Source: Eremomyces bilateralis CBS 781.70
Taxonomy: Eukaryota > Ascomycota > Dothideomycetes > Eremomycetales > Eremomycetaceae
Direction of reading: 5' to 3'
DNA: 64,000 nucleotides
Assembly: GCF_010015585.1 (NCBI RefSeq)
Contig: NW_022985075.1
Location: 310,001 to 374,000, forward strand
Numbering within the stretch: the stretch's first letter is position 1; each line of letters starts with the position of its first letter. This document shows positions 1 to 64,000 of the stretch, in pieces. Below the pieces are notes generated by a model, which saw only the letters and a list, made by a program, of their open reading frames with translations, had not been told where the DNA came from and did not search any database. The position numbers and the translations under genes are program-made.

Positions 1-768
1 GCGAGCACGCGGATGAAGTACCGGGATTGCGCCGGTCGTTCGACGCTGCCGTCCGGATTCGTCAATGCCGACATCGTAGTCTTCTCGCGCACCTGACCGA
101 CGGTCCGGTCGCCGGAAGGGAGGAGGACAATCACGGTCTCGCCGGGGAAGAAGTCTTCCTTGAACTCATCATACGCCAGTGTCACTGCAAGGGTGTATTA
201 GTCTTGCCATTACCCTAGAAAACCCATGTCAACCCACCTAAATCATCGATTCTGGAGATTGTCGAGAACTGGACCCGGCGCAGAACGGGCTCGCGAAGCG
301 GCTCGGGGAAATTGTCGTCGACGATGCGTGTCTCTTCCATCTGTAGCACGGTCAGACGTGGGTGGCCATTTTGGGCGGGGCAACCGACCTCGCTCTCCAG
401 CGCATCGAAGAAGCTGAGTCCGGAACGGCCGGTAATCTCGCAGGTGAATTTCTTCTATAATAATGGTTAGAGACATAATACAGTGAAAAAGAGGGTATGG
501 ACCACGCGTACTTGGAGGTAGAAATCGCGCCTGGAGGGGGATGTATTAGCCACTTTCTCTCTCCCACCACCTCATCGCATGCGAACGCACCTCTGTAGAT
601 ATGCCTCATAATCACGAAAGATTTCCCCCGTCTGCTGAATAAAGAACACCTAACCACACATTAGCCCTCCATGCATCTCCACACCTGCTATGAGCTCCGC
701 ACCTCGTCATTCTCTTTCAGCCGCTTGGGGTGCGGCACGTATTGCACCGGCTTCCTTTTGAATTGAAC
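1..768 (-). CDS. itc1: Itc1-like ISWI-complex subunit, 5' part (WAC domain), runs off left edge
   Basis: This is the N-terminal part of the large subunit that partners the ISWI ATPase in nucleosome spacing (ISW2/ACF type), acting in the nucleus. Reading the minus strand through short introns gives KRKPVQYVPHPKRLKENDE, then VFFIQQTGEIFRDYEAYLQR, then RDFYLQ, KKFTCEITGRSGLSFFDALE, and after another intron an EPLREPVLRRVQFSTISRID stretch that continues into LAYDEFKEDFFPGETV. The T-G-E-I-F, Y-E-x-Y-L-x-R and C-E-I-T-G-x-S-G-L motifs are the WAC (WSTF/Acf1) signature. All five introns inferred have GT...AG ends and keep frame. The initiator ATG is not certain: an acceptor at 769-770 suggests a tiny upstream first exon. 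The DDT and later domains lie outside the window. Family call strong, exact start weak. Confidence 0.75.
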
Positions 769-2294
769 CTAGCGAACCCCATCAGCAACAGTCCTTCACC
801 GCGTCCCGTCTGCACTTCGCTCACCATCCTCGCCTAGTCTCCCATACGACTCCCCAACAGCGAGCGAGCCTCCTGCAAGCCCGCCCCGCTGCTGAAGGAG
901 CTTCTACGCGCACGATCCCGCGCGGTCTCGAATGCGACGCGTCCTCCTGGCGTGTCGCAAACGCCTTTATGTCGTGTCTCGATGTCTCTCGCCCGTCCGA
1001 ACCGGTCTGGGTAAGATTGCGTGGATGGCAACTCGTCCGGTTCGCGTGGTGGTCGGGTCGGGTCGAAGGTGGGCAAACGGCGGTCCGCAACGGGGCAATA
1101 TCAAACGCGTCTTTCCAATCTCGGTCGACGTGTCGCGGGGTGTTGGCGGAAATGGAGGGGTGGATGGTGGAAGATGTGCGGTCGACGGGGTGGAGGGATC
1201 GGGAGGTGGAAAGGTACGCCTGGGAAGATTGGAGAAGAGGAAGAGAAAATGGCGAGAGGAATGGTGTTGGGTCATGGGCGGCGGCTTGGGTGGTTCCAGG
1301 TGGATACGGTACAGGAATCATGGAGGTGCAAGGGTCTCCCTCGCATGGTGAATGACGAAAGTGAAGGAGAATGCTCGTTCACGTTCGCGATAAATCCTCA
1401 TAGCAGAATACAGCAACGGTCAAATCATATTAGTACATAGTTGGTATGCTTCTCATTCAGATGCAGCTATAATAAGGCGCATTCAATTAGGTTTAACGCA
1501 TTCAATTGCACATGAATATTATTACGTCCATCCGACCAAAGTACCAGGAACATCGGCACTAGTCGCTTTAGGAAAGGTGCTTCGCCTTAGTCATGCGGAG
1601 CCACAACGGTTAGGACAACCTCACCACTCCACCAAACCGCCAACCTGCCGGTGAGCTGTGAAGTGTGAACTGCCTGGGGCTGTTGAGCGGCCTTTGGTCG
1701 TGGGAAATGCCAACTGGAAACATCTACTGAAGCGCAAAAAGCAATCTTCTTACTGAAAGATTGGATGCATCCTTCAGATCATGGTATTATATGCAGGGAT
1801 CAGATCACATCAACTATCTGCTATGCCATCAAGTACAGCTCTTTTAACAGCAACCACCACGACTGGGACTCGGGTAGACAATTTCACTTCTATCCGTGAA
1901 CAACGCGAATCACATACGCAATGGGGAAATCATGTGTCACCCAAGTTTTGTCTCATTTAACTATCCATCCTAGTTTACAGATATGCTGATTGGAAACCTG
2001 TCGAGTAGCTGGGGGAAAAGCATGCCGTTCATATTTGTGTTTGCTGATCTGCTGTCCTCCTGCATCGCCAAGCAAGGCAGACCGTGAGGGTAGGAAATGC
2101 AGCATATGGTGTTTTGGTGGATCATGTGCTGCGAAAACTCCGGAAACATCACTCTCCAACCTGGTCGGAGCGTAGCGTTGGGGGTACCATGTGGGTGATC
2201 TGTGGGAAATTGACTGGGAGTGGGGAAAAGGGGACTGGGTGACGAGCGCTTGGATGGAAGCTGAGACTTGACATGTCGAGCACCGACGATGACC
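769..2294. other. Intergenic: itc1 upstream region and 3' side of the RRM gene
   Basis: About 1.5 kb without a supportable gene. 821-1440 has overlapping open frames on both strands caused by a purine-rich/pyrimidine-rich strand bias (GGAGG/GGTGG-type runs), not by a recognisable protein. It probably holds the promoter and 5' leader of the minus-strand itc1 gene. 1440-1960 is more AT-rich and shows nothing definite. Confidence 0.5.
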
Positions 2295-3529
2295 CTACGC
2301 AGTGGCAGTGGCCGGGGCCTCGGTCGGGGCATCGGCGGTGGCAGTGGCCTCAGGCTCAACGTTCTCGCCGGCGGCTACCTGCTCACCGTTGAGATCGTCG
2401 TCCTCCTTGCCGGGGCTATCGATGGCAACCTTGACGGCAATCTCACGGCCTTCGATCTCCTTGCCGTTCATCTCATCACAAGCCTTCTGCTGCATCTCTT
2501 CGGTGGCCAGGGTGACGAAGCCGAAGCCACGTCCCTTGCGGGGCTCGCCACGGGCCTGGAGCTTCTTGACCATGAAGCGCGGGATCGGGCGAAGCGCAAT
2601 CTTGGCGGAGGACGGGGAGTACTCCGCGAAGATCTCCATCAGCTAGTGAGACGGGTTAGCGATTTCAAATGTTGGAACGTGACATCATGGCGAACCTTAT
2701 CCTCGCGCAGGTCATATGGCAAGTTGGCGACCATGACCTTGGTCTTGGATGGGACACCGTCCTCCGGGGGGCCACGCTGCTTGCGCTCCCTGGGGACTCG
2801 CGGCTTGCCAGCGTTCTCGGCATCGATAGCCTCGCCCTCGGTACCCTTGGATTCTGTGAGTGCTGTGTTCGTGACGTCGGTGAGAGGAAGGACTTGTCCG
2901 GGTACATTTTGGGGGCCGCCTTCAGTGGTGATGACTTCGCCAGCCTCATTGCGGACCTGGATGACATTAGTCGACAATCTGATGAAGTGAGTGGGTCAGA
3001 CTTACGGTTCGACCACCACGGGCCGCACGACCTCCACGGCCACGTGCACGACCACGTCCGCGCTGGGACGAACGACGAGTACCATCTTCGCCAATGGCGC
3101 CCTCGCCAGCCGGCTCAGGCTTGCGCGCAAGCTGAATGGACACCTTGCGATCCAAGATGGATTGTCCATTAAGCTCCGCGATGGCACGTTCAGCCTCGGA
3201 AGGAGTCGACAGGTCGACAAAGGCATAGCCAACGGGACGTTGGGTCCTGGGGTTGGTCGGGATGGAAGTCGACTCACTAGCAAAGAACGATAAGCAACAG
3301 ATCTGGAAACATCAGTGAGGGGAGCAACTTACACCAGGTAGTCCTTGAAGAACTCCTTCAACTCCTCCTCGGTGGTCGCATATGCGAGATTCCCAATGTA
3401 GAGGCGCCTTCCCTCGGCGGCGCTGGCGATGACGGCTTCATCCTTGGAAGCGTCAATATGATCGCCATTGGCCTTTTCGATGGAGGCGGTTGCCAACTGG
3501 GCGGTAACAGCTTCGACAGCGGCGGACAT
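2295..3529 (-). CDS. Two-RRM RNA-binding protein
   Basis: Likely cytoplasmic or nucleolar RNA-binding protein of about 357 aa from four exons (3529-3333, 3273 or 3277-3006, 2956-2696, 2642-2295). RRM1 has RNP2 LYIGNL (about residue 43) and RNP1 RPVGYAFVD. It is followed by an RGG-type linker (RGRGRARGRGGRAARGG), then RRM2 with RNP2 VMVANLPY and RNP1 KGRGFGFV, and an acidic/Ala-Thr tail. The start ATG (3527-3529) precedes a low-complexity N-terminus typical of such proteins. One point is odd: the natural acceptor at 3278 opens ESTSIPTNPRTQ in a frame that does not continue into RPVGYAFVD; using an acceptor four bases on, exon start 3273, keeps the whole CDS in frame (1074 nt). The specific orthologue is not identified. 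Confidence 0.8.
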
Positions 3530-4537
3530 GTTGATTAACGTTTATGGATTTTCTGACACGAGATTCTGAAAGAACTGGATTATGGATCTGCTGCTTCGGG
3601 GATGAAGGAGCAGGGTTCAGGAGCCGTGTGGAAGGTTGAGGAAACGGGGTTGTCCTGGTAGAGCCGAAATGGTCTGCCTGGTAAAGGGAGGATTGAGAAG
3701 GTGGTCTGGATGGATTGTCCGAAGAGACCGCCGCAAGCAGGGTGGGAAAAGGCTTGTCGAGGAGGAGTTGGAATTTGAGTGGGTAGCTAGGTGCCCGAAG
3801 GAAACTTGAAGAGCAGAAGTAGAAACTGGCGAATCAGCAAAGTTGTACTGGATCTTGGATGATGGAAGAGAAAGGGGAGAAGGAGAGCGAGAGGCGGAAG
3901 GGCGACTGAAATAATAATTCGGTGTTGTTTGGAGAGGGAGTGTGCGCACGGGCCTTAATGTGGCTGGAGGGAAGGGCGAGTCAGCGAGTGATTGGTGGTT
4001 TCTGTTAGGGGCGGCTGCACTCGCCACAGTCCACAGGAGCACGCGTGCGTCAGAGTGAAGGCGGCGATTCAGGCAGGAATCCAGGCCGACAGGGAAGCTA
4101 CGTCGAGATTCTGCGGGTCTGTGGGTCAATTATGGATTTGGTTCTTGTCACGTGCTATTACCCTCATTGCCCCCGTACCCCCAAAAAACCTGAGGCTGCA
4201 AGGCCACAACTTTTTGCCATCCTCACTAACTAGCCATGCGCCATAATTAGTATTGCTGTGGAGATAATATTCCGTAATTACGGATACAGCAGATCTAGTT
4301 TTAGAGGGCGTCTATAAGATCTAATTGGAGGATTGCAGTATTGACTATCCGCTTCTAGTCATTATGGCATGACAGAATACCGCCCTACTCGCTGCCCTAC
4401 GTCAACTGCAGCTTCACAAGATGGTTTCCGCCGTCATTGCTCCATGAGCACAATAGCAAAACTGCAAAAGGAGCTGCAGAAGGAATTGAACCGCTGCGCG
4501 TGTTGATTGGGACTACGTGACCGTGGGTCCCATCGTG
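3530..4537. promoter_or_regulatory. Divergent promoter region between the RRM gene and tah18
   Basis: About 1 kb between two outward-facing start codons (3529 minus, 4538 plus). A 170-codon open frame on the minus strand at 3617-4129 is Ser/Pro/Leu-rich without any recognised motif and is most simply the pyrimidine-rich leader of the RRM gene. 4220-4400 is AT-rich. Confidence 0.45.
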
Positions 4538-6691
4538 ATGACTTCATCAGAAGACCTTCTCCGCAATCGCACTGCCCTCATCCTCTATGGCTCAGAGACC
4601 GGAAATGCCCACGATGTCGCCGAGCAAATCCGCGACACCGCCGAACGCCTACGGTTCAGCAGTCATCTATGCGAACTGGACAGTATTAATCTGGTTCGAC
4701 ACCTTCCCGACCACCGCATTGATTGTCCGGAGTTGACCGATCACAGAACGACCTCCTAAAACACCAGGTCGTCCTCTTCGCCATTTCCACCACCGGCCAG
4801 GGCGACTTGCCCGCCAACGCCCAGAAATTCTGGCGCTCGCTCCGCAGCGCCCGGCTCAAGCCGGGATGTCTCTACCCGCTTCAATTTATCTCCTTTGGGC
4901 TAGGAGACACTTCCTATCCGAAGTGAGTGCTCCCTGCCGCGTTGTGAAGTAGTTGGTGGTCGTTGACGAAGGCAGGTTCAATTGGGCGCATCGGAAGCTG
5001 CGCAATCGCCTCACGCAACTGGGCGCAATCGCGCTCTATGATAGAGGGGAGTCGGATGAGCAGCACCCCGAAGGGTGCGTAGACTCCTAACATGATGGAT
5101 TTGGGATGATCGAGTTCTGACGGATCTTTTCAGGGTGGATGGAACATTTGTTCCCTGGTTGACTGGCCTCCGCAGTACGCTCCTAGAGCTGTTTCCTCTC
5201 CCTAACGGAGTGGACGCGATACCCGATCAAGTGCTGTTGCAGCCGAAGTGGTTGTTGGCTCTGGATGATGCACCCGAGAGCACGACGAACAGAAAGGCAA
5301 ATTTCTTAGTGTCTGATCTACTGCCCATTACAGGGAGTGTGCCGGTGGAAGTGGTCTCCAATGATCGTGTCACTCCGGACGACCATTGGCAAGATGTTCG
5401 ACACCTGATTCTTTCTACTGACGAACAGTATGAGTATGGTCCAGGAGACGTTTTGGCGATTCAGCCCCAGAATTTCGCTGAGGACGTCTCCCGTCTCCTA
5501 GAGCTGTTAGGTTGGTCATCCATTGCCGACAAGTCCCTTAAATTCATTCCGAATGGTTCCATCCCACTCCCACCAAATTATCCACCGCCACCCATCCGCA
5601 CCGATTCCCTCATGACCCTCCGCACGCTTCTCACCTCCTACCTCGACCCCATCTCGATCCCCCGTCGTACATTCTTTGCCCTCCTAGCGCACTTCACCGA
5701 CGATCCCGACCACCAGGAGCGTCTCCTCGAATTCGCCGATCCAATCAACCTAGACGATCTATACGACTACACGACCCGCCCCCGTCGCTCCATCTTAGAG
5801 TCTCTCGCCGACTTCCCGTCCTTGAAACTCCCATGGGAATGGGCATGCGCGGTCTTCCCGCCCCTCCGACAGAGGCAGTTCAGTATCGCGAGTGGCGGCC
5901 AGCTCAAGTATCTGCAATCACAGGGACATGTTCCGGCAGGTGTTGCGAGCACCGGAACGCGGTTTGAGCTTTTGGTGGCGATCGTGAAGTACAAGACTGT
6001 GATCCGTCGCATACGAGAAGGTGTCTGTACGAGATACATTTCGTCCCTGCCGCCAGGATACAAACTCAACGTGGTGCTGCAAAAGGGTTCGTTGGCCATC
6101 AAGCCGGATGAACTGATGCAGAGACCGTTAATTATGGTCGGGCCGGGCACGGGAGTGGCGCCATGTCGGAGCCTGATCTGGGAGAAGCAGGCACTCCTTG
6201 CGAATCATAACAATGGTAACTCAGGTCTCTTGAAGACAAATGATGTGCTATTCTTTGGTTGTCGAAACGAAAGGTCGGATTATTTCTTTGGGGCAGAATG
6301 GCAGCGGATGAAGGAGCGGGGTGTTTTGGACGTCTTCGCAGCGTTCTCAAGGGACCAGGTAAACCAGGTCGCATTCCATGGCCGAAATATGCTAACAACG
6401 ACACAGAGGCAGAAAGTCTATGTGCAGGACCTTATCCGTGAGCAAGGCGAGCTAGTATACAAGCTTCTGGAAGAATGCAACGGGTTAATATACATCTGCG
6501 GGTAAGTTCTCCGTTCCTTTTGCGCACGACCAAAGCTCACGCTTCCAAGGTCATCTGGGAAAATGCCCCAAGCTATTCGAGAGGCACTGATAGAAGTGTT
6601 TCAGCGAGGAAACGCGCGATCTCGAGAAGAGGCGGAGGCAGTTCTGGTAAGGATGGAGAAAGAGGGACGATACAAACAGGAAACCTGGTAG
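4538..6691 (+). CDS. tah18: NADPH-dependent diflavin oxidoreductase Tah18
   Basis: Cytosolic electron donor for the early cytosolic Fe-S cluster assembly step: NADPH to FAD to FMN, then to Dre2. The 630-aa model has six exons (4538-4693, 4747-4922, 4976-5074, 5134-6358, 6407-6501, 6550-6691), all in frame. The N-terminal flavodoxin domain has LILYGSETGNAHDVAEQI and FAISTTGQGD. An FAD-binding reductase domain follows (PLRQRQFSIAS; GPGTGVAPCRSLI), then the NADPH part (VLFFGCRNERSDYFF; IYICGSSGKMP). The protein ends in Glu-Thr-Trp, the aromatic C-terminus usual for this family. The ATG at 4538 is preferred because the frame further upstream has only a GTG. The intron 6359-6406 lacks a stop in frame, so an unspliced reading would insert a spurious peptide. 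Confidence 0.93.
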
Positions 6692-7236
6692 CTTGTTTGT
6701 GGCGAGGGAGAACAAGTTAAATAGAGATAGATGTACAACGGCAAATAGATGTTCGATCCTGATATCTAGGTGCCTGGCACATTTTTGTTTGATCTAATAC
6801 CTCCCATCCACAACCAGCTGATTCCAGTCATCAGGATGGTTAATATATTTCCTGTAAGTTACCATATGTGATGATGTTCGTGAGACCCACTTATTAACCT
6901 TAATTCGTGCATGCGATTGCGGCGTCTGACCAACGCTGCTCTCATTGGACCATTTGATACAATCCTCCCCCCTCCAACATCAGCGCTTCTATGCAAGTCA
7001 ACACTCTTCACAAATGTTCAATAATTCTACATCCAACCGCTGTGTGGTTATCCTTGAAGGATCTACATACTGAGTATTGAGGTACTCGGGGCTTTGGATT
7101 TTTCATAATAGAGTCAAATTCGACACCTGAGGCTCTTGCTCGGCTCTACGGTTATCCGGTGATGACCTGGCCCATCATCTAATTGCTTCGTCGGAGCAAG
7201 AATCTCGGACTGTTTATAGAAGGCAATCTAGTCATC
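6692..7236. other. Intergenic, no gene seen
   Basis: AT-rich spacer of 545 bp holding the tah18 terminator region and the promoter of the RING-finger gene. No repeat or RNA gene was recognised. Confidence 0.5.
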
Positions 7237-9948
7237 ATGGGCACATTGACCGCCGGTCTCCCTCGCCTCGAGGAACATTGCCCTCATAAACTCCCCTCCT
7301 CCTGCCGACTTACCGCGACGCCGCGATGCTGCGCCTGTGACGACCGGCGACCCCATGCGGGATCATACCGCATCTACGTGGATGGGGTGGGATTCGTCTA
7401 CCGAGGGACGCGGTGGCAGAATTACTGTTGGTTTTGTAAAGGTTAGTCGCGAACTATTCTCAGCATCGATCCCTTGACTGCCGTTCTGTTCGTTCCCATG
7501 CCCGGTATTGCTCAGGATATCGTCCGCACCATAGGATGGATGACACTCGAGCGTGGATGGGAGTCGGGTTGACGTTCGTGCCACGCCATATGAGGGTAAT
7601 CAGTTGATACATAGCGTTTCTCCTATCCGGTACCTTGTTCCATGCACTTCTCCTTCACATTGATTTCCTTCCCGGTCGACTGCGTTCCTAGGCCTGGCTC
7701 CATTGCTCACTTGCCCGACTGCCGCATGGAGGCATTGATCGGTTTGACAAGTCAGATAAACTAGGCAGTTCTTGGTTGAATGCCATCATCAAGAGGATCG
7801 ATCCCAGTACACCAGTAGGATCGAGCTTGCATCGCTCCATGAATACTTATCAGCCGTCCCAGCCAGCTCATGTGAAATATATCTTTGAGCACCAGTTAAT
7901 ACACTCAGCCTGCATGGACCCCTCTAGGCACACTTCTCGTTAATCAGCTATCAACTCATGTGATGATGGTTTCGCTTACTGATGTCTTCACATAGTCTTT
8001 TGGGAAAACCGAGTTGCTGCCGCCCATCCTCGAGTGACCCCAAGTCTATCAAGGATTCCAGAATACCCCGATCAATCCGAGTTCTTGACTGCATGGTTCG
8101 AATTTCACCAGGGATACAGTGTGAGAACCGGTCCAAACGGAGACCAAACCCGCCATCCAATCCTTGGGGAATCCTTAGAAGACGTTTCTCCTGGACTTCT
8201 TCCACGAACTCTAGCAGAAATTCATACTGCACGACATAACGTCAACATGGATGCACCTCGACCGGATCTTCACCAAGATCAAATTATCAATGCCGCGGAA
8301 GAACCGAGCGTTTCAATCGAAGATACACTTGACCAGCTGATGTTAGAAGCCGATGGTGAATCACACCCTCAAACCTCAGGCACTAACACTTCAACATCTT
8401 CTGGACAACCTTCTTCCCACAACAGCTCGTCTGCCGCTCAACATTCCATGAATCCCAACACTACAACCAACGACGGTGTAAATCACCCCTCTCGCCGAGA
8501 AGACCGCCATCTCCGCCAGCTCCGTCAGCGGTTAACATCACTCCTCAGTCGCTCTCAGTCTTTACGCCATTCCATATCCATCACGGCCGCCTTCCCCGAT
8601 ATTGAGCAGGTAATCGAACAACTGAACCCATCCGAGATGGATTCCGACCAGTTGAATGAAGCCATGAACCGGCTGGAAATAGCCACTGTTCAACCCGACC
8701 GCAACCAGCAGCAGATGGCACGTGTCTTCGGCACGCGTGAAGATGTACAGTCGGATACTTACGTGAGTCCGATTACGGATATGTTTTCTAGGGCATATGC
8801 TCGATACCAAGATGCTGAAGCGCAACGTCAGGACGGTGAACCATCGACTTCACCAACTAACACTCAAGCTGCAACGCCTCCGTCAACTTCTGCCGTCACC
8901 AATGCCTCCAACACGGGCAATGGGGCAGCGACTACCCACGGTCCTAATCCATTCGACCCTCGAGTTGGCTACGATGAAATCGCCCGAATGATCGAACGGT
9001 TGGATGCGAGGGCGGAGAACTTCCTCGGTTCATCAACTGTCACTCCTTCACGAGCCGCTGATATCCCAGCAATGCCCGCCCTTGACCATCGCCCTTTGTT
9101 TGCGAGCATGCGTCGCGCGCGGATTGCTGCGTCCGGGAGCACTTCAAGTGTAATCTCCAATGCCGCCTCGAGTGCCACCCCTAACGTGACCTCTGATCCT
9201 ACCTCCGCTACTCCCTCCAGCGTGACCTCAACCACCACAACCATCCTCAACCGAGAAGGAGTCGAAGCATTTGCTACCCTGGATGCCCGTCGACGAGAGT
9301 TGCAGAACAGGCTGTCGGAGCGAACGGCTGGGTCTGCCGAGCTTACGCGACAATCTGAGCTGCTTCGGCAGTACGGTGACGGCCTTAACGGCATTTCCGA
9401 CCAGTGGATGCAGCAATACCTGGAGATATATCGGCAACAGCGCGACCTAAATCGTCGACACGATACTACCTCCAGCGCACCGGTCCTGGGACTCGACGAC
9501 GACAAGGCCCGACCGCCCCCAAAGTCCGATGAGCAGATGACCGTGACGCTCTGCTGCCGTGTCTGCCTCACGCAGATGGCGGATATCGTTCTACTACCCT
9601 GCGGTCACCTTGTTCTTTGCCAGTGGTGCGCGAAGCTGATGTACAAGACCCGCGACACCGATAGGACTATGCTCCTGGGAAAGAACCAGTGTCCGGTTTG
9701 CCGTCGTTCCATCAAGCGGAGGGTACGTTCTAACCACACCATCACACTTCCAACGTGACGAGTAACCTAGTTACTGACAGATAAGATAGGTACGAGTTTT
9801 CACTTCTGGCTTCGACACCGATGCGTCTGCCGAGGGTGATAGAGATGGGACTGAAGCTTTCTCTGCGCAGGATGGGAAGGTCAGAGCAAGCTCGGAAGAA
9901 GCTACGGCGGCAGCTGCTCCGAACGAGGGGTTGAACAGCGTCGACTGA
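7237..9948 (+). CDS. RING-finger protein, probable E3 ubiquitin ligase
   Basis: Exon 1 (7237-7441) encodes a Cys-containing N-terminal module ending RIYVDGVGFVYRGTRWQNYC WFCK (written as two adjacent pieces). Exon 2 (7996-9722) begins VFWENRVAAAHPRV. It continues through a long Ser/Thr/Asn-rich region to a C3HC4 RING near the end: CCRVCLTQMADIVLLPCGH, then LCQWCAKLM and CPVCRRSIKRR. Exon 3 (9790-9948) adds an acidic/Ala-rich tail. The RING spacing (C-x2-C, CGH, C-x2-C, C-P-x-C) matches single-RING ligases that bind an E2; substrate unknown. The middle is predicted disordered. The 554-bp first intron is unusually long for this genome, and exon 1 is joined by phase and motif only; a shorter model starting in exon 2 cannot be excluded. 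Confidence 0.75.
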
Positions 9949-10422
9949 AGGCACTCTCCATGTCAGCGGCATGGAACGCATGGATTTGCTGCTGGAGGGT
10001 TGATAATACATGGAAGGACGGAGGGCACCGGGGGATATTAGGCGTGGGACCACTACACGCGAAGGGTCGAGTTACGGCGAATCACGATTATGAAAGGGAT
10101 AGGGTACGGTTATGAAAATGCAATGCGTCTCTTAGAGCTAGCAAGTGCATTCTAAATTCAGCGGTCTATTACAATGCGATGCTCCACTTCCTCTGACTTG
10201 TGCTGATCTGTCTCCCACACGAGGTAATGATTCGCCTCAAAACGTCGATTCCAGGTTCTCTATCTAGTTCCAGGCGCGGTGCTTCCAGGTACGTCCTGGT
10301 AAGATATAGCATGGCTGGCGTGCCCGCTTCAGAGGGGTGTCGTTGGGACACTTCCGACGGTGTGGTGTGACACCGAATCGAACCGTTTGAATATAAGTAC
10401 GGGTAACTCGGGGTTAGATGGT
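9949..10422. other. Convergent intergenic spacer
   Basis: 3' ends of the RING gene (plus) and nip7 (minus) face each other here. Only terminator-type AT-rich sequence is visible, with no gene. Confidence 0.5.
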
Positions 10423-11049
10423 TCAAGTCGCGAACAGAGTGTCCTCGTCTCTTAGGTATTCGCCATTATCCGCTTGTCTGAATGTCACGATGCCCGTGGG
10501 GTCTAAACGACGCGCATCCGCCGTCGCCTTCGCGGTGACACCGAAGCCCTATCATAGTTAATACCCATTCCCTAAGAAACCTGAGCGTGAAGAACGACTT
10601 ACCAATGGCGTATCATTCATCGCCATCACCACCACCCCCTGGTGCTCCGGACAATCCTCACTCCACCGCCCAACATGCGCCTTCAACACATTCCCCCCAT
10701 ACAAAAATGGCATCTCTCCGTTCGGCTTGACCCACACCTTATATCGCGCATGCGGCGCAATGATATCGAGCGCCGTGACATGCAGCCTGAACTTTCCGGT
10801 CTTGGTGAACTTCCCGATGCAGGTCCCTAGCGACAGGAGATTGTCGCGCGCGACGCTGGTGGCAAGGTTCGCGATCGATTCGCGCACGTAGTAGACGCGG
10901 CAGCCTTGGATGCGGAACACATGGCGGTCGGGTGTTTTGGAGTTGGGGGTGGTGATAGTTTCGGTGATGAGGTTGGTGAGGGATCGGCCGGTGTAGTTGG
11001 CGAGTTTGGTGAAGAGGGTTTGGGTTTCGGATTCTGTGAGGGGACGCAT
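10423..11049 (-). CDS. nip7: 60S ribosome biogenesis protein Nip7
   Basis: Small nucleolar protein needed for 27S pre-rRNA processing and 60S assembly. Two exons: 11049-10603 and 10548-10423. The N-terminal part [21 protein letters not shown] and the PUA domain ([52 protein letters not shown]) are diagnostic. Exon 2 supplies [20 protein letters not shown] and ends DEDTLFAT. The family is normally about 180 aa, as here (190 aa). The intron 10549-10602 must be spliced, because otherwise the frame ends early. It is divergent from noc3 with only 269 bp between start codons, so the two 60S factors probably share a promoter. Confidence 0.95.
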
Positions 11050-11318
11050 CTTGTAACGATAGGACTACGATTGTCTGAGATTCTTTCGGGGTGCTGTGAA
11101 GTTGTTCAGACTTCCGAAGGCGCATCACGATCTTCTGGTTCTGCTCATGAAAATTTAGGTGGGGAGGCACTGGGGCAAGTTTAACCGATAAGCTCGCGAA
11201 CTTTTGCCCTTTTGAGGTGGTGAAGGCCCTGCGTGTGGATCAGTCTCTCTCAAACTTCAGGCCGTCAAATTTATCGTCCTACAGGATTCACAAAACATCT
11301 CCATAACACAGCGGCACT
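11050..11318. promoter_or_regulatory. Shared nip7/noc3 promoter with RRPE- and PAC-like sites
   Basis: The 269-bp gap between two ribosome-biogenesis start codons contains TGAAAATTT at 11148-11156, matching the yeast RRPE core, and CCGATAAGCTCG at 11186-11197, one base from the PAC core CGATGAGCT. Both lie roughly mid-way. The match is by consensus only; occupancy is inference. Confidence 0.5.
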
Positions 11319-13361
11319 ATGTCTTCACGATCAACGAAGCGCAGACGCCTCAATGGCGCCGCAAAGCAGTCATCTAAACCTACGACACATGATTCCCTTC
11401 CTGATGAACTTGGCGACCCATCGTTCTCCTTTGCCACGAACCTGTGGAACACCGAACAAGATTACGAACAGCGACCGCGAGCTCTCAAGAAAAAGGACAA
11501 AGCTGCGAGGCTGCCAATCCGGACGGATTCGGGATGGGTAGCCCAACCCAATGCAGAACCAGCTTCCGAAGGCGAATCATCGGATCTGCCAGATGCTGAT
11601 GAAGGAGTGCTGACTGGGTCAGAAGATGAGGAAACCGTTCCGGAGGAGCCAAAGATCCCGTTGAAACAGCTCATATTACAAACGAAGGAGGAATTGGCCA
11701 AGATTGCAAGTCAGATCAACGAAGATCCGGATGAGCACATTGGATCCTTGAAGCCCCTGGCAGCATTAGGAGAGACCGACAATGTACATGTGAAGCGGCT
11801 GGTCCTCGTGGCACAGTTGTCGATATACAAGGATTTGATTCCAGGTTACCGCATACGAGCACTTACTGAGGCCGAACGAAAAGAGAAGGTCACCAAGGAT
11901 ATCAGGAAGTTGCGAGCGTACGAACAGTCGCTCATGTCTGGCTATAAGGCATACATCGACGACTTGACCCGCCTGTCAAGGTCCCAAGCGGCGTCGGACA
12001 CGCCAGCGGGTACGCTTTCCGCCGTGGCTATACACTGCTCGACAATCTTGCTCGTCTCCGTTCCTCATTTCAACTTCCGCTCGGAGCTCATCAGGATCCT
12101 GACCCGGAAAGTAGCCATGATGCGTCAAGATGCGGAATGGTACAAGTGCATAGATGCGTTTGAGCAATTGTTCCGAGAAGACGAGGATGGCCATCAATCG
12201 TTCGAGGCGGTACAGATGCTGAGCAAGATGATCAAAGGGAAGTTCTACGCCGTTCACGAGGAGATCCTCAACACGTTTCTCCATCTACGATTGTTGTCCG
12301 AATTCTCGTCCAAGGCGTCGAACTCCAGGATCGACAAGGAGGACGACGAGGGGAGAATACATGGCAAGAAGCCGAGACAGAAGGAGGTGTTTCGCACAAA
12401 ACGTGAACGGAAGGTGTTGAAACAGCAAAAGACCCTCGATAATGAAATGAAGGAAGCGGACGCTGCCGTCAGTCATGAAGATCGTGACAAGATGCAAGGC
12501 GAAACGCTCAAGATTGTCTTGGGCATCTACTTCCGAATCTTGAAAACGAGAGAATCACGGTTAATGGGTGCGGTTCTTGAAGGGCTCGCACGATATGCGC
12601 ATCTCATCAACCAGGATTTCTTCGGTGATATTCTGGAGGTGTTGCGGGAACTGATCGCTCAGAGAGAGGCTTTGGTTGCTGCGGATGACAACGAAGAAGA
12701 TGAGGAAGAGAAGGCAGTCAGCTCCGCCACGGTAAGAAATACCACCCGAGAGTCGCTGTTGTGCTCGATCACGGCGTTCGCACTCCTCGAAGGCCAAGAT
12801 GCTTCGGCTTCAGCCTCATCTCTTGGACTTGACCTCAGTTTCTTCGTGGGACATCTCTATCGAACCTTGTACCCGGTTTCACTTGATGCAGACATCGAGT
12901 ACAGCTCCAAGTCCTTCCGGCTAGACGACCCCGGTTCCGAAACTCCCTCCCGTCCTCGCAAAGACAAAGTCAACGTCCAAACGACGATTGTCCTGCTCAT
13001 CCGGTGCCTCTCCTCCACCCTCATCCCTGAGACTGCGTTACGCTCCGTGCCGCCCGTTCGCATCGCCGCGTTCGTCAAACAGTTGCTGACCATCTCCCTG
13101 CAATTACCCGAGAAGTCCGCGCTGGCGATGCTCGGTCTGGGGACGCAGATCCTCAAGGCCCATGGACGGAAGATCGCCCCGTTGTGGCACACAGAGGAAC
13201 GCAAAGGTGATGGGGTTTTTGATCCGCTGAAGCCGGAGCTGGAGGCCAGCAATCCGTTTGCGAGTACCGTGTGGGAAGGTGAGATTTTGAGGCACCATTA
13301 CTGTCCGGCTGTGCGGGAAGCGGTCAGCGGTATTGAACGGGAAGCCATTGCGTCGAAGTAG
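11319..13361 (+). CDS. noc3: Nucleolar complex protein Noc3
   Basis: Noc3 heterodimerises with Noc2 to drive intranuclear maturation and export of pre-60S particles, and in yeast also takes part in replication licensing. Single exon, 680 aa, close to yeast Noc3 length. Visible features are a basic N-terminus (STKRRRLNG), acidic stretches, the conserved NOC3 core (KEELAKIASQINEDPDEHIG, then LKPLAAL), an FRSELIRILTRKVAM segment, a KxxRTKRERK-type basic region, and the CBF/Mak21-like C-terminal block (LPEKSALAMLGLG, then FDPLKPELEASNPFAS and WEGEILRHHYCPAV). Paired with nip7 across a short promoter. Confidence 0.93.
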   Translation: MSSRSTKRRRLNGAAKQSSKPTTHDSLPDELGDPSFSFATNLWNTEQDYEQRPRALKKKDKAARLPIRTDSGWVAQPNAEPASEGESSDLPDADEGVLTGSEDEETVPEEPKIPLKQLILQTKEELAKIASQINEDPDEHIGSLKPLAALGETDNVHVKRLVLVAQLSIYKDLIPGYRIRALTEAERKEKVTKDIRKLRAYEQSLMSGYKAYIDDLTRLSRSQAASDTPAGTLSAVAIHCSTILLVSVPHFNFRSELIRILTRKVAMMRQDAEWYKCIDAFEQLFREDEDGHQSFEAVQMLSKMIKGKFYAVHEEILNTFLHLRLLSEFSSKASNSRIDKEDDEGRIHGKKPRQKEVFRTKRERKVLKQQKTLDNEMKEADAAVSHEDRDKMQGETLKIVLGIYFRILKTRESRLMGAVLEGLARYAHLINQDFFGDILEVLRELIAQREALVAADDNEEDEEEKAVSSATVRNTTRESLLCSITAFALLEGQDASASASSLGLDLSFFVGHLYRTLYPVSLDADIEYSSKSFRLDDPGSETPSRPRKDKVNVQTTIVLLIRCLSSTLIPETALRSVPPVRIAAFVKQLLTISLQLPEKSALAMLGLGTQILKAHGRKIAPLWHTEERKGDGVFDPLKPELEASNPFASTVWEGEILRHHYCPAVREAVSGIEREAIASK

Positions 13362-14226
13362 ATCATTTTTGTTAGACAAGCGAGTCGCCTGCGATAGTAT
13401 TCAACCAGGCCCTAAATCCGGCTGTACTGTCTTAGCCGATATGCCATGCACATACATTAGTCTGGAGTAATCTCATAAAAGGCTCCAATTACGGCTTTTC
13501 GGTTCAATTGTGTCCTGGTGGAATTCAATCCCGTCCCCACATCTCGCAATCCTTCTGTTCCTTCACGTGTTGTCAAAATCGAATTCTGCGGAGCCCCCTT
13601 GGGTCGAGGCGATACGTCCGTATCGTCGGTCTCTCTATTTTGAAGCTCCGATATGATTTTCATGTCAACGCATATATAATTCATACTTATGCTAGCTCTC
13701 CGATTATCGGCAGCGCCTGTCGCGCGGAAACGAACTTTCTTGAGATATTGTTTTTGATATTAAATGGCAGCTTTGTTCGAGCTTCATCACTCACCATATC
13801 ACGTCAACGTCGTATAATCCATGAAAACACGTCTTCATCTTGCGGAGTACCTGATGACGCCGATCCATGTTCCGTATACACTTACAGACCCAACATTCTT
13901 CCTCGTCATCCCAATGGTGGAAGAACCTCAGCGCTCTGCCAGGCACCATCTGGATGCGGGTAGGGATCAACACAGACCAGGTTTAATATCCGGGAAATTT
14001 CAACGAGGAGAGTTCCAGGGTACATCCGAGTTCGAAGCTCTAATCCTCTCCGGAAGAAATTGAATTGAAACGAAATTGAGTAAAGTTGTATAATAGTTTG
14101 CGGGTTCGTCATGGATGCCAGCATCTCCTTGCCTCAAATTCCTCCCGCGTCCTTTCATTTTCCTCTCCTCGAGCAGCAAGTCAGTCTTTCAATTGCGCTC
14201 TTGTCGTGTCAGAGAACGTCGTCAAT
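13362..14226. other. Intergenic upstream of pectate lyase
   Basis: About 865 bp with only short, unrelated open frames. It probably contains the carbon-source-responsive promoter of the pectate lyase gene; no specific operator was established. Confidence 0.45.
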
Positions 14227-15485
14227 ATGAAAACAAGTCAATTAGTGTCGCTGTGCCTGGTGGCACTTACCAGCTGGAGTGTCGCCCATCCACAGGGTAA
14301 AGGTAACGGCCATGGGGAACATGGAGATGATGGAGGCCACGGAGGCCACGGAGGCGACGGAGGCCATGGAGATGGAGAACGATATCCACTCGTTGGGTTT
14401 GGGAAGGACAATCCTCTTGGCGAGACCACAGGAGGAGCAGGGGGACCAACGGTCACCGTCTCCACGGAAGAAGCATTGAGATCTGCGGTGGCGGTGAGTG
14501 GTGCTCCAAGCGCAACACTCCCTCTTAAGTCTTAACTGATCTTGTCCAGGGTGACGACAAGAAGGTCGTTTTGGTGAAGGGACATTACAACCTCACCGAG
14601 CGCCTCAAGGTCGGATCAAACAAGTCCATTCTTGGCCATGGGCGTGGAGCCTCGATCGTCAATGCCGGTATTACTGTGAACGGCCAAACCAATGTCATTA
14701 TCCGGAACTTGAAAGTTGGGCACGTTCCAGATAATGACGATGTCACTATCCAGAATACCACCCGAGTCTGGGTCGACCACTGCGAGTTTGAATCCAGGAT
14801 CTCACCCGAAATTGGACCTGATTTCTACGTACGTCTGGTCATCTAGCTTCTACAGCGAACCCCACTAACAGCCACACCAGGACGGCCAACTCGACATCGT
14901 CCGCGCCTCCGACTGGATCACCGTAAGCTGGACCTACTTCCACGACCACTGGAAGTCCTCTTTGATCGGCAACGCGGATAATCTCCGCGACGTCGACTTC
15001 GGCCACCTTCACATCACGTACCACCACAACTACTGGAGGAATTCCGGCACCCGCGGCCCCGCGGGCCGGTTCGGGCACCAGCACGTGTACAACAATCTGT
15101 ACGAGGACTTCCTGTACCAGGCGATCCACTCGCGGTCGGACAATCAGGTGCTGGTGGAGGGGAACGTGTTCACGGGGAAGACGAAGGAGGCGTTGAGCAC
15201 GTATGGACTGGTGATTCCGGCCGACAGCCCGAACACCAGCCCCGACGGTGATCCGGAGATTGATGGGTTTGCGAATCTGGGCGCAGGTGAGTGGATCCAC
15301 TCCGTTCAAATGGATTTCTAGTGATATAGGTGACTGATCAAATGATAGAGAACGACTTCGGTACCGCGACGACTAACATTACGCAAACGGGAAATTTCAC
15401 CAAAGCTCCGTACGAGTATAAACTGACGGAATTGAAAGCTGTGGCGTGGACAGTGAAGGCTGGCGTTGGTCTCGGGAAGATATAA
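14227..15485 (+). CDS. Secreted pectate lyase, polysaccharide lyase family 1
   Basis: Cleaves de-esterified pectin by beta-elimination outside the cell. The start ATG opens a signal peptide (MKTSQLVSLCLVALTSWSVA). A Gly/His/Asp-rich linker of GGHGG-type repeats (about residues 23-55) follows, then the right-handed beta-helix domain. Four exons: the introns begin after VAV-type codons near 14494, at about 14828, and at about 15287, all GT...AG. Ca2+/substrate motifs are visible: NVIIRNLKV, TRVWVDHCEF, ITYHHNYW and RGPAGRFGH with the catalytic Arg region. The protein ends KAGVGLGKI. PL1 enzymes usually lack such a His-rich linker, which could bind metal or tether the enzyme. Expect induction by pectin and glucose repression by family analogy. 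Confidence 0.92.
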
Positions 15486-15668
15486 GTGTGAGAGATAATA
15501 GTTGAGCGCTGTATACGGAACGAGACGAGGACGCAAATATTCCTTTCTTAATGCTTCCAAAAGCTATCACTGTGTATATGAGCTTTGCCAACCAAATATG
15601 ACGCGTTGATCATAGTCCCAAACTCAGCCTCTGCTTGGTCTTTTCGCTTTGAACATTGTAGTTATATG

Positions 15669-17633
15669 TCACGAATCCCCTTGTAACCTTCTCATCCTTT
15701 CCTCCGCAGCCCTCGCCCTCCTCTCCCGCTCCACCCTCATCCTCATCTGCGCATCCATTCCCCTCATCTCCTCCTCCCTCCTCTCCTGCCCAGACTGATT
15801 CCTCCCCGCCGCAATCTTCCCCACTGCCTTCCCCGCCACCGTCGACCCCCTCCCCCACCGCGCCCCCTCCCTCTCCCTCTCCCGCCTCCCCTCCTCCTCC
15901 CGCTCCTGCTCAATCCGATCCATCTCCACCTTTCGCCGCTCCGTTTCCTCTGCCTCTGCCTCCGCCTTCTCCCGCGCCACCTGTGCTACCACCTCGGCTT
16001 TCGACAGCGGAGCGCCCACCGCCGCGGCGTCCCAGTTCCATTTCGTCTCGCCGATCTCGGCGCGTGCGATCCGAAAGGCGTCTTTGGTAGCGCGATCACT
16101 GGCGAGTTGGGCGGCGGTTTTGCCGTCGGCGTTGCGGGTGGTGGGGTTCGAGTTGCCTTTGACGAGGAGGGCTGATACGATGGCGGGGATGGAGAGCTTG
16201 GAGGCGAGGTGGAGCGGTGCGGCGAGGGAAGCGCGCTGGTGGGATGGGATGCCGGGGATGGCGACGTCGGGGTGGAGGTTGTAATCCGCGTCGAGAGAAT
16301 TGGATGAGAGATAGGATAGTAGAGCAGGCGCGCGTGCACGACGAATCAATGACGCGATCTGTGTCGTGTGATGCATCTGCATCTGCTCTTCTTCTGACAA
16401 CACCTTTTTCTCCGGTGCCGGCTTCCTCGACGGTGACTGTTTCCGTTGCGGCGCACCGAGCCCCGCCAACTGGTCCCGATGGGGTTCCTCCTCCACTTTC
16501 GCCACTTTCGCTTTTGTCACCTCCACGAACGCCCGCATCAACTCCCCCTGCGTCGCCCTCCGCGTACTAAACGGAAACCCACGTATCCTCGGATCATCCC
16601 TCCGGATCGCCTGCCCATGATGCTCCCCGAACAGCGTCGCGCGATTCGCCGTCCCCGCCGCGCGCACGAACAGCAGCTCCGCCGCATCGATCATCGGCTT
16701 CCACTCGACCAGCAGCGCGCGTATCTCGGCGATCAGCGCCGCTTCGTTGTAGCGGCGCAGCGAGGACCCGGCAGAGTGCGCTGCGCCTTTCGCGGCGTCG
16801 TTGGAGGATTGCCCGCCGCCTTGTTTGCGGCGCGTCGTGTACCGGTGGAAGGTCTTGTGCGCGAGGACGGTTGCGTGGCGGTCGGGGGCGCCGGTGTGGG
16901 TTTTGGCGCCGCTGGGCTTGGGGCGGAGGGACACGACCATGCCGGCGAAGTGGCCGCCGCCGATCATGCAGAGGAAATAGGTGGGAGAGTCGGCAGAGGA
17001 CGGGGTAGCTGAGGATTTCGGTTTTTTGGGCGGAAGTTTTGGCTCCAGTTGCTTTCGGCGGATGGTGTCGACTAGATGTGAGGGCTCATCTTGCTCAGCC
17101 TGGCTGAAAACAGCTCTATAGACGCTGAGCTTGGTGTCCGCTGGTAGAATCTTGCTCGAAAACCATATCACTGGCTGTTTCCCTAACCGTACGGTATGAT
17201 TCGTGGAGTCCTCGCTGCTCTCGGGTGATATCTTCGCCTGTTTCTTTAACAACAGACTCAAATTATCCCGCGTCTTGTCCGCCTCCTCTTGCTCTTCTGC
17301 ATCCGACTCATCGGACTCGCTTCCCGATATGCTTTCGTCCAAATCCCCGATTAATCGGTCGAATTCCGCCTCCGTGATAGCAGGCTGGGCTTTGATTTTG
17401 CGCTTGAGATTATATCGATGATAGTCCGACCGAACATGTTCGCGTTGTTCCTGTAGATTAGCGAACGTCTGGCTGCAGAGTCCACATGATGTGGATTTGA
17501 TTGTTTGGTCTGCCGCCTCCGATTTCAAGGGATCTGCTTTGGGTTTCGGGTGATATTCTGTCGTCGGTGATACTGCTGTGTATGTGGACGCCAAGGTCAA
17601 CGTCTCAAGGAGCTCCTTCGGTAGATCAAACAC
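15669..17633 (-). CDS. vms1: Vms1/ANKZF1-type peptidyl-tRNA hydrolase
   Basis: Releases stalled nascent chains from peptidyl-tRNA on 60S subunits in ribosome quality control, and is linked to Cdc48 and mitochondria. A single exon of 654 aa encodes, in order, a C2H2-like finger (CGLCSQTF...REHVRSDYH, about residues 48-72), an acidic stretch, the VLRF1 catalytic domain (YFLCMIGGGHFAGMVVSLRP, HKTFHRYTTRRKQGGGQ with the family Gln, and the AELLFVRAAGTANR block), ankyrin-type repeats (around 470-545; HLASKLSIPAIVSALL), and a charged coiled coil at the C-terminus with Arg/Glu-rich repeats. A typical Cdc48-binding VIM is plausible in the Arg-rich tail but was not proven. Confidence 0.93.
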   Translation of the reverse strand: MFDLPKELLETLTLASTYTAVSPTTEYHPKPKADPLKSEAADQTIKSTSCGLCSQTFANLQEQREHVRSDYHRYNLKRKIKAQPAITEAEFDRLIGDLDESISGSESDESDAEEQEEADKTRDNLSLLLKKQAKISPESSEDSTNHTVRLGKQPVIWFSSKILPADTKLSVYRAVFSQAEQDEPSHLVDTIRRKQLEPKLPPKKPKSSATPSSADSPTYFLCMIGGGHFAGMVVSLRPKPSGAKTHTGAPDRHATVLAHKTFHRYTTRRKQGGGQSSNDAAKGAAHSAGSSLRRYNEAALIAEIRALLVEWKPMIDAAELLFVRAAGTANRATLFGEHHGQAIRRDDPRIRGFPFSTRRATQGELMRAFVEVTKAKVAKVEEEPHRDQLAGLGAPQRKQSPSRKPAPEKKVLSEEEQMQMHHTTQIASLIRRARAPALLSYLSSNSLDADYNLHPDVAIPGIPSHQRASLAAPLHLASKLSIPAIVSALLVKGNSNPTTRNADGKTAAQLASDRATKDAFRIARAEIGETKWNWDAAAVGAPLSKAEVVAQVAREKAEAEAEETERRKVEMDRIEQEREEEGRREREREGARWGRGSTVAGKAVGKIAAGRNQSGQERREEEMRGMDAQMRMRVERERRARAAEERMRRLQGDS

Positions 17634-18287
17634 TGGACAGAGTTAGCAACGAACATGTCCAACAGGCCATGAGAGACTGAACGGTAGAGGTGGCGCCGGA
17701 CCAAATCGTCCTGCCTGGAACTTTGCGGTGACGCCATAGGAAAATCCGCTCAATGATCAGGGTGAAAATTTAGCTGAATACACATGTAGATGATTGTTTA
17801 TAAAGTACGCAAATTCTAGCCTTAGAGGAGATATGGGAGAGTGAGTCCAGACAATTCTTCGACGTTGCCGAACACATTCTGGGACACCGGCATGTGGGAA
17901 TGACTCAGACGTTGATCGACATCAGGAACACATGAGTCAGCTGTGGATCTAGCGGCGCTGTTTCCGAACATGACGTCGTTACATGAAATGTCGCCAGCCA
18001 TTGTAAGCAGCTGTCTATTGCGATGAAGATGGCATACAAAGGACACATTAGCAAAATATAGGCAATTAAGAAGTAGCGGTGTCAATAGTGGTTGTATTGT
18101 ATTTTGCTATATTGCTCTCCGTGGTAGCAACTCCTTCCAGACCGGATCTGAAGGTCTCGACATTGTTTGTCGAGGGGGTATCTCAATCCAATAATGGGCA
18201 GCTTCCTCTTCTCCCCTCGCTGAAATCCTATCGGCATACCAGTCTGTTTATCCTGGTATAACCGCAAATAACTCCCCAGCCCGCCCA
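17634..18287. other. Intergenic, no gene seen
   Basis: 654 bp between the vms1 start and the sgf73 stop, both on the minus strand. It contains the vms1 promoter; open frames here are short and unrecognised. Confidence 0.5.
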
Positions 18288-19700
18288 CTAGACATGTGAA
18301 CCCACCGCACCGGACACACTTGCCTTCCTTGGAGCCAACGGCTGAGGTGCAATCTGCCTCGACGCCCCTCCTCCCGAGCTCATCCCCACGCTCGGCCGCC
18401 GCGACTGGCTATCATAAACACTCCCCGTGCCCGACGCTGCTTCATTCACACCCGCCTGTCCCCCGTCGTTTTCGTCGTCCCGGGCCGTGTTGAAGAGCGT
18501 GGACCCTCGCGCGCCACCCAGGGCGTTGATCAGCATTTCTTTGACGCGGTTGTATTGATATTTCCGCTTCATGTCGACGATGGCGGGTTGGTAGATCGGA
18601 CGGGGGTGGGCGCGGCGGAAGGCGTTGAGGACGGCTTCCTTCTCTTCGTCGGAGTCGACGGGGCCTTGGTTGTCGAACTCGTCGGCGAGAGGGGCGTTGG
18701 CATCCATCGCGGCCCCTAAATTGGTTGTCAGTGATGCGAGAGTAATAGTCGACGGAAACCAAAACTCACGTTGCTGCTTGGCCTGGTTCTTCTTCTGGTA
18801 TTGGGCGAGAAGCATATCATACGGCATGCTCCGACCCGTCACGCCCCGCTTGGCACCCATCGAATGGCTCTTACACGTGAGACTCCTCGCACACTGCGCA
18901 CCGTTGGGCAGGATAACGCCGCACTGCTTTTCGACATCGACAGGCTGCTTCGGCTTCGGCACCTTGGCCTTGGGCTCGTCCTTTTTCTTCTTCTTGGAGT
19001 TGGGCCCCTTGTCGGCATCCCCGTCCGCCTTCCGCTTCTTCCCCTTCTTCGCTCCAGATTCGTCAGCATTGGCCTTGACCGCGCTTTTCCGGGCGCCTTT
19101 CCCTTTCTCACCGGCATCGTCGTCTTCGCCTTTCTCCTTGCGGGCCGCGGCGTCCTTGGCTTCCTTGGCTTCCTTCTTCCGTTGCTGTTTTTCTTGCTTC
19201 TTTTTTAGGCAGTCGCGGATGTGGGCAGGGGCGAAGAGTCGGGCGACGGGTTTCTTGCAGTGTTTGCATTGGACGATGTCGGGGGTGTCATCCAAAGGTC
19301 TGCCATTGGGAAAGGCGGCCAGCGTACGATCATCTGGAGGGTTTATGAAAGGGGAGGTTGCTCGGCTGGCGTCAGACTTCTTGCTTGCAGGTTCTAGATA
19401 GCCCGAAGTAAGCACACATCCATAGCCTAGAGTAATATCGGAGTGTCTTGGACATACCAATGATTTCAGTATCCTTCCAGTTCCCTGGTTTTGTCTGTTT
19501 TGGAGCAGGTTTCTTGATCTTCAGGTCCTTCACTGGCTTCTTATCATCGTCCGTAAAGAGCCTGTCGTAGATTGATGGGTCGACGAGTCCATGTCCCGGA
19601 TACCTGGGTGCGGTGTTGGCTGGAGCTGCAATATGTCAATACGTTTCTCATGTCGGTGGGTAGTTGCGAAGGTACCTTTCTTGGCTCCGCCTGAAGACAT
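18288..19700 (-). CDS. sgf73: SAGA complex subunit Sgf73 (SCA7 domain)
   Basis: Ataxin-7 orthologue anchoring the deubiquitinase module (Ubp8) to SAGA. A short first exon (MSSGGAKK, ATG at 19698-19700) is spliced to an exon with APRYPGHGLVDPSIYDRLFT and KPGNWKDTEIIG, then EPASKKSDASR. Next come a Cys-x2-Cys/His motif (VQCKHCKKPVARLFAPAHI), long Lys-rich low complexity, and the SCA7 domain (CGVILPNGAQCARSLTCKSH, then SMGAKRGVTGRSMPYDMLL). A further intron interrupts after KKNQAKQQ and leads to AAMDANAPLADEF. The order ZnF, basic linker, SCA7, tail matches fungal Sgf73. Confidence 0.9.
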
Positions 19701-20751
19701 TGTAGAGGCAAAAGGTAGCAGACAAACCCCGTTGAAATGGCTTAGTTGGACAGGAGCTAGAGTCCGATATGGCGTGTCGAACGAATAGTAAGACGAAGAA
19801 GTGGGATTGGCGGTGATGGACTGGATGGCGATTCGGTTGTATGGGGTGTGCCGTAGTGGACTCCTAAGGTTGTGGGGTGCAGAGCCTCGAACAGTTAGGG
19901 GACCAGTGTAGGAGGGAGGAGGATTGGAATTCGTATGGGGACGGGTCGGGTAGATAGAGAGTCCTCCAAATTGAATAACTAGCGGATCCTCCAAAAGTCA
20001 AATCTAAGGCGGTTATGGTAAAAGTCGGAATATCACCAGAAATACCAGGAGGCGGAGGACGAAAAGTGACGAAGTATTTACGGCGGAGATGTTGCACTGG
20101 ACCGAAAGTGACAATGGGCAGATTTGGTGAGAGACGCCCGCATACGCCGAGAGATGCACGTGACTGGCTTCTCGAATTTGCACGTGACAGACACCATCTG
20201 TCACGTGCAAATGGTGCCTTGGTGCCTTGGTGCCTCATCCTTATAACCATAACTGTAACTGTAACGTGTAGTTAACAGTCAAGTAACGTAACATAATCTG
20301 ATGTGAATCCCAGCCCCAGTCCTGCCTTCAGTTCAATATTCATTTGCCTATCTCATGAGGTATCTCCTATTATATTCGGAATTCAGGATGCCATTCTACA
20401 GGGAGATACTTGCATAAAGTGTCTGCCTGCGACCCAACCTCAAAACCTCTACGTGTTGTGCGTCTGTGTGCATCTCGTGCATCTTGCGCATCTTATGTAT
20501 CGTGTGCATCTGATATATTTTGTATGTCTTAGTTATGTATCTTTGGATTTTAGAATTCCTCACTTTCAGACCTCAAGTCCGTTGATGGATTGTTAACCCC
20601 ATCACTGAACCAGGAGCCCCTACAACGTACTGTGCAAGCATATTTTGGCTTTACTCCCGAAGGCAAATTCGGAACGCTGGGAACACTGGACTGGAGCCTT
20701 CCAGCGATCTGGAATAAACACGACCGTTAAATTCATACCATCTATGGCCTA
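19701..20751. other. Intergenic with CACGTG hairpin and short repeats
   Basis: Between sgf73 (minus) and the F-box relic (plus). It contains a perfect inverted repeat built on CACGTG (20176-20212), a three-copy GGTGCCTT-type tandem repeat (20213-20234), and a degenerate TGCATCT-rich tract around 20460-20520. No gene was recognised. Confidence 0.5.
20176..20212. promoter_or_regulatory. Inverted repeat carrying two CACGTGAC boxes
   Basis: 14-bp perfect arms (ATTTGCACGTGACA and its complement) are separated by 9 bp; a third CACGTGAC lies just upstream near 20157. CACGTGAC is the Cbf1/bHLH-type core. The paired arrangement suggests a factor-binding site or hairpin upstream of sgf73; function is inferred. 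Confidence 0.45.
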
Positions 20752-21502
20752 ATGCCTGGAACCTACAGGACTTCTTTGGGCAACCTGGATATACTGCCTC
20801 TGGAGATCAACACGATCATCTCCGCTCTTGATATATCTAGTGTCAAAGGGTTGAAAGCTACCAACAGACACGCTTTTGATGTTATTCATTCCCATCCACT
20901 GTTCAAATTCATTGATTCCAAGGCCCAAAACGTTCTCCGTGACCTCCGAGCGAGCAAGGCAGCTGACAGAATCACTTCAAGGATTATTTGATAAGCTCAG
21001 CGAATGCACATGCTACGAATGCGGCGACTTTAGAGGGTACATATATCTCTTCGCCTTTGAGCGACTCTGTTATTGCTGCGTGAACGACAAGGGCAACAGT
21101 CTTTTCGATCAGCAGAAATACCTCCCGCTTCTACCATCTTATACGGTGATAGAGTCTGGGCAGACTCTGGATGCCCTGGACACTCTACCACCAATTTAGG
21201 GCTACCCGGGATCCTATGGGTTCAACCGCTTTTATACGGAAAAGGGTAATGGTCCACTGGTTGATCACGCATCGATATGCAATGCCGGGATCACGGTTCA
21301 CGGCTCCATATAGGTCATGTATGATTACGCCTTGAACCGCGATCCCGCGGACGTGAGGTCGTGCAGAAAAATGGTCAGACTGCGTGAAAAGCAGGCGGTT
21401 ACACAAATCATGGCACGGAGCGTCGCACGTCATCTGACGGAGTGGAAACTCATAGAGAAAATGCTCAGTTGGGAACTCCGAAAAATATATCGAGTTTTCT
21501 AA
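20752..21502 (+). pseudogene. Decayed F-box-type gene
   Basis: The first frame (20752-20991) gives LDILPLEINTIISALDISSV and NRHAFDVIHSHPLF, an F-box-like start. About 20965 the protein-like signal moves to another frame: LQGLFDKLSECTCYECGDF, then YIYLFAFERLCYCC. That frame stops at 21197-21199. Further fragments follow in other frames, including GYPGSYGFNRF-like and YALNRDPADVRSCRKMV, then ARHLTEWKLIEK up to 21502. The order (F-box, Cys-rich middle, basic C-terminal region) matches fungal F-box proteins. At least three frame changes or stops indicate a dead gene; introns alone do not explain them. Sequence errors are a lesser alternative. Confidence 0.55.
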
Positions 21503-21803
21503 GAGGCTGTCTGCACTGCACAGGCTCCTGACCTCTAGTATGGATCTTAAGATACTATGAGCCCCCTTGTTTTGTGCTGGAAACACTGAAGCTAATTCTT
21601 GAAAAGGGGATTATGCAACCACCCTTTCAGTTTGTGGCCCACAGCACCTCGCCTTGGCAGTATTTGCACGGATATCGAAATGGAACTCATCCGACGCCGC
21701 AACATAATCCAAGCACTCAAGTCTCAAACCGAAGCCATCCCTTCCAGTTTCTACACTTTCCATCCCATCACAGATACGGTGCTGCCTGCCCAAGTTCACG
21801 AAG

Positions 21804-24133
21804 ATGGCGCTTCTTGTTTTACCCTCGGAATTTGTGGCCGCCATCATGAAAGATGTACTGGACACGATTGGGCTGCGTGAAGGCACCAAACTCCGAGTGG
21901 TCTGTAGTCAGTCCACTTTCATTTTCGTCTACTTCAACCCCTACTAAAATTGAAAAGGACAATTCAATGTATTCATGTTGAATGCTATTTATGCCCTGCC
22001 AGCGTTCGAGGGTGAGCATGAACCGGGTCTCAAGTTTTTCAGGCGAGACTGCACAATGAGCGTCCGGATGACCGCCGGATTGATCCTTACGAGGATGAGA
22101 ACCGGAAATTCCATGAACCGCCCTCTTTGCTTTGCAATCAAACAAGCCGTAGCAATCCTTACCGATGTGCCGCACCAAACAGCGGGGACTCCTCATACCA
22201 CTTACTTCGAAGCCTTGGCTACGGCGGCTGCAAGAGCGATTCCTCTTCCACGGATTGTGCGCTTGCTATCGCCGGATTGCGGTATCAAAATTGAGCCAGA
22301 GGGGAGTATCAATGATGCAATCATTGCTGCAATATATGCCGGCAATAGCGGCCTTGTAGAGTGCCTTCTAGGGAGATGTCGTACTCTCTCAGCAAAGACT
22401 CAATTCTTCGGAGAATTCCTATCAGCAGCTGCCAGTATAGGTTCCTAAACCCCAGTGCAATCTCTCCTCAAACGACTGAACTCTAGAGATATCCCAGCAC
22501 TCTTACTCGAGCTCCATCGGATGAAATCTTTGGAAGCGGCCGCTGGAAATGGACACGATGATCTTGTATCGGTGTTATTAAGCATGGATGGCTTTGTCAT
22601 CTATCCAAGCTCTCTCTACGACCGAGCAATCAACGCCGCAACTGAAAATGGTCACGGTTCTACATCGCTCCTACTCCTCAAGCATCGACAATCCTTTTCA
22701 ACCTCCCCGGATGAAGAGAATTTTTGGAAACGTCTCCTCCCTTTGGCTACTCGGAGCAACCAAATCCAGATTGTTGACCATGCACTCCGCCGATGTGCCC
22801 TTGTCTCGGACGCTGCCGTCAAAATTTCGGTGGACCTCGCATGCCGCCATGGGTACCATCAGGTTCTGAGGTTTCTCCTGACTTCTAAATCCAACTGCCG
22901 CTACGATAGCGCTTCTTTTGGGCAGGACGCCGTGGAGATAAAGAAGCCTTTGATCTGTTAGCCAATCAAAACTGCGATACAGACGCACCTTTCATCCTAA
23001 ATGCGCTGGCTGGTGCGGAGAGTAGTGGAGACGAGGAAATGCTATCCTACATTTTGAACAAAGCCATCGGCTTATCACCCGGCGACCAGTCGCATGAGTT
23101 TGCGATGGTTAGGTGTCAAAGTCTAAAACTCGCTATCGACCTCTTGGTTTTGAAAAGCTCAGAGCAACGACGGAATAAAGATGACGGCCTTCCCCCACTG
23201 CCGTTACCGCCTCCGAGTAGCAACGGTCCAATCCTTCAATGGGTACCAAACTACCCTTCTCCTCCGGCCCCGTCACGATTCCCTACCCATTTGCATTACC
23301 TGAAGCGGTATATTCGGGAAGGAAATCTGATACAGCTCCACCGGATCTTGAAAAAGACATTGGAAGGGGACCCGAAACATGCGAAGCCCGTGATTTCCAG
23401 CGCCTGCACGTATGCGGCTAAAACGAATCATCCTGGTTTCCTTGCCTACTTGTTGTCACACCAGAATTCCCCGCCCCTCTCAATCCATGCGGAATTGGAG
23501 ATTTGGTGTACGGCCGTTTTTCAAGTCTATCTCGATTTTGGGTGGGACATCGACGAACCCCTTCACAGCACCAAGCCCCCAACTCTTGAGTACGTGACGT
23601 GCACTCTATCATTAAGTCCAGAGTGACTACTAACCTGGAGTAGATATTTTGTTCCGGATGAAGATCTTACAAGATGGTTCCTTGATCATGAGGCTGATCC
23701 CAACGCCGGCTCTGGAGGGAACTCCACCTTAATATCGATGGCAGCGCTGGATGCCCCAGCTTCCACCATTCGGTTTCTAGTTGAACATGGTGGCACACTT
23801 AGTAGAGGCTACCCTTTGCATTTTGCTATGTTCCGCGAGACTCCCGATCTGTTGGAAGTCATTGAGTTGTTGGTTGAACTGGGTGCCCCGATCGACGAAA
23901 TCATGAACGAAGGTGCTCCTGACAACTGGTTTGAGGGCCGGGATCGCCACGCCGAGACACCCTTGCATTTTGCGGTGCACCTGGAAAAGGAGGACATCGT
24001 CACGTACTTTCTCAAAAAGGGGGCGGACTATAACATTCGAAACTCGTCGGGAGAGACGGCGGTCGACATTGCCAAAGGCGCCGTGCTAGAGGAAATCATC
24101 AAGCACTGTGGCTCTAACAAACTTGCGGGCTAA
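21804..24133 (+). pseudogene. Ankyrin-repeat gene, interrupted by a stop and a frameshift
   Basis: It starts LLVLPSEFVAAIMKDVLD and is spliced (intron about 21913-21958) to QFNVFMLNAIYALPAFEGE. Helical repeats follow: NDAIIAAIYAGNSGLVECLL, SLEAAAGNGHDDLVSVLLS, then NAATENGHGS. The C-terminal exon after the 23592-23643 intron holds clear ankyrin units (PLHFAMFRETPDLLEVIELL; AETPLHFAVHLEKEDIVTYF, then KGADYNIRNSSGETAVDIAK). An in-frame TAA at 22446-22448 splits the reading frame, which resumes in the same frame. Around 22900-22960 the frame must shift to continue as AFDLLANQNCDTD. So this is probably a recent pseudogene, or one carrying two sequence errors. It lies next to the decayed F-box gene, so the stretch may be under relaxed selection. 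Confidence 0.65.
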
Positions 24134-24190
24134 CATGGGACGACTATTAGGACCAAACACCACTAGATGCAATTTACACGCACTCCAACC

Positions 24191-26704
24191 TCAAGGCGTC
24201 GGCGGCATATCATCCTGCCCGCCTAGTAATCCACCCGTCAGACCTTTCATGCGCCGACCCAGCAAGTCCTCCTCGCTCGCCAAACTCACCAAACTCCGGC
24301 GTTTATTCCTTCCGAGGCTATCATCTCCTCCTCTCCTCCTATTCGCATCCTTCTGCCTCTCCTGGATGCTCTTTCCTACTCCGTTAGGAACTCCATTCGC
24401 TTTCCTCGGCTCTTCCTGAGGAGCCGTCGACCCAGGTCGTCGCACAAAGCTCATCTCAAGAGGGAGGTCGTCCTCTCCTTCGCTCTCGGTTTTCTTACGA
24501 CGGTGATGCCGTCGGTCCCTTTCTTCAGGACTGTCAAAATACCCACTCTGCATATCCGCTTCCTCCCCCATGGCGGGTCCCGGCGTCACCGTCACCATGC
24601 CATCGCCATTGACAAAGTGATGCGGATACGCCGTCGTGCTACACGGCCCCGCTTCACTCTCCCTCGCCCACATCTCGCGGTCGTTCTCCGCGAATAGTTC
24701 CTCCATCCAGTGCGCGCACCGGTGGACGAACTTCCACCCCTCGGGAAAAACCCCGACGAAATTCAGGAATCCGTGCGAAATGCCTGGGATGAGCGTCACG
24801 CGGACGTGCCGGTCCGCCTCGGATCCCATGTCGGGCTTCGTTGGAGGTGGCCGTCCGCGACGAACGCCGTTCGTCAGCTGCGACGAGCTGGCCAGGGCGG
24901 TGAGGCCGAGCTCGCGTCGTTCGCGACCCCAGACCCGACGCGCCTGGCGGACGCGTCCGGCGAAGATGACGGTGTCGTCGACGAGGGGATCGCGCTCGCC
25001 GGTGAGGATGCGTAAAGGGGGAAAATGGCGGAGGAGAGTCTCAGGGGCGAGGACGGGGGAGAGGAGGTAGTCGGTAGAAAAGGAGGGGCGGTTGTGCGGA
25101 CCGATGTAGAGGATGATCATGGCGCGTAGCATCTCGGGTGTGAGGATGCGGTCATTGAAGTATGAAAGGAGAGACGGTGTTGCAACGCGGGTCCGAAGGA
25201 TCCTGTTGGGTTGTGCTTGTATCTCACCAGTACTGGTCTTTATTGTACGGTCGAGTTCGATTGACTGATCTGCTGGTGGTTTTGCCTGGGTATCGGTATT
25301 TGTGCGAGCAGCTGGGAGATGGATGGCTGTTTCGCTCTCCTTAATGCCCGCATCTTCGATTTTGTTGGCCGGTTTCATCTCTAGGTCAGTTTCTGGACCA
25401 TCATCCTCATCGTCGCTAGGAGCTGGCGTGTCTGGCGCAAGCTTCCGATATTCCGAACTTTTGCGTTTTAGAATGCTCTGGTTGGTCTGACGAGACCGGC
25501 GGTCCCTAATTAGAGACATTTGCTCGTCCGTCATCCAATTTCCGACGTTGACATCAAGCGCGGGATAAACGAGGACCACGCCTTCCGGAGGCGGAAGCAC
25601 TTTCTCGCCCAAAAGCCGTCTTGTGTCCGTCGAAGCGGCTTGCAGAATCATCAACACCATACCTGCAGCCAAGTTGCCCCCTGCACTATCGCCGGAGACG
25701 ATAACCCGCGGCACGTCGTCGCCCGACATGCCCACACATCGTCCTCTCGACGTAATCAGTGTATGATACACATCATAGCACTCGTTCAGAGCATAAGGGT
25801 AAGGGTACTCCGGTGCCTTGCGGTAATCAAGACTGAGAACCGCAATGCCCATCTTCCCGGCCCAAGCAATTAGCTTATCATCGTAAGTCCTCGGACTCAT
25901 CGAAACAAAGCCACCCCCTGGGATATCCAGTACAATCTTCGTCTGCCTCTTCAACGCCGAGACGGGTCCATCGAAGTACAGCCACGCGGAAATGGGCTCC
26001 TTGTACACACTTTGCTTCGGCCTCGGGATCCGAATTGCCCTCGGCGGATACCGCGTGAACCGCGGCCGCATCAAGTCGCCCAAAAACTTCAAGTACGGCG
26101 TCTGCGACTTATTCCAGCTTACCCGCAGATGATCCAACGTGAGCGCCCCCCTCACCTTCCGCACCTTCTCGTCCGCCTGCTGCGCGCAGATCAGGTAATA
26201 CACCGAGAAGACCATGGACAGCGAGTCACGGAGCCATTTCCGGCGGATGCGCATCGCGGTCCAGAACCCGGCGTCGAGGGCGGTCGTGACCCATGTTGCG
26301 CGGAAATAGGATCGAGAGTAGAGGTTGGCGAGGGGTTCTGGGGACTCGAGGCCGGCGAGGGGGGCGAGGTTGCGGCAGGTGTAGAGGTAGAGGAGGGTGA
26401 GAACTACGGTTCGGTACGCAGTGATCCGCGGGGTGAGGTAGTTTGAGATACGTCGGATGACCGGTGGTCCGTGGGGTCCGCCTCTGTGAAACGGTCAGCG
26501 CCACTCTTTCGATTCGTAAATATGGTGTCTTGGGACAACCTACTTGTATAGGAAGAGGGACCAGAAGCAGACAGCAGCAAGCACCTCATACTTCCGGTAC
26601 TTTACGGACGGACGACCAAGGACGTGGTCTATTCAGAACGAGGCAGTCAGCGCGTGTCTTTCATTCAGTATTGCAATTCTTTCTATGCTGTACGTACCAA
26701 TCAT
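24191..26704 (-). CDS. Membrane-anchored alpha/beta-hydrolase, HSL-type esterase/lipase
   Basis: Ester hydrolase of the hormone-sensitive-lipase family. The 794-aa, three-exon model keeps frame: 26704-26698, 26628-26544, 26483-24191. The tiny first exon encodes only Met-Ile plus one base. Exon 2 has a hydrophobic segment (YEVLAAVCFWSLFLYK) and exon 3 a second (TVVLTLLYLYTC), suggesting an N-terminal membrane anchor. Catalytic signatures are the oxyanion loop DIPGGGF, nucleophile elbow GDSAGGNLAAG, acid region ERDPLVDD and His in PGISHGFLNF. A roughly 150-aa insertion rich in charged residues separates nucleophile and acid regions. The Arg/Asp-rich C-terminal extension is probably disordered. 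Substrate unknown; sterol esters or acylglycerols are family possibilities. Confidence 0.85.
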
Positions 26705-27322
26705 ATCCACCTATCTACCGTGCACCGTGCAATGGGTATTAAAGTGCCATACCATTCACAAACCAAACTACTTCATCCCAAACTAACAATAGAAGTCGAC
26801 ATGAACTGTAATATCTCCAGAGCCGGAAACAGCACAAGTGATCGAGGAACGAAGACGGAAGAAGCGGAATTGGAGCAGCTGATCAGGTAAGACATGATGG
26901 AAATTATTCAGGCTGACATGTGAGAAAGTGTCGAGGGGGGGGTCGAGTGTCGAGTGGAGGGGGTAGATTGGTATGAAAGAATGTCTACGGATTGCCATGT
27001 GATTGTTCCAGGTCCTTTGTTTAGACCACGAATCCGGCCAATGACGTCGTACACAAGTGGCGCAGCGTCAGATTTGGTGCCTAAGGTGTTAACGCTGTTG
27101 AACATGGAACATGATGTGGCAGTGCATTGATACGTCGAATTCACCATACCATAGTATCCAGATCAACCCACAAACACTCGATGAATTCGATTGGTTCTGA
27201 TATCGCTAGCTCTGATTCAAGCATACGCTGCCCGTATTATCTCAACCCCAATTTATCCAACAATTTTCTAGTATCGAACAAATACAAGAACTCTCCGAGT
27301 CTATCATCTCGGCACCAACTCA
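26705..27322. other. Intergenic, no gene seen
   Basis: 618 bp between the esterase start and the HMG-box gene stop; AT-rich with short open frames only. Confidence 0.5.
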
Positions 27323-30300
27323 CTACCCTCTTTGCGTGCCCACTTCCTCCATCCGTCCCCTAACCTCTCTCAACCAGCCCTCCTGATTGGACACTAGTTC
27401 AGAACCGTGCTCGGAGTCACCCCCACATCCTCCAACACCCGTCTTCCCCTGGTCCAGTCCCTTCATCCCCCTCTTTTCCTCCTCGCTCGCCACCCTCATC
27501 CCCCTCATCCACTCCCCAACCTCAAACCCCACCCTCCTCAACCACTTCTCCTCCACATCTTTCCCCGCCTCCCGCTTCAGCACTACCGTCCTCATCTCTT
27601 CCTTGACCTCGACCCCAATTCCAGGCGTGAGCCCCCCCGCCGCGCCGCCCACTCCACTGGACGATCCCGGCGGCGACGACGCGGCGCCACGGGGCAGATC
27701 CTTGATGTAGACGGTGATGTCTGCACTGGGGACCCCGCGCCAGAGGCTGGCCATCCACTGCCAGTGGTCCGGCGCGGCGTAGGAGTCGCGGATCGGGACG
27801 CGCGTGGCGAAGTGGTCGGATGCGGCGAGTTGGTAGGTCGGGAGCAGGAGGACCGGAATCGGGGGTTTGGTCTCGTGGGGCGGCTGCTGCGCAGTGTCTC
27901 GCTCGGTCGTCTCGTTTCCAATTTCAACTACCCCTTGTCCACTGTCATGCCTCTGCTGTCCCCGCTGCCCTGGGGCATCACCACTTCCTTCGTCAGTGAT
28001 ATCGGGGACGGTGCGATTCACCCAAGTGACCATCTCGTTGACCTTGGAATGCCAATTTTGCACCAAAGTGATATACTCTGCGAGCGACGCACCGCTCTTC
28101 TGACCGTCCGCGGTAGTGCTCCCACGGCGGGCCGCCATGACGGTACCCTCCGCAGCACGCACCTCGAAGTCACCATCGCTGCTGAGGAAGGTCTCCAGCC
28201 ACCGCGTAAGGGCCGCAACAGCTTCGATGTCGTCGCCCTCGATGGCTACAAGAGCACCACGGAACGGCTTGGTGGCAGTAGACCTCAATGAATTATTCTC
28301 TAGCGCGACGCCCTCGGGCTGTAAAGGGGGGGAGAAAACGGACGACGCCGGTTTAATGCTGGCGTGGTCTGGAAACGGCGCTGAAGGAGTAATGTAATGA
28401 AGCATTTTAATTCGGTTCAGGAAATGCATGTTGTTTCGGACCTGATCAGGCGGAGGACGATCGTTGGATGGTGGTACTTTTCCATGAGTGGCATTGCTCG
28501 AGGTGAAGGCCGATGTCTGTAAGGGAGGAAGCGTGAGGCTCTCAGCATCCAGCCCTGTAAGCGGTGCTGTTCGAACCATTGAATGTGCCGGCCCTGCAAC
28601 ACTTCCACGGTTGACGATGGTAAGTGGAGGCGGCAACGATTCGCGCCTACCATTTAAGCCTAGCCCCGGTGAACTGGTGGTGTGCAGGTGCATAGGACCT
28701 GGCCCAGCGGTGGTTCGAGAGGATTGAGGGAACGGGTATGGCGTTCGAATACCAACATCCCCACGAACATAGACCGACTGTCTGTCTCGACGGACATCGT
28801 ACTGGGTGTTGTATCGGCGTCGTTTCGGATCTGGTGAGAGAGGTCCTGGCGGTGGTTCGCTTGGATCGTCAAAGGCGCCATCGTATGTGGAATAACGTGC
28901 AGCAAACCGGGCCGATGGAGCAGGAGGAGGCCCCATTGCATGATGCGGCACGTGGATGGCGGGGAGGTCATGAGCGAGGGTACGCACGCGGCGAGGTGGA
29001 GTGTTCATCTCCGAGCCGGCCGGCGAAGGAGGAGGAAGAGTAGGACGGTTCCCATGTGAGTACGAAGGAGAGTTTAGGGACAGATTTGAAAGCATGGGAG
29101 GGAGTCTGGTGGTTGGAGTATTTAAACTCGGCGTGAGAGGAGTATTTAGCCCTGCAGGGATACGGAAGTGGGCGGATCCTGGAGTGGATAGTCCAGCGGA
29201 TGGCAGGCTGCTGTTTGTCGATGACGACGGAGGTCCGGCGGGAACTAGGGCTCGTTGATTGCCTGCGAAAGGGCTACCTGCTGAAATGATACTTCGCCCG
29301 CCGCACTTGTTGCAGCGGTACTTGTCGCTTGCATTGGTTGACGCGGTGCCAAAGTCTGTGGAACCACGGCGGGTAGCCGCGCGACGAGGTTGGTAGCGAT
29401 AGGTCGGATACTGTTGCTGATGGCGAACTTTCTCTTCCTATCATGGGCCGTCAGCATTGAACTTGGGCCCTGTCAAACGTGGAGCAGATAGATTTGGACC
29501 AGCAATGACTATCGTCAAACTGGTTCTAGGCGATTGGACTTTGTACATACTTCTGCAAGCAACTTCCACTGATTTTTCACTGCTGGGGTTTCTCGTCTCC
29601 ACCGTTCGCCAATTATTTTCGAAATTTCGGGATTTGGTAAACCAGGATACTGCGAGGCGACTGCCCCTTGATGATGTTGGCGATAGAGAATGAAAGCTAT
29701 TAATCCGTTGTCAGCAATTTGAAAGATGCCTCCCAAGGACTCCTGAGGCTCCATGAGAGAGAGAGAGAGAGCGCGAAGTTGTGCATAGAACCAAATGAGT
29801 ACACATCATATGTGAGGGCTTGGAGCGAGAAAGCTCACTGACTACAGACATGACAGATATTTGACTCACCATTTCTGGGTCTGGGGATTTTGGGATCTGG
29901 TTGACAAAGACACACATGGAGTCCAGCTTGTCCGCCACCACTGTCCCCTGAGCTCGCTCTCGTGTGTGTCGGACTGATCTCTTCCATGTCCATTTCGTCC
30001 ACTTCCACCGGCTTGCTTTCCACGGTTCGTTCGAATTCTTCTGCGGCTCGCTTCCTAGTTAAACGAAACGAAGGCGACTGCGATAGGGGGGGCGAGGCAT
30101 TGCTAGACTCTGTTGAGATTGCGTCCCCGCGTCCTCTGGAAGAGCGGGTGGCTATCAATGACCGCGACAACGAAAGTTGGGTAGGTGTCTCGGTCGTATC
30201 GCTGCGGGCGGAATGATTGGATTCGCTCGAATGAGATCGCCGAGACGAGTGTCGAGTGGGAGCGATACTTCCAGGTGAAACTTTGCCAAGAGTGGAAGAG

Positions 30301-30332
30301 TGATGAGAGGAAGTTATTGATCTTGCTGACAT
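27323..30332 (-). CDS. HMG-box transcription factor
   Basis: DNA-bending regulator of the fungal SOX/MATA-HMG type. The three-exon, 907-aa model keeps frame: 30332-29870, 29696-29551, 29437-27323. The HMG box is assembled across two introns: PDPKIPRPRN, then AFILYRQHHQGAVASQYPGL and NPEISKIIGERWR, then EEKVRHQQQYPTYRYQPRR. This basic end is typical. Just after it lies a Cys pair (DKYRCNKCGG). The rest is Pro/Ser-rich and likely disordered, with NTPPRRVRTLAHDLP and a C-terminal globular part (LLPTYQLAASDHFATRVPIR, then DSYAAPDHWQWMASLWRG). The target pathway is not known from sequence; sexual development is a family possibility. Confidence 0.85.
29755..29773. repeat. (GA)n microsatellite in HMG-box intron
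   Basis: A run of GA dinucleotides lies inside the first intron (29697-29869) of the HMG-box gene; that intron is longer than most here. Confidence 0.7.
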
Positions 30333-32366
30333 GTTTCGGATCGGGTTTCTGTTTGATTTATCATGAACGGTTGCGTTTGAAGGACGTATATCCGCAATTT
30401 GCCGGAGAAATGGCTCTCATTTCCCCAATATCTATTGTCTTAGTGAAGTGGAAAGGGGGTTTAACCAACGACCTGTCCTGCGGGTTCCGTTTGGTTTTTG
30501 CAGCTCCGCAGGAATGTCGATGTTGAATTGGCTTGCTTCGTATACACTCGATCGCAACGATCGCAGGTAGAAAATAATGAGTTTGAGTCCTGTAAAAGAA
30601 CTTTCATTGACCTATTATGTTCTTTGAGCCTTCTTGAATGGCTTTGACTCCGTGGTCGACCAATATCAATAGGACGAGGCGCAATGACAGAGCGGCGAGG
30701 ATAGCGGAGCCATCCTTTAAGAGGTTGCCTTTGTTCCTATTATGCCACGCATCGCCGAACGGTCCTCATGTTGGGAGAGCAACAAGTAAGTATGATCGCC
30801 TTGCTTTGTCCCTTGCAAGAAAGAAGCCCACCTAATCGTTCCAAACATCGGCGTGGGATAAATGGCTGAGTCGTGTATGCAATTGTACCGCTGGACGTGG
30901 GAAGTAATTGTCCGGCATAAAACCGGGATGAGCGGGCCTATGGACGATGTACGACGGAAATTTCTTTGTTCGAACAGACGGGTGGCGGGTGCAGAAATAG
31001 CAGTCAGTGGAGGTCGTGAGACATTCTTTCTGTTCCCCCCAACGGACAGGCGGGCGACGCAAGGGACCAAAGATTGAGAGGAAATGCGAAGGAATGCAAG
31101 TTTCGATTGACCACGACGAATGGGTATGCGGAACAAGGACAAAGAGAACAAACGGAAGACTTGGTCATGGCTCCTCGGGACCTAGATTTTGACTAATTAC
31201 CAAAATGCGAGCATCTCGCGGGACCGGTGGAGAGGAAATTTGAAAGAGGGGAGCAGGAGTACGGTGCTTGATCTGCGCTATTGTTAAATCGTGCCGCTAT
31301 TGCAGCCCGAAATGGCCATCTACCGGCACACCAAGTTGCCAGAGATCTAGCTGTACAACGAATGGCCTCATCGGGGAAGAAACGTCTGGGACGTCCCCCC
31401 AGAGCTAGACAAGGTAGAGACCGTTTGGACGATCCACGGTCCGGCTCTCTCACCGCAAGTTACGATCTTTTGGCGCTGCAGCCATCCGAATGTCCCAGGC
31501 ATCTGGTAGATGAGGGTTTCGCGACAGCTGCAATTCGAAACGGGGACGATCAACACATTGCAGTCCAGATGCTTCCCGCTGGCCAGGTTGACATGCCGAT
31601 GACGTGCATTAGCCTATGACGGACCTGGAGGCCGACGAGCCACGGCCATTCGGTAGACAAGACCGAGCTCGTTCACTCCATAATGTGTCAGGTAAGGGTG
31701 CACGGCAGTCAGATGCAACATGATTGATGCAACACATAAAGAACATTGTACGAGCTTGATCTGAAGATTTGCATTTCCTGTTCATCGATCTGTCAAGCGG
31801 TAACAAGGGGGATGGGTACACTGTTTTTCATACCCGCAGAGGAAGTAGGGGAGATGTCCTCAATAACAATAATTGTATCATGTAGGTGGTACGGAATACA
31901 GTGTTAATAATAGATGAAGCATTATTGGAATGACAGGAAGGGATGGAGGGGAAGGAAGATGGATTATGTAAGCTTCCCAGCCACAAGCCTACAGCCCGTC
32001 TTGAGTCAGTCGCAGCTTTGCATTCCAGTCAAAACAACCGCCAAAATAACGGAAGTGGCTGCCTTAGTTACATATACATAGTCCCTGCCATTTAGGTAGA
32101 GATCTGCAGCTCAGCACTGATCGGAATATCGAATCGGTCCATTCCACAAATTACCTCATTCACATTTTCGACTGCATCAGGAAACAGCTCCCAGACTTTT
32201 GCTAATTTAATTAGTACTGCATTGGTTAAGGGCATCTCCAAGTATCGCCCAAACGAGACTGTGCTCTAGGTATATAGTTGCATTGGATGATATTCATTAC
32301 ACTACTTATCCTACTAACTTTGCTAGATATATGAACGTTGAATAGAAGTGTCCCAGGCGAACGGGA
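30333..32366. other. Gene-poor stretch
   Basis: About 2 kb between the HMG-box gene start and the MFS gene stop. Open frames on both strands (for example 30717-31151 minus, 31281-31619 plus) show no recognisable domain, no shared splice logic and mixed composition. Probably the long promoter/leader of the HMG-box gene plus 3' sequence of the transporter. Confidence 0.4.
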
Positions 32367-34139
32367 TCAGAGGATTGAATCGAACTCGGGGTTAACCCAA
32401 TTTGGTGCTCCGCTTGCCCTCCTAAGCTTCGATCCGAAGAAATGTACTCCGGCGAACAGTGGGATGCAGCCAAAGAAAGTGATGATGCCCTGAGCTGCGA
32501 AGGTCCATGTGTACCCACTCGCGTCGATCCACGGAGCGATGAAGAAAGGATTGATGAAGGCGCTCAAGTTAAGGAGGACGGAATAGAACGTGATGATGGC
32601 CATCGATTGCAGAGGATAGCAGTCGACGATGTACGCCGCCGTTACGGTGTTGCCGATTTGAATGCCAGCGGCGAACAGGAAGAAGGCAACCTGGCCGACC
32701 ATCCAGTGATACCCTCTGTCGATCGAGACTCCCCAGAGGATGAGACCAGCTTTCAAAAATATTAGGACACGATGACTGATGCAAGAGCTTGGGGACGAAA
32801 CTTACTGGAGCTGCTCAAGATGGCAGGATACACCAACCACAACCTCATCTCCGGAACTCGAACACCACCTTGCTTCTTTGCGAGCCTCAGAATTATCTTG
32901 TCGCTCAAGGTGCCGGAAAAGAAGATCTCGCCGACCAAGGTTCCGAGGATCAACCCGATGAAAAGTAGTCCCTGAATGTGCGGCTTGTAGTCTGGGTACG
33001 CGAACGGGATGAAGGTGATGACACTCAGGACCCACCAGTACCACACGTAGCAGAACGCGACGACGGTGATCGTGACTGGCAGATATTTCCAGGTGAGACA
33101 GAATCGGACCGCGCTGTCCCAAGGTGTGGGGTGCTTCATTCCCGGGACCGGCGTTATGTTGATGAACGGCAATGCCGTCGTCCTCTTCAGGTCGACCTCG
33201 TTCGCGACACTGTTCTTCCTCTCGATCTTCTCCATGTCCACCATGGCCCCCACGGCTTCGCTATCTACCTCGATCGTTTCGGGGCCCGTTTCCGTGTATG
33301 GCATCTGGATCAACATTTGGTTTCGCGGATACAGCGTCTCGGTCAGGAAGAAGACTTCTGCGATGAGAAGCACTCCCAAAAGAATTGCCGTGAGCCACTG
33401 GACCCACGCTTGGCCAGCCATAGCAGCGAAACCACCGATCAGCGGACCGACAAGGAGGCCCATGTCGATGGCCAACACCCACAGCCCGACCTTCTGGCCG
33501 CGTTCGTATTCGAAATACATATCGTTGATGATCGCGAGTCCAACCGTGGCGCCCGGTGATGTTCCCAATCCCTGGAAAAATCGTGCAGCCATGTATCCGC
33601 CGTAGTTGGGAGCGAGGCCCGCCCCAATTGTGGCAGCCAAGGCCACGACGGTGCCGATGATGAAGATGATACGACGACCGAATATGTCCGCAAGAGAAGA
33701 CCACAGGAGAGGGCCGGCTGCAAGACCTAGCGCGGGAATGGCTACGGTCCAGTTAAGCTGCTCATCAGTAATGTTGTAGAGCTCCTGGATTTCGAGGAAC
33801 GCTGGGACGGTGGTGGTGGTCACATATGTGAACATGAAATACCTGGTGAGTCCATATTAGGTTGATGGTTTACAGAGGAAGATGGGTCGAGACTTACAGT
33901 CCCATTACAATGGCAACAATGCGACCCTTCTTCCACTTCGACCAGTTCAAGGGATCCAGAGGATCACTCGTCGGCTGGGGATGCAGACGTATCCCATCTC
34001 TCATGATGGTAGGGATGGAAGACCCGACCACGATGTCGCCATGCTTTTCCAAGTCTAAGGCCTTCTTCTCTTCGGTCGTTTCAACTGCGCTCGACCGAGC
34101 GGGTATCTTTTCGTTCTGGTTAGGCTGCTCACTCGCCAT
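32367..34139 (-). CDS. MFS transporter, DHA1-like (12 TM)
   Basis: Proton-coupled membrane exporter or importer. Start ATG 34137-34139 (MASEQPNQNEK); the open frame above it has no ATG. The cytoplasmic N-terminus ends DPLDPLNWSKWKKGRIVAIV, the common entry to TM1. An intron follows, then TM1-TM6 with the motif-A loop (SSLADIFGRRIIF) and motif C-like GLLVGPLIGG. The central loop carries ETIEVDSEAVGAMVDMEK. TM7-12 follow, with a short intron near 32755-32810 joining ILSSS to GLILWGVSIDRG. It ends NPEFDSIL. Hydrophobicity and loops fit drug:H+ antiporters; substrate unknown. Confidence 0.85.
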
Positions 34140-35928
34140 TTTGTCGTTGTTTTTCCTCGTCAAAAGAGAAAGGTTCTAGTCAGAATTGGTCCGGGGCGCA
34201 CGTTGTCGACCAGGGGGAAATGTTTTGAAGAACAGGACAATTGATGGAGGAACACGAAAGAAAACAGATGCGAAGTGGGCATAGAGACACAAGGTTGGCA
34301 ATTAATATCCTCCTATGTGGATGGAAATCAATTCTCACAGGCTGTAAGTGGAAAGTCGACCGATGGCTTGAATTCACCTCTAGCAATTCGTGACCAAAGA
34401 GCAGAGATCGTATTATGGGTTCTAAACATCCAGAAAAGAGCAATCGAGGGACGTGTCGGCCACGGCAATGTGCATCGTATGAATATAGGAAACGCAAATG
34501 GCGATGCTCGCTGCACGTCACATCGGTTTCATCACATCGGTTTCACGGCATGAACCACTGCTCGGGTGGGGGTATCATCTTCTCACTACCATTCAGTTTA
34601 CTTATAGCGCCACATCCCTCTATGTTTAATGCTGAATGGAGGAATCATTAGCGTCAGACGCCTCGATCATACGTTCTATGGGTTGAGGATGACTCCTTAT
34701 CTTCAAAGCTGATGTTATCGTAGTTGGGATGCCATTCATTCTGATAATGGTCCAGGATCATTGTCCAGGGTTATCCGCTGGGGTCATTGTTTAGGGTCAT
34801 AGAACCCAACGTCCATGGCCCTGTAAGGAAAAGCCACGCGATATCCTTATCATCAATCTTCCATTCCCAATGCTTTTACCCGAGCATACTGCGAGTGGAC
34901 TAGCCGATTGCAATCACCAAGTATTACCAGAAAGTAACAGTCCAGTTGAGTGCGTCCAGGGCACCGCATGGCGATGATTGATCCAGAAACCAAGCCACAG
35001 GATCAATACAGCTGTTCCAACATTCTGGTTTGATCCCTCCACCCACTCGCTCGGTTCCTATTCCCTGCATTAAAAAAAAACAAATCAATTTCGCCGATTC
35101 GTATGATTGAGAGTCTCAACCCAAAATCAACCGCGTGCGAGATATAGCTTTCCCTCCACAACATATGGATTCGGAACTGCAGCTTCGTTCCATCTCTTGC
35201 ATACGGTAAATACCTGATCTACAGACCACGGATCGAAAGTTGAAGTTGTTGTTACGGATAGGTTGATGTCAATTCAGGGGCCACCAATGGAGTGGTCGTG
35301 ATAAGACCCACTAAGGCCCCTTCTGCATTAGCCAATCATCGTGCCGAGATACCAGGCATACGCCATAAGTAGCGTAATGTGCTGCTAAGCCTCACGCTAG
35401 CCCTTAGCTTACTAAACTTCGCCATGGCTTAAATCTCTGGCCTGGATTAACGCTCTATCTTCACATTTTATGCACCAACGTCCGACTATCGGAGTATGGC
35501 GGGGACCTCATCATCCCACTCTCCATGATTCGGCCGAGCAAAACGGAATGGTTCTAGGATGGGTCAACGGATAATGGACGACGCAGGCGATCCGAACAGC
35601 GAGGACGCCGCGGACGCTGTGGATCGTGGGCGGCTGCTGAGCTACGAGAGCTTCGTCTCGAATCCGGCTTGCCACAGACTCGTAGTCCATAATGGATAGT
35701 TTGCTATGCATACCTAAGGTAATGATGACTGAGCTATGGTACCTTATTTATTGTTCCTTTGACTATCCACCACAAGTCTTCGAAGCTATGTCATACCTCT
35801 AATTCGCAAGTCCTGTTTGCTGCATCTTTTCGAGAATTCCTATTTGCAGTACCGTTCCTCCCGCCGCATCTCAGTCGGTTCTAATCATTTTAAAGTCTCA
35901 ATTGACCCCGGTTGCTTCGTTGCTCGCC
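34140..35928. promoter_or_regulatory. Long divergent spacer between MFS and MATE transporters
   Basis: 1.8 kb, AT-rich, with outward-facing transporter starts at both ends. Around 34740-34800 the phrase 'GGTCATTGTTTAGGGTCAT' repeats loosely. No gene recognised and no copy of the CGG-N6-GGGG pattern seen. Confidence 0.4.
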
Positions 35929-37560
35929 ATGGAGCGTCGCCAAAGCGATGCCTCGGGAGCCGCCCATCTCCTTCCACGCAATCTTCGTCCTCATGATCAC
36001 TGGCCGCCTCACACCGATGAAACCACTCCTCTCCTCCCTCCCACTGACTCCTCAGATGATGACAAGGACACAACAACATGGAGGTCCGTCCTTCACGAGC
36101 TCTGGGTGCTCTTCAATGGTTCCCTCCCCGTCATTCTCGCCTACGCCCTCCAAAACAGCCTACAGACCATCTCCGTCCTGATTGTGGGGCGCCTCTCCCC
36201 AGAAGCGCTCGCCACTGCGGCATTTGCTTATATGTTCGCCATGGCGACGGGGTGGCTGATCGCATTAGGAGGGACGACGGCGATCGATACCATTGCGAGC
36301 GCGAGCTTCACCGGGAGCAGCGATCCAAAGGATCTAGGGATTATTCTGCAGCGAGCCCTGCTCGTGTTGACCTTGTTTTATGTCCCTGTTGTCATACTCT
36401 GGGGGTTCTCCGAGTCGATATTCTTGGCCTTAGGTCAGGAGGATTATATCGCGCGAGACTCGGCGAGGTTTTTGCTGGTGTTGGCCCCGGGTGGATTAGG
36501 ATATATCTATTTCGAGTGCATGAAAAAGTACTTGCAGGCGCAGGGTATGTGGAATGCAGGAATAACAGGTTCTAAACGAATACTGAATAGTGCTCTAGAA
36601 ATCATGCGACCTGGAACATATGTTCTCCTAATCACCTCTCCCTTATCTGCCGCCCTCAATTACCTCTTCATATATCGTTTTAAACTCGGTCTCCTAGGCG
36701 CCCCCTTTGCAACCGGCATTGCCTACTGGGTGTCCTTCATCCTCCTTGTCCTATACACACGCTTCTTCTCCGGATCCAATGCTTGGGGTGGCTTCAACAA
36801 GGCCGCATTAGATATCGGTCGACTCAAAACCTTCGCTCGCCTTGCCTTCCTTGGCATTATCCATGTCGGGACGGAATGGTGGGCATTCGAAGTCGTGGCG
36901 ATCGTCGCCGGCCAACTTGGCACCATCCCGCTCGCCGCGCAGTCAGTGATCATGACCACCGACCAAGTCCTCAACACCATCCCCTTTGGCATCGGTGTTG
37001 CTGCTAGCTCTCGCGTCGGGAACTTGCTCGGGCGGCGCGATGCGAAGGGCGCCGCACTAGCGGCCAACACCGCCGCATGGCTCAGTATGATCCTCGGCGC
37101 CATCGTGCTCGCTGGGCTGATGGGCGTCAAGGACTTCTACGCGCGGATCTTCAACGATGACGAAAGGGTAGTCCGGCTGACTGCCGAGGTCATGCCATAT
37201 GTCGCCCTGTTCCAGATCGCGGATGGGTTAAACGGATCGTGTGGTGGGGCGCTCAGGGGAATGGGAAGGCAACATGTCGGTGCGGCGGTGAATCTCCTCA
37301 GCTATTACTGTGGAGCGTTGCCCCTGGGGATCTATCTGGCCTTCCATGGCTGGGGACTGGGTGGGCTATGGGTCGGCCAGTGCATCGCTTTGTACTTGGT
37401 GGGAGCACTGGAATGGGTGATCGTTGCATGGAGTAACTGGGAAAAGGAGGTGGTCAAAGCATTGGGGAGGTTGGATCATGATCCATTGGGGGTTGATAGC
37501 GCAATTGCCGAAGAGGACGAACGATTAGATCCGGAGTCCGGGGTAAACGGACATGCTTGA
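35929..37560 (+). CDS. MATE-family multidrug/metabolite efflux transporter
   Basis: Proton- or sodium-driven antiporter of the MATE/MOP superfamily, 12 TM, 525 aa after splicing. The start is ATG 35929-35931 (MERRQSD), because the upstream open frame lacks an ATG. Motifs: SLPVILAYALQNSLQTISVL, VGRLSPEALATAAFAYMFA, GGTTAIDTIASASFTGSSD (the conserved N-half block) and the C-half GIGVAASSRVGNLLGRRDA. The intron 36545-36598 (GTATGT...CTAG) is 54 nt with no stop, so an unspliced reading stays open and inserts 18 aa; splicing restores KYLQAQ-EIMRPGTYVLL, the usual spacing. Probably plasma membrane or vacuolar. Confidence 0.92.
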   Translation: MERRQSDASGAAHLLPRNLRPHDHWPPHTDETTPLLPPTDSSDDDKDTTTWRSVLHELWVLFNGSLPVILAYALQNSLQTISVLIVGRLSPEALATAAFAYMFAMATGWLIALGGTTAIDTIASASFTGSSDPKDLGIILQRALLVLTLFYVPVVILWGFSESIFLALGQEDYIARDSARFLLVLAPGGLGYIYFECMKKYLQAQGMWNAGITGSKRILNSALEIMRPGTYVLLITSPLSAALNYLFIYRFKLGLLGAPFATGIAYWVSFILLVLYTRFFSGSNAWGGFNKAALDIGRLKTFARLAFLGIIHVGTEWWAFEVVAIVAGQLGTIPLAAQSVIMTTDQVLNTIPFGIGVAASSRVGNLLGRRDAKGAALAANTAAWLSMILGAIVLAGLMGVKDFYARIFNDDERVVRLTAEVMPYVALFQIADGLNGSCGGALRGMGRQHVGAAVNLLSYYCGALPLGIYLAFHGWGLGGLWVGQCIALYLVGALEWVIVAWSNWEKEVVKALGRLDHDPLGVDSAIAEEDERLDPESGVNGHA

Positions 37561-39158
37561 GAAGTAAGATGGCAATATCTATGGTACTCCATATATCGGA
37601 TCTTATGTGTTACGAACTATGAGCTATAGATAAATTAGAGAATCGAGCTTTCCTTGATATCCATGAAGGCTCTCCAGAGGTAATAGAAGCATTCTAGACT
37701 CCATTTGTTACTGTGACGTAGTCATCAAACACGTAGTACCTATTTCTGCGGTGGCACTGTGGAAACTCGGTGGAATTTAGACTCGAGTGACGATTTCCGA
37801 CCAATCATTGGTGCTGCCCAGCTATTCTCTAACAAAGACGAGCATCCATTTAATATATATGAAGAGATAACCACATGAAAGTATTATCACGGCTTTGGAG
37901 GAAGTAAAATAAACTGCGCACATATAAGGCTGACAGTAGCATCCACTACAAAAATCCAAGTATTGGAAATATGAAGTTGACTATCATTTCCGGACTGGCT
38001 CTCCTGAGCCATTAAGTTTCTTCTCGTTGATTCGTCCAGCAAACCATAAACAACATCAGGAGATCAAGCCGGAGGAGTCAGCAGGTTGAATAATGCCCAG
38101 CATATGGGTGCCACATAGGTCGAAAATCAGAGGACTTTTGGGCTACATATTGAATGAATAAAAATATTGTAAGAAGTCCTCCGAAAATTAGCATGTGCGT
38201 ATCCCACCTCCGGCGCGGAATTTCGAGATGATACAATGAATGTGGTCATATTAGAATTCCGCTAACAATTGGTGGGGCATATCCTTATCAGAATTCCCAC
38301 TATACACACACTAAGTTAACCGCTACATATCGCACTAATGGCCCAAGGAACTCTTAGCGTGAGCTCATAATCTTTTTATGCGTAATTTTTCGACTCAGTG
38401 TGGGGTACGCTACTCCGGGTTGGTACTCGTGGTAAGTGGACTGCAGTCAGCAGTGTAAGGTGAATCCGTATCTGCCTGCATCGTGGTCGGATAAAACAAT
38501 GTGAAGACGCATCTCCGCTGCGTGTCAACTTCGCCCTCTCCTACCCCCCCCCCCGATATCGCACCGTTTGAATGCTATCGACACTCGGAAAAGATTGAAC
38601 GTTCGGAGTCAGGCTGTGGCAATTGAAATACCCGGTCTGAGTCGCCATACTCATGCCTAATGCGCTCGGCTCCGATTCAAAAGAGAAAAGCTCGGATCTG
38701 GTAACCTAGAGAACGCGGCCGTCAACAAGACTACTGCGGAGAGTTCTTTTGAATGGTGTCAGTAGAACTTCGCCGAGCATGGTCCGAAGGAGCTACAGCA
38801 GCGATTTTACATAACAGGAAACGCTACGATGATTGCGGCAAGCCATCAGAGTGATCAGAGTCATGCCATGCCGTAGCCGGCGAGACACAAGATCCAGACA
38901 ATTCGATCTCTCCAGTACTGGCTGGGAATGCCCCTCATACGTAGTAAGCACATGCGCTGATCTAGGACCCACAGGTTGTCGACACTTCGCTTTCGCTGTC
39001 TTGCTTTCCTCCTTCTTCATTCCTACTTATGAGAATCTCACTATCTATTGAAATATTTGATTGTTCCAATTGATTGCGCAGATACCGTCGCCATATCAAT
39101 CTCTTCTGAGTCTTACTGAACCGCTCCGTTTTCTTTCCGAACAGAACTTTGAGCAATC
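37561..39158. other. Gene-poor spacer with poly-C run
   Basis: 1.6 kb, AT-rich, between the MATE gene and the ureohydrolase gene. A C-homopolymer tract lies near 38545-38554. No gene or transposon signature seen. Confidence 0.45.
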
Positions 39159-40849
39159 ATGAAGGTTTTCGCAGTCGCTGGGAGCTTGATTGCTTTTGCT
39201 GCTGCTCATGGCCACGGTGATGATCATGAACTTCCAATGGAGGGACCGCACAAGGGTTTGTGGTATAATACCTTGCCGGGTGATGGCGGCAAACAGGTAC
39301 GTGAATAAAACCCAGTGGCGCGGGGCAGTGGGCGCATTGCCGCACCTAAGTCCAACACCAAACGATGATCGCGGACAGCCCCCTGGTGATAAATTTCTCC
39401 CATGAGGCTTCTGTAGACTGGCGTTGGGGAGTATAGGTAGCCAGACATACCCTAGACTCGGCGAGCTGGAAGTCTTGGTAGGCGGTGGCTCTAACGTGAT
39501 GAACAATAGGCAGATTCAGTCTTCTCTGGAATCTCAACTTTCGGCCGCCTCGACTACCAACCCTGCCTGAATACCGACAGGGCCAAGTACGACATAGCAT
39601 TCATCGGTACCACTACCCTCCCAAAGCTTCGGGTAATAAGCTAATGTAGCCAGGCGCTCCCTTCGACACTGGCACTTCGTACCGTCCTGGTGCTCGCTTT
39701 GGCCCATCTGGAATCAGGCAAGGTTCTCGGCGCCTCAATCTTTAGTACGTTTGGACGCTCGAGGAAGTTGCTTACAAATGTTTGAATATGAAGGCTCACG
39801 AAAACTCGGGTTTAGCGGAGGCTACAATGTCCCAATGGAAGCCAACCCATTCAACAGCTGGGCCAAGGTTTTGGATTGCGGAGACATTCCTGTGACCTCG
39901 TAAGTTCACTTGTTAGACCAGGATATATGGCCATGATCCTTGTAGCGTATCGACTGACAGTGTTGGCGAAGGTACGACAACGCATATGCGCTCAAGCAGA
40001 TTGAAGAGGGCCATCACTCTATCCTCTCCCGCGCTCCAGCTACACATGCGAACGAGATGGGACCATCCAAGCATGGAAAGACTCTTCCTCGTGTGATCAC
40101 CCTGGGTGGTGACCATACTATCACTTTGCCCCTGCTGAGGAGCATCAACAAGGAGTACGGTCCTGTTAGCGTTATTCACTTCGACAGCCATCTGTAAGTG
40201 ACCTGCTAATTGAATCCGGATGTGATTGCATTGTGGCTGACCGAGCGCTTAAAATAGCGACACGTGGAAGCCAACTGTCTTCGGTGGAGCACCCTCGTCT
40301 CAAGCCTCCATCAACCATGGTACTTACTTCTTCCACGCCGCTCAGGAGGGTCTTCTCCGTAATGACTCCAATATCCACGCTGGTATCCGAACCACACTCT
40401 CTGGCCCGTCCGATTACGAAAACGATGGCTACTGTGGTTTCCAGATCGTCGAGGCTCGCGAGATCGATAAGATCGGCACCGAAGGCATCATCCAGAAGAT
40501 CCGCGAGCGCGTTGGCACCAAGAACCCGGTTTATCTGAGCATCGACATCGACACCCTCGATCCCGCTTTCGCCCCGGCCACGGGTACCCCGGAAACCGGG
40601 GGCTGGAGCACGAGGGAGTTAAGGACCATCGTCCGGGGTTTGGAGGGCATCAACCTCATCGGTGCGGATATCGTCGAGGTAGCGCCCGCGTATGACACAA
40701 ACGCAGAGCTGACCACCATGGCTGCTGCGGATGTGCTTTACGAGGTTATGACCATTATGGTCAAGAGAGGTCCCTTGAGCATGATGGACTGGGAGGAGGG
40801 CACAAACGTCGAGACTGTGGACTCTGGCAGGATCAATGTAGAATTGTAA
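39159..40849 (+). CDS. Secreted agmatinase-like ureohydrolase
   Basis: Mn-dependent hydrolase of the arginase/agmatinase family, releasing urea from agmatine or a related guanidino compound. A signal peptide (MKVFAVAGSLIAFAAAHGHG) indicates export. The gene has several short introns, for example starting GTACGTG near 39298 and ending before ADSVFSGISTFGRLDYQP. Metal and active-site motifs are intact: GAPFDTGTSYRPGARFGPSG, ITLGGDHTITLP, VIHFDSHLDTW (Asp-x-His-x-Asp) and YLSIDIDTLDPAFAP, then GTPETGGW. It ends VDSGRINVEL. An extracellular location is uncommon for arginases but known for fungal secreted agmatinase/guanidinobutyrase relatives. It lies near the left side of the accessory cluster but lacks the cluster motif. 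Confidence 0.88.
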
Positions 40850-42364
40850 ATCAGGGTCGGATGTAACCGATTGGGATAGCCTAGGAGATGGAGGAAAGAA
40901 GAGAGAAGGATGCAACACTAAGTTAGCCATGTTGGTGCTGGAAATCTGTTGATAACATCGATCTGGTAACGAAGGCGTTGCAACTAACGGGAAAATCTCA
41001 GATTCACAACTTGAAATATGAGAATAATGAAACTTGACGCCATTTATTGTGATTTAATCAGCAAGTGTTGAATAATAACCTACTCAAAATGGTTTAAAAA
41101 GCACCTAGGAGGTGAACTTCTGTGTTAATTGGGCTAGAACCTTTAATTTCGAACACTAATTACAGGTAGCAATGTCGAGGCTGAAAGCCATCGAATGAGG
41201 ATGATTGGGAAAATAAAACTGGACTTTAACACTTCAAGAACCTTAAATAACACTGAGCAATCCTATCCTTCAATAGGCCATTACAAGTTCTTTATGTGGC
41301 CATACAGTATTCGTCACTAAAATGATCGAGGATTGCCCAATTTAATATTTCCTCTTATAAAAAATGACCAGATATTCCAATCCCAACAAATACCTTTGCA
41401 GATCTAGGCACCCGAAAACCATCATATTCCGAACGGGTAGAACATATATGCGGGCATGGACCTAGAAAAATACAGACAGCAGGGCTACTAGTCACGGAGA
41501 TGCAGGCTATGAGGGCATCTGTAGAACAGGCGATGAGGGGGACTGTTCGGGGGCTTGCAGGTGGTAAGGGAGGCACAGACCGGGCAATCACGGAGGCTCA
41601 CGCAGGGGCCTACACTAAGCCAAGCAACTAACTATCAATGTATAACTAATTAGTTAACGTATTCCACAAGCGAGCGGCCCATACAGGCGAGCGGCCCACC
41701 CCATTTTACTAGTAAATTCGATAAAATTCGATATCAATATCTCAACAACCACTGGATAATATAGTCTGAAAACTTAGAATTAGGTTTTCCTAGCCATTTC
41801 TAGCTTACTATTGAAATCTTAAAACCCTAGCTTTTACAGGTATAGAGATACCTACTTCTTGGCAAGATTTAGAGACCAAATCTCTATATCTTTATAACTA
41901 TAAAAGATAAAGCTCTAAGATTCTAATAATAAGCTAGAAATCGATAGGAAAACCTAATTCTAAGTTTTCAGACTATATTACCCAGTGGTTGTTGAGATAT
42001 TGATGTCGAATTTTGTCGAATTTACTAGTAAAATGAGCTGGGCCACTCGCTTGTACGGGCCACTCGCTTGTGGAATACGTTACTCTTTACAGTGGGCTAA
42101 AAGCAAAGTCATTTTAATCACTAATTCATAAACGAACTAACCAGGGGTAGGATTTCTATGTTACATGATAGGGTGCGGATGTAATGCTTCCCATTTCATT
42201 GTATGAATAGTGCTCAGTGTGACAGATTCTAGATAAGACTGCAAAGGTGCAAACAGCATTGAATGAAAAGACCTAACCCTGATCGTCCAAGCGCGAGCGG
42301 TCATTGCCCTTACAATAGTACTAAAGTCTAATGAGACTAAGGCTTGTTTCGTTCCACTAACTAG
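40850..42364. other. AT-rich spacer holding a MITE
   Basis: 1.5 kb between the ureohydrolase and the first cluster gene; 41657-42080 is a fold-back MITE, the rest has no supportable gene. A short plus-strand frame ending near 41628 (GLAGGKGGTDRAITEAHAG) is protein-like but unrecognised. Confidence 0.5.
41657..42080. mobile_element. Fold-back MITE with long terminal inverted repeats
   Basis: The ends ACGTATTCCACAAGCGAG and its complement are flanked by TA on both sides. The arms remain complementary for roughly 190 bp with scattered mismatches (for example GGCCCAT against GGCCCGT), around a short centre near 41850-41885. Each arm carries a doubled GCGAGCGGCCCA-type unit near its tip. No coding capacity. 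TA flanks suggest mobilisation by a Tc1/mariner-type transposase; the family is inferred. Confidence 0.85.
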
Positions 42365-43310
42365 TTAAGCCTTCAGTTGATTTGATAGAGCACCAACGTC
42401 TAGAGGGTGAGGAAGTGGATTGCCTGCCCACTCCGCAACCTCAGTACAGATTTTGGCCACCTCGGTCACAACACCCTCTCCGTTTCCCATTGCAAGGCTA
42501 GCTTTAAGATGGCTTCTTGCTTGTCTGGTGGAGCCACTCGCAGTAATAGCTGTTGCAATTAATAGCTGCGTTTGATGTTCGGCGAGCACACCCGATTTAT
42601 TTGCGCCTGCAACGCTGTAGCCCCATACCACTGTGTTTGTAGCCAGCCTCATCTCAGGAAACCCGATCGAAAGCAGTTCCCGCACTTCAGGATTGTTGAC
42701 CTTTTCGTATGTCCTAGCAATCATGGCTTTTCCTTCTTCTAGATGTACCCCCGCATCCAAGTCGCCCCTAATTGAATTAACACTTTTCCAGGGAATCGTT
42801 GAACGATAGTCCGGCTCCTAGCCTTTCGTTTCAACATACCGCACTTTCTGAGCCCCAATAAATTCAATATTTCTTCGCTGGAGGACATTTACAATGCCCA
42901 GGCCCGCAGGTACTGTCCATGGAATGCCAACGAATGGCCAGATAACCGTGATACATTCTCTTATTTTGTAGAATATCGCCTTGATTTCTTCAATATCTGT
43001 CGTACCTTCAATTGCTTCTTCAAAAAGCTTGGACGCACAGTCTCCTCTATGCGTGCCGACAAAGACCGCGGCCTATATCTCCTTGTCAGTGGGATGCATA
43101 TCACCGCAGGTTGTCTTGTCTTTGGTGAAAACGTACCAAGACAGCATAGCTGTAATACTTCCATTCGTCCTCTCCAAATGAGAGCAGACGCTTCCTTAGC
43201 GACGTCACCAATTCCGATGAAAAACCAGGTGCCCCGGGTCTGATATTCGCCGAAACATACCGCGCTTCAAATTCCGCTTGCTCATCGCCAGTTGGCTTTG
43301 ATTGTGCCAT
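42365..43310 (-). CDS. CMD/AhpD-like protein 1 (cluster gene A)
   Basis: Start ATG 43308-43310. Exon 1 has GDEQAEFEARYVSANIRPGA. An intron ends near 43074. Exon 2 has AAVFVGTHRGDCASKLFEEA and VIWPFVGIPWTVPAGLGIVN. A second intron runs about 42849-42779. Exon 3 has GVHLEEGKAMIARTYEKVNN and SGSTRQARSHLKASLAMGNG. It ends NQLKA. Aligned by eye it is a clear paralogue of the protein at 50058-50907. The all-helical look and small size suggest the AhpD/carboxymuconolactone-decarboxylase fold, but the catalytic Cys-x2-Cys of AhpD is absent, so peroxidase activity is not implied. Divergent from the monooxygenase at 43802; the shared promoter carries two cluster motifs. Confidence 0.65.
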
Positions 43311-43543
43311 GTTGAAAAAGTAGCATACAATTTTATGCCTTGCTAATTGTTGCAGTGGTGGAGATGTGGCAGCTCGAGGAATTCGACTAAATGTACATGG
43401 GAAAGGCCAGAAAATATCCCGTAGTAGCTAGGCTAGTGGGATGATTTGGCGCATATTTGAGAGTGCACTCTTTCTCTTTGAGAGGCGGTCCCTTATTCTC
43501 GCGGAGTGGGACGTAGACCTAGTGAGTGAGTGAGTCTGGGCTA

Positions 43544-43556
43544 CGGAAGTGCGGGG
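43544..43556 (+). promoter_or_regulatory. Cluster motif copy 1, CGGAAGTGCGGGG
   Basis: CGG-N6-GGGG site, 234 bp upstream of gene A and about 246 bp upstream of gene B; first of two tandem copies. Confidence 0.55.
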
Positions 43557-43576
43557 AGCGGACCCGGTTTGTGCTA

Positions 43577-43589
43577 CGGAAGAACGGGG
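43577..43589 (+). promoter_or_regulatory. Cluster motif copy 2, CGGAAGAACGGGG
   Basis: CGG-N6-GGGG site, 33 bp after copy 1 and in the same orientation, both within a GCTACGGAAG direct repeat. Confidence 0.55.
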
Positions 43590-43801
43590 GTCTCATGCAT
43601 GGGCGATTCCATTGTTGGCTCACGGTGGAGCAGAGTAAAAAGCATGAGCAAATAAGCGGTCAGTTCGAGTTAAGTACTAGGTGTGGCACCGTGAGGCTGA
43701 AATACAGCAGGAGGTGCGTAGTACGATTCAGATCTCAGGCGAGGAAAATTAACCTTCAGAGCAGCTGTCATTTGCCGCTCATCACGACTGCTTCCATCCA
43801 A

Positions 43802-45490
43802 ATGGATCCTTATATTCCCTCTTTCGATGTCCTCGTTATAGGATGCGGTCCAGTTGGCCTTTTTGCAGCATATCTTCTGGGACAGCGCGGAGTTCAAACC
43901 TTGATTATCGACAAACACGTAACAAGAAGGGGTCAACCCAAAGCCCATGCTATAAATCCACGTTCGTTGGAGATTTTTCGTCAGACCGGCCTGGACGTTC
44001 CTTGTTTACGTCGTGCCGGACTTCATCCACAAGATGTCGACTTGGTCCGCTTTGTTTCTTCCTTTTACGGGTGGGAGTTCGGTAATCTTCCGTACGAGCG
44101 ACAGTTGGACGACGTCAAGGATGTTACCCCTGAGCCGCTGTTCAACATTGATCAGCCCAGTCTGGAAGAGTACCTGCTTTCGGAAGCTCTCGAGTCCCCG
44201 TATGTCATAATTCAAAAGCCAGTCGAGTGGAGGGCGGCTCGAAGCATCGCAAACGGCGATGTAATTTCAACCTTGTACGACCGACAAACGGACAAGTCTT
44301 TTGAAGTCCAATCACGCTACATTATTGCTTGCGATGGATCGCGCTCTACCGCACGAGAAGTTTTGAAGTTCAAGCTCAACCCTCTTCCCGATGTCGAGTG
44401 CAAAACAACGGACTATGTCACTACTCATTTCAAAGCCGACCTGTCGGGTGGGCGCTCCGGTATTCTCTTCTTTATAATGCAGCCCGATGGCTTGAGAACA
44501 TTTATCCGCTATGGTGCGGTTGACTGGGTGCTCGTCTACAGGTTCAATCCCGAAAAAGTTCAGCCTTCGACATTCACTGAAGAAGAGTGTTCCCGCCACA
44601 TTCAGGCAGCTCTAGGAAAAGACGTTGAGTTTGAGATCTTGAGCATCACTATCTGGTCCACCACGCCTCGCATCGTGGAGTCCTACCGCTCCTCCCTGGT
44701 CAAAAATGCGTTCCTTGCTGGCGACTCGGCGCACACATTCTCTCCAACCGGTGGACTGGGTCAAAACACAGGCTTCGGCGATGTCCATAACCTGGTATGG
44801 AAGCTTCTGATGGTCATGAACGGCCATGCTTTGGATATCCTGATGGACTCATATGACGAAGAGCGCATAACAGTAGCAGTTGCGAACGCACGTCAAAGCA
44901 CCGTCAATGAAGCCAAAATGGATGTTTTAGGACAGACTATCAATCCGGCGAGCGAACGCGGCCATGGTAGCCAAGAATGGGAGAATGAAGACTTTCAGTA
45001 CAAAGTTCGAGAAGCGATCCAGCACAATGCCGACCACTTTGACTCGCTTGATCTGCAACTTGGCATGATTTACAACAAGCTGCCGCGACCGACGGACCAG
45101 AATGTTTCCAAATTTGTTCAAAAAGCAGTTCCTGGAGCCCGATTGCCTCATGCTTGGGTCGAATTTGGTGGAAAGGTTGATGCTTCATCCCTGGACCTTG
45201 TGGGCTATTCGGACCTCACTCTACTATGCCCCGACCTCGTGCTTGCCCATGAGCTAGAGTCCCGACTTTCCGCAAATGTACGAGAATTGGTACAAATCAA
45301 GATTCTCGGTAGTCATTTTACCACCAACAATACCGACTGGCTCGATATGCTTTTTACCACGCAAAGGAATCGGGCAGTGCTCGTACGTCCAGATCAGCAT
45401 ATCGCCAGCCTTCTTGATTCTACATCATCTATGGTTCAAGCTTTCAGGTCTATCAACCTCGAAGTCCCCAATCCTCCTTCCTTCTCGTGA
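43802..45490 (+). CDS. Phenol-hydroxylase-type FAD monooxygenase 1 (cluster gene B)
   Basis: NADPH/FAD aromatic ring hydroxylase of the PHBH-fold class A group (phenol 2-monooxygenase/MhpA-like), 562 aa, single exon, start ATG 43802. Motifs: FDVLVIGCGPVGLFAAYLLG (GxGxxG for the FAD ADP part), GQPKAHAINPRSLEIFRQTG, YIIACDGSRSTARE (DG motif) and AFLAGDSAHTFSPTGGLGQN (GD motif). The C-terminal thioredoxin-like domain ends RAVLVRPDQHIAS. Likely ortho-hydroxylates a phenolic intermediate. It is a paralogue of the convergent neighbour at 45763-47529, so the pathway probably includes two similar hydroxylations or two ring-activating steps. No peroxisomal C-terminus. Cytosolic by default. Confidence 0.92.
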   Translation: MDPYIPSFDVLVIGCGPVGLFAAYLLGQRGVQTLIIDKHVTRRGQPKAHAINPRSLEIFRQTGLDVPCLRRAGLHPQDVDLVRFVSSFYGWEFGNLPYERQLDDVKDVTPEPLFNIDQPSLEEYLLSEALESPYVIIQKPVEWRAARSIANGDVISTLYDRQTDKSFEVQSRYIIACDGSRSTAREVLKFKLNPLPDVECKTTDYVTTHFKADLSGGRSGILFFIMQPDGLRTFIRYGAVDWVLVYRFNPEKVQPSTFTEEECSRHIQAALGKDVEFEILSITIWSTTPRIVESYRSSLVKNAFLAGDSAHTFSPTGGLGQNTGFGDVHNLVWKLLMVMNGHALDILMDSYDEERITVAVANARQSTVNEAKMDVLGQTINPASERGHGSQEWENEDFQYKVREAIQHNADHFDSLDLQLGMIYNKLPRPTDQNVSKFVQKAVPGARLPHAWVEFGGKVDASSLDLVGYSDLTLLCPDLVLAHELESRLSANVRELVQIKILGSHFTTNNTDWLDMLFTTQRNRAVLVRPDQHIASLLDSTSSMVQAFRSINLEVPNPPSFS

Positions 45491-45762
45491 CAGCTTCCTA
45501 GCTTATCAAAAGCTCTGGTAGTAGCTGAACCAGATACATAAACCAAGTTGGGCCCATGATAGAGAGAGAGTAGACAGATAAAATGATAACTGGCAATTCA
45601 TGAAATGACTCAATGAGTCGTCTTAAATAGTAAAGTCGAGTTGATGCCGTATTGAAGTGACATGTTTGGGACTCGGCAGGGTCCTATCGCACTTGTCACT
45701 GGTTCAAGCAACTTCGGGAAAGGATTTTCTCTTGCGGCAAGCAAATCTATTGATACAAATTT

Positions 45763-47529
45763 TTAGACGCAGAGACTCAAGCACTCTACAAGGTCCTCTT
45801 TCGATCCAATGAATCCCATGATGTGTTGATCTGGTCTCACTAAGAGCGCCGCCGATGGAGACAAATGTGCGGCCCTTATCCAAGCCGCAGGAATTCGCCG
45901 CTCCTTCACATCGACAACTACCACAAGATCCTTCAGATCTTCAATCCAAGAGGAGTGGAATTTAACTGCAAAAAGCGTCAGTTTCCTTTCGGATACTAAG
46001 TCAAGCGTTGACGCCTTCCTTCCAACGCCATCGATCTGAAGCAGCCACGCGTGGGGTAATCGTGCACCACACTCGAAACTCGGTTCGTATAGGGAGCAAT
46101 CTTTGCGAAGAAGCTCTTGCGGAGACTTCGAAGCCTCGACATCATTGTATACGTATCCCAATTGAAGACCAAGACTGTCAAAATGATCTCGATTCCGCTC
46201 AATCGCCGTGGTGATATCGTTCTTGACCTGAGATTGGAGCATAAGCTCGGGTAATGCCGCTGACATATTTGAGACCGTCTCCAGAACCACCGCATCCAGC
46301 TGCCGCATATGTTGTTCGTTTACGGCAGATTGAATAGAGTTGGCCACCGCGACGGGTCTCCGTTCGGTGGTGTAAGTTTTAAGAAGACGTTGAGGAGTAG
46401 CTGTCAAGCCATCCAAAACAAATCTCATCTTCCAGACGAGGTTATGTGCGTCGGCAATGCCGGTGTTGACTCCGAGCCCTCCCATCGGTGGAAATGTGTG
46501 CGCTGCGTCTCCCGCTAGGAAAATTCGTTGATGACTATCAGAGTAGGAGCTCGCCGTTCTCGGCCACGTTGACCAGATTTGCACAGAATGAATCTTGATA
46601 TCGCTCAGAACGCCCGGACCGATGGCAGTTTTAATCTCTTTTTTGCACCTCTCGACGGTAAAGTAGCCCAAAGGTTCCTGAGTTATATCAGGAACTGGCC
46701 GAGCATATACCCATTCCGGATTTTTGTATCCGATGAAACCGCCATGCCTCGTATCTGGCGAACAAAAGAAGTACAACTGAGCCACTCGTCCATTGGTATA
46801 TGAAGAGAGGTCCATCGTGCAATGTACGGAAACGTAGTTCATCAGACCTCTATCGTCGTCGATCGCCTCCAGCTGGACTCCAGGGATTCGTGACCTAACA
46901 GTGGAATTCGTGCCATCTGCTCCAACGACAAACTTCGACTCCACTTCCAACACCTCGTTATGCCCTCGTTGCTTGATTCTGGACCTCACAATCTGTCTTT
47001 CTGCGTCGTATTCATAGCTTTGCCAATCGTGAGATCGATGAATCGTAACGCGGCCAGTTCCAAGGACCTCTTCTTGCAGTGCTTGCTCCAGAATCGGCTG
47101 TGAAAGATTGAAAAGAGGTTCCGGAGTCAATTCCTCCACGGCTTTATCTTGCCTCTCATAGGGCAAACACCCTATTTCATCTCCCGTTAGGTGTGTTAAA
47201 AACCTGACACGATCGCCTTCCTCCACAGGAACGCCCTTCTGTCTCAATTCGTCCAGGTCAATGCCAGCCTGCCGTAATATCTCGAGTGATCGCGCGTTGA
47301 TAGCATGTGCCTTAGGCTGCCCAAGTCGAAGGGCATGCCGTTCAACAATGGTACTATTGATTCCTTGTCTCGCCAGCAGTAGTGCAGTGACCAATCCAAC
47401 AGGACCCAGTCCCACCACCAGCACAGGTGTAGACAGTGGCGATTTGCTGAAGAGCCTTTCATCCCGCGTGGGAAGTGGATCAAAGTAGGCCATGATTTCT
47501 TGTTTGGAGGTATCGCAGGGCGGTAACAT
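45763..47529 (-). CDS. Phenol-hydroxylase-type FAD monooxygenase 2 (cluster gene C)
   Basis: 588 aa, single exon; first ATG 47527-47529, with a second in-frame Met 12 codons on (MAYFDPLPTRDERLF) that is an equally good start. FAD motifs: VLVVGLGPVGLVTALLLARQ, KFVVGADGTNSTVR and IFLAGDAAHTFPPMGGLGVN, then AALLVRPDQHIMGF at the C-terminus. Shared blocks with gene B (GQPKAHAIN, RSLEI-RQ-G, LTPEPLFNL, HFDSLGLQLGYVYND) show duplication, but divergence is substantial, so distinct substrates are likely. Convergent with gene B, 272 bp between stops. Its own upstream region carries one cluster motif 112 bp from the ATG. Confidence 0.92.
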   Translation of the reverse strand: MLPPCDTSKQEIMAYFDPLPTRDERLFSKSPLSTPVLVVGLGPVGLVTALLLARQGINSTIVERHALRLGQPKAHAINARSLEILRQAGIDLDELRQKGVPVEEGDRVRFLTHLTGDEIGCLPYERQDKAVEELTPEPLFNLSQPILEQALQEEVLGTGRVTIHRSHDWQSYEYDAERQIVRSRIKQRGHNEVLEVESKFVVGADGTNSTVRSRIPGVQLEAIDDDRGLMNYVSVHCTMDLSSYTNGRVAQLYFFCSPDTRHGGFIGYKNPEWVYARPVPDITQEPLGYFTVERCKKEIKTAIGPGVLSDIKIHSVQIWSTWPRTASSYSDSHQRIFLAGDAAHTFPPMGGLGVNTGIADAHNLVWKMRFVLDGLTATPQRLLKTYTTERRPVAVANSIQSAVNEQHMRQLDAVVLETVSNMSAALPELMLQSQVKNDITTAIERNRDHFDSLGLQLGYVYNDVEASKSPQELLRKDCSLYEPSFECGARLPHAWLLQIDGVGRKASTLDLVSERKLTLFAVKFHSSWIEDLKDLVVVVDVKERRIPAAWIRAAHLSPSAALLVRPDQHIMGFIGSKEDLVECLSLCV

Positions 47530-48130
47530 GCATTCGATGACAAGGGCGAGGAATTACTATATAAACCCCTGTTGGCTTGTGCACTCTCGCGGGCTACCTT
47601 TAGCCTTCCGCCTTCGCGGCACCAGCGACTGGGCTAGCTTCGGCAAAACGGGGCAGAGAGCAAGAGCGGAGCTTCGAGGCAGCGCGGCGGGCCGCTTGGC
47701 TAGGGGTAAAAGCGCCCGGTAGGTGCGTGCCGGGAGAGCACCGTCGGTAGAGTGGCGTGGAAGGACGTCATTCGGCAAGGGCAAAGGCGGACCGAGAAAT
47801 GAACGCCCTATATGGTACGGAGTACGGAATATCACCACGCTATCTCAATCAGCTTTTCTACAATAGGTAGCGTTCCCTAACTTAGGTCATCGGAGACATA
47901 GATAGTGGACTATCCCCTTGAAATATCACCAGAAAATTTGAGCACGCAATCCCTATTGGCCATCATATGCTTATCAACCAGACAGTCTGAGCATTTGAAT
48001 TTGAACGCGATGATGCTTCTAAACAGTTCTATATCTCGAACATAAAATAACACACTTTCAATCTGGTTTCCGGGCCCCCTGATGTAAAATAGGGTTATAG
48101 AGCGTCACCTCTTTACTGCTCACCCAAAAA
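47530..48130. promoter_or_regulatory. Promoter of cluster gene C
   Basis: 601 bp between gene C start and the DUF3500 stop. Contains TATATAAA near 47554 and one CGG-N6-GGGG site; 47600-47800 is markedly GC-rich. No gene. Confidence 0.5.
47641..47653 (+). promoter_or_regulatory. Cluster motif copy 3, CGGCAAAACGGGG
   Basis: CGG-N6-GGGG site 112-124 bp upstream of gene C. The central six bases differ most from the other copies. Confidence 0.45.
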
Positions 48131-49445
48131 TTACGTCAGTCTAGCTTCGCGTGGTCGCAACGCGTTGCCGTAGTCGCCAGCATTGGGAGCTCTTTGGATG
48201 GAGTGAATGTGATACTTTTCCGGATTCTTGTTATTCAAGAAAACTCCAGAGTGGTGGTCAAACTCGACAACTACTACCGGACTCTGAATTCGGTAGTAAA
48301 AAGGATCCTCATCACCGTAGCCTCCGACCCAGCTAAACCATGTGTCCTGGAGATGTTTTTGTATCTGCTCTTTTCTCTTCTCCCAAACCGTATCGGGTAG
48401 GTAGATGAGCATTTCGCGCAAGATAGAGAACACGAGCGAGATCTGTGACTCAGACATCGCTGTTAGCCGGATACCCTCATATGGAACAATGCGGTTGTCC
48501 TGGAAGGCACCGCATAAGTGGCGCTGATCAGCTTCGTTCCAACGCCCTGGCTCACAACCTTCCATGCGTGGATCTTTGTACACTTGCGCTGTGCGCTTTA
48601 GGGAATCAGGAAGACTCTGCATCAGAGCAAGCCCAAGCTGCTCTTCTGGACGCATCATGGTAGTGCCCTCCCATATACCCTCATCAATCTCGTTGGGTTC
48701 CGCCCCTATGAAGACGGGTGCAGCCATCATCCAACGTCGGTCCAGATAAACACACATGCAAACATGGTGGCCCCAGAAGTTCCATCCCCAAGCTTTATCG
48801 GCGGATGGCTCTCCGAAAAGGATAAAGTTGTAAGATCGTTGATTAAGTACTTTTGGACCATGGGTCAGTTGTCCGAGGAAGTGGTTGGCTCGCATCGCGT
48901 TAACTAGCTTGGCATATCCCGCAGGTGACAAGGTAGCTTTGATAATTCCAAGGATTGCATCGCTAAGCTGCTCCGAAACTTCGTCCAAACGAAGCCCGTA
49001 CTTCGAGATATATATCTCTGGATTCGACCAGCTCCTCCACTGTCGAGCATTGACAGGATATGTCAATGCCTTTGACTCAGCGGGGGTGCACAACGTAAGA
49101 GCTTGCTCCGCAGCCGTGACAATGGTCTCCGATTGGACACCTTGATCTTCATATTCGTACAAGTTTGGGACGAGGTTTCCTTCAATAGGGTGTTAGCCGC
49201 TTTGCTTAGCGCGAACACATGGAACTCGGGTAACTTATACCGTCAGAAGTCAGGCCTTTGTAGGGTTCTTCCCATAATTTCAGCCACGTCTCAGTAAGCT
49301 TCTTCGCAAAGGGGTTCTTGTAGAACTCGTCTGCCCACGTATGAGCGTCATGATGCGGCAACGCTTCGAATTTTCCGCTCGTCAGGTCAGGTAAGTAAGC
49401 ACGGTATTTGCCCGTTGGGCGTGTATCAACACTTTCATCCTTCAT
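48131..49445 (-). CDS. DUF3500 family protein (cluster gene D)
   Basis: Belongs to the DUF3500 family, biochemical role unknown. Exon 1 has KYRAYLPDLTSGKFEALPHH and LTETWLKLWEEPYKGLTSD. An intron (about 49228-49141) joins it to GVQSETIVTAAEQALTL. Diagnostic later blocks are QLSDAILGIIKATLSPAGYA, FGEPSADKAWGWNFWGHHVC, and at the end HSIQRAPNAGDYGNALR. The ATG at 49445 (MKDESV) is the only clear Met. The frame stays open above it for about 35 codons (LAQSGPVAKQRNQASIVYYT...) without ATG, so a further 5' exon is likely. Divergent from gene E with a motif between. In other organisms DUF3500 proteins often sit with hydrolases, consistent with a catabolic setting (inference). Confidence 0.8.
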
Positions 49446-50057
49446 CTTTTGATAACAAGTAGCTGCGTGCACAGCGGACTTCGCGCGTGTACCAGATGCA
49501 GTGGTGTAGTAAACTATGCTCGCCTGGTTGCGTTGCTTCGCAACTGGTCCGCTTTGAGCCAGATTTGGGAAAATGAGAGTTGTGTACGGAACAGATTAGA
49601 GCAATTTTAGCAACGCTATTGGAACCACAAGACAGTCACAATCCGAAGGGCCTTGATGCCGGGAATCATAGCCGAATTATAGATGACAAGGGTAGGCCAG
49701 AGGATCCCTTTGAGAAACTGCCTCAGAAACAGGTATGAGGTGTCATGATTAGCATGTTGGCCATTTCCGGTTGTCTGGGGGAGGTCGGCCCCCGCTGCGC
49801 CGCAAGTCGTAGGTTGTACCGGCTTCAAGGTTTGATCAAACCCCCACAGAGCCGACAACGGCGAGCCATGTCGGCAATCAAGAACGAGAACGAGCGAAGC
49901 AGCTATCCGTTCATTTCCGATGGGATGCTAGCATTGACTCTACACAGGTATTTGTATGACTGGTAGACTGGTAGAGTACTGATACGTTGCTCTTCAGGCG
50001 ATTCGAAAATCGAAATAGCACTGAAAGCAGCTCCCACCTCCAAGTACATCCAGCACC
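49446..50057. promoter_or_regulatory. Bidirectional promoter, cluster genes D and E
   Basis: 612 bp between divergent genes; the minus-strand side may include an undetected first exon of DUF3500. Contains one CGG-N6-GGGG site. Confidence 0.5.
49768..49780 (+). promoter_or_regulatory. Cluster motif copy 4, CGGTTGTCTGGGG
   Basis: CGG-N6-GGGG site, 278 bp upstream of gene E; differs at a single base from copy 6 at 56413. Confidence 0.55.
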
Positions 50058-50907
50058 ATGTCCGATTTCGACTCCAAGTACGTCACTACCAATAACCGGC
50101 CAGGTGCACCGCAGTATGATGATGCATTCGTCAATTCGTTGAAAGAAGATATGCTATCGGAGGCACCAGACCTAGCGCTAATAGCCGACGCGGTCCTGGT
50201 ATGTTCTTGACAAGCCACGAGACATCCATTGAAATTGTGCTGATTACATCCTGTATCAGTCATCTTGCGCTATTGGGGCGCATCGAGCGGATTTCGTGCC
50301 ACGATTGCTTGATGCCGCACTCCAGACCATTCACCAAGATATCGAGAAATCAAAGGTGTGCTTTGAGCAGTTCAGGGCCGTGGTCATGATATGCTGGCCA
50401 TTCATTGGCATTCCATGGTGTGTCCCGGCCTGTTTGGGCATGGTAAATGTCCTAGAAAAGTATAACCTGCTTTCAATTGCGTACGGTCGCGCCCAGCCTC
50501 CGTTGAGCGATGCACACATCGCCATGGGCCAGGAGCTTCAACAGCGCACCTACGCAAATGTGCAGAATTCCGAAGTGCAAGCCATGCTCCAGAACTGTTT
50601 TGCAGACTTTACATTAACGACTTGGGGGGTCGTGTTCGGCTATTCGCTTGCAGAGACGACGAATAGAGGCATTTTCGAAGCCCACCAGTCGCAGTTGATT
50701 CTTGCCGCGTCCATTGCCTCAAGCGGAGCGACAAGGCAAGCGAGGTCGCATATGACAGGTGCATTGGGCCTCGGGCTTTCAGTGGCTGCAGCCAAGGCTA
50801 TATTGAAGGCTGCGAAGAGACTAAATGAGTGGAACGGTGTCGAAATCAGCGACATTGATGCCGGAGAATTGAATCGACAAATGGAAGCAGCCCAAGCTGC
50901 AAAGTAA
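50058..50907 (+). CDS. CMD/AhpD-like protein 2 (cluster gene E)
   Basis: Start ATG 50058-50060 (MSDFDSKYVTTNNRPGAPQY). One intron (about 50200-50259, GTATGT...TCAG) joins IADAVL to SSCAIGAHRADFVPRLLDAA. It continues with CWPFIGIPWCVPACLGMVNV, SLAETTNRGIFEAHQSQLIL and SGATRQARSHMTGALGLG, and ends MEAAQAAK. Roughly 260 aa. Shared blocks with gene A (W-P-F-x-G-I-P-W, G-x-TRQARSH) prove paralogy. A Cys and a His occur as CAIGAH, reminiscent of AhpD's second Cys and His but with wrong spacing and no first Cys. Fold assignment moderate, function unknown. Conservation of two diverged copies suggests each does something specific, for example binding or rearranging an intermediate. Confidence 0.65.
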
Positions 50908-51087
50908 CGAGATAGATAAACAATCCTATAAGAACTTTGTTCTTGAACCTTAAAAATCTGTACTGGCAAAAACGGAATGCAATTTCTTGCGTACATTGAA
51001 TATGCCAATACCCTTTTGCTATCCAACTGCTGTAACTGCCCTATGCCTTTGAGCCTGGACCAAAATGCCACCTACTGCTTGACTTTA

Positions 51088-53032
51088 TCAGCCCTGAGGA
51101 ATGAATGGTACAAGTAAAAGGCTGTCATATTCGCCGCCAGCATGAATTAAGATTCTGCCGTTGTTCAGTGTTTTGGGAGCATCCACCCAGGGTAACAACT
51201 CAGGTCGCAGGTTGAAGCCAGCAACCGAGAGTTGCATTTTCTCGCCTCGCTCCCAGATCATTCCATGTGGCCACATTTCTATCTCCACTGGCACAATCTC
51301 ACCCTCGCTCTTTAAGGTTTGGATATTGCGATGAGTGTAGTGGGGCTGGTGCGGCGTTGATCGCTCGATGTCCAGTTCCCTATGGCTGACCCGGAGGCGA
51401 CCATGTGCACCTTCAGAGAAGAATACATTTACACGCGGATCTCCTGCTGCATGCATCTCTCGAAGTTTCTCCTTGGCAACCTCGGGATTATCTTGGAGAT
51501 ATCCAACATCAACACACTCAGTTTCAACAAGGCCGCCATTGGCGTCCAACTTCGAGAACTTCGTGAAAAGATCAATGTCGTCGTTTCCGATGGCCTGGAC
51601 CCAAAGCTTCAGTTTGAAATAACCTGTCAGCTCAGCCTTGCAGGGAAAGGTGTAAGTAAACTTGGCAATGTCCTTCCTGCTGTCTAGGTTAACTGTATCC
51701 GGGTTCGTTGGTTTATTCCCCCATTCCAGACAGGATGTCGATGCATTCAGGTAGAGAGGTATTGATTGTTGCCTCGTGAGAGGAAATTCAAGCTCCGGCC
51801 GATTGACAATGTCCTGATTCCCTGGGTTGAGGATGGACAAGCGGACCTTGGGTGTAAATTCCCAGCCGTTGGATTTGTCCTTCATGAAGTGGTCGTAGAA
51901 CTTTCGAAGATCTTCAACATTTTGAGGGTAGTACAGATCTAAGATCGTTAGCGTCAAGCTAAACTTGGTTAGAGCATGCGGATCTACCCGGCCATTCATG
52001 ACTATTGTGAACCCTCAACCACTTCTTCGGGCTACTCGATTCGGACCATCCGCGGAATGTACCCCGTGTGTGCAACATATTAGTCCAGCTTGCAACAACG
52101 TACAGTGGTATCTTAATGTTTTCCACCTTAGCTCGACGGTCTTCCCAATAATCGTTCCAAGTTGGGTACTTCGCAGTCATTGCGGACACGTCTTCCGTGC
52201 GACCTAACCCTACAAAGCAATTATCCAGAAGATTTTGTTGAAACTCCGCATCTGGAATGCCACCACGTTGGACGGTGTCATTGTACAAATCATTCCATCC
52301 TTCCCACGGAGCCAGACAGGTCAGATGAGGAGGCGATTCCGCACCGACCCACCACTGGGTTTGTGCGAGATATGAGTTGCCAGCCATAGTCACTCTGACA
52401 TGTCGTAAGTTCTTTGTTAAATATGATGGAATTGTCATTACTAACCGCTTATTGGACCACGGCTGCTCAGCAATCCATTCAACAATGTCGTATCCATCCT
52501 TGCCGTCTAATGTGGAATTGATGTATACATCACCTTCGGACATCCACGTACCCCGGGTATCTTTACTTGAGACTTAATACGAATCTGATCTGTTTGAGTA
52601 GGATAGCAACTTACCTGGGTGAACCAAAGCATAGCCATGCAAACACCAGTATGCCGGATCTAGGGCTTCGAACTTCTCCAATGAACTGACAGTCTTTTGA
52701 GGGATTCCATTGCGCCACGGAGCGCGGTCGGTCCCCATGCGGTTCAAGCCACCCTGCTTTCCAAAACCAGCACTCGATATGATCGCAGGAATTATTTTGC
52801 CGCCATTGGGTGGCCGAAAGACGTCTGTGTATATCGTGGTCCCGTCTCGAAGCCTCAACTCGACATCCTTTTCCCAGAGGATATCGCAAGGCAGCGCCAA
52901 TGCTCCATCTTTCAGAATAGAACCCTTTGTAAGGAGTTCAGTCTCTTGTTTGAACCCCAGATAGAGGGCATGGCCTTGAGTAGTTGAGGGGGACTCTTTC
53001 AGAATAATATCAATCTCACCGATCTTGTCCAT
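51088..53032 (-). CDS. CocE/NonD-type alpha/beta hydrolase (cluster gene F)
   Basis: Serine hydrolase of the X-Pro dipeptidyl-peptidase S15/CocE group: acyl ester or amide cleavage. The model has four exons. Exon 1 has VELRLRDGTTIYTDVFRPPN and ends CLHGYALVHP. Then come DTRGTWMSEGDVY, nucleophile region VTMAGNSYLAQTQWW (Ser in G-N-S-Y), a cap region, IPLYVVASWTN and HNSHEWP, joined to DLYYPQNVEDLRKFYDHFMK. A C-terminal jelly-roll-like domain follows (TGYFKLKLWVQAIGNDDIDL, HRELDIERSTPHQPHYTH), ending LVPFIPQG. The intron inside the nucleophile region lacks stops and is a multiple of three. In this family such enzymes cut cocaine-type esters and lactones, so here it may release an aromatic acid or alcohol for hydroxylation. 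Divergent from gene G. Confidence 0.85.
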
Positions 53033-53187
53033 TCTTGTGGATCTTGAATGAAAAATCAGTTATATTTAAGCCGAAGTAGAGGGAAATAATCAGACTGAGA
53101 AATGCTAGCTAAAACAAACCTTTTGAACTAGACCCTAATGGCTAGATACTAATGTAGGAATATGGTAAGCCATGAGCAAATCAGGAT

Positions 53188-53200
53188 CGGAAGCGTGGGG
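53188..53200 (+). promoter_or_regulatory. Cluster motif copy 5, CGGAAGCGTGGGG
   Basis: CGG-N6-GGGG site 156 bp from gene F and 159 bp from gene G. Confidence 0.55.
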
Positions 53201-53209
53201 CCGGCCTAT

Positions 53210-53223
53210 CGGAAGTGGTGGGG
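53210..53223 (+). promoter_or_regulatory. Near-copy of cluster motif, CGGAAGTGGTGGGG
   Basis: Same ATCGGAAG start as copy 5, 22 bp on, but with seven bases between CGG and GGGG. Listed as a degenerate partner. Confidence 0.35.
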
Positions 53224-53358
53224 TGGCACATTGTTTACTAACTGCTCTTCACTGCTCGGTGCTCCTTTCCAGCTTCGACCCATACTGGCAGTCATCAATC
53301 ACATTCTAGTTTCGGAAATCACTCTGAACAAAATCTTGCTCTTGTTCAAACCTACGCG

Positions 53359-54281
53359 ATGGCAAGTTGGTCAAAGCTAGTTCGTTTCACGGATTTAGCA
53401 GGCAATATCCATTTTGGAGAGCCGACAGATGACTTCAGTCACGCCAAAGTCTGGGAAGGAATTTCGCTCTTCAGCCTTGCAAGAACTGACCGGGTCGAAA
53501 GGATTGCAGCTGTAGGTTCCCAAAGCAATTACACAATGACCAGTTTTCTCACTGTACCAAGCTTTTGCCGCCTTATCAACCCGATTCGATCCTTTGCATA
53601 GGCCTCAACTACCTAGATCATGCAAAAGAATGCGTAAGGCTCTTGTTCCCAACACCCAACAACTGAATGTCTGGTAACCTCTGGCAATAGAACCGCCCTA
53701 TACCCAGCTATCCAGTCCTATTCTACAAGCCGAAACTCACCGTGAATGGACCTTTCTCTGATGTTGTGGTTCCACAACACTGTAAGAGCCTGGACTACGA
53801 AAATGAGCTTTGCGTTGTGATGGCACGAGATGCAAAAGATGTCGCTGAGAGTGACGCCATTGACTATATCTTGGGCTATACTGTTGGCAATGACGTGTCA
53901 TCCCGGGAATGGCAGCAACAGGAGCGTAGTGGTGGTCAGTTTTCGTTTGCGAAGTCGTGCGATGGTTTCCTGCCATTTGGTCCAGCAATCGTCTCGGCTC
54001 GTCTCGTCCCGGATCCTCAAAATCTGGCTCTCGTAACTAGGGTTAACGGAGAGGTTGTGCAAGATGGTTCTACATGTAATATGATTTTCAGCGTTGCGAA
54101 GATTATATCATTCTTATCTCAGGGAACCACAATTCCAGCAGGAGCCCTGATTATGACTGGTACTCCAGCAGGAGTTGCAGCCTTCAAAACATCACCCCCT
54201 GTTTGGCTAAGGAATGGCGACGTGGTCGAGTGTGCTATCTCGGGTATAGGTTTCATCAAGAACAAGATGGTCACCCAATAG
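53359..54281 (+). CDS. Fumarylacetoacetate hydrolase-family protein (cluster gene G)
   Basis: FAH superfamily (acylpyruvate hydrolase/decarboxylase type), typically acting late in aromatic breakdown on ring-cleavage products. Start ATG 53359 (MASWSKLVRFTD). Exon 1 ends RIAA. Exon 2 gives LLPPYQPDSILCIGLNYLDH, then AKEC. Exon 3 opens NRPIPSYPVLFYKPK. Metal ligands are seen in LDYENELCVV (E-x-E), followed by AIDYILGYTVGNDVSSREWQ, SFAKSCDGFLPFGPAIV, and GALIMTGTPAGVAAF near the end. Length of about 275 aa fits the family. Its presence argues for a C-C bond hydrolysis step in the pathway. Confidence 0.9.
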
Positions 54282-54779
54282 ACTAGTGTAGGATCGGAAG
54301 CACTACTTGAGCTAAAGGCTTGCTATTACAGATTCATCAAACTTCCATGATTCGATCCAAGAGTTGAACAGTTAGCTGCATAGACATCAATAGTCTCGCG
54401 ACCTTACCTCAGTTGCCAACATTGGCGACGGAAACCCATCGGATCGGAACGCTACGACCTACCTGCTCTCGTTAGGTGCCGCAATGGACGAATTTAGCTT
54501 TGTACCAGGTAGCGTGCTCAAGCTGTACGATTTCATAGTATATTACATATATGCAGATTATTTTGGATTGAGTGGAGAAGGTACAATGTTATTGAATTGG
54601 CTACTCAGTGAAGCACACAGCAGAGCGACCTACTGGGTACCTTATCGGATAATTCATGTAGAGCCGGGGATTACAGTTTGCTTGTGCGCGCATATTCATA
54701 CTATAACGTTAAGTTAACTAGTGGTTGTTGTTAACTAAGTTATAACTAACTATATTATGTGAGTGACTAACAGTCGTCC
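54282..54779. other. Convergent spacer
   Basis: 3' ends of genes G and H face each other; AT-rich, no gene. TTAACTAGTGG/GTTAACTA forms a weak palindrome near 54713-54737. Confidence 0.45.
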
Positions 54780-56299
54780 TCAGCGAAGCTCGGGTGCATC
54801 ATACTCCTTGGACCAGCCCACTGCTTTTGATATCGTGGTGAATGCACCTCCAACATTCAATGCCGCCGCCATAAAGTACAGAAATAGCTTCCCGCAGACT
54901 GAGTCTGTGTCTGGGAACTATATGAAGTCAGCAAATTCATCACAGATGAAGCTCTGCTACTTACACTTTGAGATGTCCCTCCGCTTTTTTTAACCCACTC
55001 GAAAGCACGGGGAACCATCTTATCCTCGTAATCTGTGACAGCCCTCTCATAGTCCTCATATTCTAGTGCTCTAGTCGATTTAAGTTCTGCCAATTGTAAA
55101 AGGGGCTCCAGAGCATCTGCGCAGTCATGTAAAGCCTGATTTGCACCCATGCCACGAGATGGTAGCATTGGATGGATTGCATCACCAAGCAGCCACACTT
55201 GAGGATGCCCGACCTCGAAATTTCCCGGTGAAGCAGCTTTAGCTTTCTTTCTCCACCCTAGAGAGATAGGAGTGGACACACGGGGTTTGACAATGTAGAT
55301 GTCGTCTTCGCTCACGACGTTAACGATATCGGTGAAACCTGGATGCCAATTTTTGACTTTTTCGAGCATCAGAGACTTTCTATCCACGACTGCCTCTAGG
55401 TTGGGGATGTCTGGTGTAGATGCCCAGTTGAACCCTACCATGATAGAGGCTTCTTCTTCATTGTAAATTGACTGCTTCTTCAAGGTGTCAGTGTCGTTCC
55501 CCCGGTCATCCATGTTCACTTGTTTGTCAGGCATATAGACTACGCAGTCAGTAAGACGCTGGCAACAGATTAAGGGGCTTGGGTAAGTGTGAGGTATATT
55601 CGTACCGGACATGAATGCCATAACGCCTTTGGAAGCGCATGCAATGCTCCCAGATTCGATCAATTGCTGGGGCAGGGTGCTCAACAACGACGGCGGCAGG
55701 GCTCCTTTCGATAGAAAGCCTTGTCTATCAGTCAACTCGACAAGATTTGACGCTCCGATCTGTGTATTGGAGCTGCTCCGGTTGCCATCAGCTGCAATGA
55801 GAATATCCGCATCATCCGTCGTTCCGTCCGCAAAGTGTGCCCTAACTCCCGATAGACCTTGCGTAACGCTATCGAGGGCCTCGTAGCGAACAAACTTTTT
55901 GCCGTACTGTAGGATGTTTCTTTCTCTCAACAGCTGTTGCAACAAGTCTCGGAGAAGTGCTCGATTGATAGGGGCTGACTTCGTGTACGCCGAATACTTG
56001 CGGAGGTCGAGAACGAGACTGAGCTGCGAGTCATAGAACACAGGTGCGGATGGCACGACACCTCCCGATCTTCCGAAACGCTGAAGCACAGAATTGTACT
56101 GCTCCTTAGTAAGGCATGCTCGAAAGCCAGTTAAAGCAGCAGCACCTAACCGGATTTGATATCCCCCTCGATTGGCGTCGTACTCGTCGCGTTCATAAAC
56201 CACGACATCTATCGGGGCTTTGCTGTGATTGATAAGGCCGTTCGCAATAAGAGATCCTGAAAGACCGCCACCAATGACTATTACCTTGAGAGGCGCCAT
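54780..56299 (-). CDS. Salicylate-hydroxylase-type FAD monooxygenase (cluster gene H)
   Basis: Class A flavoprotein monooxygenase, third in the cluster and of a different subgroup from B and C. Start ATG 56297-56299 (MAPLKVIVIGGGLSGSLIAN). FAD motifs: GGGLSG, ADILIAADGNRSS, and VWLLGDAIHPMLPSRGMGAN, then QALHDCADALEPL. The long exon ends KKSGGTSQS; a typical GTAAGT intron (about 54963-54922) leads to a second exon FPDTDSVCGKLFLYFMAAAL, then NVGGAFTTISKAVGWSKEYD, ending at TGA 54780-54782. Without splicing the frame would end at 54857. The second exon adds a hydrophobic tail that might associate with membrane. Substrate is likely an aromatic or polycyclic ring; TetX-like enzymes are alternative relatives. 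Confidence 0.88.
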
Positions 56300-56412
56300 G
56301 GCTCAGAAAGATTGAACAAAGATATATTTTCACGCCTCTTTGTGAAGAAGAAACATACACATTTGTATCCGCTGCTGGAAACCAGCATGAAACATGCTCC
56401 AAAATAGTGCCT

Positions 56413-56425
56413 CGGTTGTGTGGGG
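56413..56425 (+). promoter_or_regulatory. Cluster motif copy 6, CGGTTGTGTGGGG
   Basis: CGG-N6-GGGG site, 114 bp upstream of gene H. Confidence 0.55.
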
Positions 56426-56576
56426 TGGTGTGTAGGAAGCAACAAAGAGCTCGCCGCAGTGGAGTAAAACGGAAGGACACTCCCATCTTTAAAGAAGAGA
56501 CAAGAGAATAGAGTGTAGATGCAGATAACCCGGTATATATATTTAATTATAATATTCAGATAACTTAGTTAACTAT

Positions 56577-56594
56577 TGATTGATTGATTGATTC
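56577..56594. repeat. (GATT)n microsatellite
   Basis: Four to five GATT units in tandem in the upstream region of gene H. Confidence 0.7.
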
Positions 56595-57165
56595 CTGCAC
56601 CCGTTCGGGCCAACATCGGCTAGCCCACTTGGGGAACTAACTAACTTATTATTCTTTCGTCTTCCTCTAGTTATTTTCTTTATCCCTTTTTTCCTTGTGC
56701 ATAAAGTCTTTAAGCCCACTGATCTGACTGAATTAGATGTCTAGTTTCCAATCTCAACAAGTATTAATATAGGAAGAATCGCGAAATATATGTACGTATA
56801 TAGACGGTAATACTGGACCGATATTCTGCTGCCTTGGTAGGCGGTCATTACGATAGCAGCATTTCGCTAACATTATATTGAAGTGGAAACCAAGTTGACT
56901 AATATCGTGTTATATGAAAATGAAACTCGATGGAACTCTCTAGAGAGTTCTTGAATGTTTGCGCAAGCTATTATTACAATTATCTCCGAGTGTTATGGTT
57001 CCAGGCCTGTGGCTTGTCTCCTGAATGGTAGTCACGTGACTAAGTCAACTGTCGAAGTCTTCGACATCGCGCACGCGTCGTAGATAGCTCTTCTTCTTTA
57101 GCTTTGCAGTAAATGAAAGTGGTTCTCGTAACTTCTGCGATCAAACCGTCTCACCGAGGACATAA

Positions 57166-59280
57166 CTAGCGCCTGGTTTGCCCATGACCTGATTCAAATC
57201 TCGCACCTCGCGAGCGCCGAAACCGCCAAGTGCTCATCGACTGGCGAAGAGCTTTGCCTTTGATATAGAATGGAATTCCAAGGAGGCCCAAAAGGCTCAT
57301 AATACCAGCATATGTACCAAAACATCCATCGAACCCAGCTCTGGTGACAAAGTCGACAACGCCATAACTGATACCAAACCCGACGATGTTACGGTAAGCA
57401 CCGACGGCAATAACTATTGGACCAGCCAAGTCTGGAAAGCACTCGATACCGTACGTGGTAGATATTACGTTAGCTGCTATGAATCCGAACTGCTGGACCC
57501 CTGTCATGACTAGCGGAACAGCCCAATGGAATCGATCAGCGTGACTGCATGATATTCCGAAGATGAGCGTGCCAACAGCGCCACAAATGACGGGGAGGAT
57601 CAAGTTTGGAAGTTGATGCTCGGGCTGTCGTTAAAAATGTCAGCATGGAGTATTTAGACCAACTGGCTAGGTTAAGTACTGACCTCGTGTACCCCGTTAT
57701 TCCTCTTGGCTAGGAATTGGATAACCCTATCCCCACCAAAACCTATAACAGGGATCGCGACCAAGCTAGAAACAGCAAGGGGGATAGTGGACAGCCCAAT
57801 TTTATCCGGACTCCAGCCATAGTTGATGACAAGAACATTGCCTAGGACAAGACCAGACGACAGAACCACGCCAATGAAGCATGCATTTAGGCATACAAGC
57901 TTACGATGTTGTTAGATAAGTACATGTACAAAGCCGAAAGGAGCGCCTACCCATATGATGTTCGGGAAGAGAGCACACCGGAGAAGGTCCGTGCAAGTCT
58001 CCCACATTTTCTGGGCGCCAGTTTCGCTCGAAGTAAGTCGAAGGCTGTAGAGGTAGGACCGATCCCGACCGCTCGGACGTACAGGCTCAACGAAGCCATC
58101 CGTTCCTTTAGGAGATAGGCCCGCTGGATATGTTAGCTCTTCGGAATATGCCGATAAATTGCAGTAACTCACCAAGGTCGGCTTCCGTTCGAGCCCAGCT
58201 AGTCTCGGGTATAACAAGGCCTATCAACACTAATGCAGTGGCTCCGATGAAAGCCAGAATCCAGTAATACCACCTCCAAGATAGAGCGGAAACGATATAC
58301 GTGGACGCAATACCAAGTCCTGTCCCAACAATCCCACCGGTGGACCATAGGACGGCGAGTTTAGAATTACGATTGTGAACGTAGTTGATGTCTTGAATAA
58401 TGAGCGGCGCCAGTGACTCGACTGCTCCCACACCGAGACCTAGTACACAACGTGCTCCAATATGAGAGTAGAGTCCGTGATCTTTGCCATTGGATGCTGC
58501 TGCCCAGCACAGGCATACGACTACGATAGCCGCATCGAGGACCATCATCAACCTTGTACCAGTTAATTGTGCCCCGAGGATCGACAATATTCCGCCCAGG
58601 CCAACAAATAGCGATGGAAGTGTCCCAAGCTGACTAATGGTCTGTTGACTCGGCTTTCCAGGCACAGATGGAAAGGATATGCCTTCGTAATGAGTCTCGC
58701 GGCGAATGAGTGCACCACTGGGCGGAATGCCACCAGGGGGTAGACCGCTCGGAGGAAGACCATCCGATGGCAGAACACCAGGAGGCAGACCACCAGGGGG
58801 CAGACCATTAGGAGGAAGACCACCTGGCGGCATGCCAGCGGAACCCATGGACATCATGTTCGGATCTAAGTCTTGATAATAGAGACTAACGGTTGGTAAG
58901 ATGGCTGCAATAGATTGCACAGCTGTCAATCCAGCAGCAGCAACTGAGACTATTAGAAAGGCGCCCCAAGAGATGATGATACTCTTACAAAGGCAAATCG
59001 TGAATAGAACCGCCCACTTGCGCCTCTCTGGGATTCTCAATGGATCTGAAGACTTTGTCAGCATGGTGGTCGCTGAAATTCTATCGTGGTATCTCCGCGC
59101 TGTAGTACCATTGGGATCCGATGATGGAACTGGAATCAACTGGATGGTTCCCGTGGAGTCATAGAGGTTGATAGTGCCATCAGCAACTTCCTCCCTATCG
59201 CCTCGCGTGGTCATATCTCTTCCTGCCGATGCAGTTCTTTCCTCTTGGTGGACCACACTGGGTTCTTTCTCGGGGTCCAT
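57166..59280 (-). CDS. MFS transporter with Pro-Gly repeat loop (cluster gene I)
   Basis: Major facilitator superfamily permease (sugar/aromatic-acid-like), probably importing the cluster substrate. Start ATG 59278-59280 (MDPEKEPSVVHQ). TM1 is ISWGAFLIVSVAAAGLTAVQ. A loop of Leu-Pro-Pro-Gly-Gly-type pentapeptides follows (58715-58833 in DNA), then TM2 onward (LPSLFVGLGGILSILGAQLT, RCVLGLGVGAVESLAPLIIQ) with a SxLAVLWSTGGIVGTGLG block and the PETSWARTEADL end of TM6. Short introns lead to AGLSPKGTDGFVEPV, then ACFIGVVLSSGLVLGNVLVI, NYGWSPDKIGLSTIPLAVSS, and the last exon LPNLILPVICGAVGTLIFGI. It ends GHGQTRR. Divergent from gene J. Confidence 0.85.
58715..58833 (-). repeat. 15-bp tandem repeat encoding LPPGG-type pentapeptides
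   Basis: About eight units with period 15 encode MPPGG, LPPNG, LPPGG, LPPGV, LPSDG, LPPSG, LPPGG and IPPSG. Located in the first external loop of the MFS protein, directly after TM1. Units are imperfect at DNA level, so the array is not brand-new. Confidence 0.8.
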
Positions 59281-60010
59281 TGTAACGGCAAGTCAAAGTT
59301 GTCCACCACGGTAAAAGAGAATGAATGAGCCAAAATACCAACGAGAGTTATATGCGATGTTCTCTATGACCCAAGTCCGCAGCACTGAGCGATCGGCCTT
59401 TGCGGGGTACATATCATGTTTATGTACAAGGTGTTAATGACGTTCTTCTAACCTGACACAAGGTTCACCTCTGTATTCCTATGGGCCAAAGGATAGAAAA
59501 AGGGCAATATTTGTGGCGCTTCATATCATAGCGATCAGCTATCATCCGTACCTCACTTAACTTGGTGCCATACGGAGGCAATGAGCCGGTCGATTAAGCA
59601 CAAATTACTCTATCCAAGATCCACATTGTCTCAGGCAATAGGCCAGGGTTGATTTCCGAGAAGAGATGGCCTTGAATTGGGGCGAGGTCGGATATCGAAG
59701 TCGGCATTGTGGGCATACTCACTGTCCCCGCACAGCCGATATCTGGCGGGGAGTATGATCTTTATTGCTCGCGTTCATACGCCACCAAAATCCGACGTGC
59801 TGGTGTTTACTGTGCACTCTGCATTAGCTGGGGTTAATTGTCACAAGCAAGAGTGGAGCACCCTACCGCTTCTACTAGTTATATGTCATGCGCTCGTGCG
59901 CTATCTTGAGCTCTTAACTCCTGGACGGTCGGCTTCACACGAACAAATTGTTGCATCCTGCTCACCATTCGAGAAGATAGACATCAGTCCGTCCCCCAGG
60001 TTCGGAAAAA
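59281..60010. promoter_or_regulatory. Bidirectional promoter, cluster genes I and J
   Basis: 730 bp between divergent starts with one CGG-N6-GGGG site in reverse orientation. No gene; open frame 59677-60051 on the plus strand has no recognisable domain. Confidence 0.5.
59726..59738 (-). promoter_or_regulatory. Cluster motif copy 7, CGGCTGTGCGGGG
   Basis: CGG-N6-GGGG site read on the minus strand, 273 bp upstream of gene J and 446 bp upstream of gene I. Confidence 0.55.
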
Positions 60011-61144
60011 ATGGTCGAAAAGCAAACAATCGAATGGTTTGGTATGGCTGATATGGGTTGATTATATCGCCGTCATTGCTGATGAAACCAAGGCGCCACC
60101 ACTTTTCGACTTAGAGCTAAAGGCTTGACAATCTTTCTTGACACGTGGTTGGAGAGGCCGTCAAACATACCAACATATGCCTCCATTGACGATATTGATG
60201 AATGCGATTACATCTTTATCAGCCATGCGCATTTCGATCAGTATGAATTATGAACTGACGCAAGACGCCCTGAACTGACTCTTTGCAGTCTCCCTGGCGC
60301 TGATCGCCTAGCGAAAAAGACCGGCGCAACTATAGTTGGAAACGGCGAGGCCGTGAGTGTCATGCGTGCGGCTGGCGTACCAGAAGAACAGCTTCTGCCC
60401 GTTGCCGGCGGAGAAAGGATACCTCTTTTCTCAAAGTCTATCAGGGACGAAGTGCGATCGCAGTTCAGGGAGTTTCCAAGAAGTCGCGGGCCCCCAGGTC
60501 CGCCTAGGCCAGATGTATCCAAAGCTTCACTGTCGGTGCATGTATACCCCAGTCTTCACTGCCTCATGCCTGGGCCGCCAGGTCAACATCTCGATTTCAT
60601 CGACACAGCAACTGAGTACATTGGCGGCTCTGATCCATATGCTGGCACAATCGACATTACTATGGGGATGCGATATGGCTTGCTGGCTGCTGCGAAAGCT
60701 CCTCTGAGCGCCCGTGCTCAAATGCCTCCAGATTTCAGGCCATTTGTCGAATACATAGCGGATGAGAGAAACAAGTTCTCTAACTTTGACGGAGGCCAAA
60801 TGATGTATAACTTTTTTCTCGGCGAAAAGACACTATTATATATGTCACATCTAGGCGGATATTCGGGTATCCTGAAAGAGCTCGAACCACAACCCGACAT
60901 TCTTGTTATGGGCATCGCTGGGCGCGGCAATATCAATGGCCGGCCTTTTGATGGCTCAGCTGCACAGTGTGCGACGAACATCATCAAGTGGCTGGGTGAG
61001 CCGGAAAAAATTATATGGTGTCTGCACGATAAGGCTCCAATCAAACCATTCCGCGTGGAAACCGAGGCAGCAGCGAAGATGGTAGAGGCCGAAACTCGTT
61101 CGCGAGTTTTGACTTTGGAACATGCAACTGTGTATGATCTATAG
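60011..61144 (+). CDS. Metallo-beta-lactamase-fold hydrolase, UlaG-like (cluster gene J)
   Basis: Zn-dependent hydrolase of the MBL superfamily (lactone or phosphodiester type). Start ATG 60011-60013; a first exon of only 31 nt (MVEKQTIEWF) is joined via intron 60042-60092 to GATTFRLRAKGLTIFLDTWL. A second intron (about 60240-60288) splits the metal motif: CDYIFISHAHFDH is joined to LPGADRLAKKTGAT, completing H-x-H-x-D-H. It continues with GVPEEQLLPVAGGERIPLF, HVYPSLHCLMPG (further metal His), LLYMSHLGGYSGI and IIWCLHDKAPIKPF, and ends ATVYDL. About 340 aa, full length. A lactonase or ester-opening role would suit a degradative cluster; inferred only. Confidence 0.88.
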
Positions 61145-61678
61145 CTGTTTGTAGACGAGTTGGGAGAATCATTATGCAGCAGTGCCCGACCTTGGGACAT
61201 TCTCCGAGCACTTGCAATCCCTTTCCCGTGTTTGGGCGCACAGAATTTCGCGTTGATGACCCCGGATCTGGCAGCTGAATTGAGTTGCTGGCGAATTACG
61301 GCTTACGGCAAATAATAATAATAATTCAATTTAACGTGCTATCCGGTTCCCGTTATGGTCTATGAACACGGACATTTGACTATTTAGTATGTCGCGGGTA
61401 AAAGTTTCCCCATTGCCAGGGCTATGGGTACGTAAAACCCCACCTCCTCCTTTGTGGTAGTAATTGTCCTTTCGTTTTTGCCTTCGTGGCTCTCCTTCTT
61501 GGTCGGTGCTTCCGCGGCGTGGTGGAGCAATACAGCAATATTGCTCCCCGTCGCAAGTTATCTCTTGGTTGATTTTTGGGCTGGCTGAGCCCTTTTTGTC
61601 CGTTGGGGTTATTATCCCTCACTCCGCTTTGGTTTTTTCGTTTTTGGAAAATGTCTGTTGCCGAAAATGTCCGTTGTA

Positions 61679-61851
61679 CAGTCAAACACCGCTATAACGA
61701 TTACCGCTACAGCGATATTCGCGTTATAGCGATAAGAAACCCTGCACGGATTCTCAATCAATGCTGCTAATAAAATTCGTTTTAGCGATATCCGCGTTAT
61801 TCCGATTGGATTCACCTGTACAGATTCAATCGTTATAGCAAAGGTTGACTG
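61679..61851. mobile_element. Pogo/Fot1-like MITE
   Basis: 173 bp flanked by TA on each side. Ends CAGTCAAACACCGCTATAAC and, in complement, CAGTCAACCTTTGCTATAAC form terminal inverted repeats; sub-terminal GCGTTATAGCGAT-type units recur inside. CAGT(C/T)AA...TATAACG ends with TA duplication are typical of pogo/Tigger/Fot1 elements. No coding capacity, so non-autonomous. Confidence 0.8.
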
Positions 61852-61959
61852 TATTTGTTTTTGGTCAATTGAGGAGTCGTCGTGAGGGCTTGTGGAAAAG
61901 TGTTCCGGGGGGCATCCCTGGGCGGTGTGACAGAAGATTTCCTGTAACTAGTGACTTTG

Positions 61960-62036
61960 CACAGATTCGAACTTAGTTCCTCTGAGTCTTTCTGTGCACC
62001 TATCACTCCAGTTACCATTCCACCATCGTCCCAGGG
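61960..62036 (-). mobile_element. Possible tRNA-derived SINE-like relic (Pol III A and B boxes)
   Basis: On the minus strand TGGTGGAATGG (62025-62015) fits the Pol III A box and GTTCGAATC (61972-61964) fits the B box, 42 bp apart. The flanking sequences do not form an acceptor stem and the T stem is imperfect, so it is not a working tRNA gene. A SINE head or tRNA pseudogene fits; limits uncertain. Confidence 0.35.
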
Positions 62037-63723
62037 ACACGGCTTACGGCAAAGGCTGTGGTATCCGAGGATAAAGGGCGAGTACCAAAATCCCACGCCG
62101 CATAAACGAAACGCTGGTATTCCCGTGGGATGAAGCGCCGTGCCAGATTCACGAGCAGCGCAGCTCAAACAAAGTTCTATTCGTGACGCAGGACTTCTCA
62201 CAGAAATCCCTCCTGAAAAGGGGCTTAGATAAGAAGACGCGGGTGGAGCCTGGTCATCACATGACACTCCGTGAAGGAATACATCATCAGCAAATTCGCC
62301 AGCCGAATTGTCGAAGAGACAAGATCTCTCTATGCGGTGTAAATGGGCTAAAGACATGGATCGGTGACTGTGCACCGCCCATTCATATCTTCGCTTAATC
62401 ACCGAATAAGGAGCCGCGTCATCGAGACGTTGTACCTCATGTAGGAAGAGTTGGGTAGTCGACAGTGGCGCAAGCTGGGTGCCGTGTCATGCAATCTTCG
62501 GGTCGCATTGCTGGCTACTACCATCTGAGTGTCTGTAATCTAGAACGGCCTAGCGCTAGAAAGAAGTGCTCATTGACAGTTGTACTGAGAGGATTCACTT
62601 CGAATCTGGAGCGGAGTCCGCTCGAAGAGTCGTGGATAGGGTACTGATATAACCATCCTGATTCAGGCAGCTTCTTCATCCGAATATTCTGGCGATCCAG
62701 ATACGCGCAGCATCCGGATAGAGCGGAATCTTGCAGGATCCAGTCATATCCACTGATTTTTTTATTGGAAGGGCAGCCACGTCGTATAATGGACAGGTCT
62801 CACGACTGCCGCAATGACGAGCGAGGCGCCTTCCAAAGGGGCAGCTGGAGACTTCGCACAATACACAGCCTTTATTTCCGTTTCGCCGTGGACCGTGGTT
62901 TGATTGCGACTCATGAGACGTACTGTCGCTGGCGATAAGGGGGTGCGGCAGGATGCGGCATGCATTAATTTTAGTAATTGGAGCCCGACGTGGCCCAACA
63001 TGAATCCGGATGGAGGTCATATGTTCAGTTGCGGCCAGTTCATATAACATTGCGCCTCCAGAATCCAGGGTAGAGAAGATCGGATATGTTGATAATACGT
63101 GAATGGACCACAGCGGTGGACCGTGGCGTGGCAGAGCAGCCGGATATCTGAGGGACAAAACGCAAGCCCGACGTGGAATTGCCCTGTATCAAGGAGAACC
63201 GGTAAACCAGGCCAGATTGCGCTGATCGTGTTGCCGAAGGGGAGGACAGCTCCAGCGTTGAGGGTGCCGTGCGTGGTCAAAAAGGTAGTCAGTAAGAGAG
63301 TGAGTATTTGCGGCCACCCAGGCCATTTCAGCATTCGTCAAGCGCCTCCCCTCGAGTCCGTGCTAAAGGAGCAGCGGTATCGTGAGAGAAATCGGGGAAA
63401 GGGAAATGCGTGGGCTGGCTCCGAACAAGACATTCGTATCCAAAGGCGAAGCCGACTATTGTACCGACGGTTGGCTCTGGAGGGTCCCATAATGCCTTCG
63501 AAAAGCGGGGTTGAAGCCGGCGGTTCCAGTTAGGCCAGGAAGTGGTGATAGATCTGGAAAAGAAGGGTGTGGGAGCGGTAGGGAGGACGGCGCATTTATG
63601 TAGGAAAATGACTAGAACGAGGTGGGGTCGACGGGGGATGGGCAGCTGAGAAACGATGGCGCAGAGATAGCGCTAAGTCAGAGGCGGTTCGACGAGCCCC
63701 CTAAACCCAAAGAGGCAGCGTAC

Positions 63724-64000
63724 CTAAAGTCCTGGACAGATTTTACGATAGTACCGTAGATACTCTCCCAGAGTGCCCATGACATTATTCCTCGGAGTCG
63801 TCGCGGTATTGCGAGGTAGTTGAAGCGGGCCCCGGACTTCGATTTGGATGGTAGCCGACGGAACCCCCATCGGTTCGAGACGAACCGATATGTCCGCTGA
63901 CTGGTTCGGAGTGTCGGACGTGGTGGAGTGGGCTTGCTCTCCATGTCCTATGGAATGGGGAATTGCAGTGGAAGCCTTGAGTTTGGAGATAGAGGCTGGG
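63724..64000 (-). CDS. Possible 3' end of an unidentified gene, runs off right edge
   Basis: A minus-strand frame is open from the right window edge to a TAG at 63724-63726, about 91 codons: SISKLKASTAIPHSIGHGEQ, then AHSTTSDTPNQSADISVRLE, then PMGVPSATIQIEVRGPLQLP, ending LRYYRKICPGL. Ser/Thr-rich, without a recognised domain. It could be a real C-terminus or chance. Confidence 0.25.
   Translation of the reverse strand, partial: PASISKLKASTAIPHSIGHGEQAHSTTSDTPNQSADISVRLEPMGVPSATIQIEVRGPLQLPRNTATTPRNNVMGTLGEYLRYYRKICPGL

Follow-up and report, generated by a model that had tools for sequence, protein, structure and literature searches.

Gene content of the cluster

The window analyzed here is a stretch of 64,000 nucleotides from Eremomyces bilateralis CBS 781.70, and the positions of genes and sites given below are counted from its first letter. 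Within it lies a cluster of ten genes, designated A to J, which, judged from the predicted proteins, probably serves the catabolism of an aromatic compound.

Gene A, 42365..43310, minus strand: CMD/AhpD-like protein (Pfam CMD with E 0.037, below the cut-off); start set by eye
Gene B, 43802..45490, plus strand: FAD_binding_3 aromatic hydroxylase
Gene C, 45763..47529, minus strand: FAD_binding_3 aromatic hydroxylase; alternative start at 47493
Gene D, 48131..49445, minus strand: DUF3500 protein (Pfam E 2e-104), candidate ring-opening enzyme; start taken from public protein P0001
Gene E, 50058..50907, plus strand: rare CMD-like protein with no Pfam hit of its own
Gene F, 51088..53032, minus strand: Peptidase_S15/PepX_C (CocE-type) hydrolase; several frames, spliced
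Gene G, 53359..54281, plus strand: FAA hydrolase family protein; spliced
Gene H, 54857..56299, minus strand: FAD_binding_3 hydroxylase; 3' end provisional
Gene I, 57166..59280, minus strand: MFS transporter; spliced; 3' end provisional
Gene J, 60011..61144, plus strand: metallo-hydrolase (metallo-beta-lactamase families in the public record, P0133)

Gene C matches gene B at 41% and has 2,4-dichlorophenol 6-monooxygenase as its best solved match, while the solved matches of gene H include salicylate hydroxylase. Genes A and E are paralogues, matching at 36% and 43% over two stretches, and 12 proteins of the gene E family were found, gene E itself included. The exon of gene J, taken alone, gave no Pfam hit. 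Gene D appears to represent the family of the DUF3500 ring-opening protein of the 1,2,3,5-tetrahydroxybenzene (gallate) central pathway. This DUF3500-type central pathway is a recent addition to the literature (PMC13094099), and ring opening in the gallic acid pathway has been proposed to be carried out by a DUF3500 protein, AN10530 in A. nidulans (PMC12388069). Taken together, the predicted gene content fits a single pathway. A second DUF3500 gene, adjoining an FAA hydrolase gene, is located on C22 and may be the canonical one of the gallate-type central pathway. Homologues of genes D, E and J are apparently linked in Sporothrix, Aspergillus pseudoustus and Leptodontidium. The E and J homologues have the tags 002397 and 002396 in Sporothrix stenoceras and 002667 and 002668 in S. 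bragantina, while the homologues of A. pseudoustus are on contigs of 36,272 and 51,114 bases and those of Leptodontidium on one of 765,990 bases. No tRNA genes were detected in the window with ARAGORN in bacterial mode.

A bipartite element in the cluster promoters

The cluster contains six promoter regions (P1 to P6) with a total length of about 3.6 kb (3,626 bases; setting the start of P2 at 47530 or at 47534 gives identical counts). The original prediction held that the motif CGGN6GGGG occurs at least once in each of them. This was borne out by 11 sites, 9 of which match the motif exactly and 2 of which have a spacer of seven bases (N7).

CGGAAGTGCGGGG, 43544..43556, plus strand: P1, between genes A and B
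CGGAAGAACGGGG, 43577..43589, plus strand: P1, 33 bp after the site at 43544
CGGCAAAACGGGG, 47641..47653, plus strand: P2, start of gene C at 118 bp; no fit to the CreA consensus SYGGRG
CGGTTGTCTGGGG, 49768..49780, plus strand: P3, between genes D and E
CGGCGCAGCGGGG, 49790..49802, minus strand: P3, forming a convergent pair with the site at 49768
CGGCTCTGTGGGG, 49842..49854, minus strand: P3
CGGAAGCGTGGGG, 53188..53200, plus strand: P4, between genes F and G
CGGAAGTGGTGGGG, 53210..53223, plus strand: P4, N7 site, 22 bp after the site at 53188
CGGTTGTGTGGGG, 56413..56425, plus strand: P5, start of gene H at 120 bp
CGGCCTTTGCGGGG, 59394..59407, plus strand: P6, N7 site, start of gene I at 120 bp
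CGGCTGTGCGGGG, 59726..59738, minus strand: P6, start of gene J at 279 bp

Three sites are thus located in P3, two each in P1, P4 and P6, and one each in P2 and P5. The seven exact copies noticed originally are all present where they had been placed, and the near-copy at 53210 proved to be an N7 site; the exact copies at 49790 and 49842 on the minus strand and the N7 copy at 59394 on the plus strand had been overlooked, and the spacer of the copy at 47641 (CAAAAC) was missing from the six central spacers listed. Across the cluster promoters the element reads (A/T)CGG-N5-6-(C/T)GGGG, the base 5' of GGGG being C or T in all 11 sites (6 sites with C, 5 with T; p-value = 2e-4 against background). 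The nearest start codon lies 118 to 284 bp from the site centres. Besides being present in all six promoters at a fixed spacing, the element is confined to them within the cluster: the 15.2 kb between the six promoters contain no CGG-GGGG at a gap of 6 or 7. Likewise, the spacer at 34.1-35.9 kb contains no exact copy, in agreement with the initial reading by eye. Elsewhere in the window there are 7 more exact copies, 5 of them contained in stop-to-stop frames of 150 aa or more.

The density of the motif in noncoding background (18 copies in 115 kb) predicts 0.57 exact copies in the six promoters, whereas 9 were found, corresponding to a 16-fold excess (Poisson p-value = 1e-8). At the genome-wide density (5253 copies in 26.6 Mb) 0.71 copies would be predicted. 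The motif stood up to the originally proposed refuting comparison with genome density, made on a sample, in which the cluster promoters had 2.5 copies per kb against 0.16 per kb in the 115 kb of noncoding sequence. The background of 245 kb consisted of 20 ten-kb pieces holding a copy of a sub-pattern of the motif, together with the remaining window; because these pieces were picked for containing such a copy, the motif is over-counted in them. When the six promoters were simulated 20,000 times with a first-order Markov model, the mean number of copies was 0.30 and occupancy of all six was never obtained. Taken as a whole, the window does not stand out, since its 16 copies (8.9 expected by shuffling) were equalled or exceeded in 3 of 100 shuffles.

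The main counts, and the control sets described below, were obtained with a coding mask of ATG-started frames of 120 aa. When one mask of stop-to-stop frames of at least 120 aa was laid on cluster and background alike, 6 of the 9 copies remained free against 0.33 expected (p-value = 1e-6). Lowering this limit to 100 aa left 2 of 9 copies free (0.30 expected; p-value = 0.04), and raising it to 150 or 200 aa left 7 of 9 (0.85 and 1.48 expected; p-values of 3e-5 and 9e-4, respectively). With ATG-frame masks of 100-200 aa, applied to the free sequence of the whole cluster, all 9 copies were free against 1.2-1.7 expected (p-values of 4e-6 to 9e-5).

The enrichment resides solely in the fixed spacing between CGG and GGGG. 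Indeed, neither half alone is enriched in the six promoters (CGG 99 against 105 expected, GGGG 26 against 27), while 9 of the 26 GGGG words are preceded by CGG at a gap of 6 (binomial p-value = 4e-11 before any correction). A gap of 7 accounts for two further sites, and CGG was never found at gaps of 0-5 and 8-10. Versions with one mismatch are not enriched, be it in the GGGG half (6 against 6.9 expected) or in the CGG half (1 against 4.7), which indicates that both halves are strict. Furthermore, CGGN6GGGG is the only one of 344,064 dyads (spaced words of 3+4 bases) that is present in all six promoters; three AT-rich dyads outrank it by count alone, but occupy only 3, 3 and 1 of the six.

That the motif merely reflects chance plus post-hoc choice of a word is highly improbable, even though 72 of 1000 control sets, each made up of six noncoding regions (on average 3,595 bases per set, against 3,626 for the promoters), contained some dyad in all six regions, and an equally significant one was present in 7 of 1000 against all background and in 2 of 1000 against the noncoding background. 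An all-six dyad with at least 9 copies was found in just 1 of 1000 control sets, and those ending in CGG/CCG appeared in 2 of 1000, where they numbered 6 and 7 copies and their p-values were far weaker. In addition, the simulated promoters never exceeded 4 copies, and neither the N7 copies nor the C/T rule had entered into the choice of the word.

Candidate regulators of the element

The site counts and the fixed spacing support the earlier suggestion of a promoter-confined, cluster-wide bipartite element starting with CGG. We consider it probable that a single pathway-specific factor binds this element and would switch on all ten genes; most likely it is a Zn2Cys6 activator whose gene lies beyond the window. 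Such a factor would read CGG together with an unusual second half-site, YGGGG, in the same orientation. Encoded elsewhere, it would activate all ten genes of the putative aromatic-catabolism cluster together, and the trigger would be an aromatic substrate or intermediate. Against this reading, many pathway-specific regulators are linked to their cluster; in the window, no match to a Zn2Cys6 pattern was obtained in six frames, where an intron could hide such a gene. Zn2Cys6 sites typically consist of CGG with a fixed spacing (PMC12719309; PMC4360782). All 11 sites have the CGG half, by construction, and a fixed distance to a second element; this second half, however, is YGGGG instead of the CGG triplet usual for the class. 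The CGG at a fixed spacing argues against a C2H2 factor, or one of some other class, that reads the whole 13-14 bases. GGGG is more frequent among C2H2 sites than among Zn2Cys6 sites, which speaks for such a factor, and we nonetheless regard it as quite unlikely.

Among known systems, that of the A. niger gallic acid pathway resembles the proposed Zn2Cys6 factor in its biology: in the TanR/TanX module, a Zn2Cys6 activator controls an aromatic pathway (PMC10512348), and the proposed ring-opener of the gallic acid pathway is a DUF3500 protein, as is gene D. A term search of the main text of PMC10512348 found neither CGG nor MEME. An exact-string search of the literature for six spellings of the motif, covering spellings only, found no paper. 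The closest known sites are those of TerR, TCGGHHWYHCGGH, in the terrein cluster of Aspergillus terreus (PMC4360782). Both are bipartite direct repeats starting with CGG, and the strong TerR sites have a T before CGG. A 5-base spacer leads to the second half, where the cluster reads CGG-N5-YGG, and three copies occur in one divergent promoter. In the TerR second half, however, the base after CGG is A, C or T, whereas the second half in the cluster is YGGGG with an invariant GGGG. Moreover, two cluster sites are one base longer, and terR is located within its own cluster, whereas no such gene was recognised in this window. The TerR consensus has no match in the six promoters, and CGGN5CGG without the additional GG occurs there 2 times against 1.9 expected. 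Overall, patterns for CreA, AcuK/AcuM, TerR, AGGGG, CGGN6CCG and a CSRE-like form were tried, none of which is enriched in the six promoters.

The most serious alternative is a composite site, in which CreA, or a different C2H2 protein that reads GGGG, would sit next to a pathway-specific factor that binds CGG, so that activator and repressor site are combined in one. We think this unlikely. In its favor, the GGGG half and the two preceding bases fit the CreA/Mig1 consensus SYGGRG (PMC8844935), as SYGGGG, in 9 of the 11 copies, compared with a fraction of 0.223 of the GGGG words in the noncoding background (p-value = 5e-5), and SYGGGG occurs 12 times in the promoters against 6.0 expected (p-value = 0.02). 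In A. nidulans, at about 80% of the promoters occupied by both CreA and AlcR, the two bind at identical or closely neighbouring sites; the same report describes competition for sites as no universal mechanism of CreA (PMC8844935). Two further observations count against a composite site. SYGGRG itself is not enriched in the six promoters (18 against 16.2 expected, p-value = 0.36; motif copies account for 9 of the 18), and the sole P2 site and one P1 site read ACGGGG, which lies outside SYGGRG, so that a fit to CreA is not obligatory. The fullest form of this idea, in which every promoter keeps a Zn2Cys6 activator half and a CreA-type GGGG half at a distance of 6-7 bases, and induction by an unlinked factor and carbon repression act through one 13-base unit across ten genes, is speculative and slightly less probable again.

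Carbon repression by CreA had originally been named as the main rival, and for CreA alone this is not supported: the absence of SYGGRG enrichment means that CreA alone does not explain the motif, and CreA would not require a CGG at a set distance, in which all of the signal resides. Plain CreA sites with an accidental CGG would account for SYGGGG inside the 9 copies, and are hardly credible with CGG at one spacing class only. A general regulator of gluconeogenesis or acetate use of the AcuK/AcuM or Cat8/FacB type is very unlikely as well. It would be of the same protein kind, and a catabolic cluster could respond to it; AcuK/AcuM shares the CGG half-site at fixed spacing and a role in carbon metabolism (PMC11373862, PMC12719309). 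The AcuK/AcuM site is CCGN7CCG, i.e. CGGN7CGG (PMC11373862), and differs from the cluster element in spacing and second half. CGGN7CGG was found once in the cluster promoters against 1.4 expected, and a CSRE-like pattern gave no match there. By contrast, two isocitrate-lyase-family genes and the PEPCK gene of this genome carry CGGN7CGG upstream, and no CGGN6GGGG.

A pathway-specific Zn2Cys6 activator, as favored here, would be of interest because the known regulators of fungal aromatic catabolism are few (PMC12388069). A strict, cluster-wide element of 13-14 bases can serve as bait for the regulator and as a search string for the remaining regulon. If it were true that CreA reads the GGGG half, the cluster would offer a compact example from nature of a single site serving both induction and carbon repression. 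As a separate observation, DHquinase_I genes occur at 3 places in the genome, and AROM-type repressors are among the possibilities for them.

Occurrences elsewhere in the genome

Some counts outside the cluster weigh against the favored reading. CGGN6GGGG is mildly over-represented genome-wide, with 5253 copies compared to 4406 for the word read backwards. Two sub-patterns, ranked across the genome although taken from the cluster copies themselves, occur 82 times in the genome. Six of these occurrences fall within this 16 kb, and any other 16-kb stretch has at most 2. Of the 76 occurrences outside the cluster, 22 were examined, and 8 were noncoding, compared to 6 of 6 in the cluster (p-value = 0.016); with a stricter mask the numbers were 1 of 22 and 3 of 6 (p-value = 0.022). 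Outside the cluster, sub-patterns in noncoding DNA are therefore only moderately rarer. The copy at L008:5748 lies outside long frames, and the 5 neighbouring frames gave no Pfam match.

The paralogous FAD/FAA-hydrolase locus on C7 (L028, L037, L041) lacks N6 and N7 copies alike, which also weighs against the favored reading. Upstream of the C22 DUF3500 gene there is one copy, CGGTTTCCTGGGG (L022:890), about 353 bp from the ATG. Since CGGN5YGGGG occurs 14 times in 115 kb of noncoding background, a copy in 1.2 kb is about a 1-in-7 event and provides no real support. Direct site pairs were rejected as a means of finding the regulon, because their 27 occurrences, many of them G-rich, are not selective. 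Convergent site pairs were found at 3 distinct places: in P3, within a long open frame that looks oxysterol-binding-like by eye, and in G-rich sequence.

The cluster and the sites in its promoters

The window lies on contig C9 (310001-374000) of a genome of 26.6 Mb in 62 contigs. Ten genes were recognized within 42.4-61.1 kb of the window on the basis of Pfam, solved-structure matches and public records.

Genes A and E: CMD-like paralogues
Genes B, C and H: flavin hydroxylases
Gene D, 48131-49445: DUF3500 protein
Gene F: S15/CocE-type hydrolase
Gene G: FAA hydrolase
Gene I: MFS transporter
Gene J: metallo-hydrolase

The cluster is likely to serve the catabolism of a hydroxylated aromatic, because PMC12388069 gives the DUF3500 protein AN10530 of A. 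nidulans as the proposed ring-opener of 1,2,3,5-tetrahydroxybenzene in the gallate route, and a 2026 database paper (PMC13094099) lists this intermediate as one of eight fungal ring-opening points. In the latter paper IPR021889 carries the label DUF3550, apparently in place of DUF3500. The sole solved-structure match of the gene D protein at E up to 0.1 was 9x86, 'Amc20' (E 2e-19), which offers a handle on the working of this family. An unusual glycine/proline-rich repeat (PPGGLPP type) was seen by eye in the N-terminal part of gene I (58700-58850). MITE-like inverted-repeat elements flank the cluster on the left (41655-42082, 196-nt arms, 89%) and on the right (61677-61853, 26-nt arms, 85%, start TACAGTCAA), and may mark how it moved or was rearranged.

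According to the original prediction, seven exact copies of CGGN6GGGG are present, with the motif in every promoter region. A pattern scan of the window recovered all seven and two more, at 49790(-) and 49842(-). Together with two sites that have a 7-base spacer (N7 sites; 53210(+) and 59394(+)), this gives 11 sites (9 exact, 2 N7) across all six promoters.

P1: 43311-43801
P2: 47530-48130
P3: 49446-50057
P4: 53033-53358
P5: 56300-57165
P6: 59281-60010

No gap-6 or gap-7 site (the gap being the bases between the halves) was found in the 15.2 kb between the promoters, which is made up of intron-containing genes and short 3' gaps. The sites form a strict two-part word, its halves in one orientation and one spacing class, that is confined to promoters and present in all six of one cluster. 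C or T precedes GGGG in all 11 sites, and T or A precedes CGG in 9 of 11. Neighboring sites are 22 bp (P4), 22 bp (P3) and 33 bp (P1) apart and perhaps lie on one helix face, three pairs proving nothing. For genes C, H and I (starts at 47529, 56299 and 59280), one site each is centred 118-120 bp from the start codon, which is tighter than needed.

Enrichment and the choice of the word

The density of exact copies was higher in the cluster promoters (9 observed) than in the genome (0.71 expected) or in the sampled noncoding DNA (18 in 115 kb, 0.57 expected, P 1e-8), this background sample being small and biased towards the motif. GC contents were similar (promoters 0.470, background 0.497). Neither CGG alone (99 versus 105 expected), nor GGGG alone (26 versus 27), nor SYGGRG (18 versus 16) was enriched in the six promoters; the enrichment is confined to the arrangement of CGG and GGGG, not the halves. 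One-mismatch forms of the site were not enriched either. When the promoter pairs are sorted by spacing, gap 6 has 9 and gap 7 has 6 (4 of these 6 being GGGGG runs of gap-6 sites). Gaps 0-5 and 8-10 have none, and no gap in the range 11-20 has more than 2; the background profile lacks a peak at gap 6.

Because the word had been chosen after being seen, we corrected for its choice by searching the six promoters for every 3+4-base dyad with gaps of 0-20. CGGN6GGGG was the only one present in all six; three AT-rich dyads outrank it by count alone, yet these occur in 3, 3 and 1 of the 6 promoters. Of 1000 control sets, each made of six noncoding regions, 72 had some dyad in all six; an equally significant one was present in 7 sets when tested against all background and in 2 when tested against noncoding background. 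One set had a dyad with at least 9 copies, and 2 had a dyad with a CGG or CCG end. With a less fair mask, 40 of 700 control sets had a dyad shared by all six regions and 7 had one as significant; none had one with nine copies or of the CGG type. The fair corrected chance is about 0.2 to 0.7 in 100, not the raw 1e-8, and the cluster-wide cis-element is real.

Genome-wide, CGGAAGNNYGGGG occurs 58 times versus 31 for the pattern read backwards, and CGGYTGTNYGGGG 24 versus 16; these sub-patterns were taken from the cluster copies themselves, and the results weigh less because they are circular by construction. The cluster holds 6 of the 82 matches and any other 16.2 kb stretch at most 2; six in one stretch were never reached in 20,000 random placements. 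Of the 76 copies beyond the cluster, 22 were examined: 8 of these are free of ATG-started frames of 120 aa, compared with all 6 of the cluster copies (P 0.016). For stop-to-stop frames the counts are 1 of 22 and 3 of 6 (P 0.022).

Candidate regulators

The element is ordinary in kind, its GGGG half being unusual. Its most likely role is that of a binding site for a single, unlinked pathway-specific activator. The protein binding it would be of the Zn2Cys6 type, as CGG with a fixed spacing suggests. The activator gene would lie elsewhere, given that the window yielded no Zn2Cys6 pattern, and its product would turn the cluster on when the substrate is present. The element starts like the TerR site and has the same spacing of 5 bases before a second YGG, but its GGGG is invariant, and the TerR consensus has no match in the six promoters; by analogy, it would work like a TerR site yet is not one.

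CreA survives as a partner to such an activator at the same element: 9 of 11 copies carry SYGGGG (P 5e-5 versus background), and PMC8844935 shows, for CreA with AlcR, that the sites of a repressor and of an activator can be found together. However, the same paper does not find competition to be a universal mechanism, and ACGGGG at the only P2 site speaks against an obligatory role. Carbon repression by CreA alone, the main rival in the original prediction, fails to explain the motif because nothing in CreA binding requires CGG at gap 6. The AcuK/AcuM site CGGN7CGG is at background level in the cluster promoters (1 versus 1.4 expected). The regions surrounding two isocitrate-lyase-family genes, and the 1,200 bases preceding a PEPCK match, hold it upstream three times in L043 and once each in L045 and L047; CGGN6GGGG is absent upstream there, its single copy (L046:3011) lying downstream of the gene.

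Related loci

Among the matches listed, same-sized contigs or neighbouring locus tags pair relatives of E and J in Sporothrix stenoceras, S. bragantina and A. pseudoustus, and of D and J in A. pseudoustus and Leptodontidium; further A. pseudoustus relatives (P0007, P0129) are on contigs of differing size. This linkage, read from contig sizes and locus tags, suggests that the cluster is real and patchily distributed among fungi. In the same genome, a paralogous locus at C7:685451-693316 (L037, L041, L028) combines an FAD hydroxylase with an FAA hydrolase. It also has a frame that, by eye, is an extradiol-type (VOC) dioxygenase; CGGN6GGGG is absent from this locus. At C22:153599-158418 (L022-L023, L029, L031), a second DUF3500 gene lies tail-to-tail with an FAA hydrolase, and the D and G pairing therefore recurs in the genome. 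A single CGGN6GGGG copy precedes this DUF3500 gene by about 353 bp, and the gene's locus is possibly the canonical gallate locus of the species.
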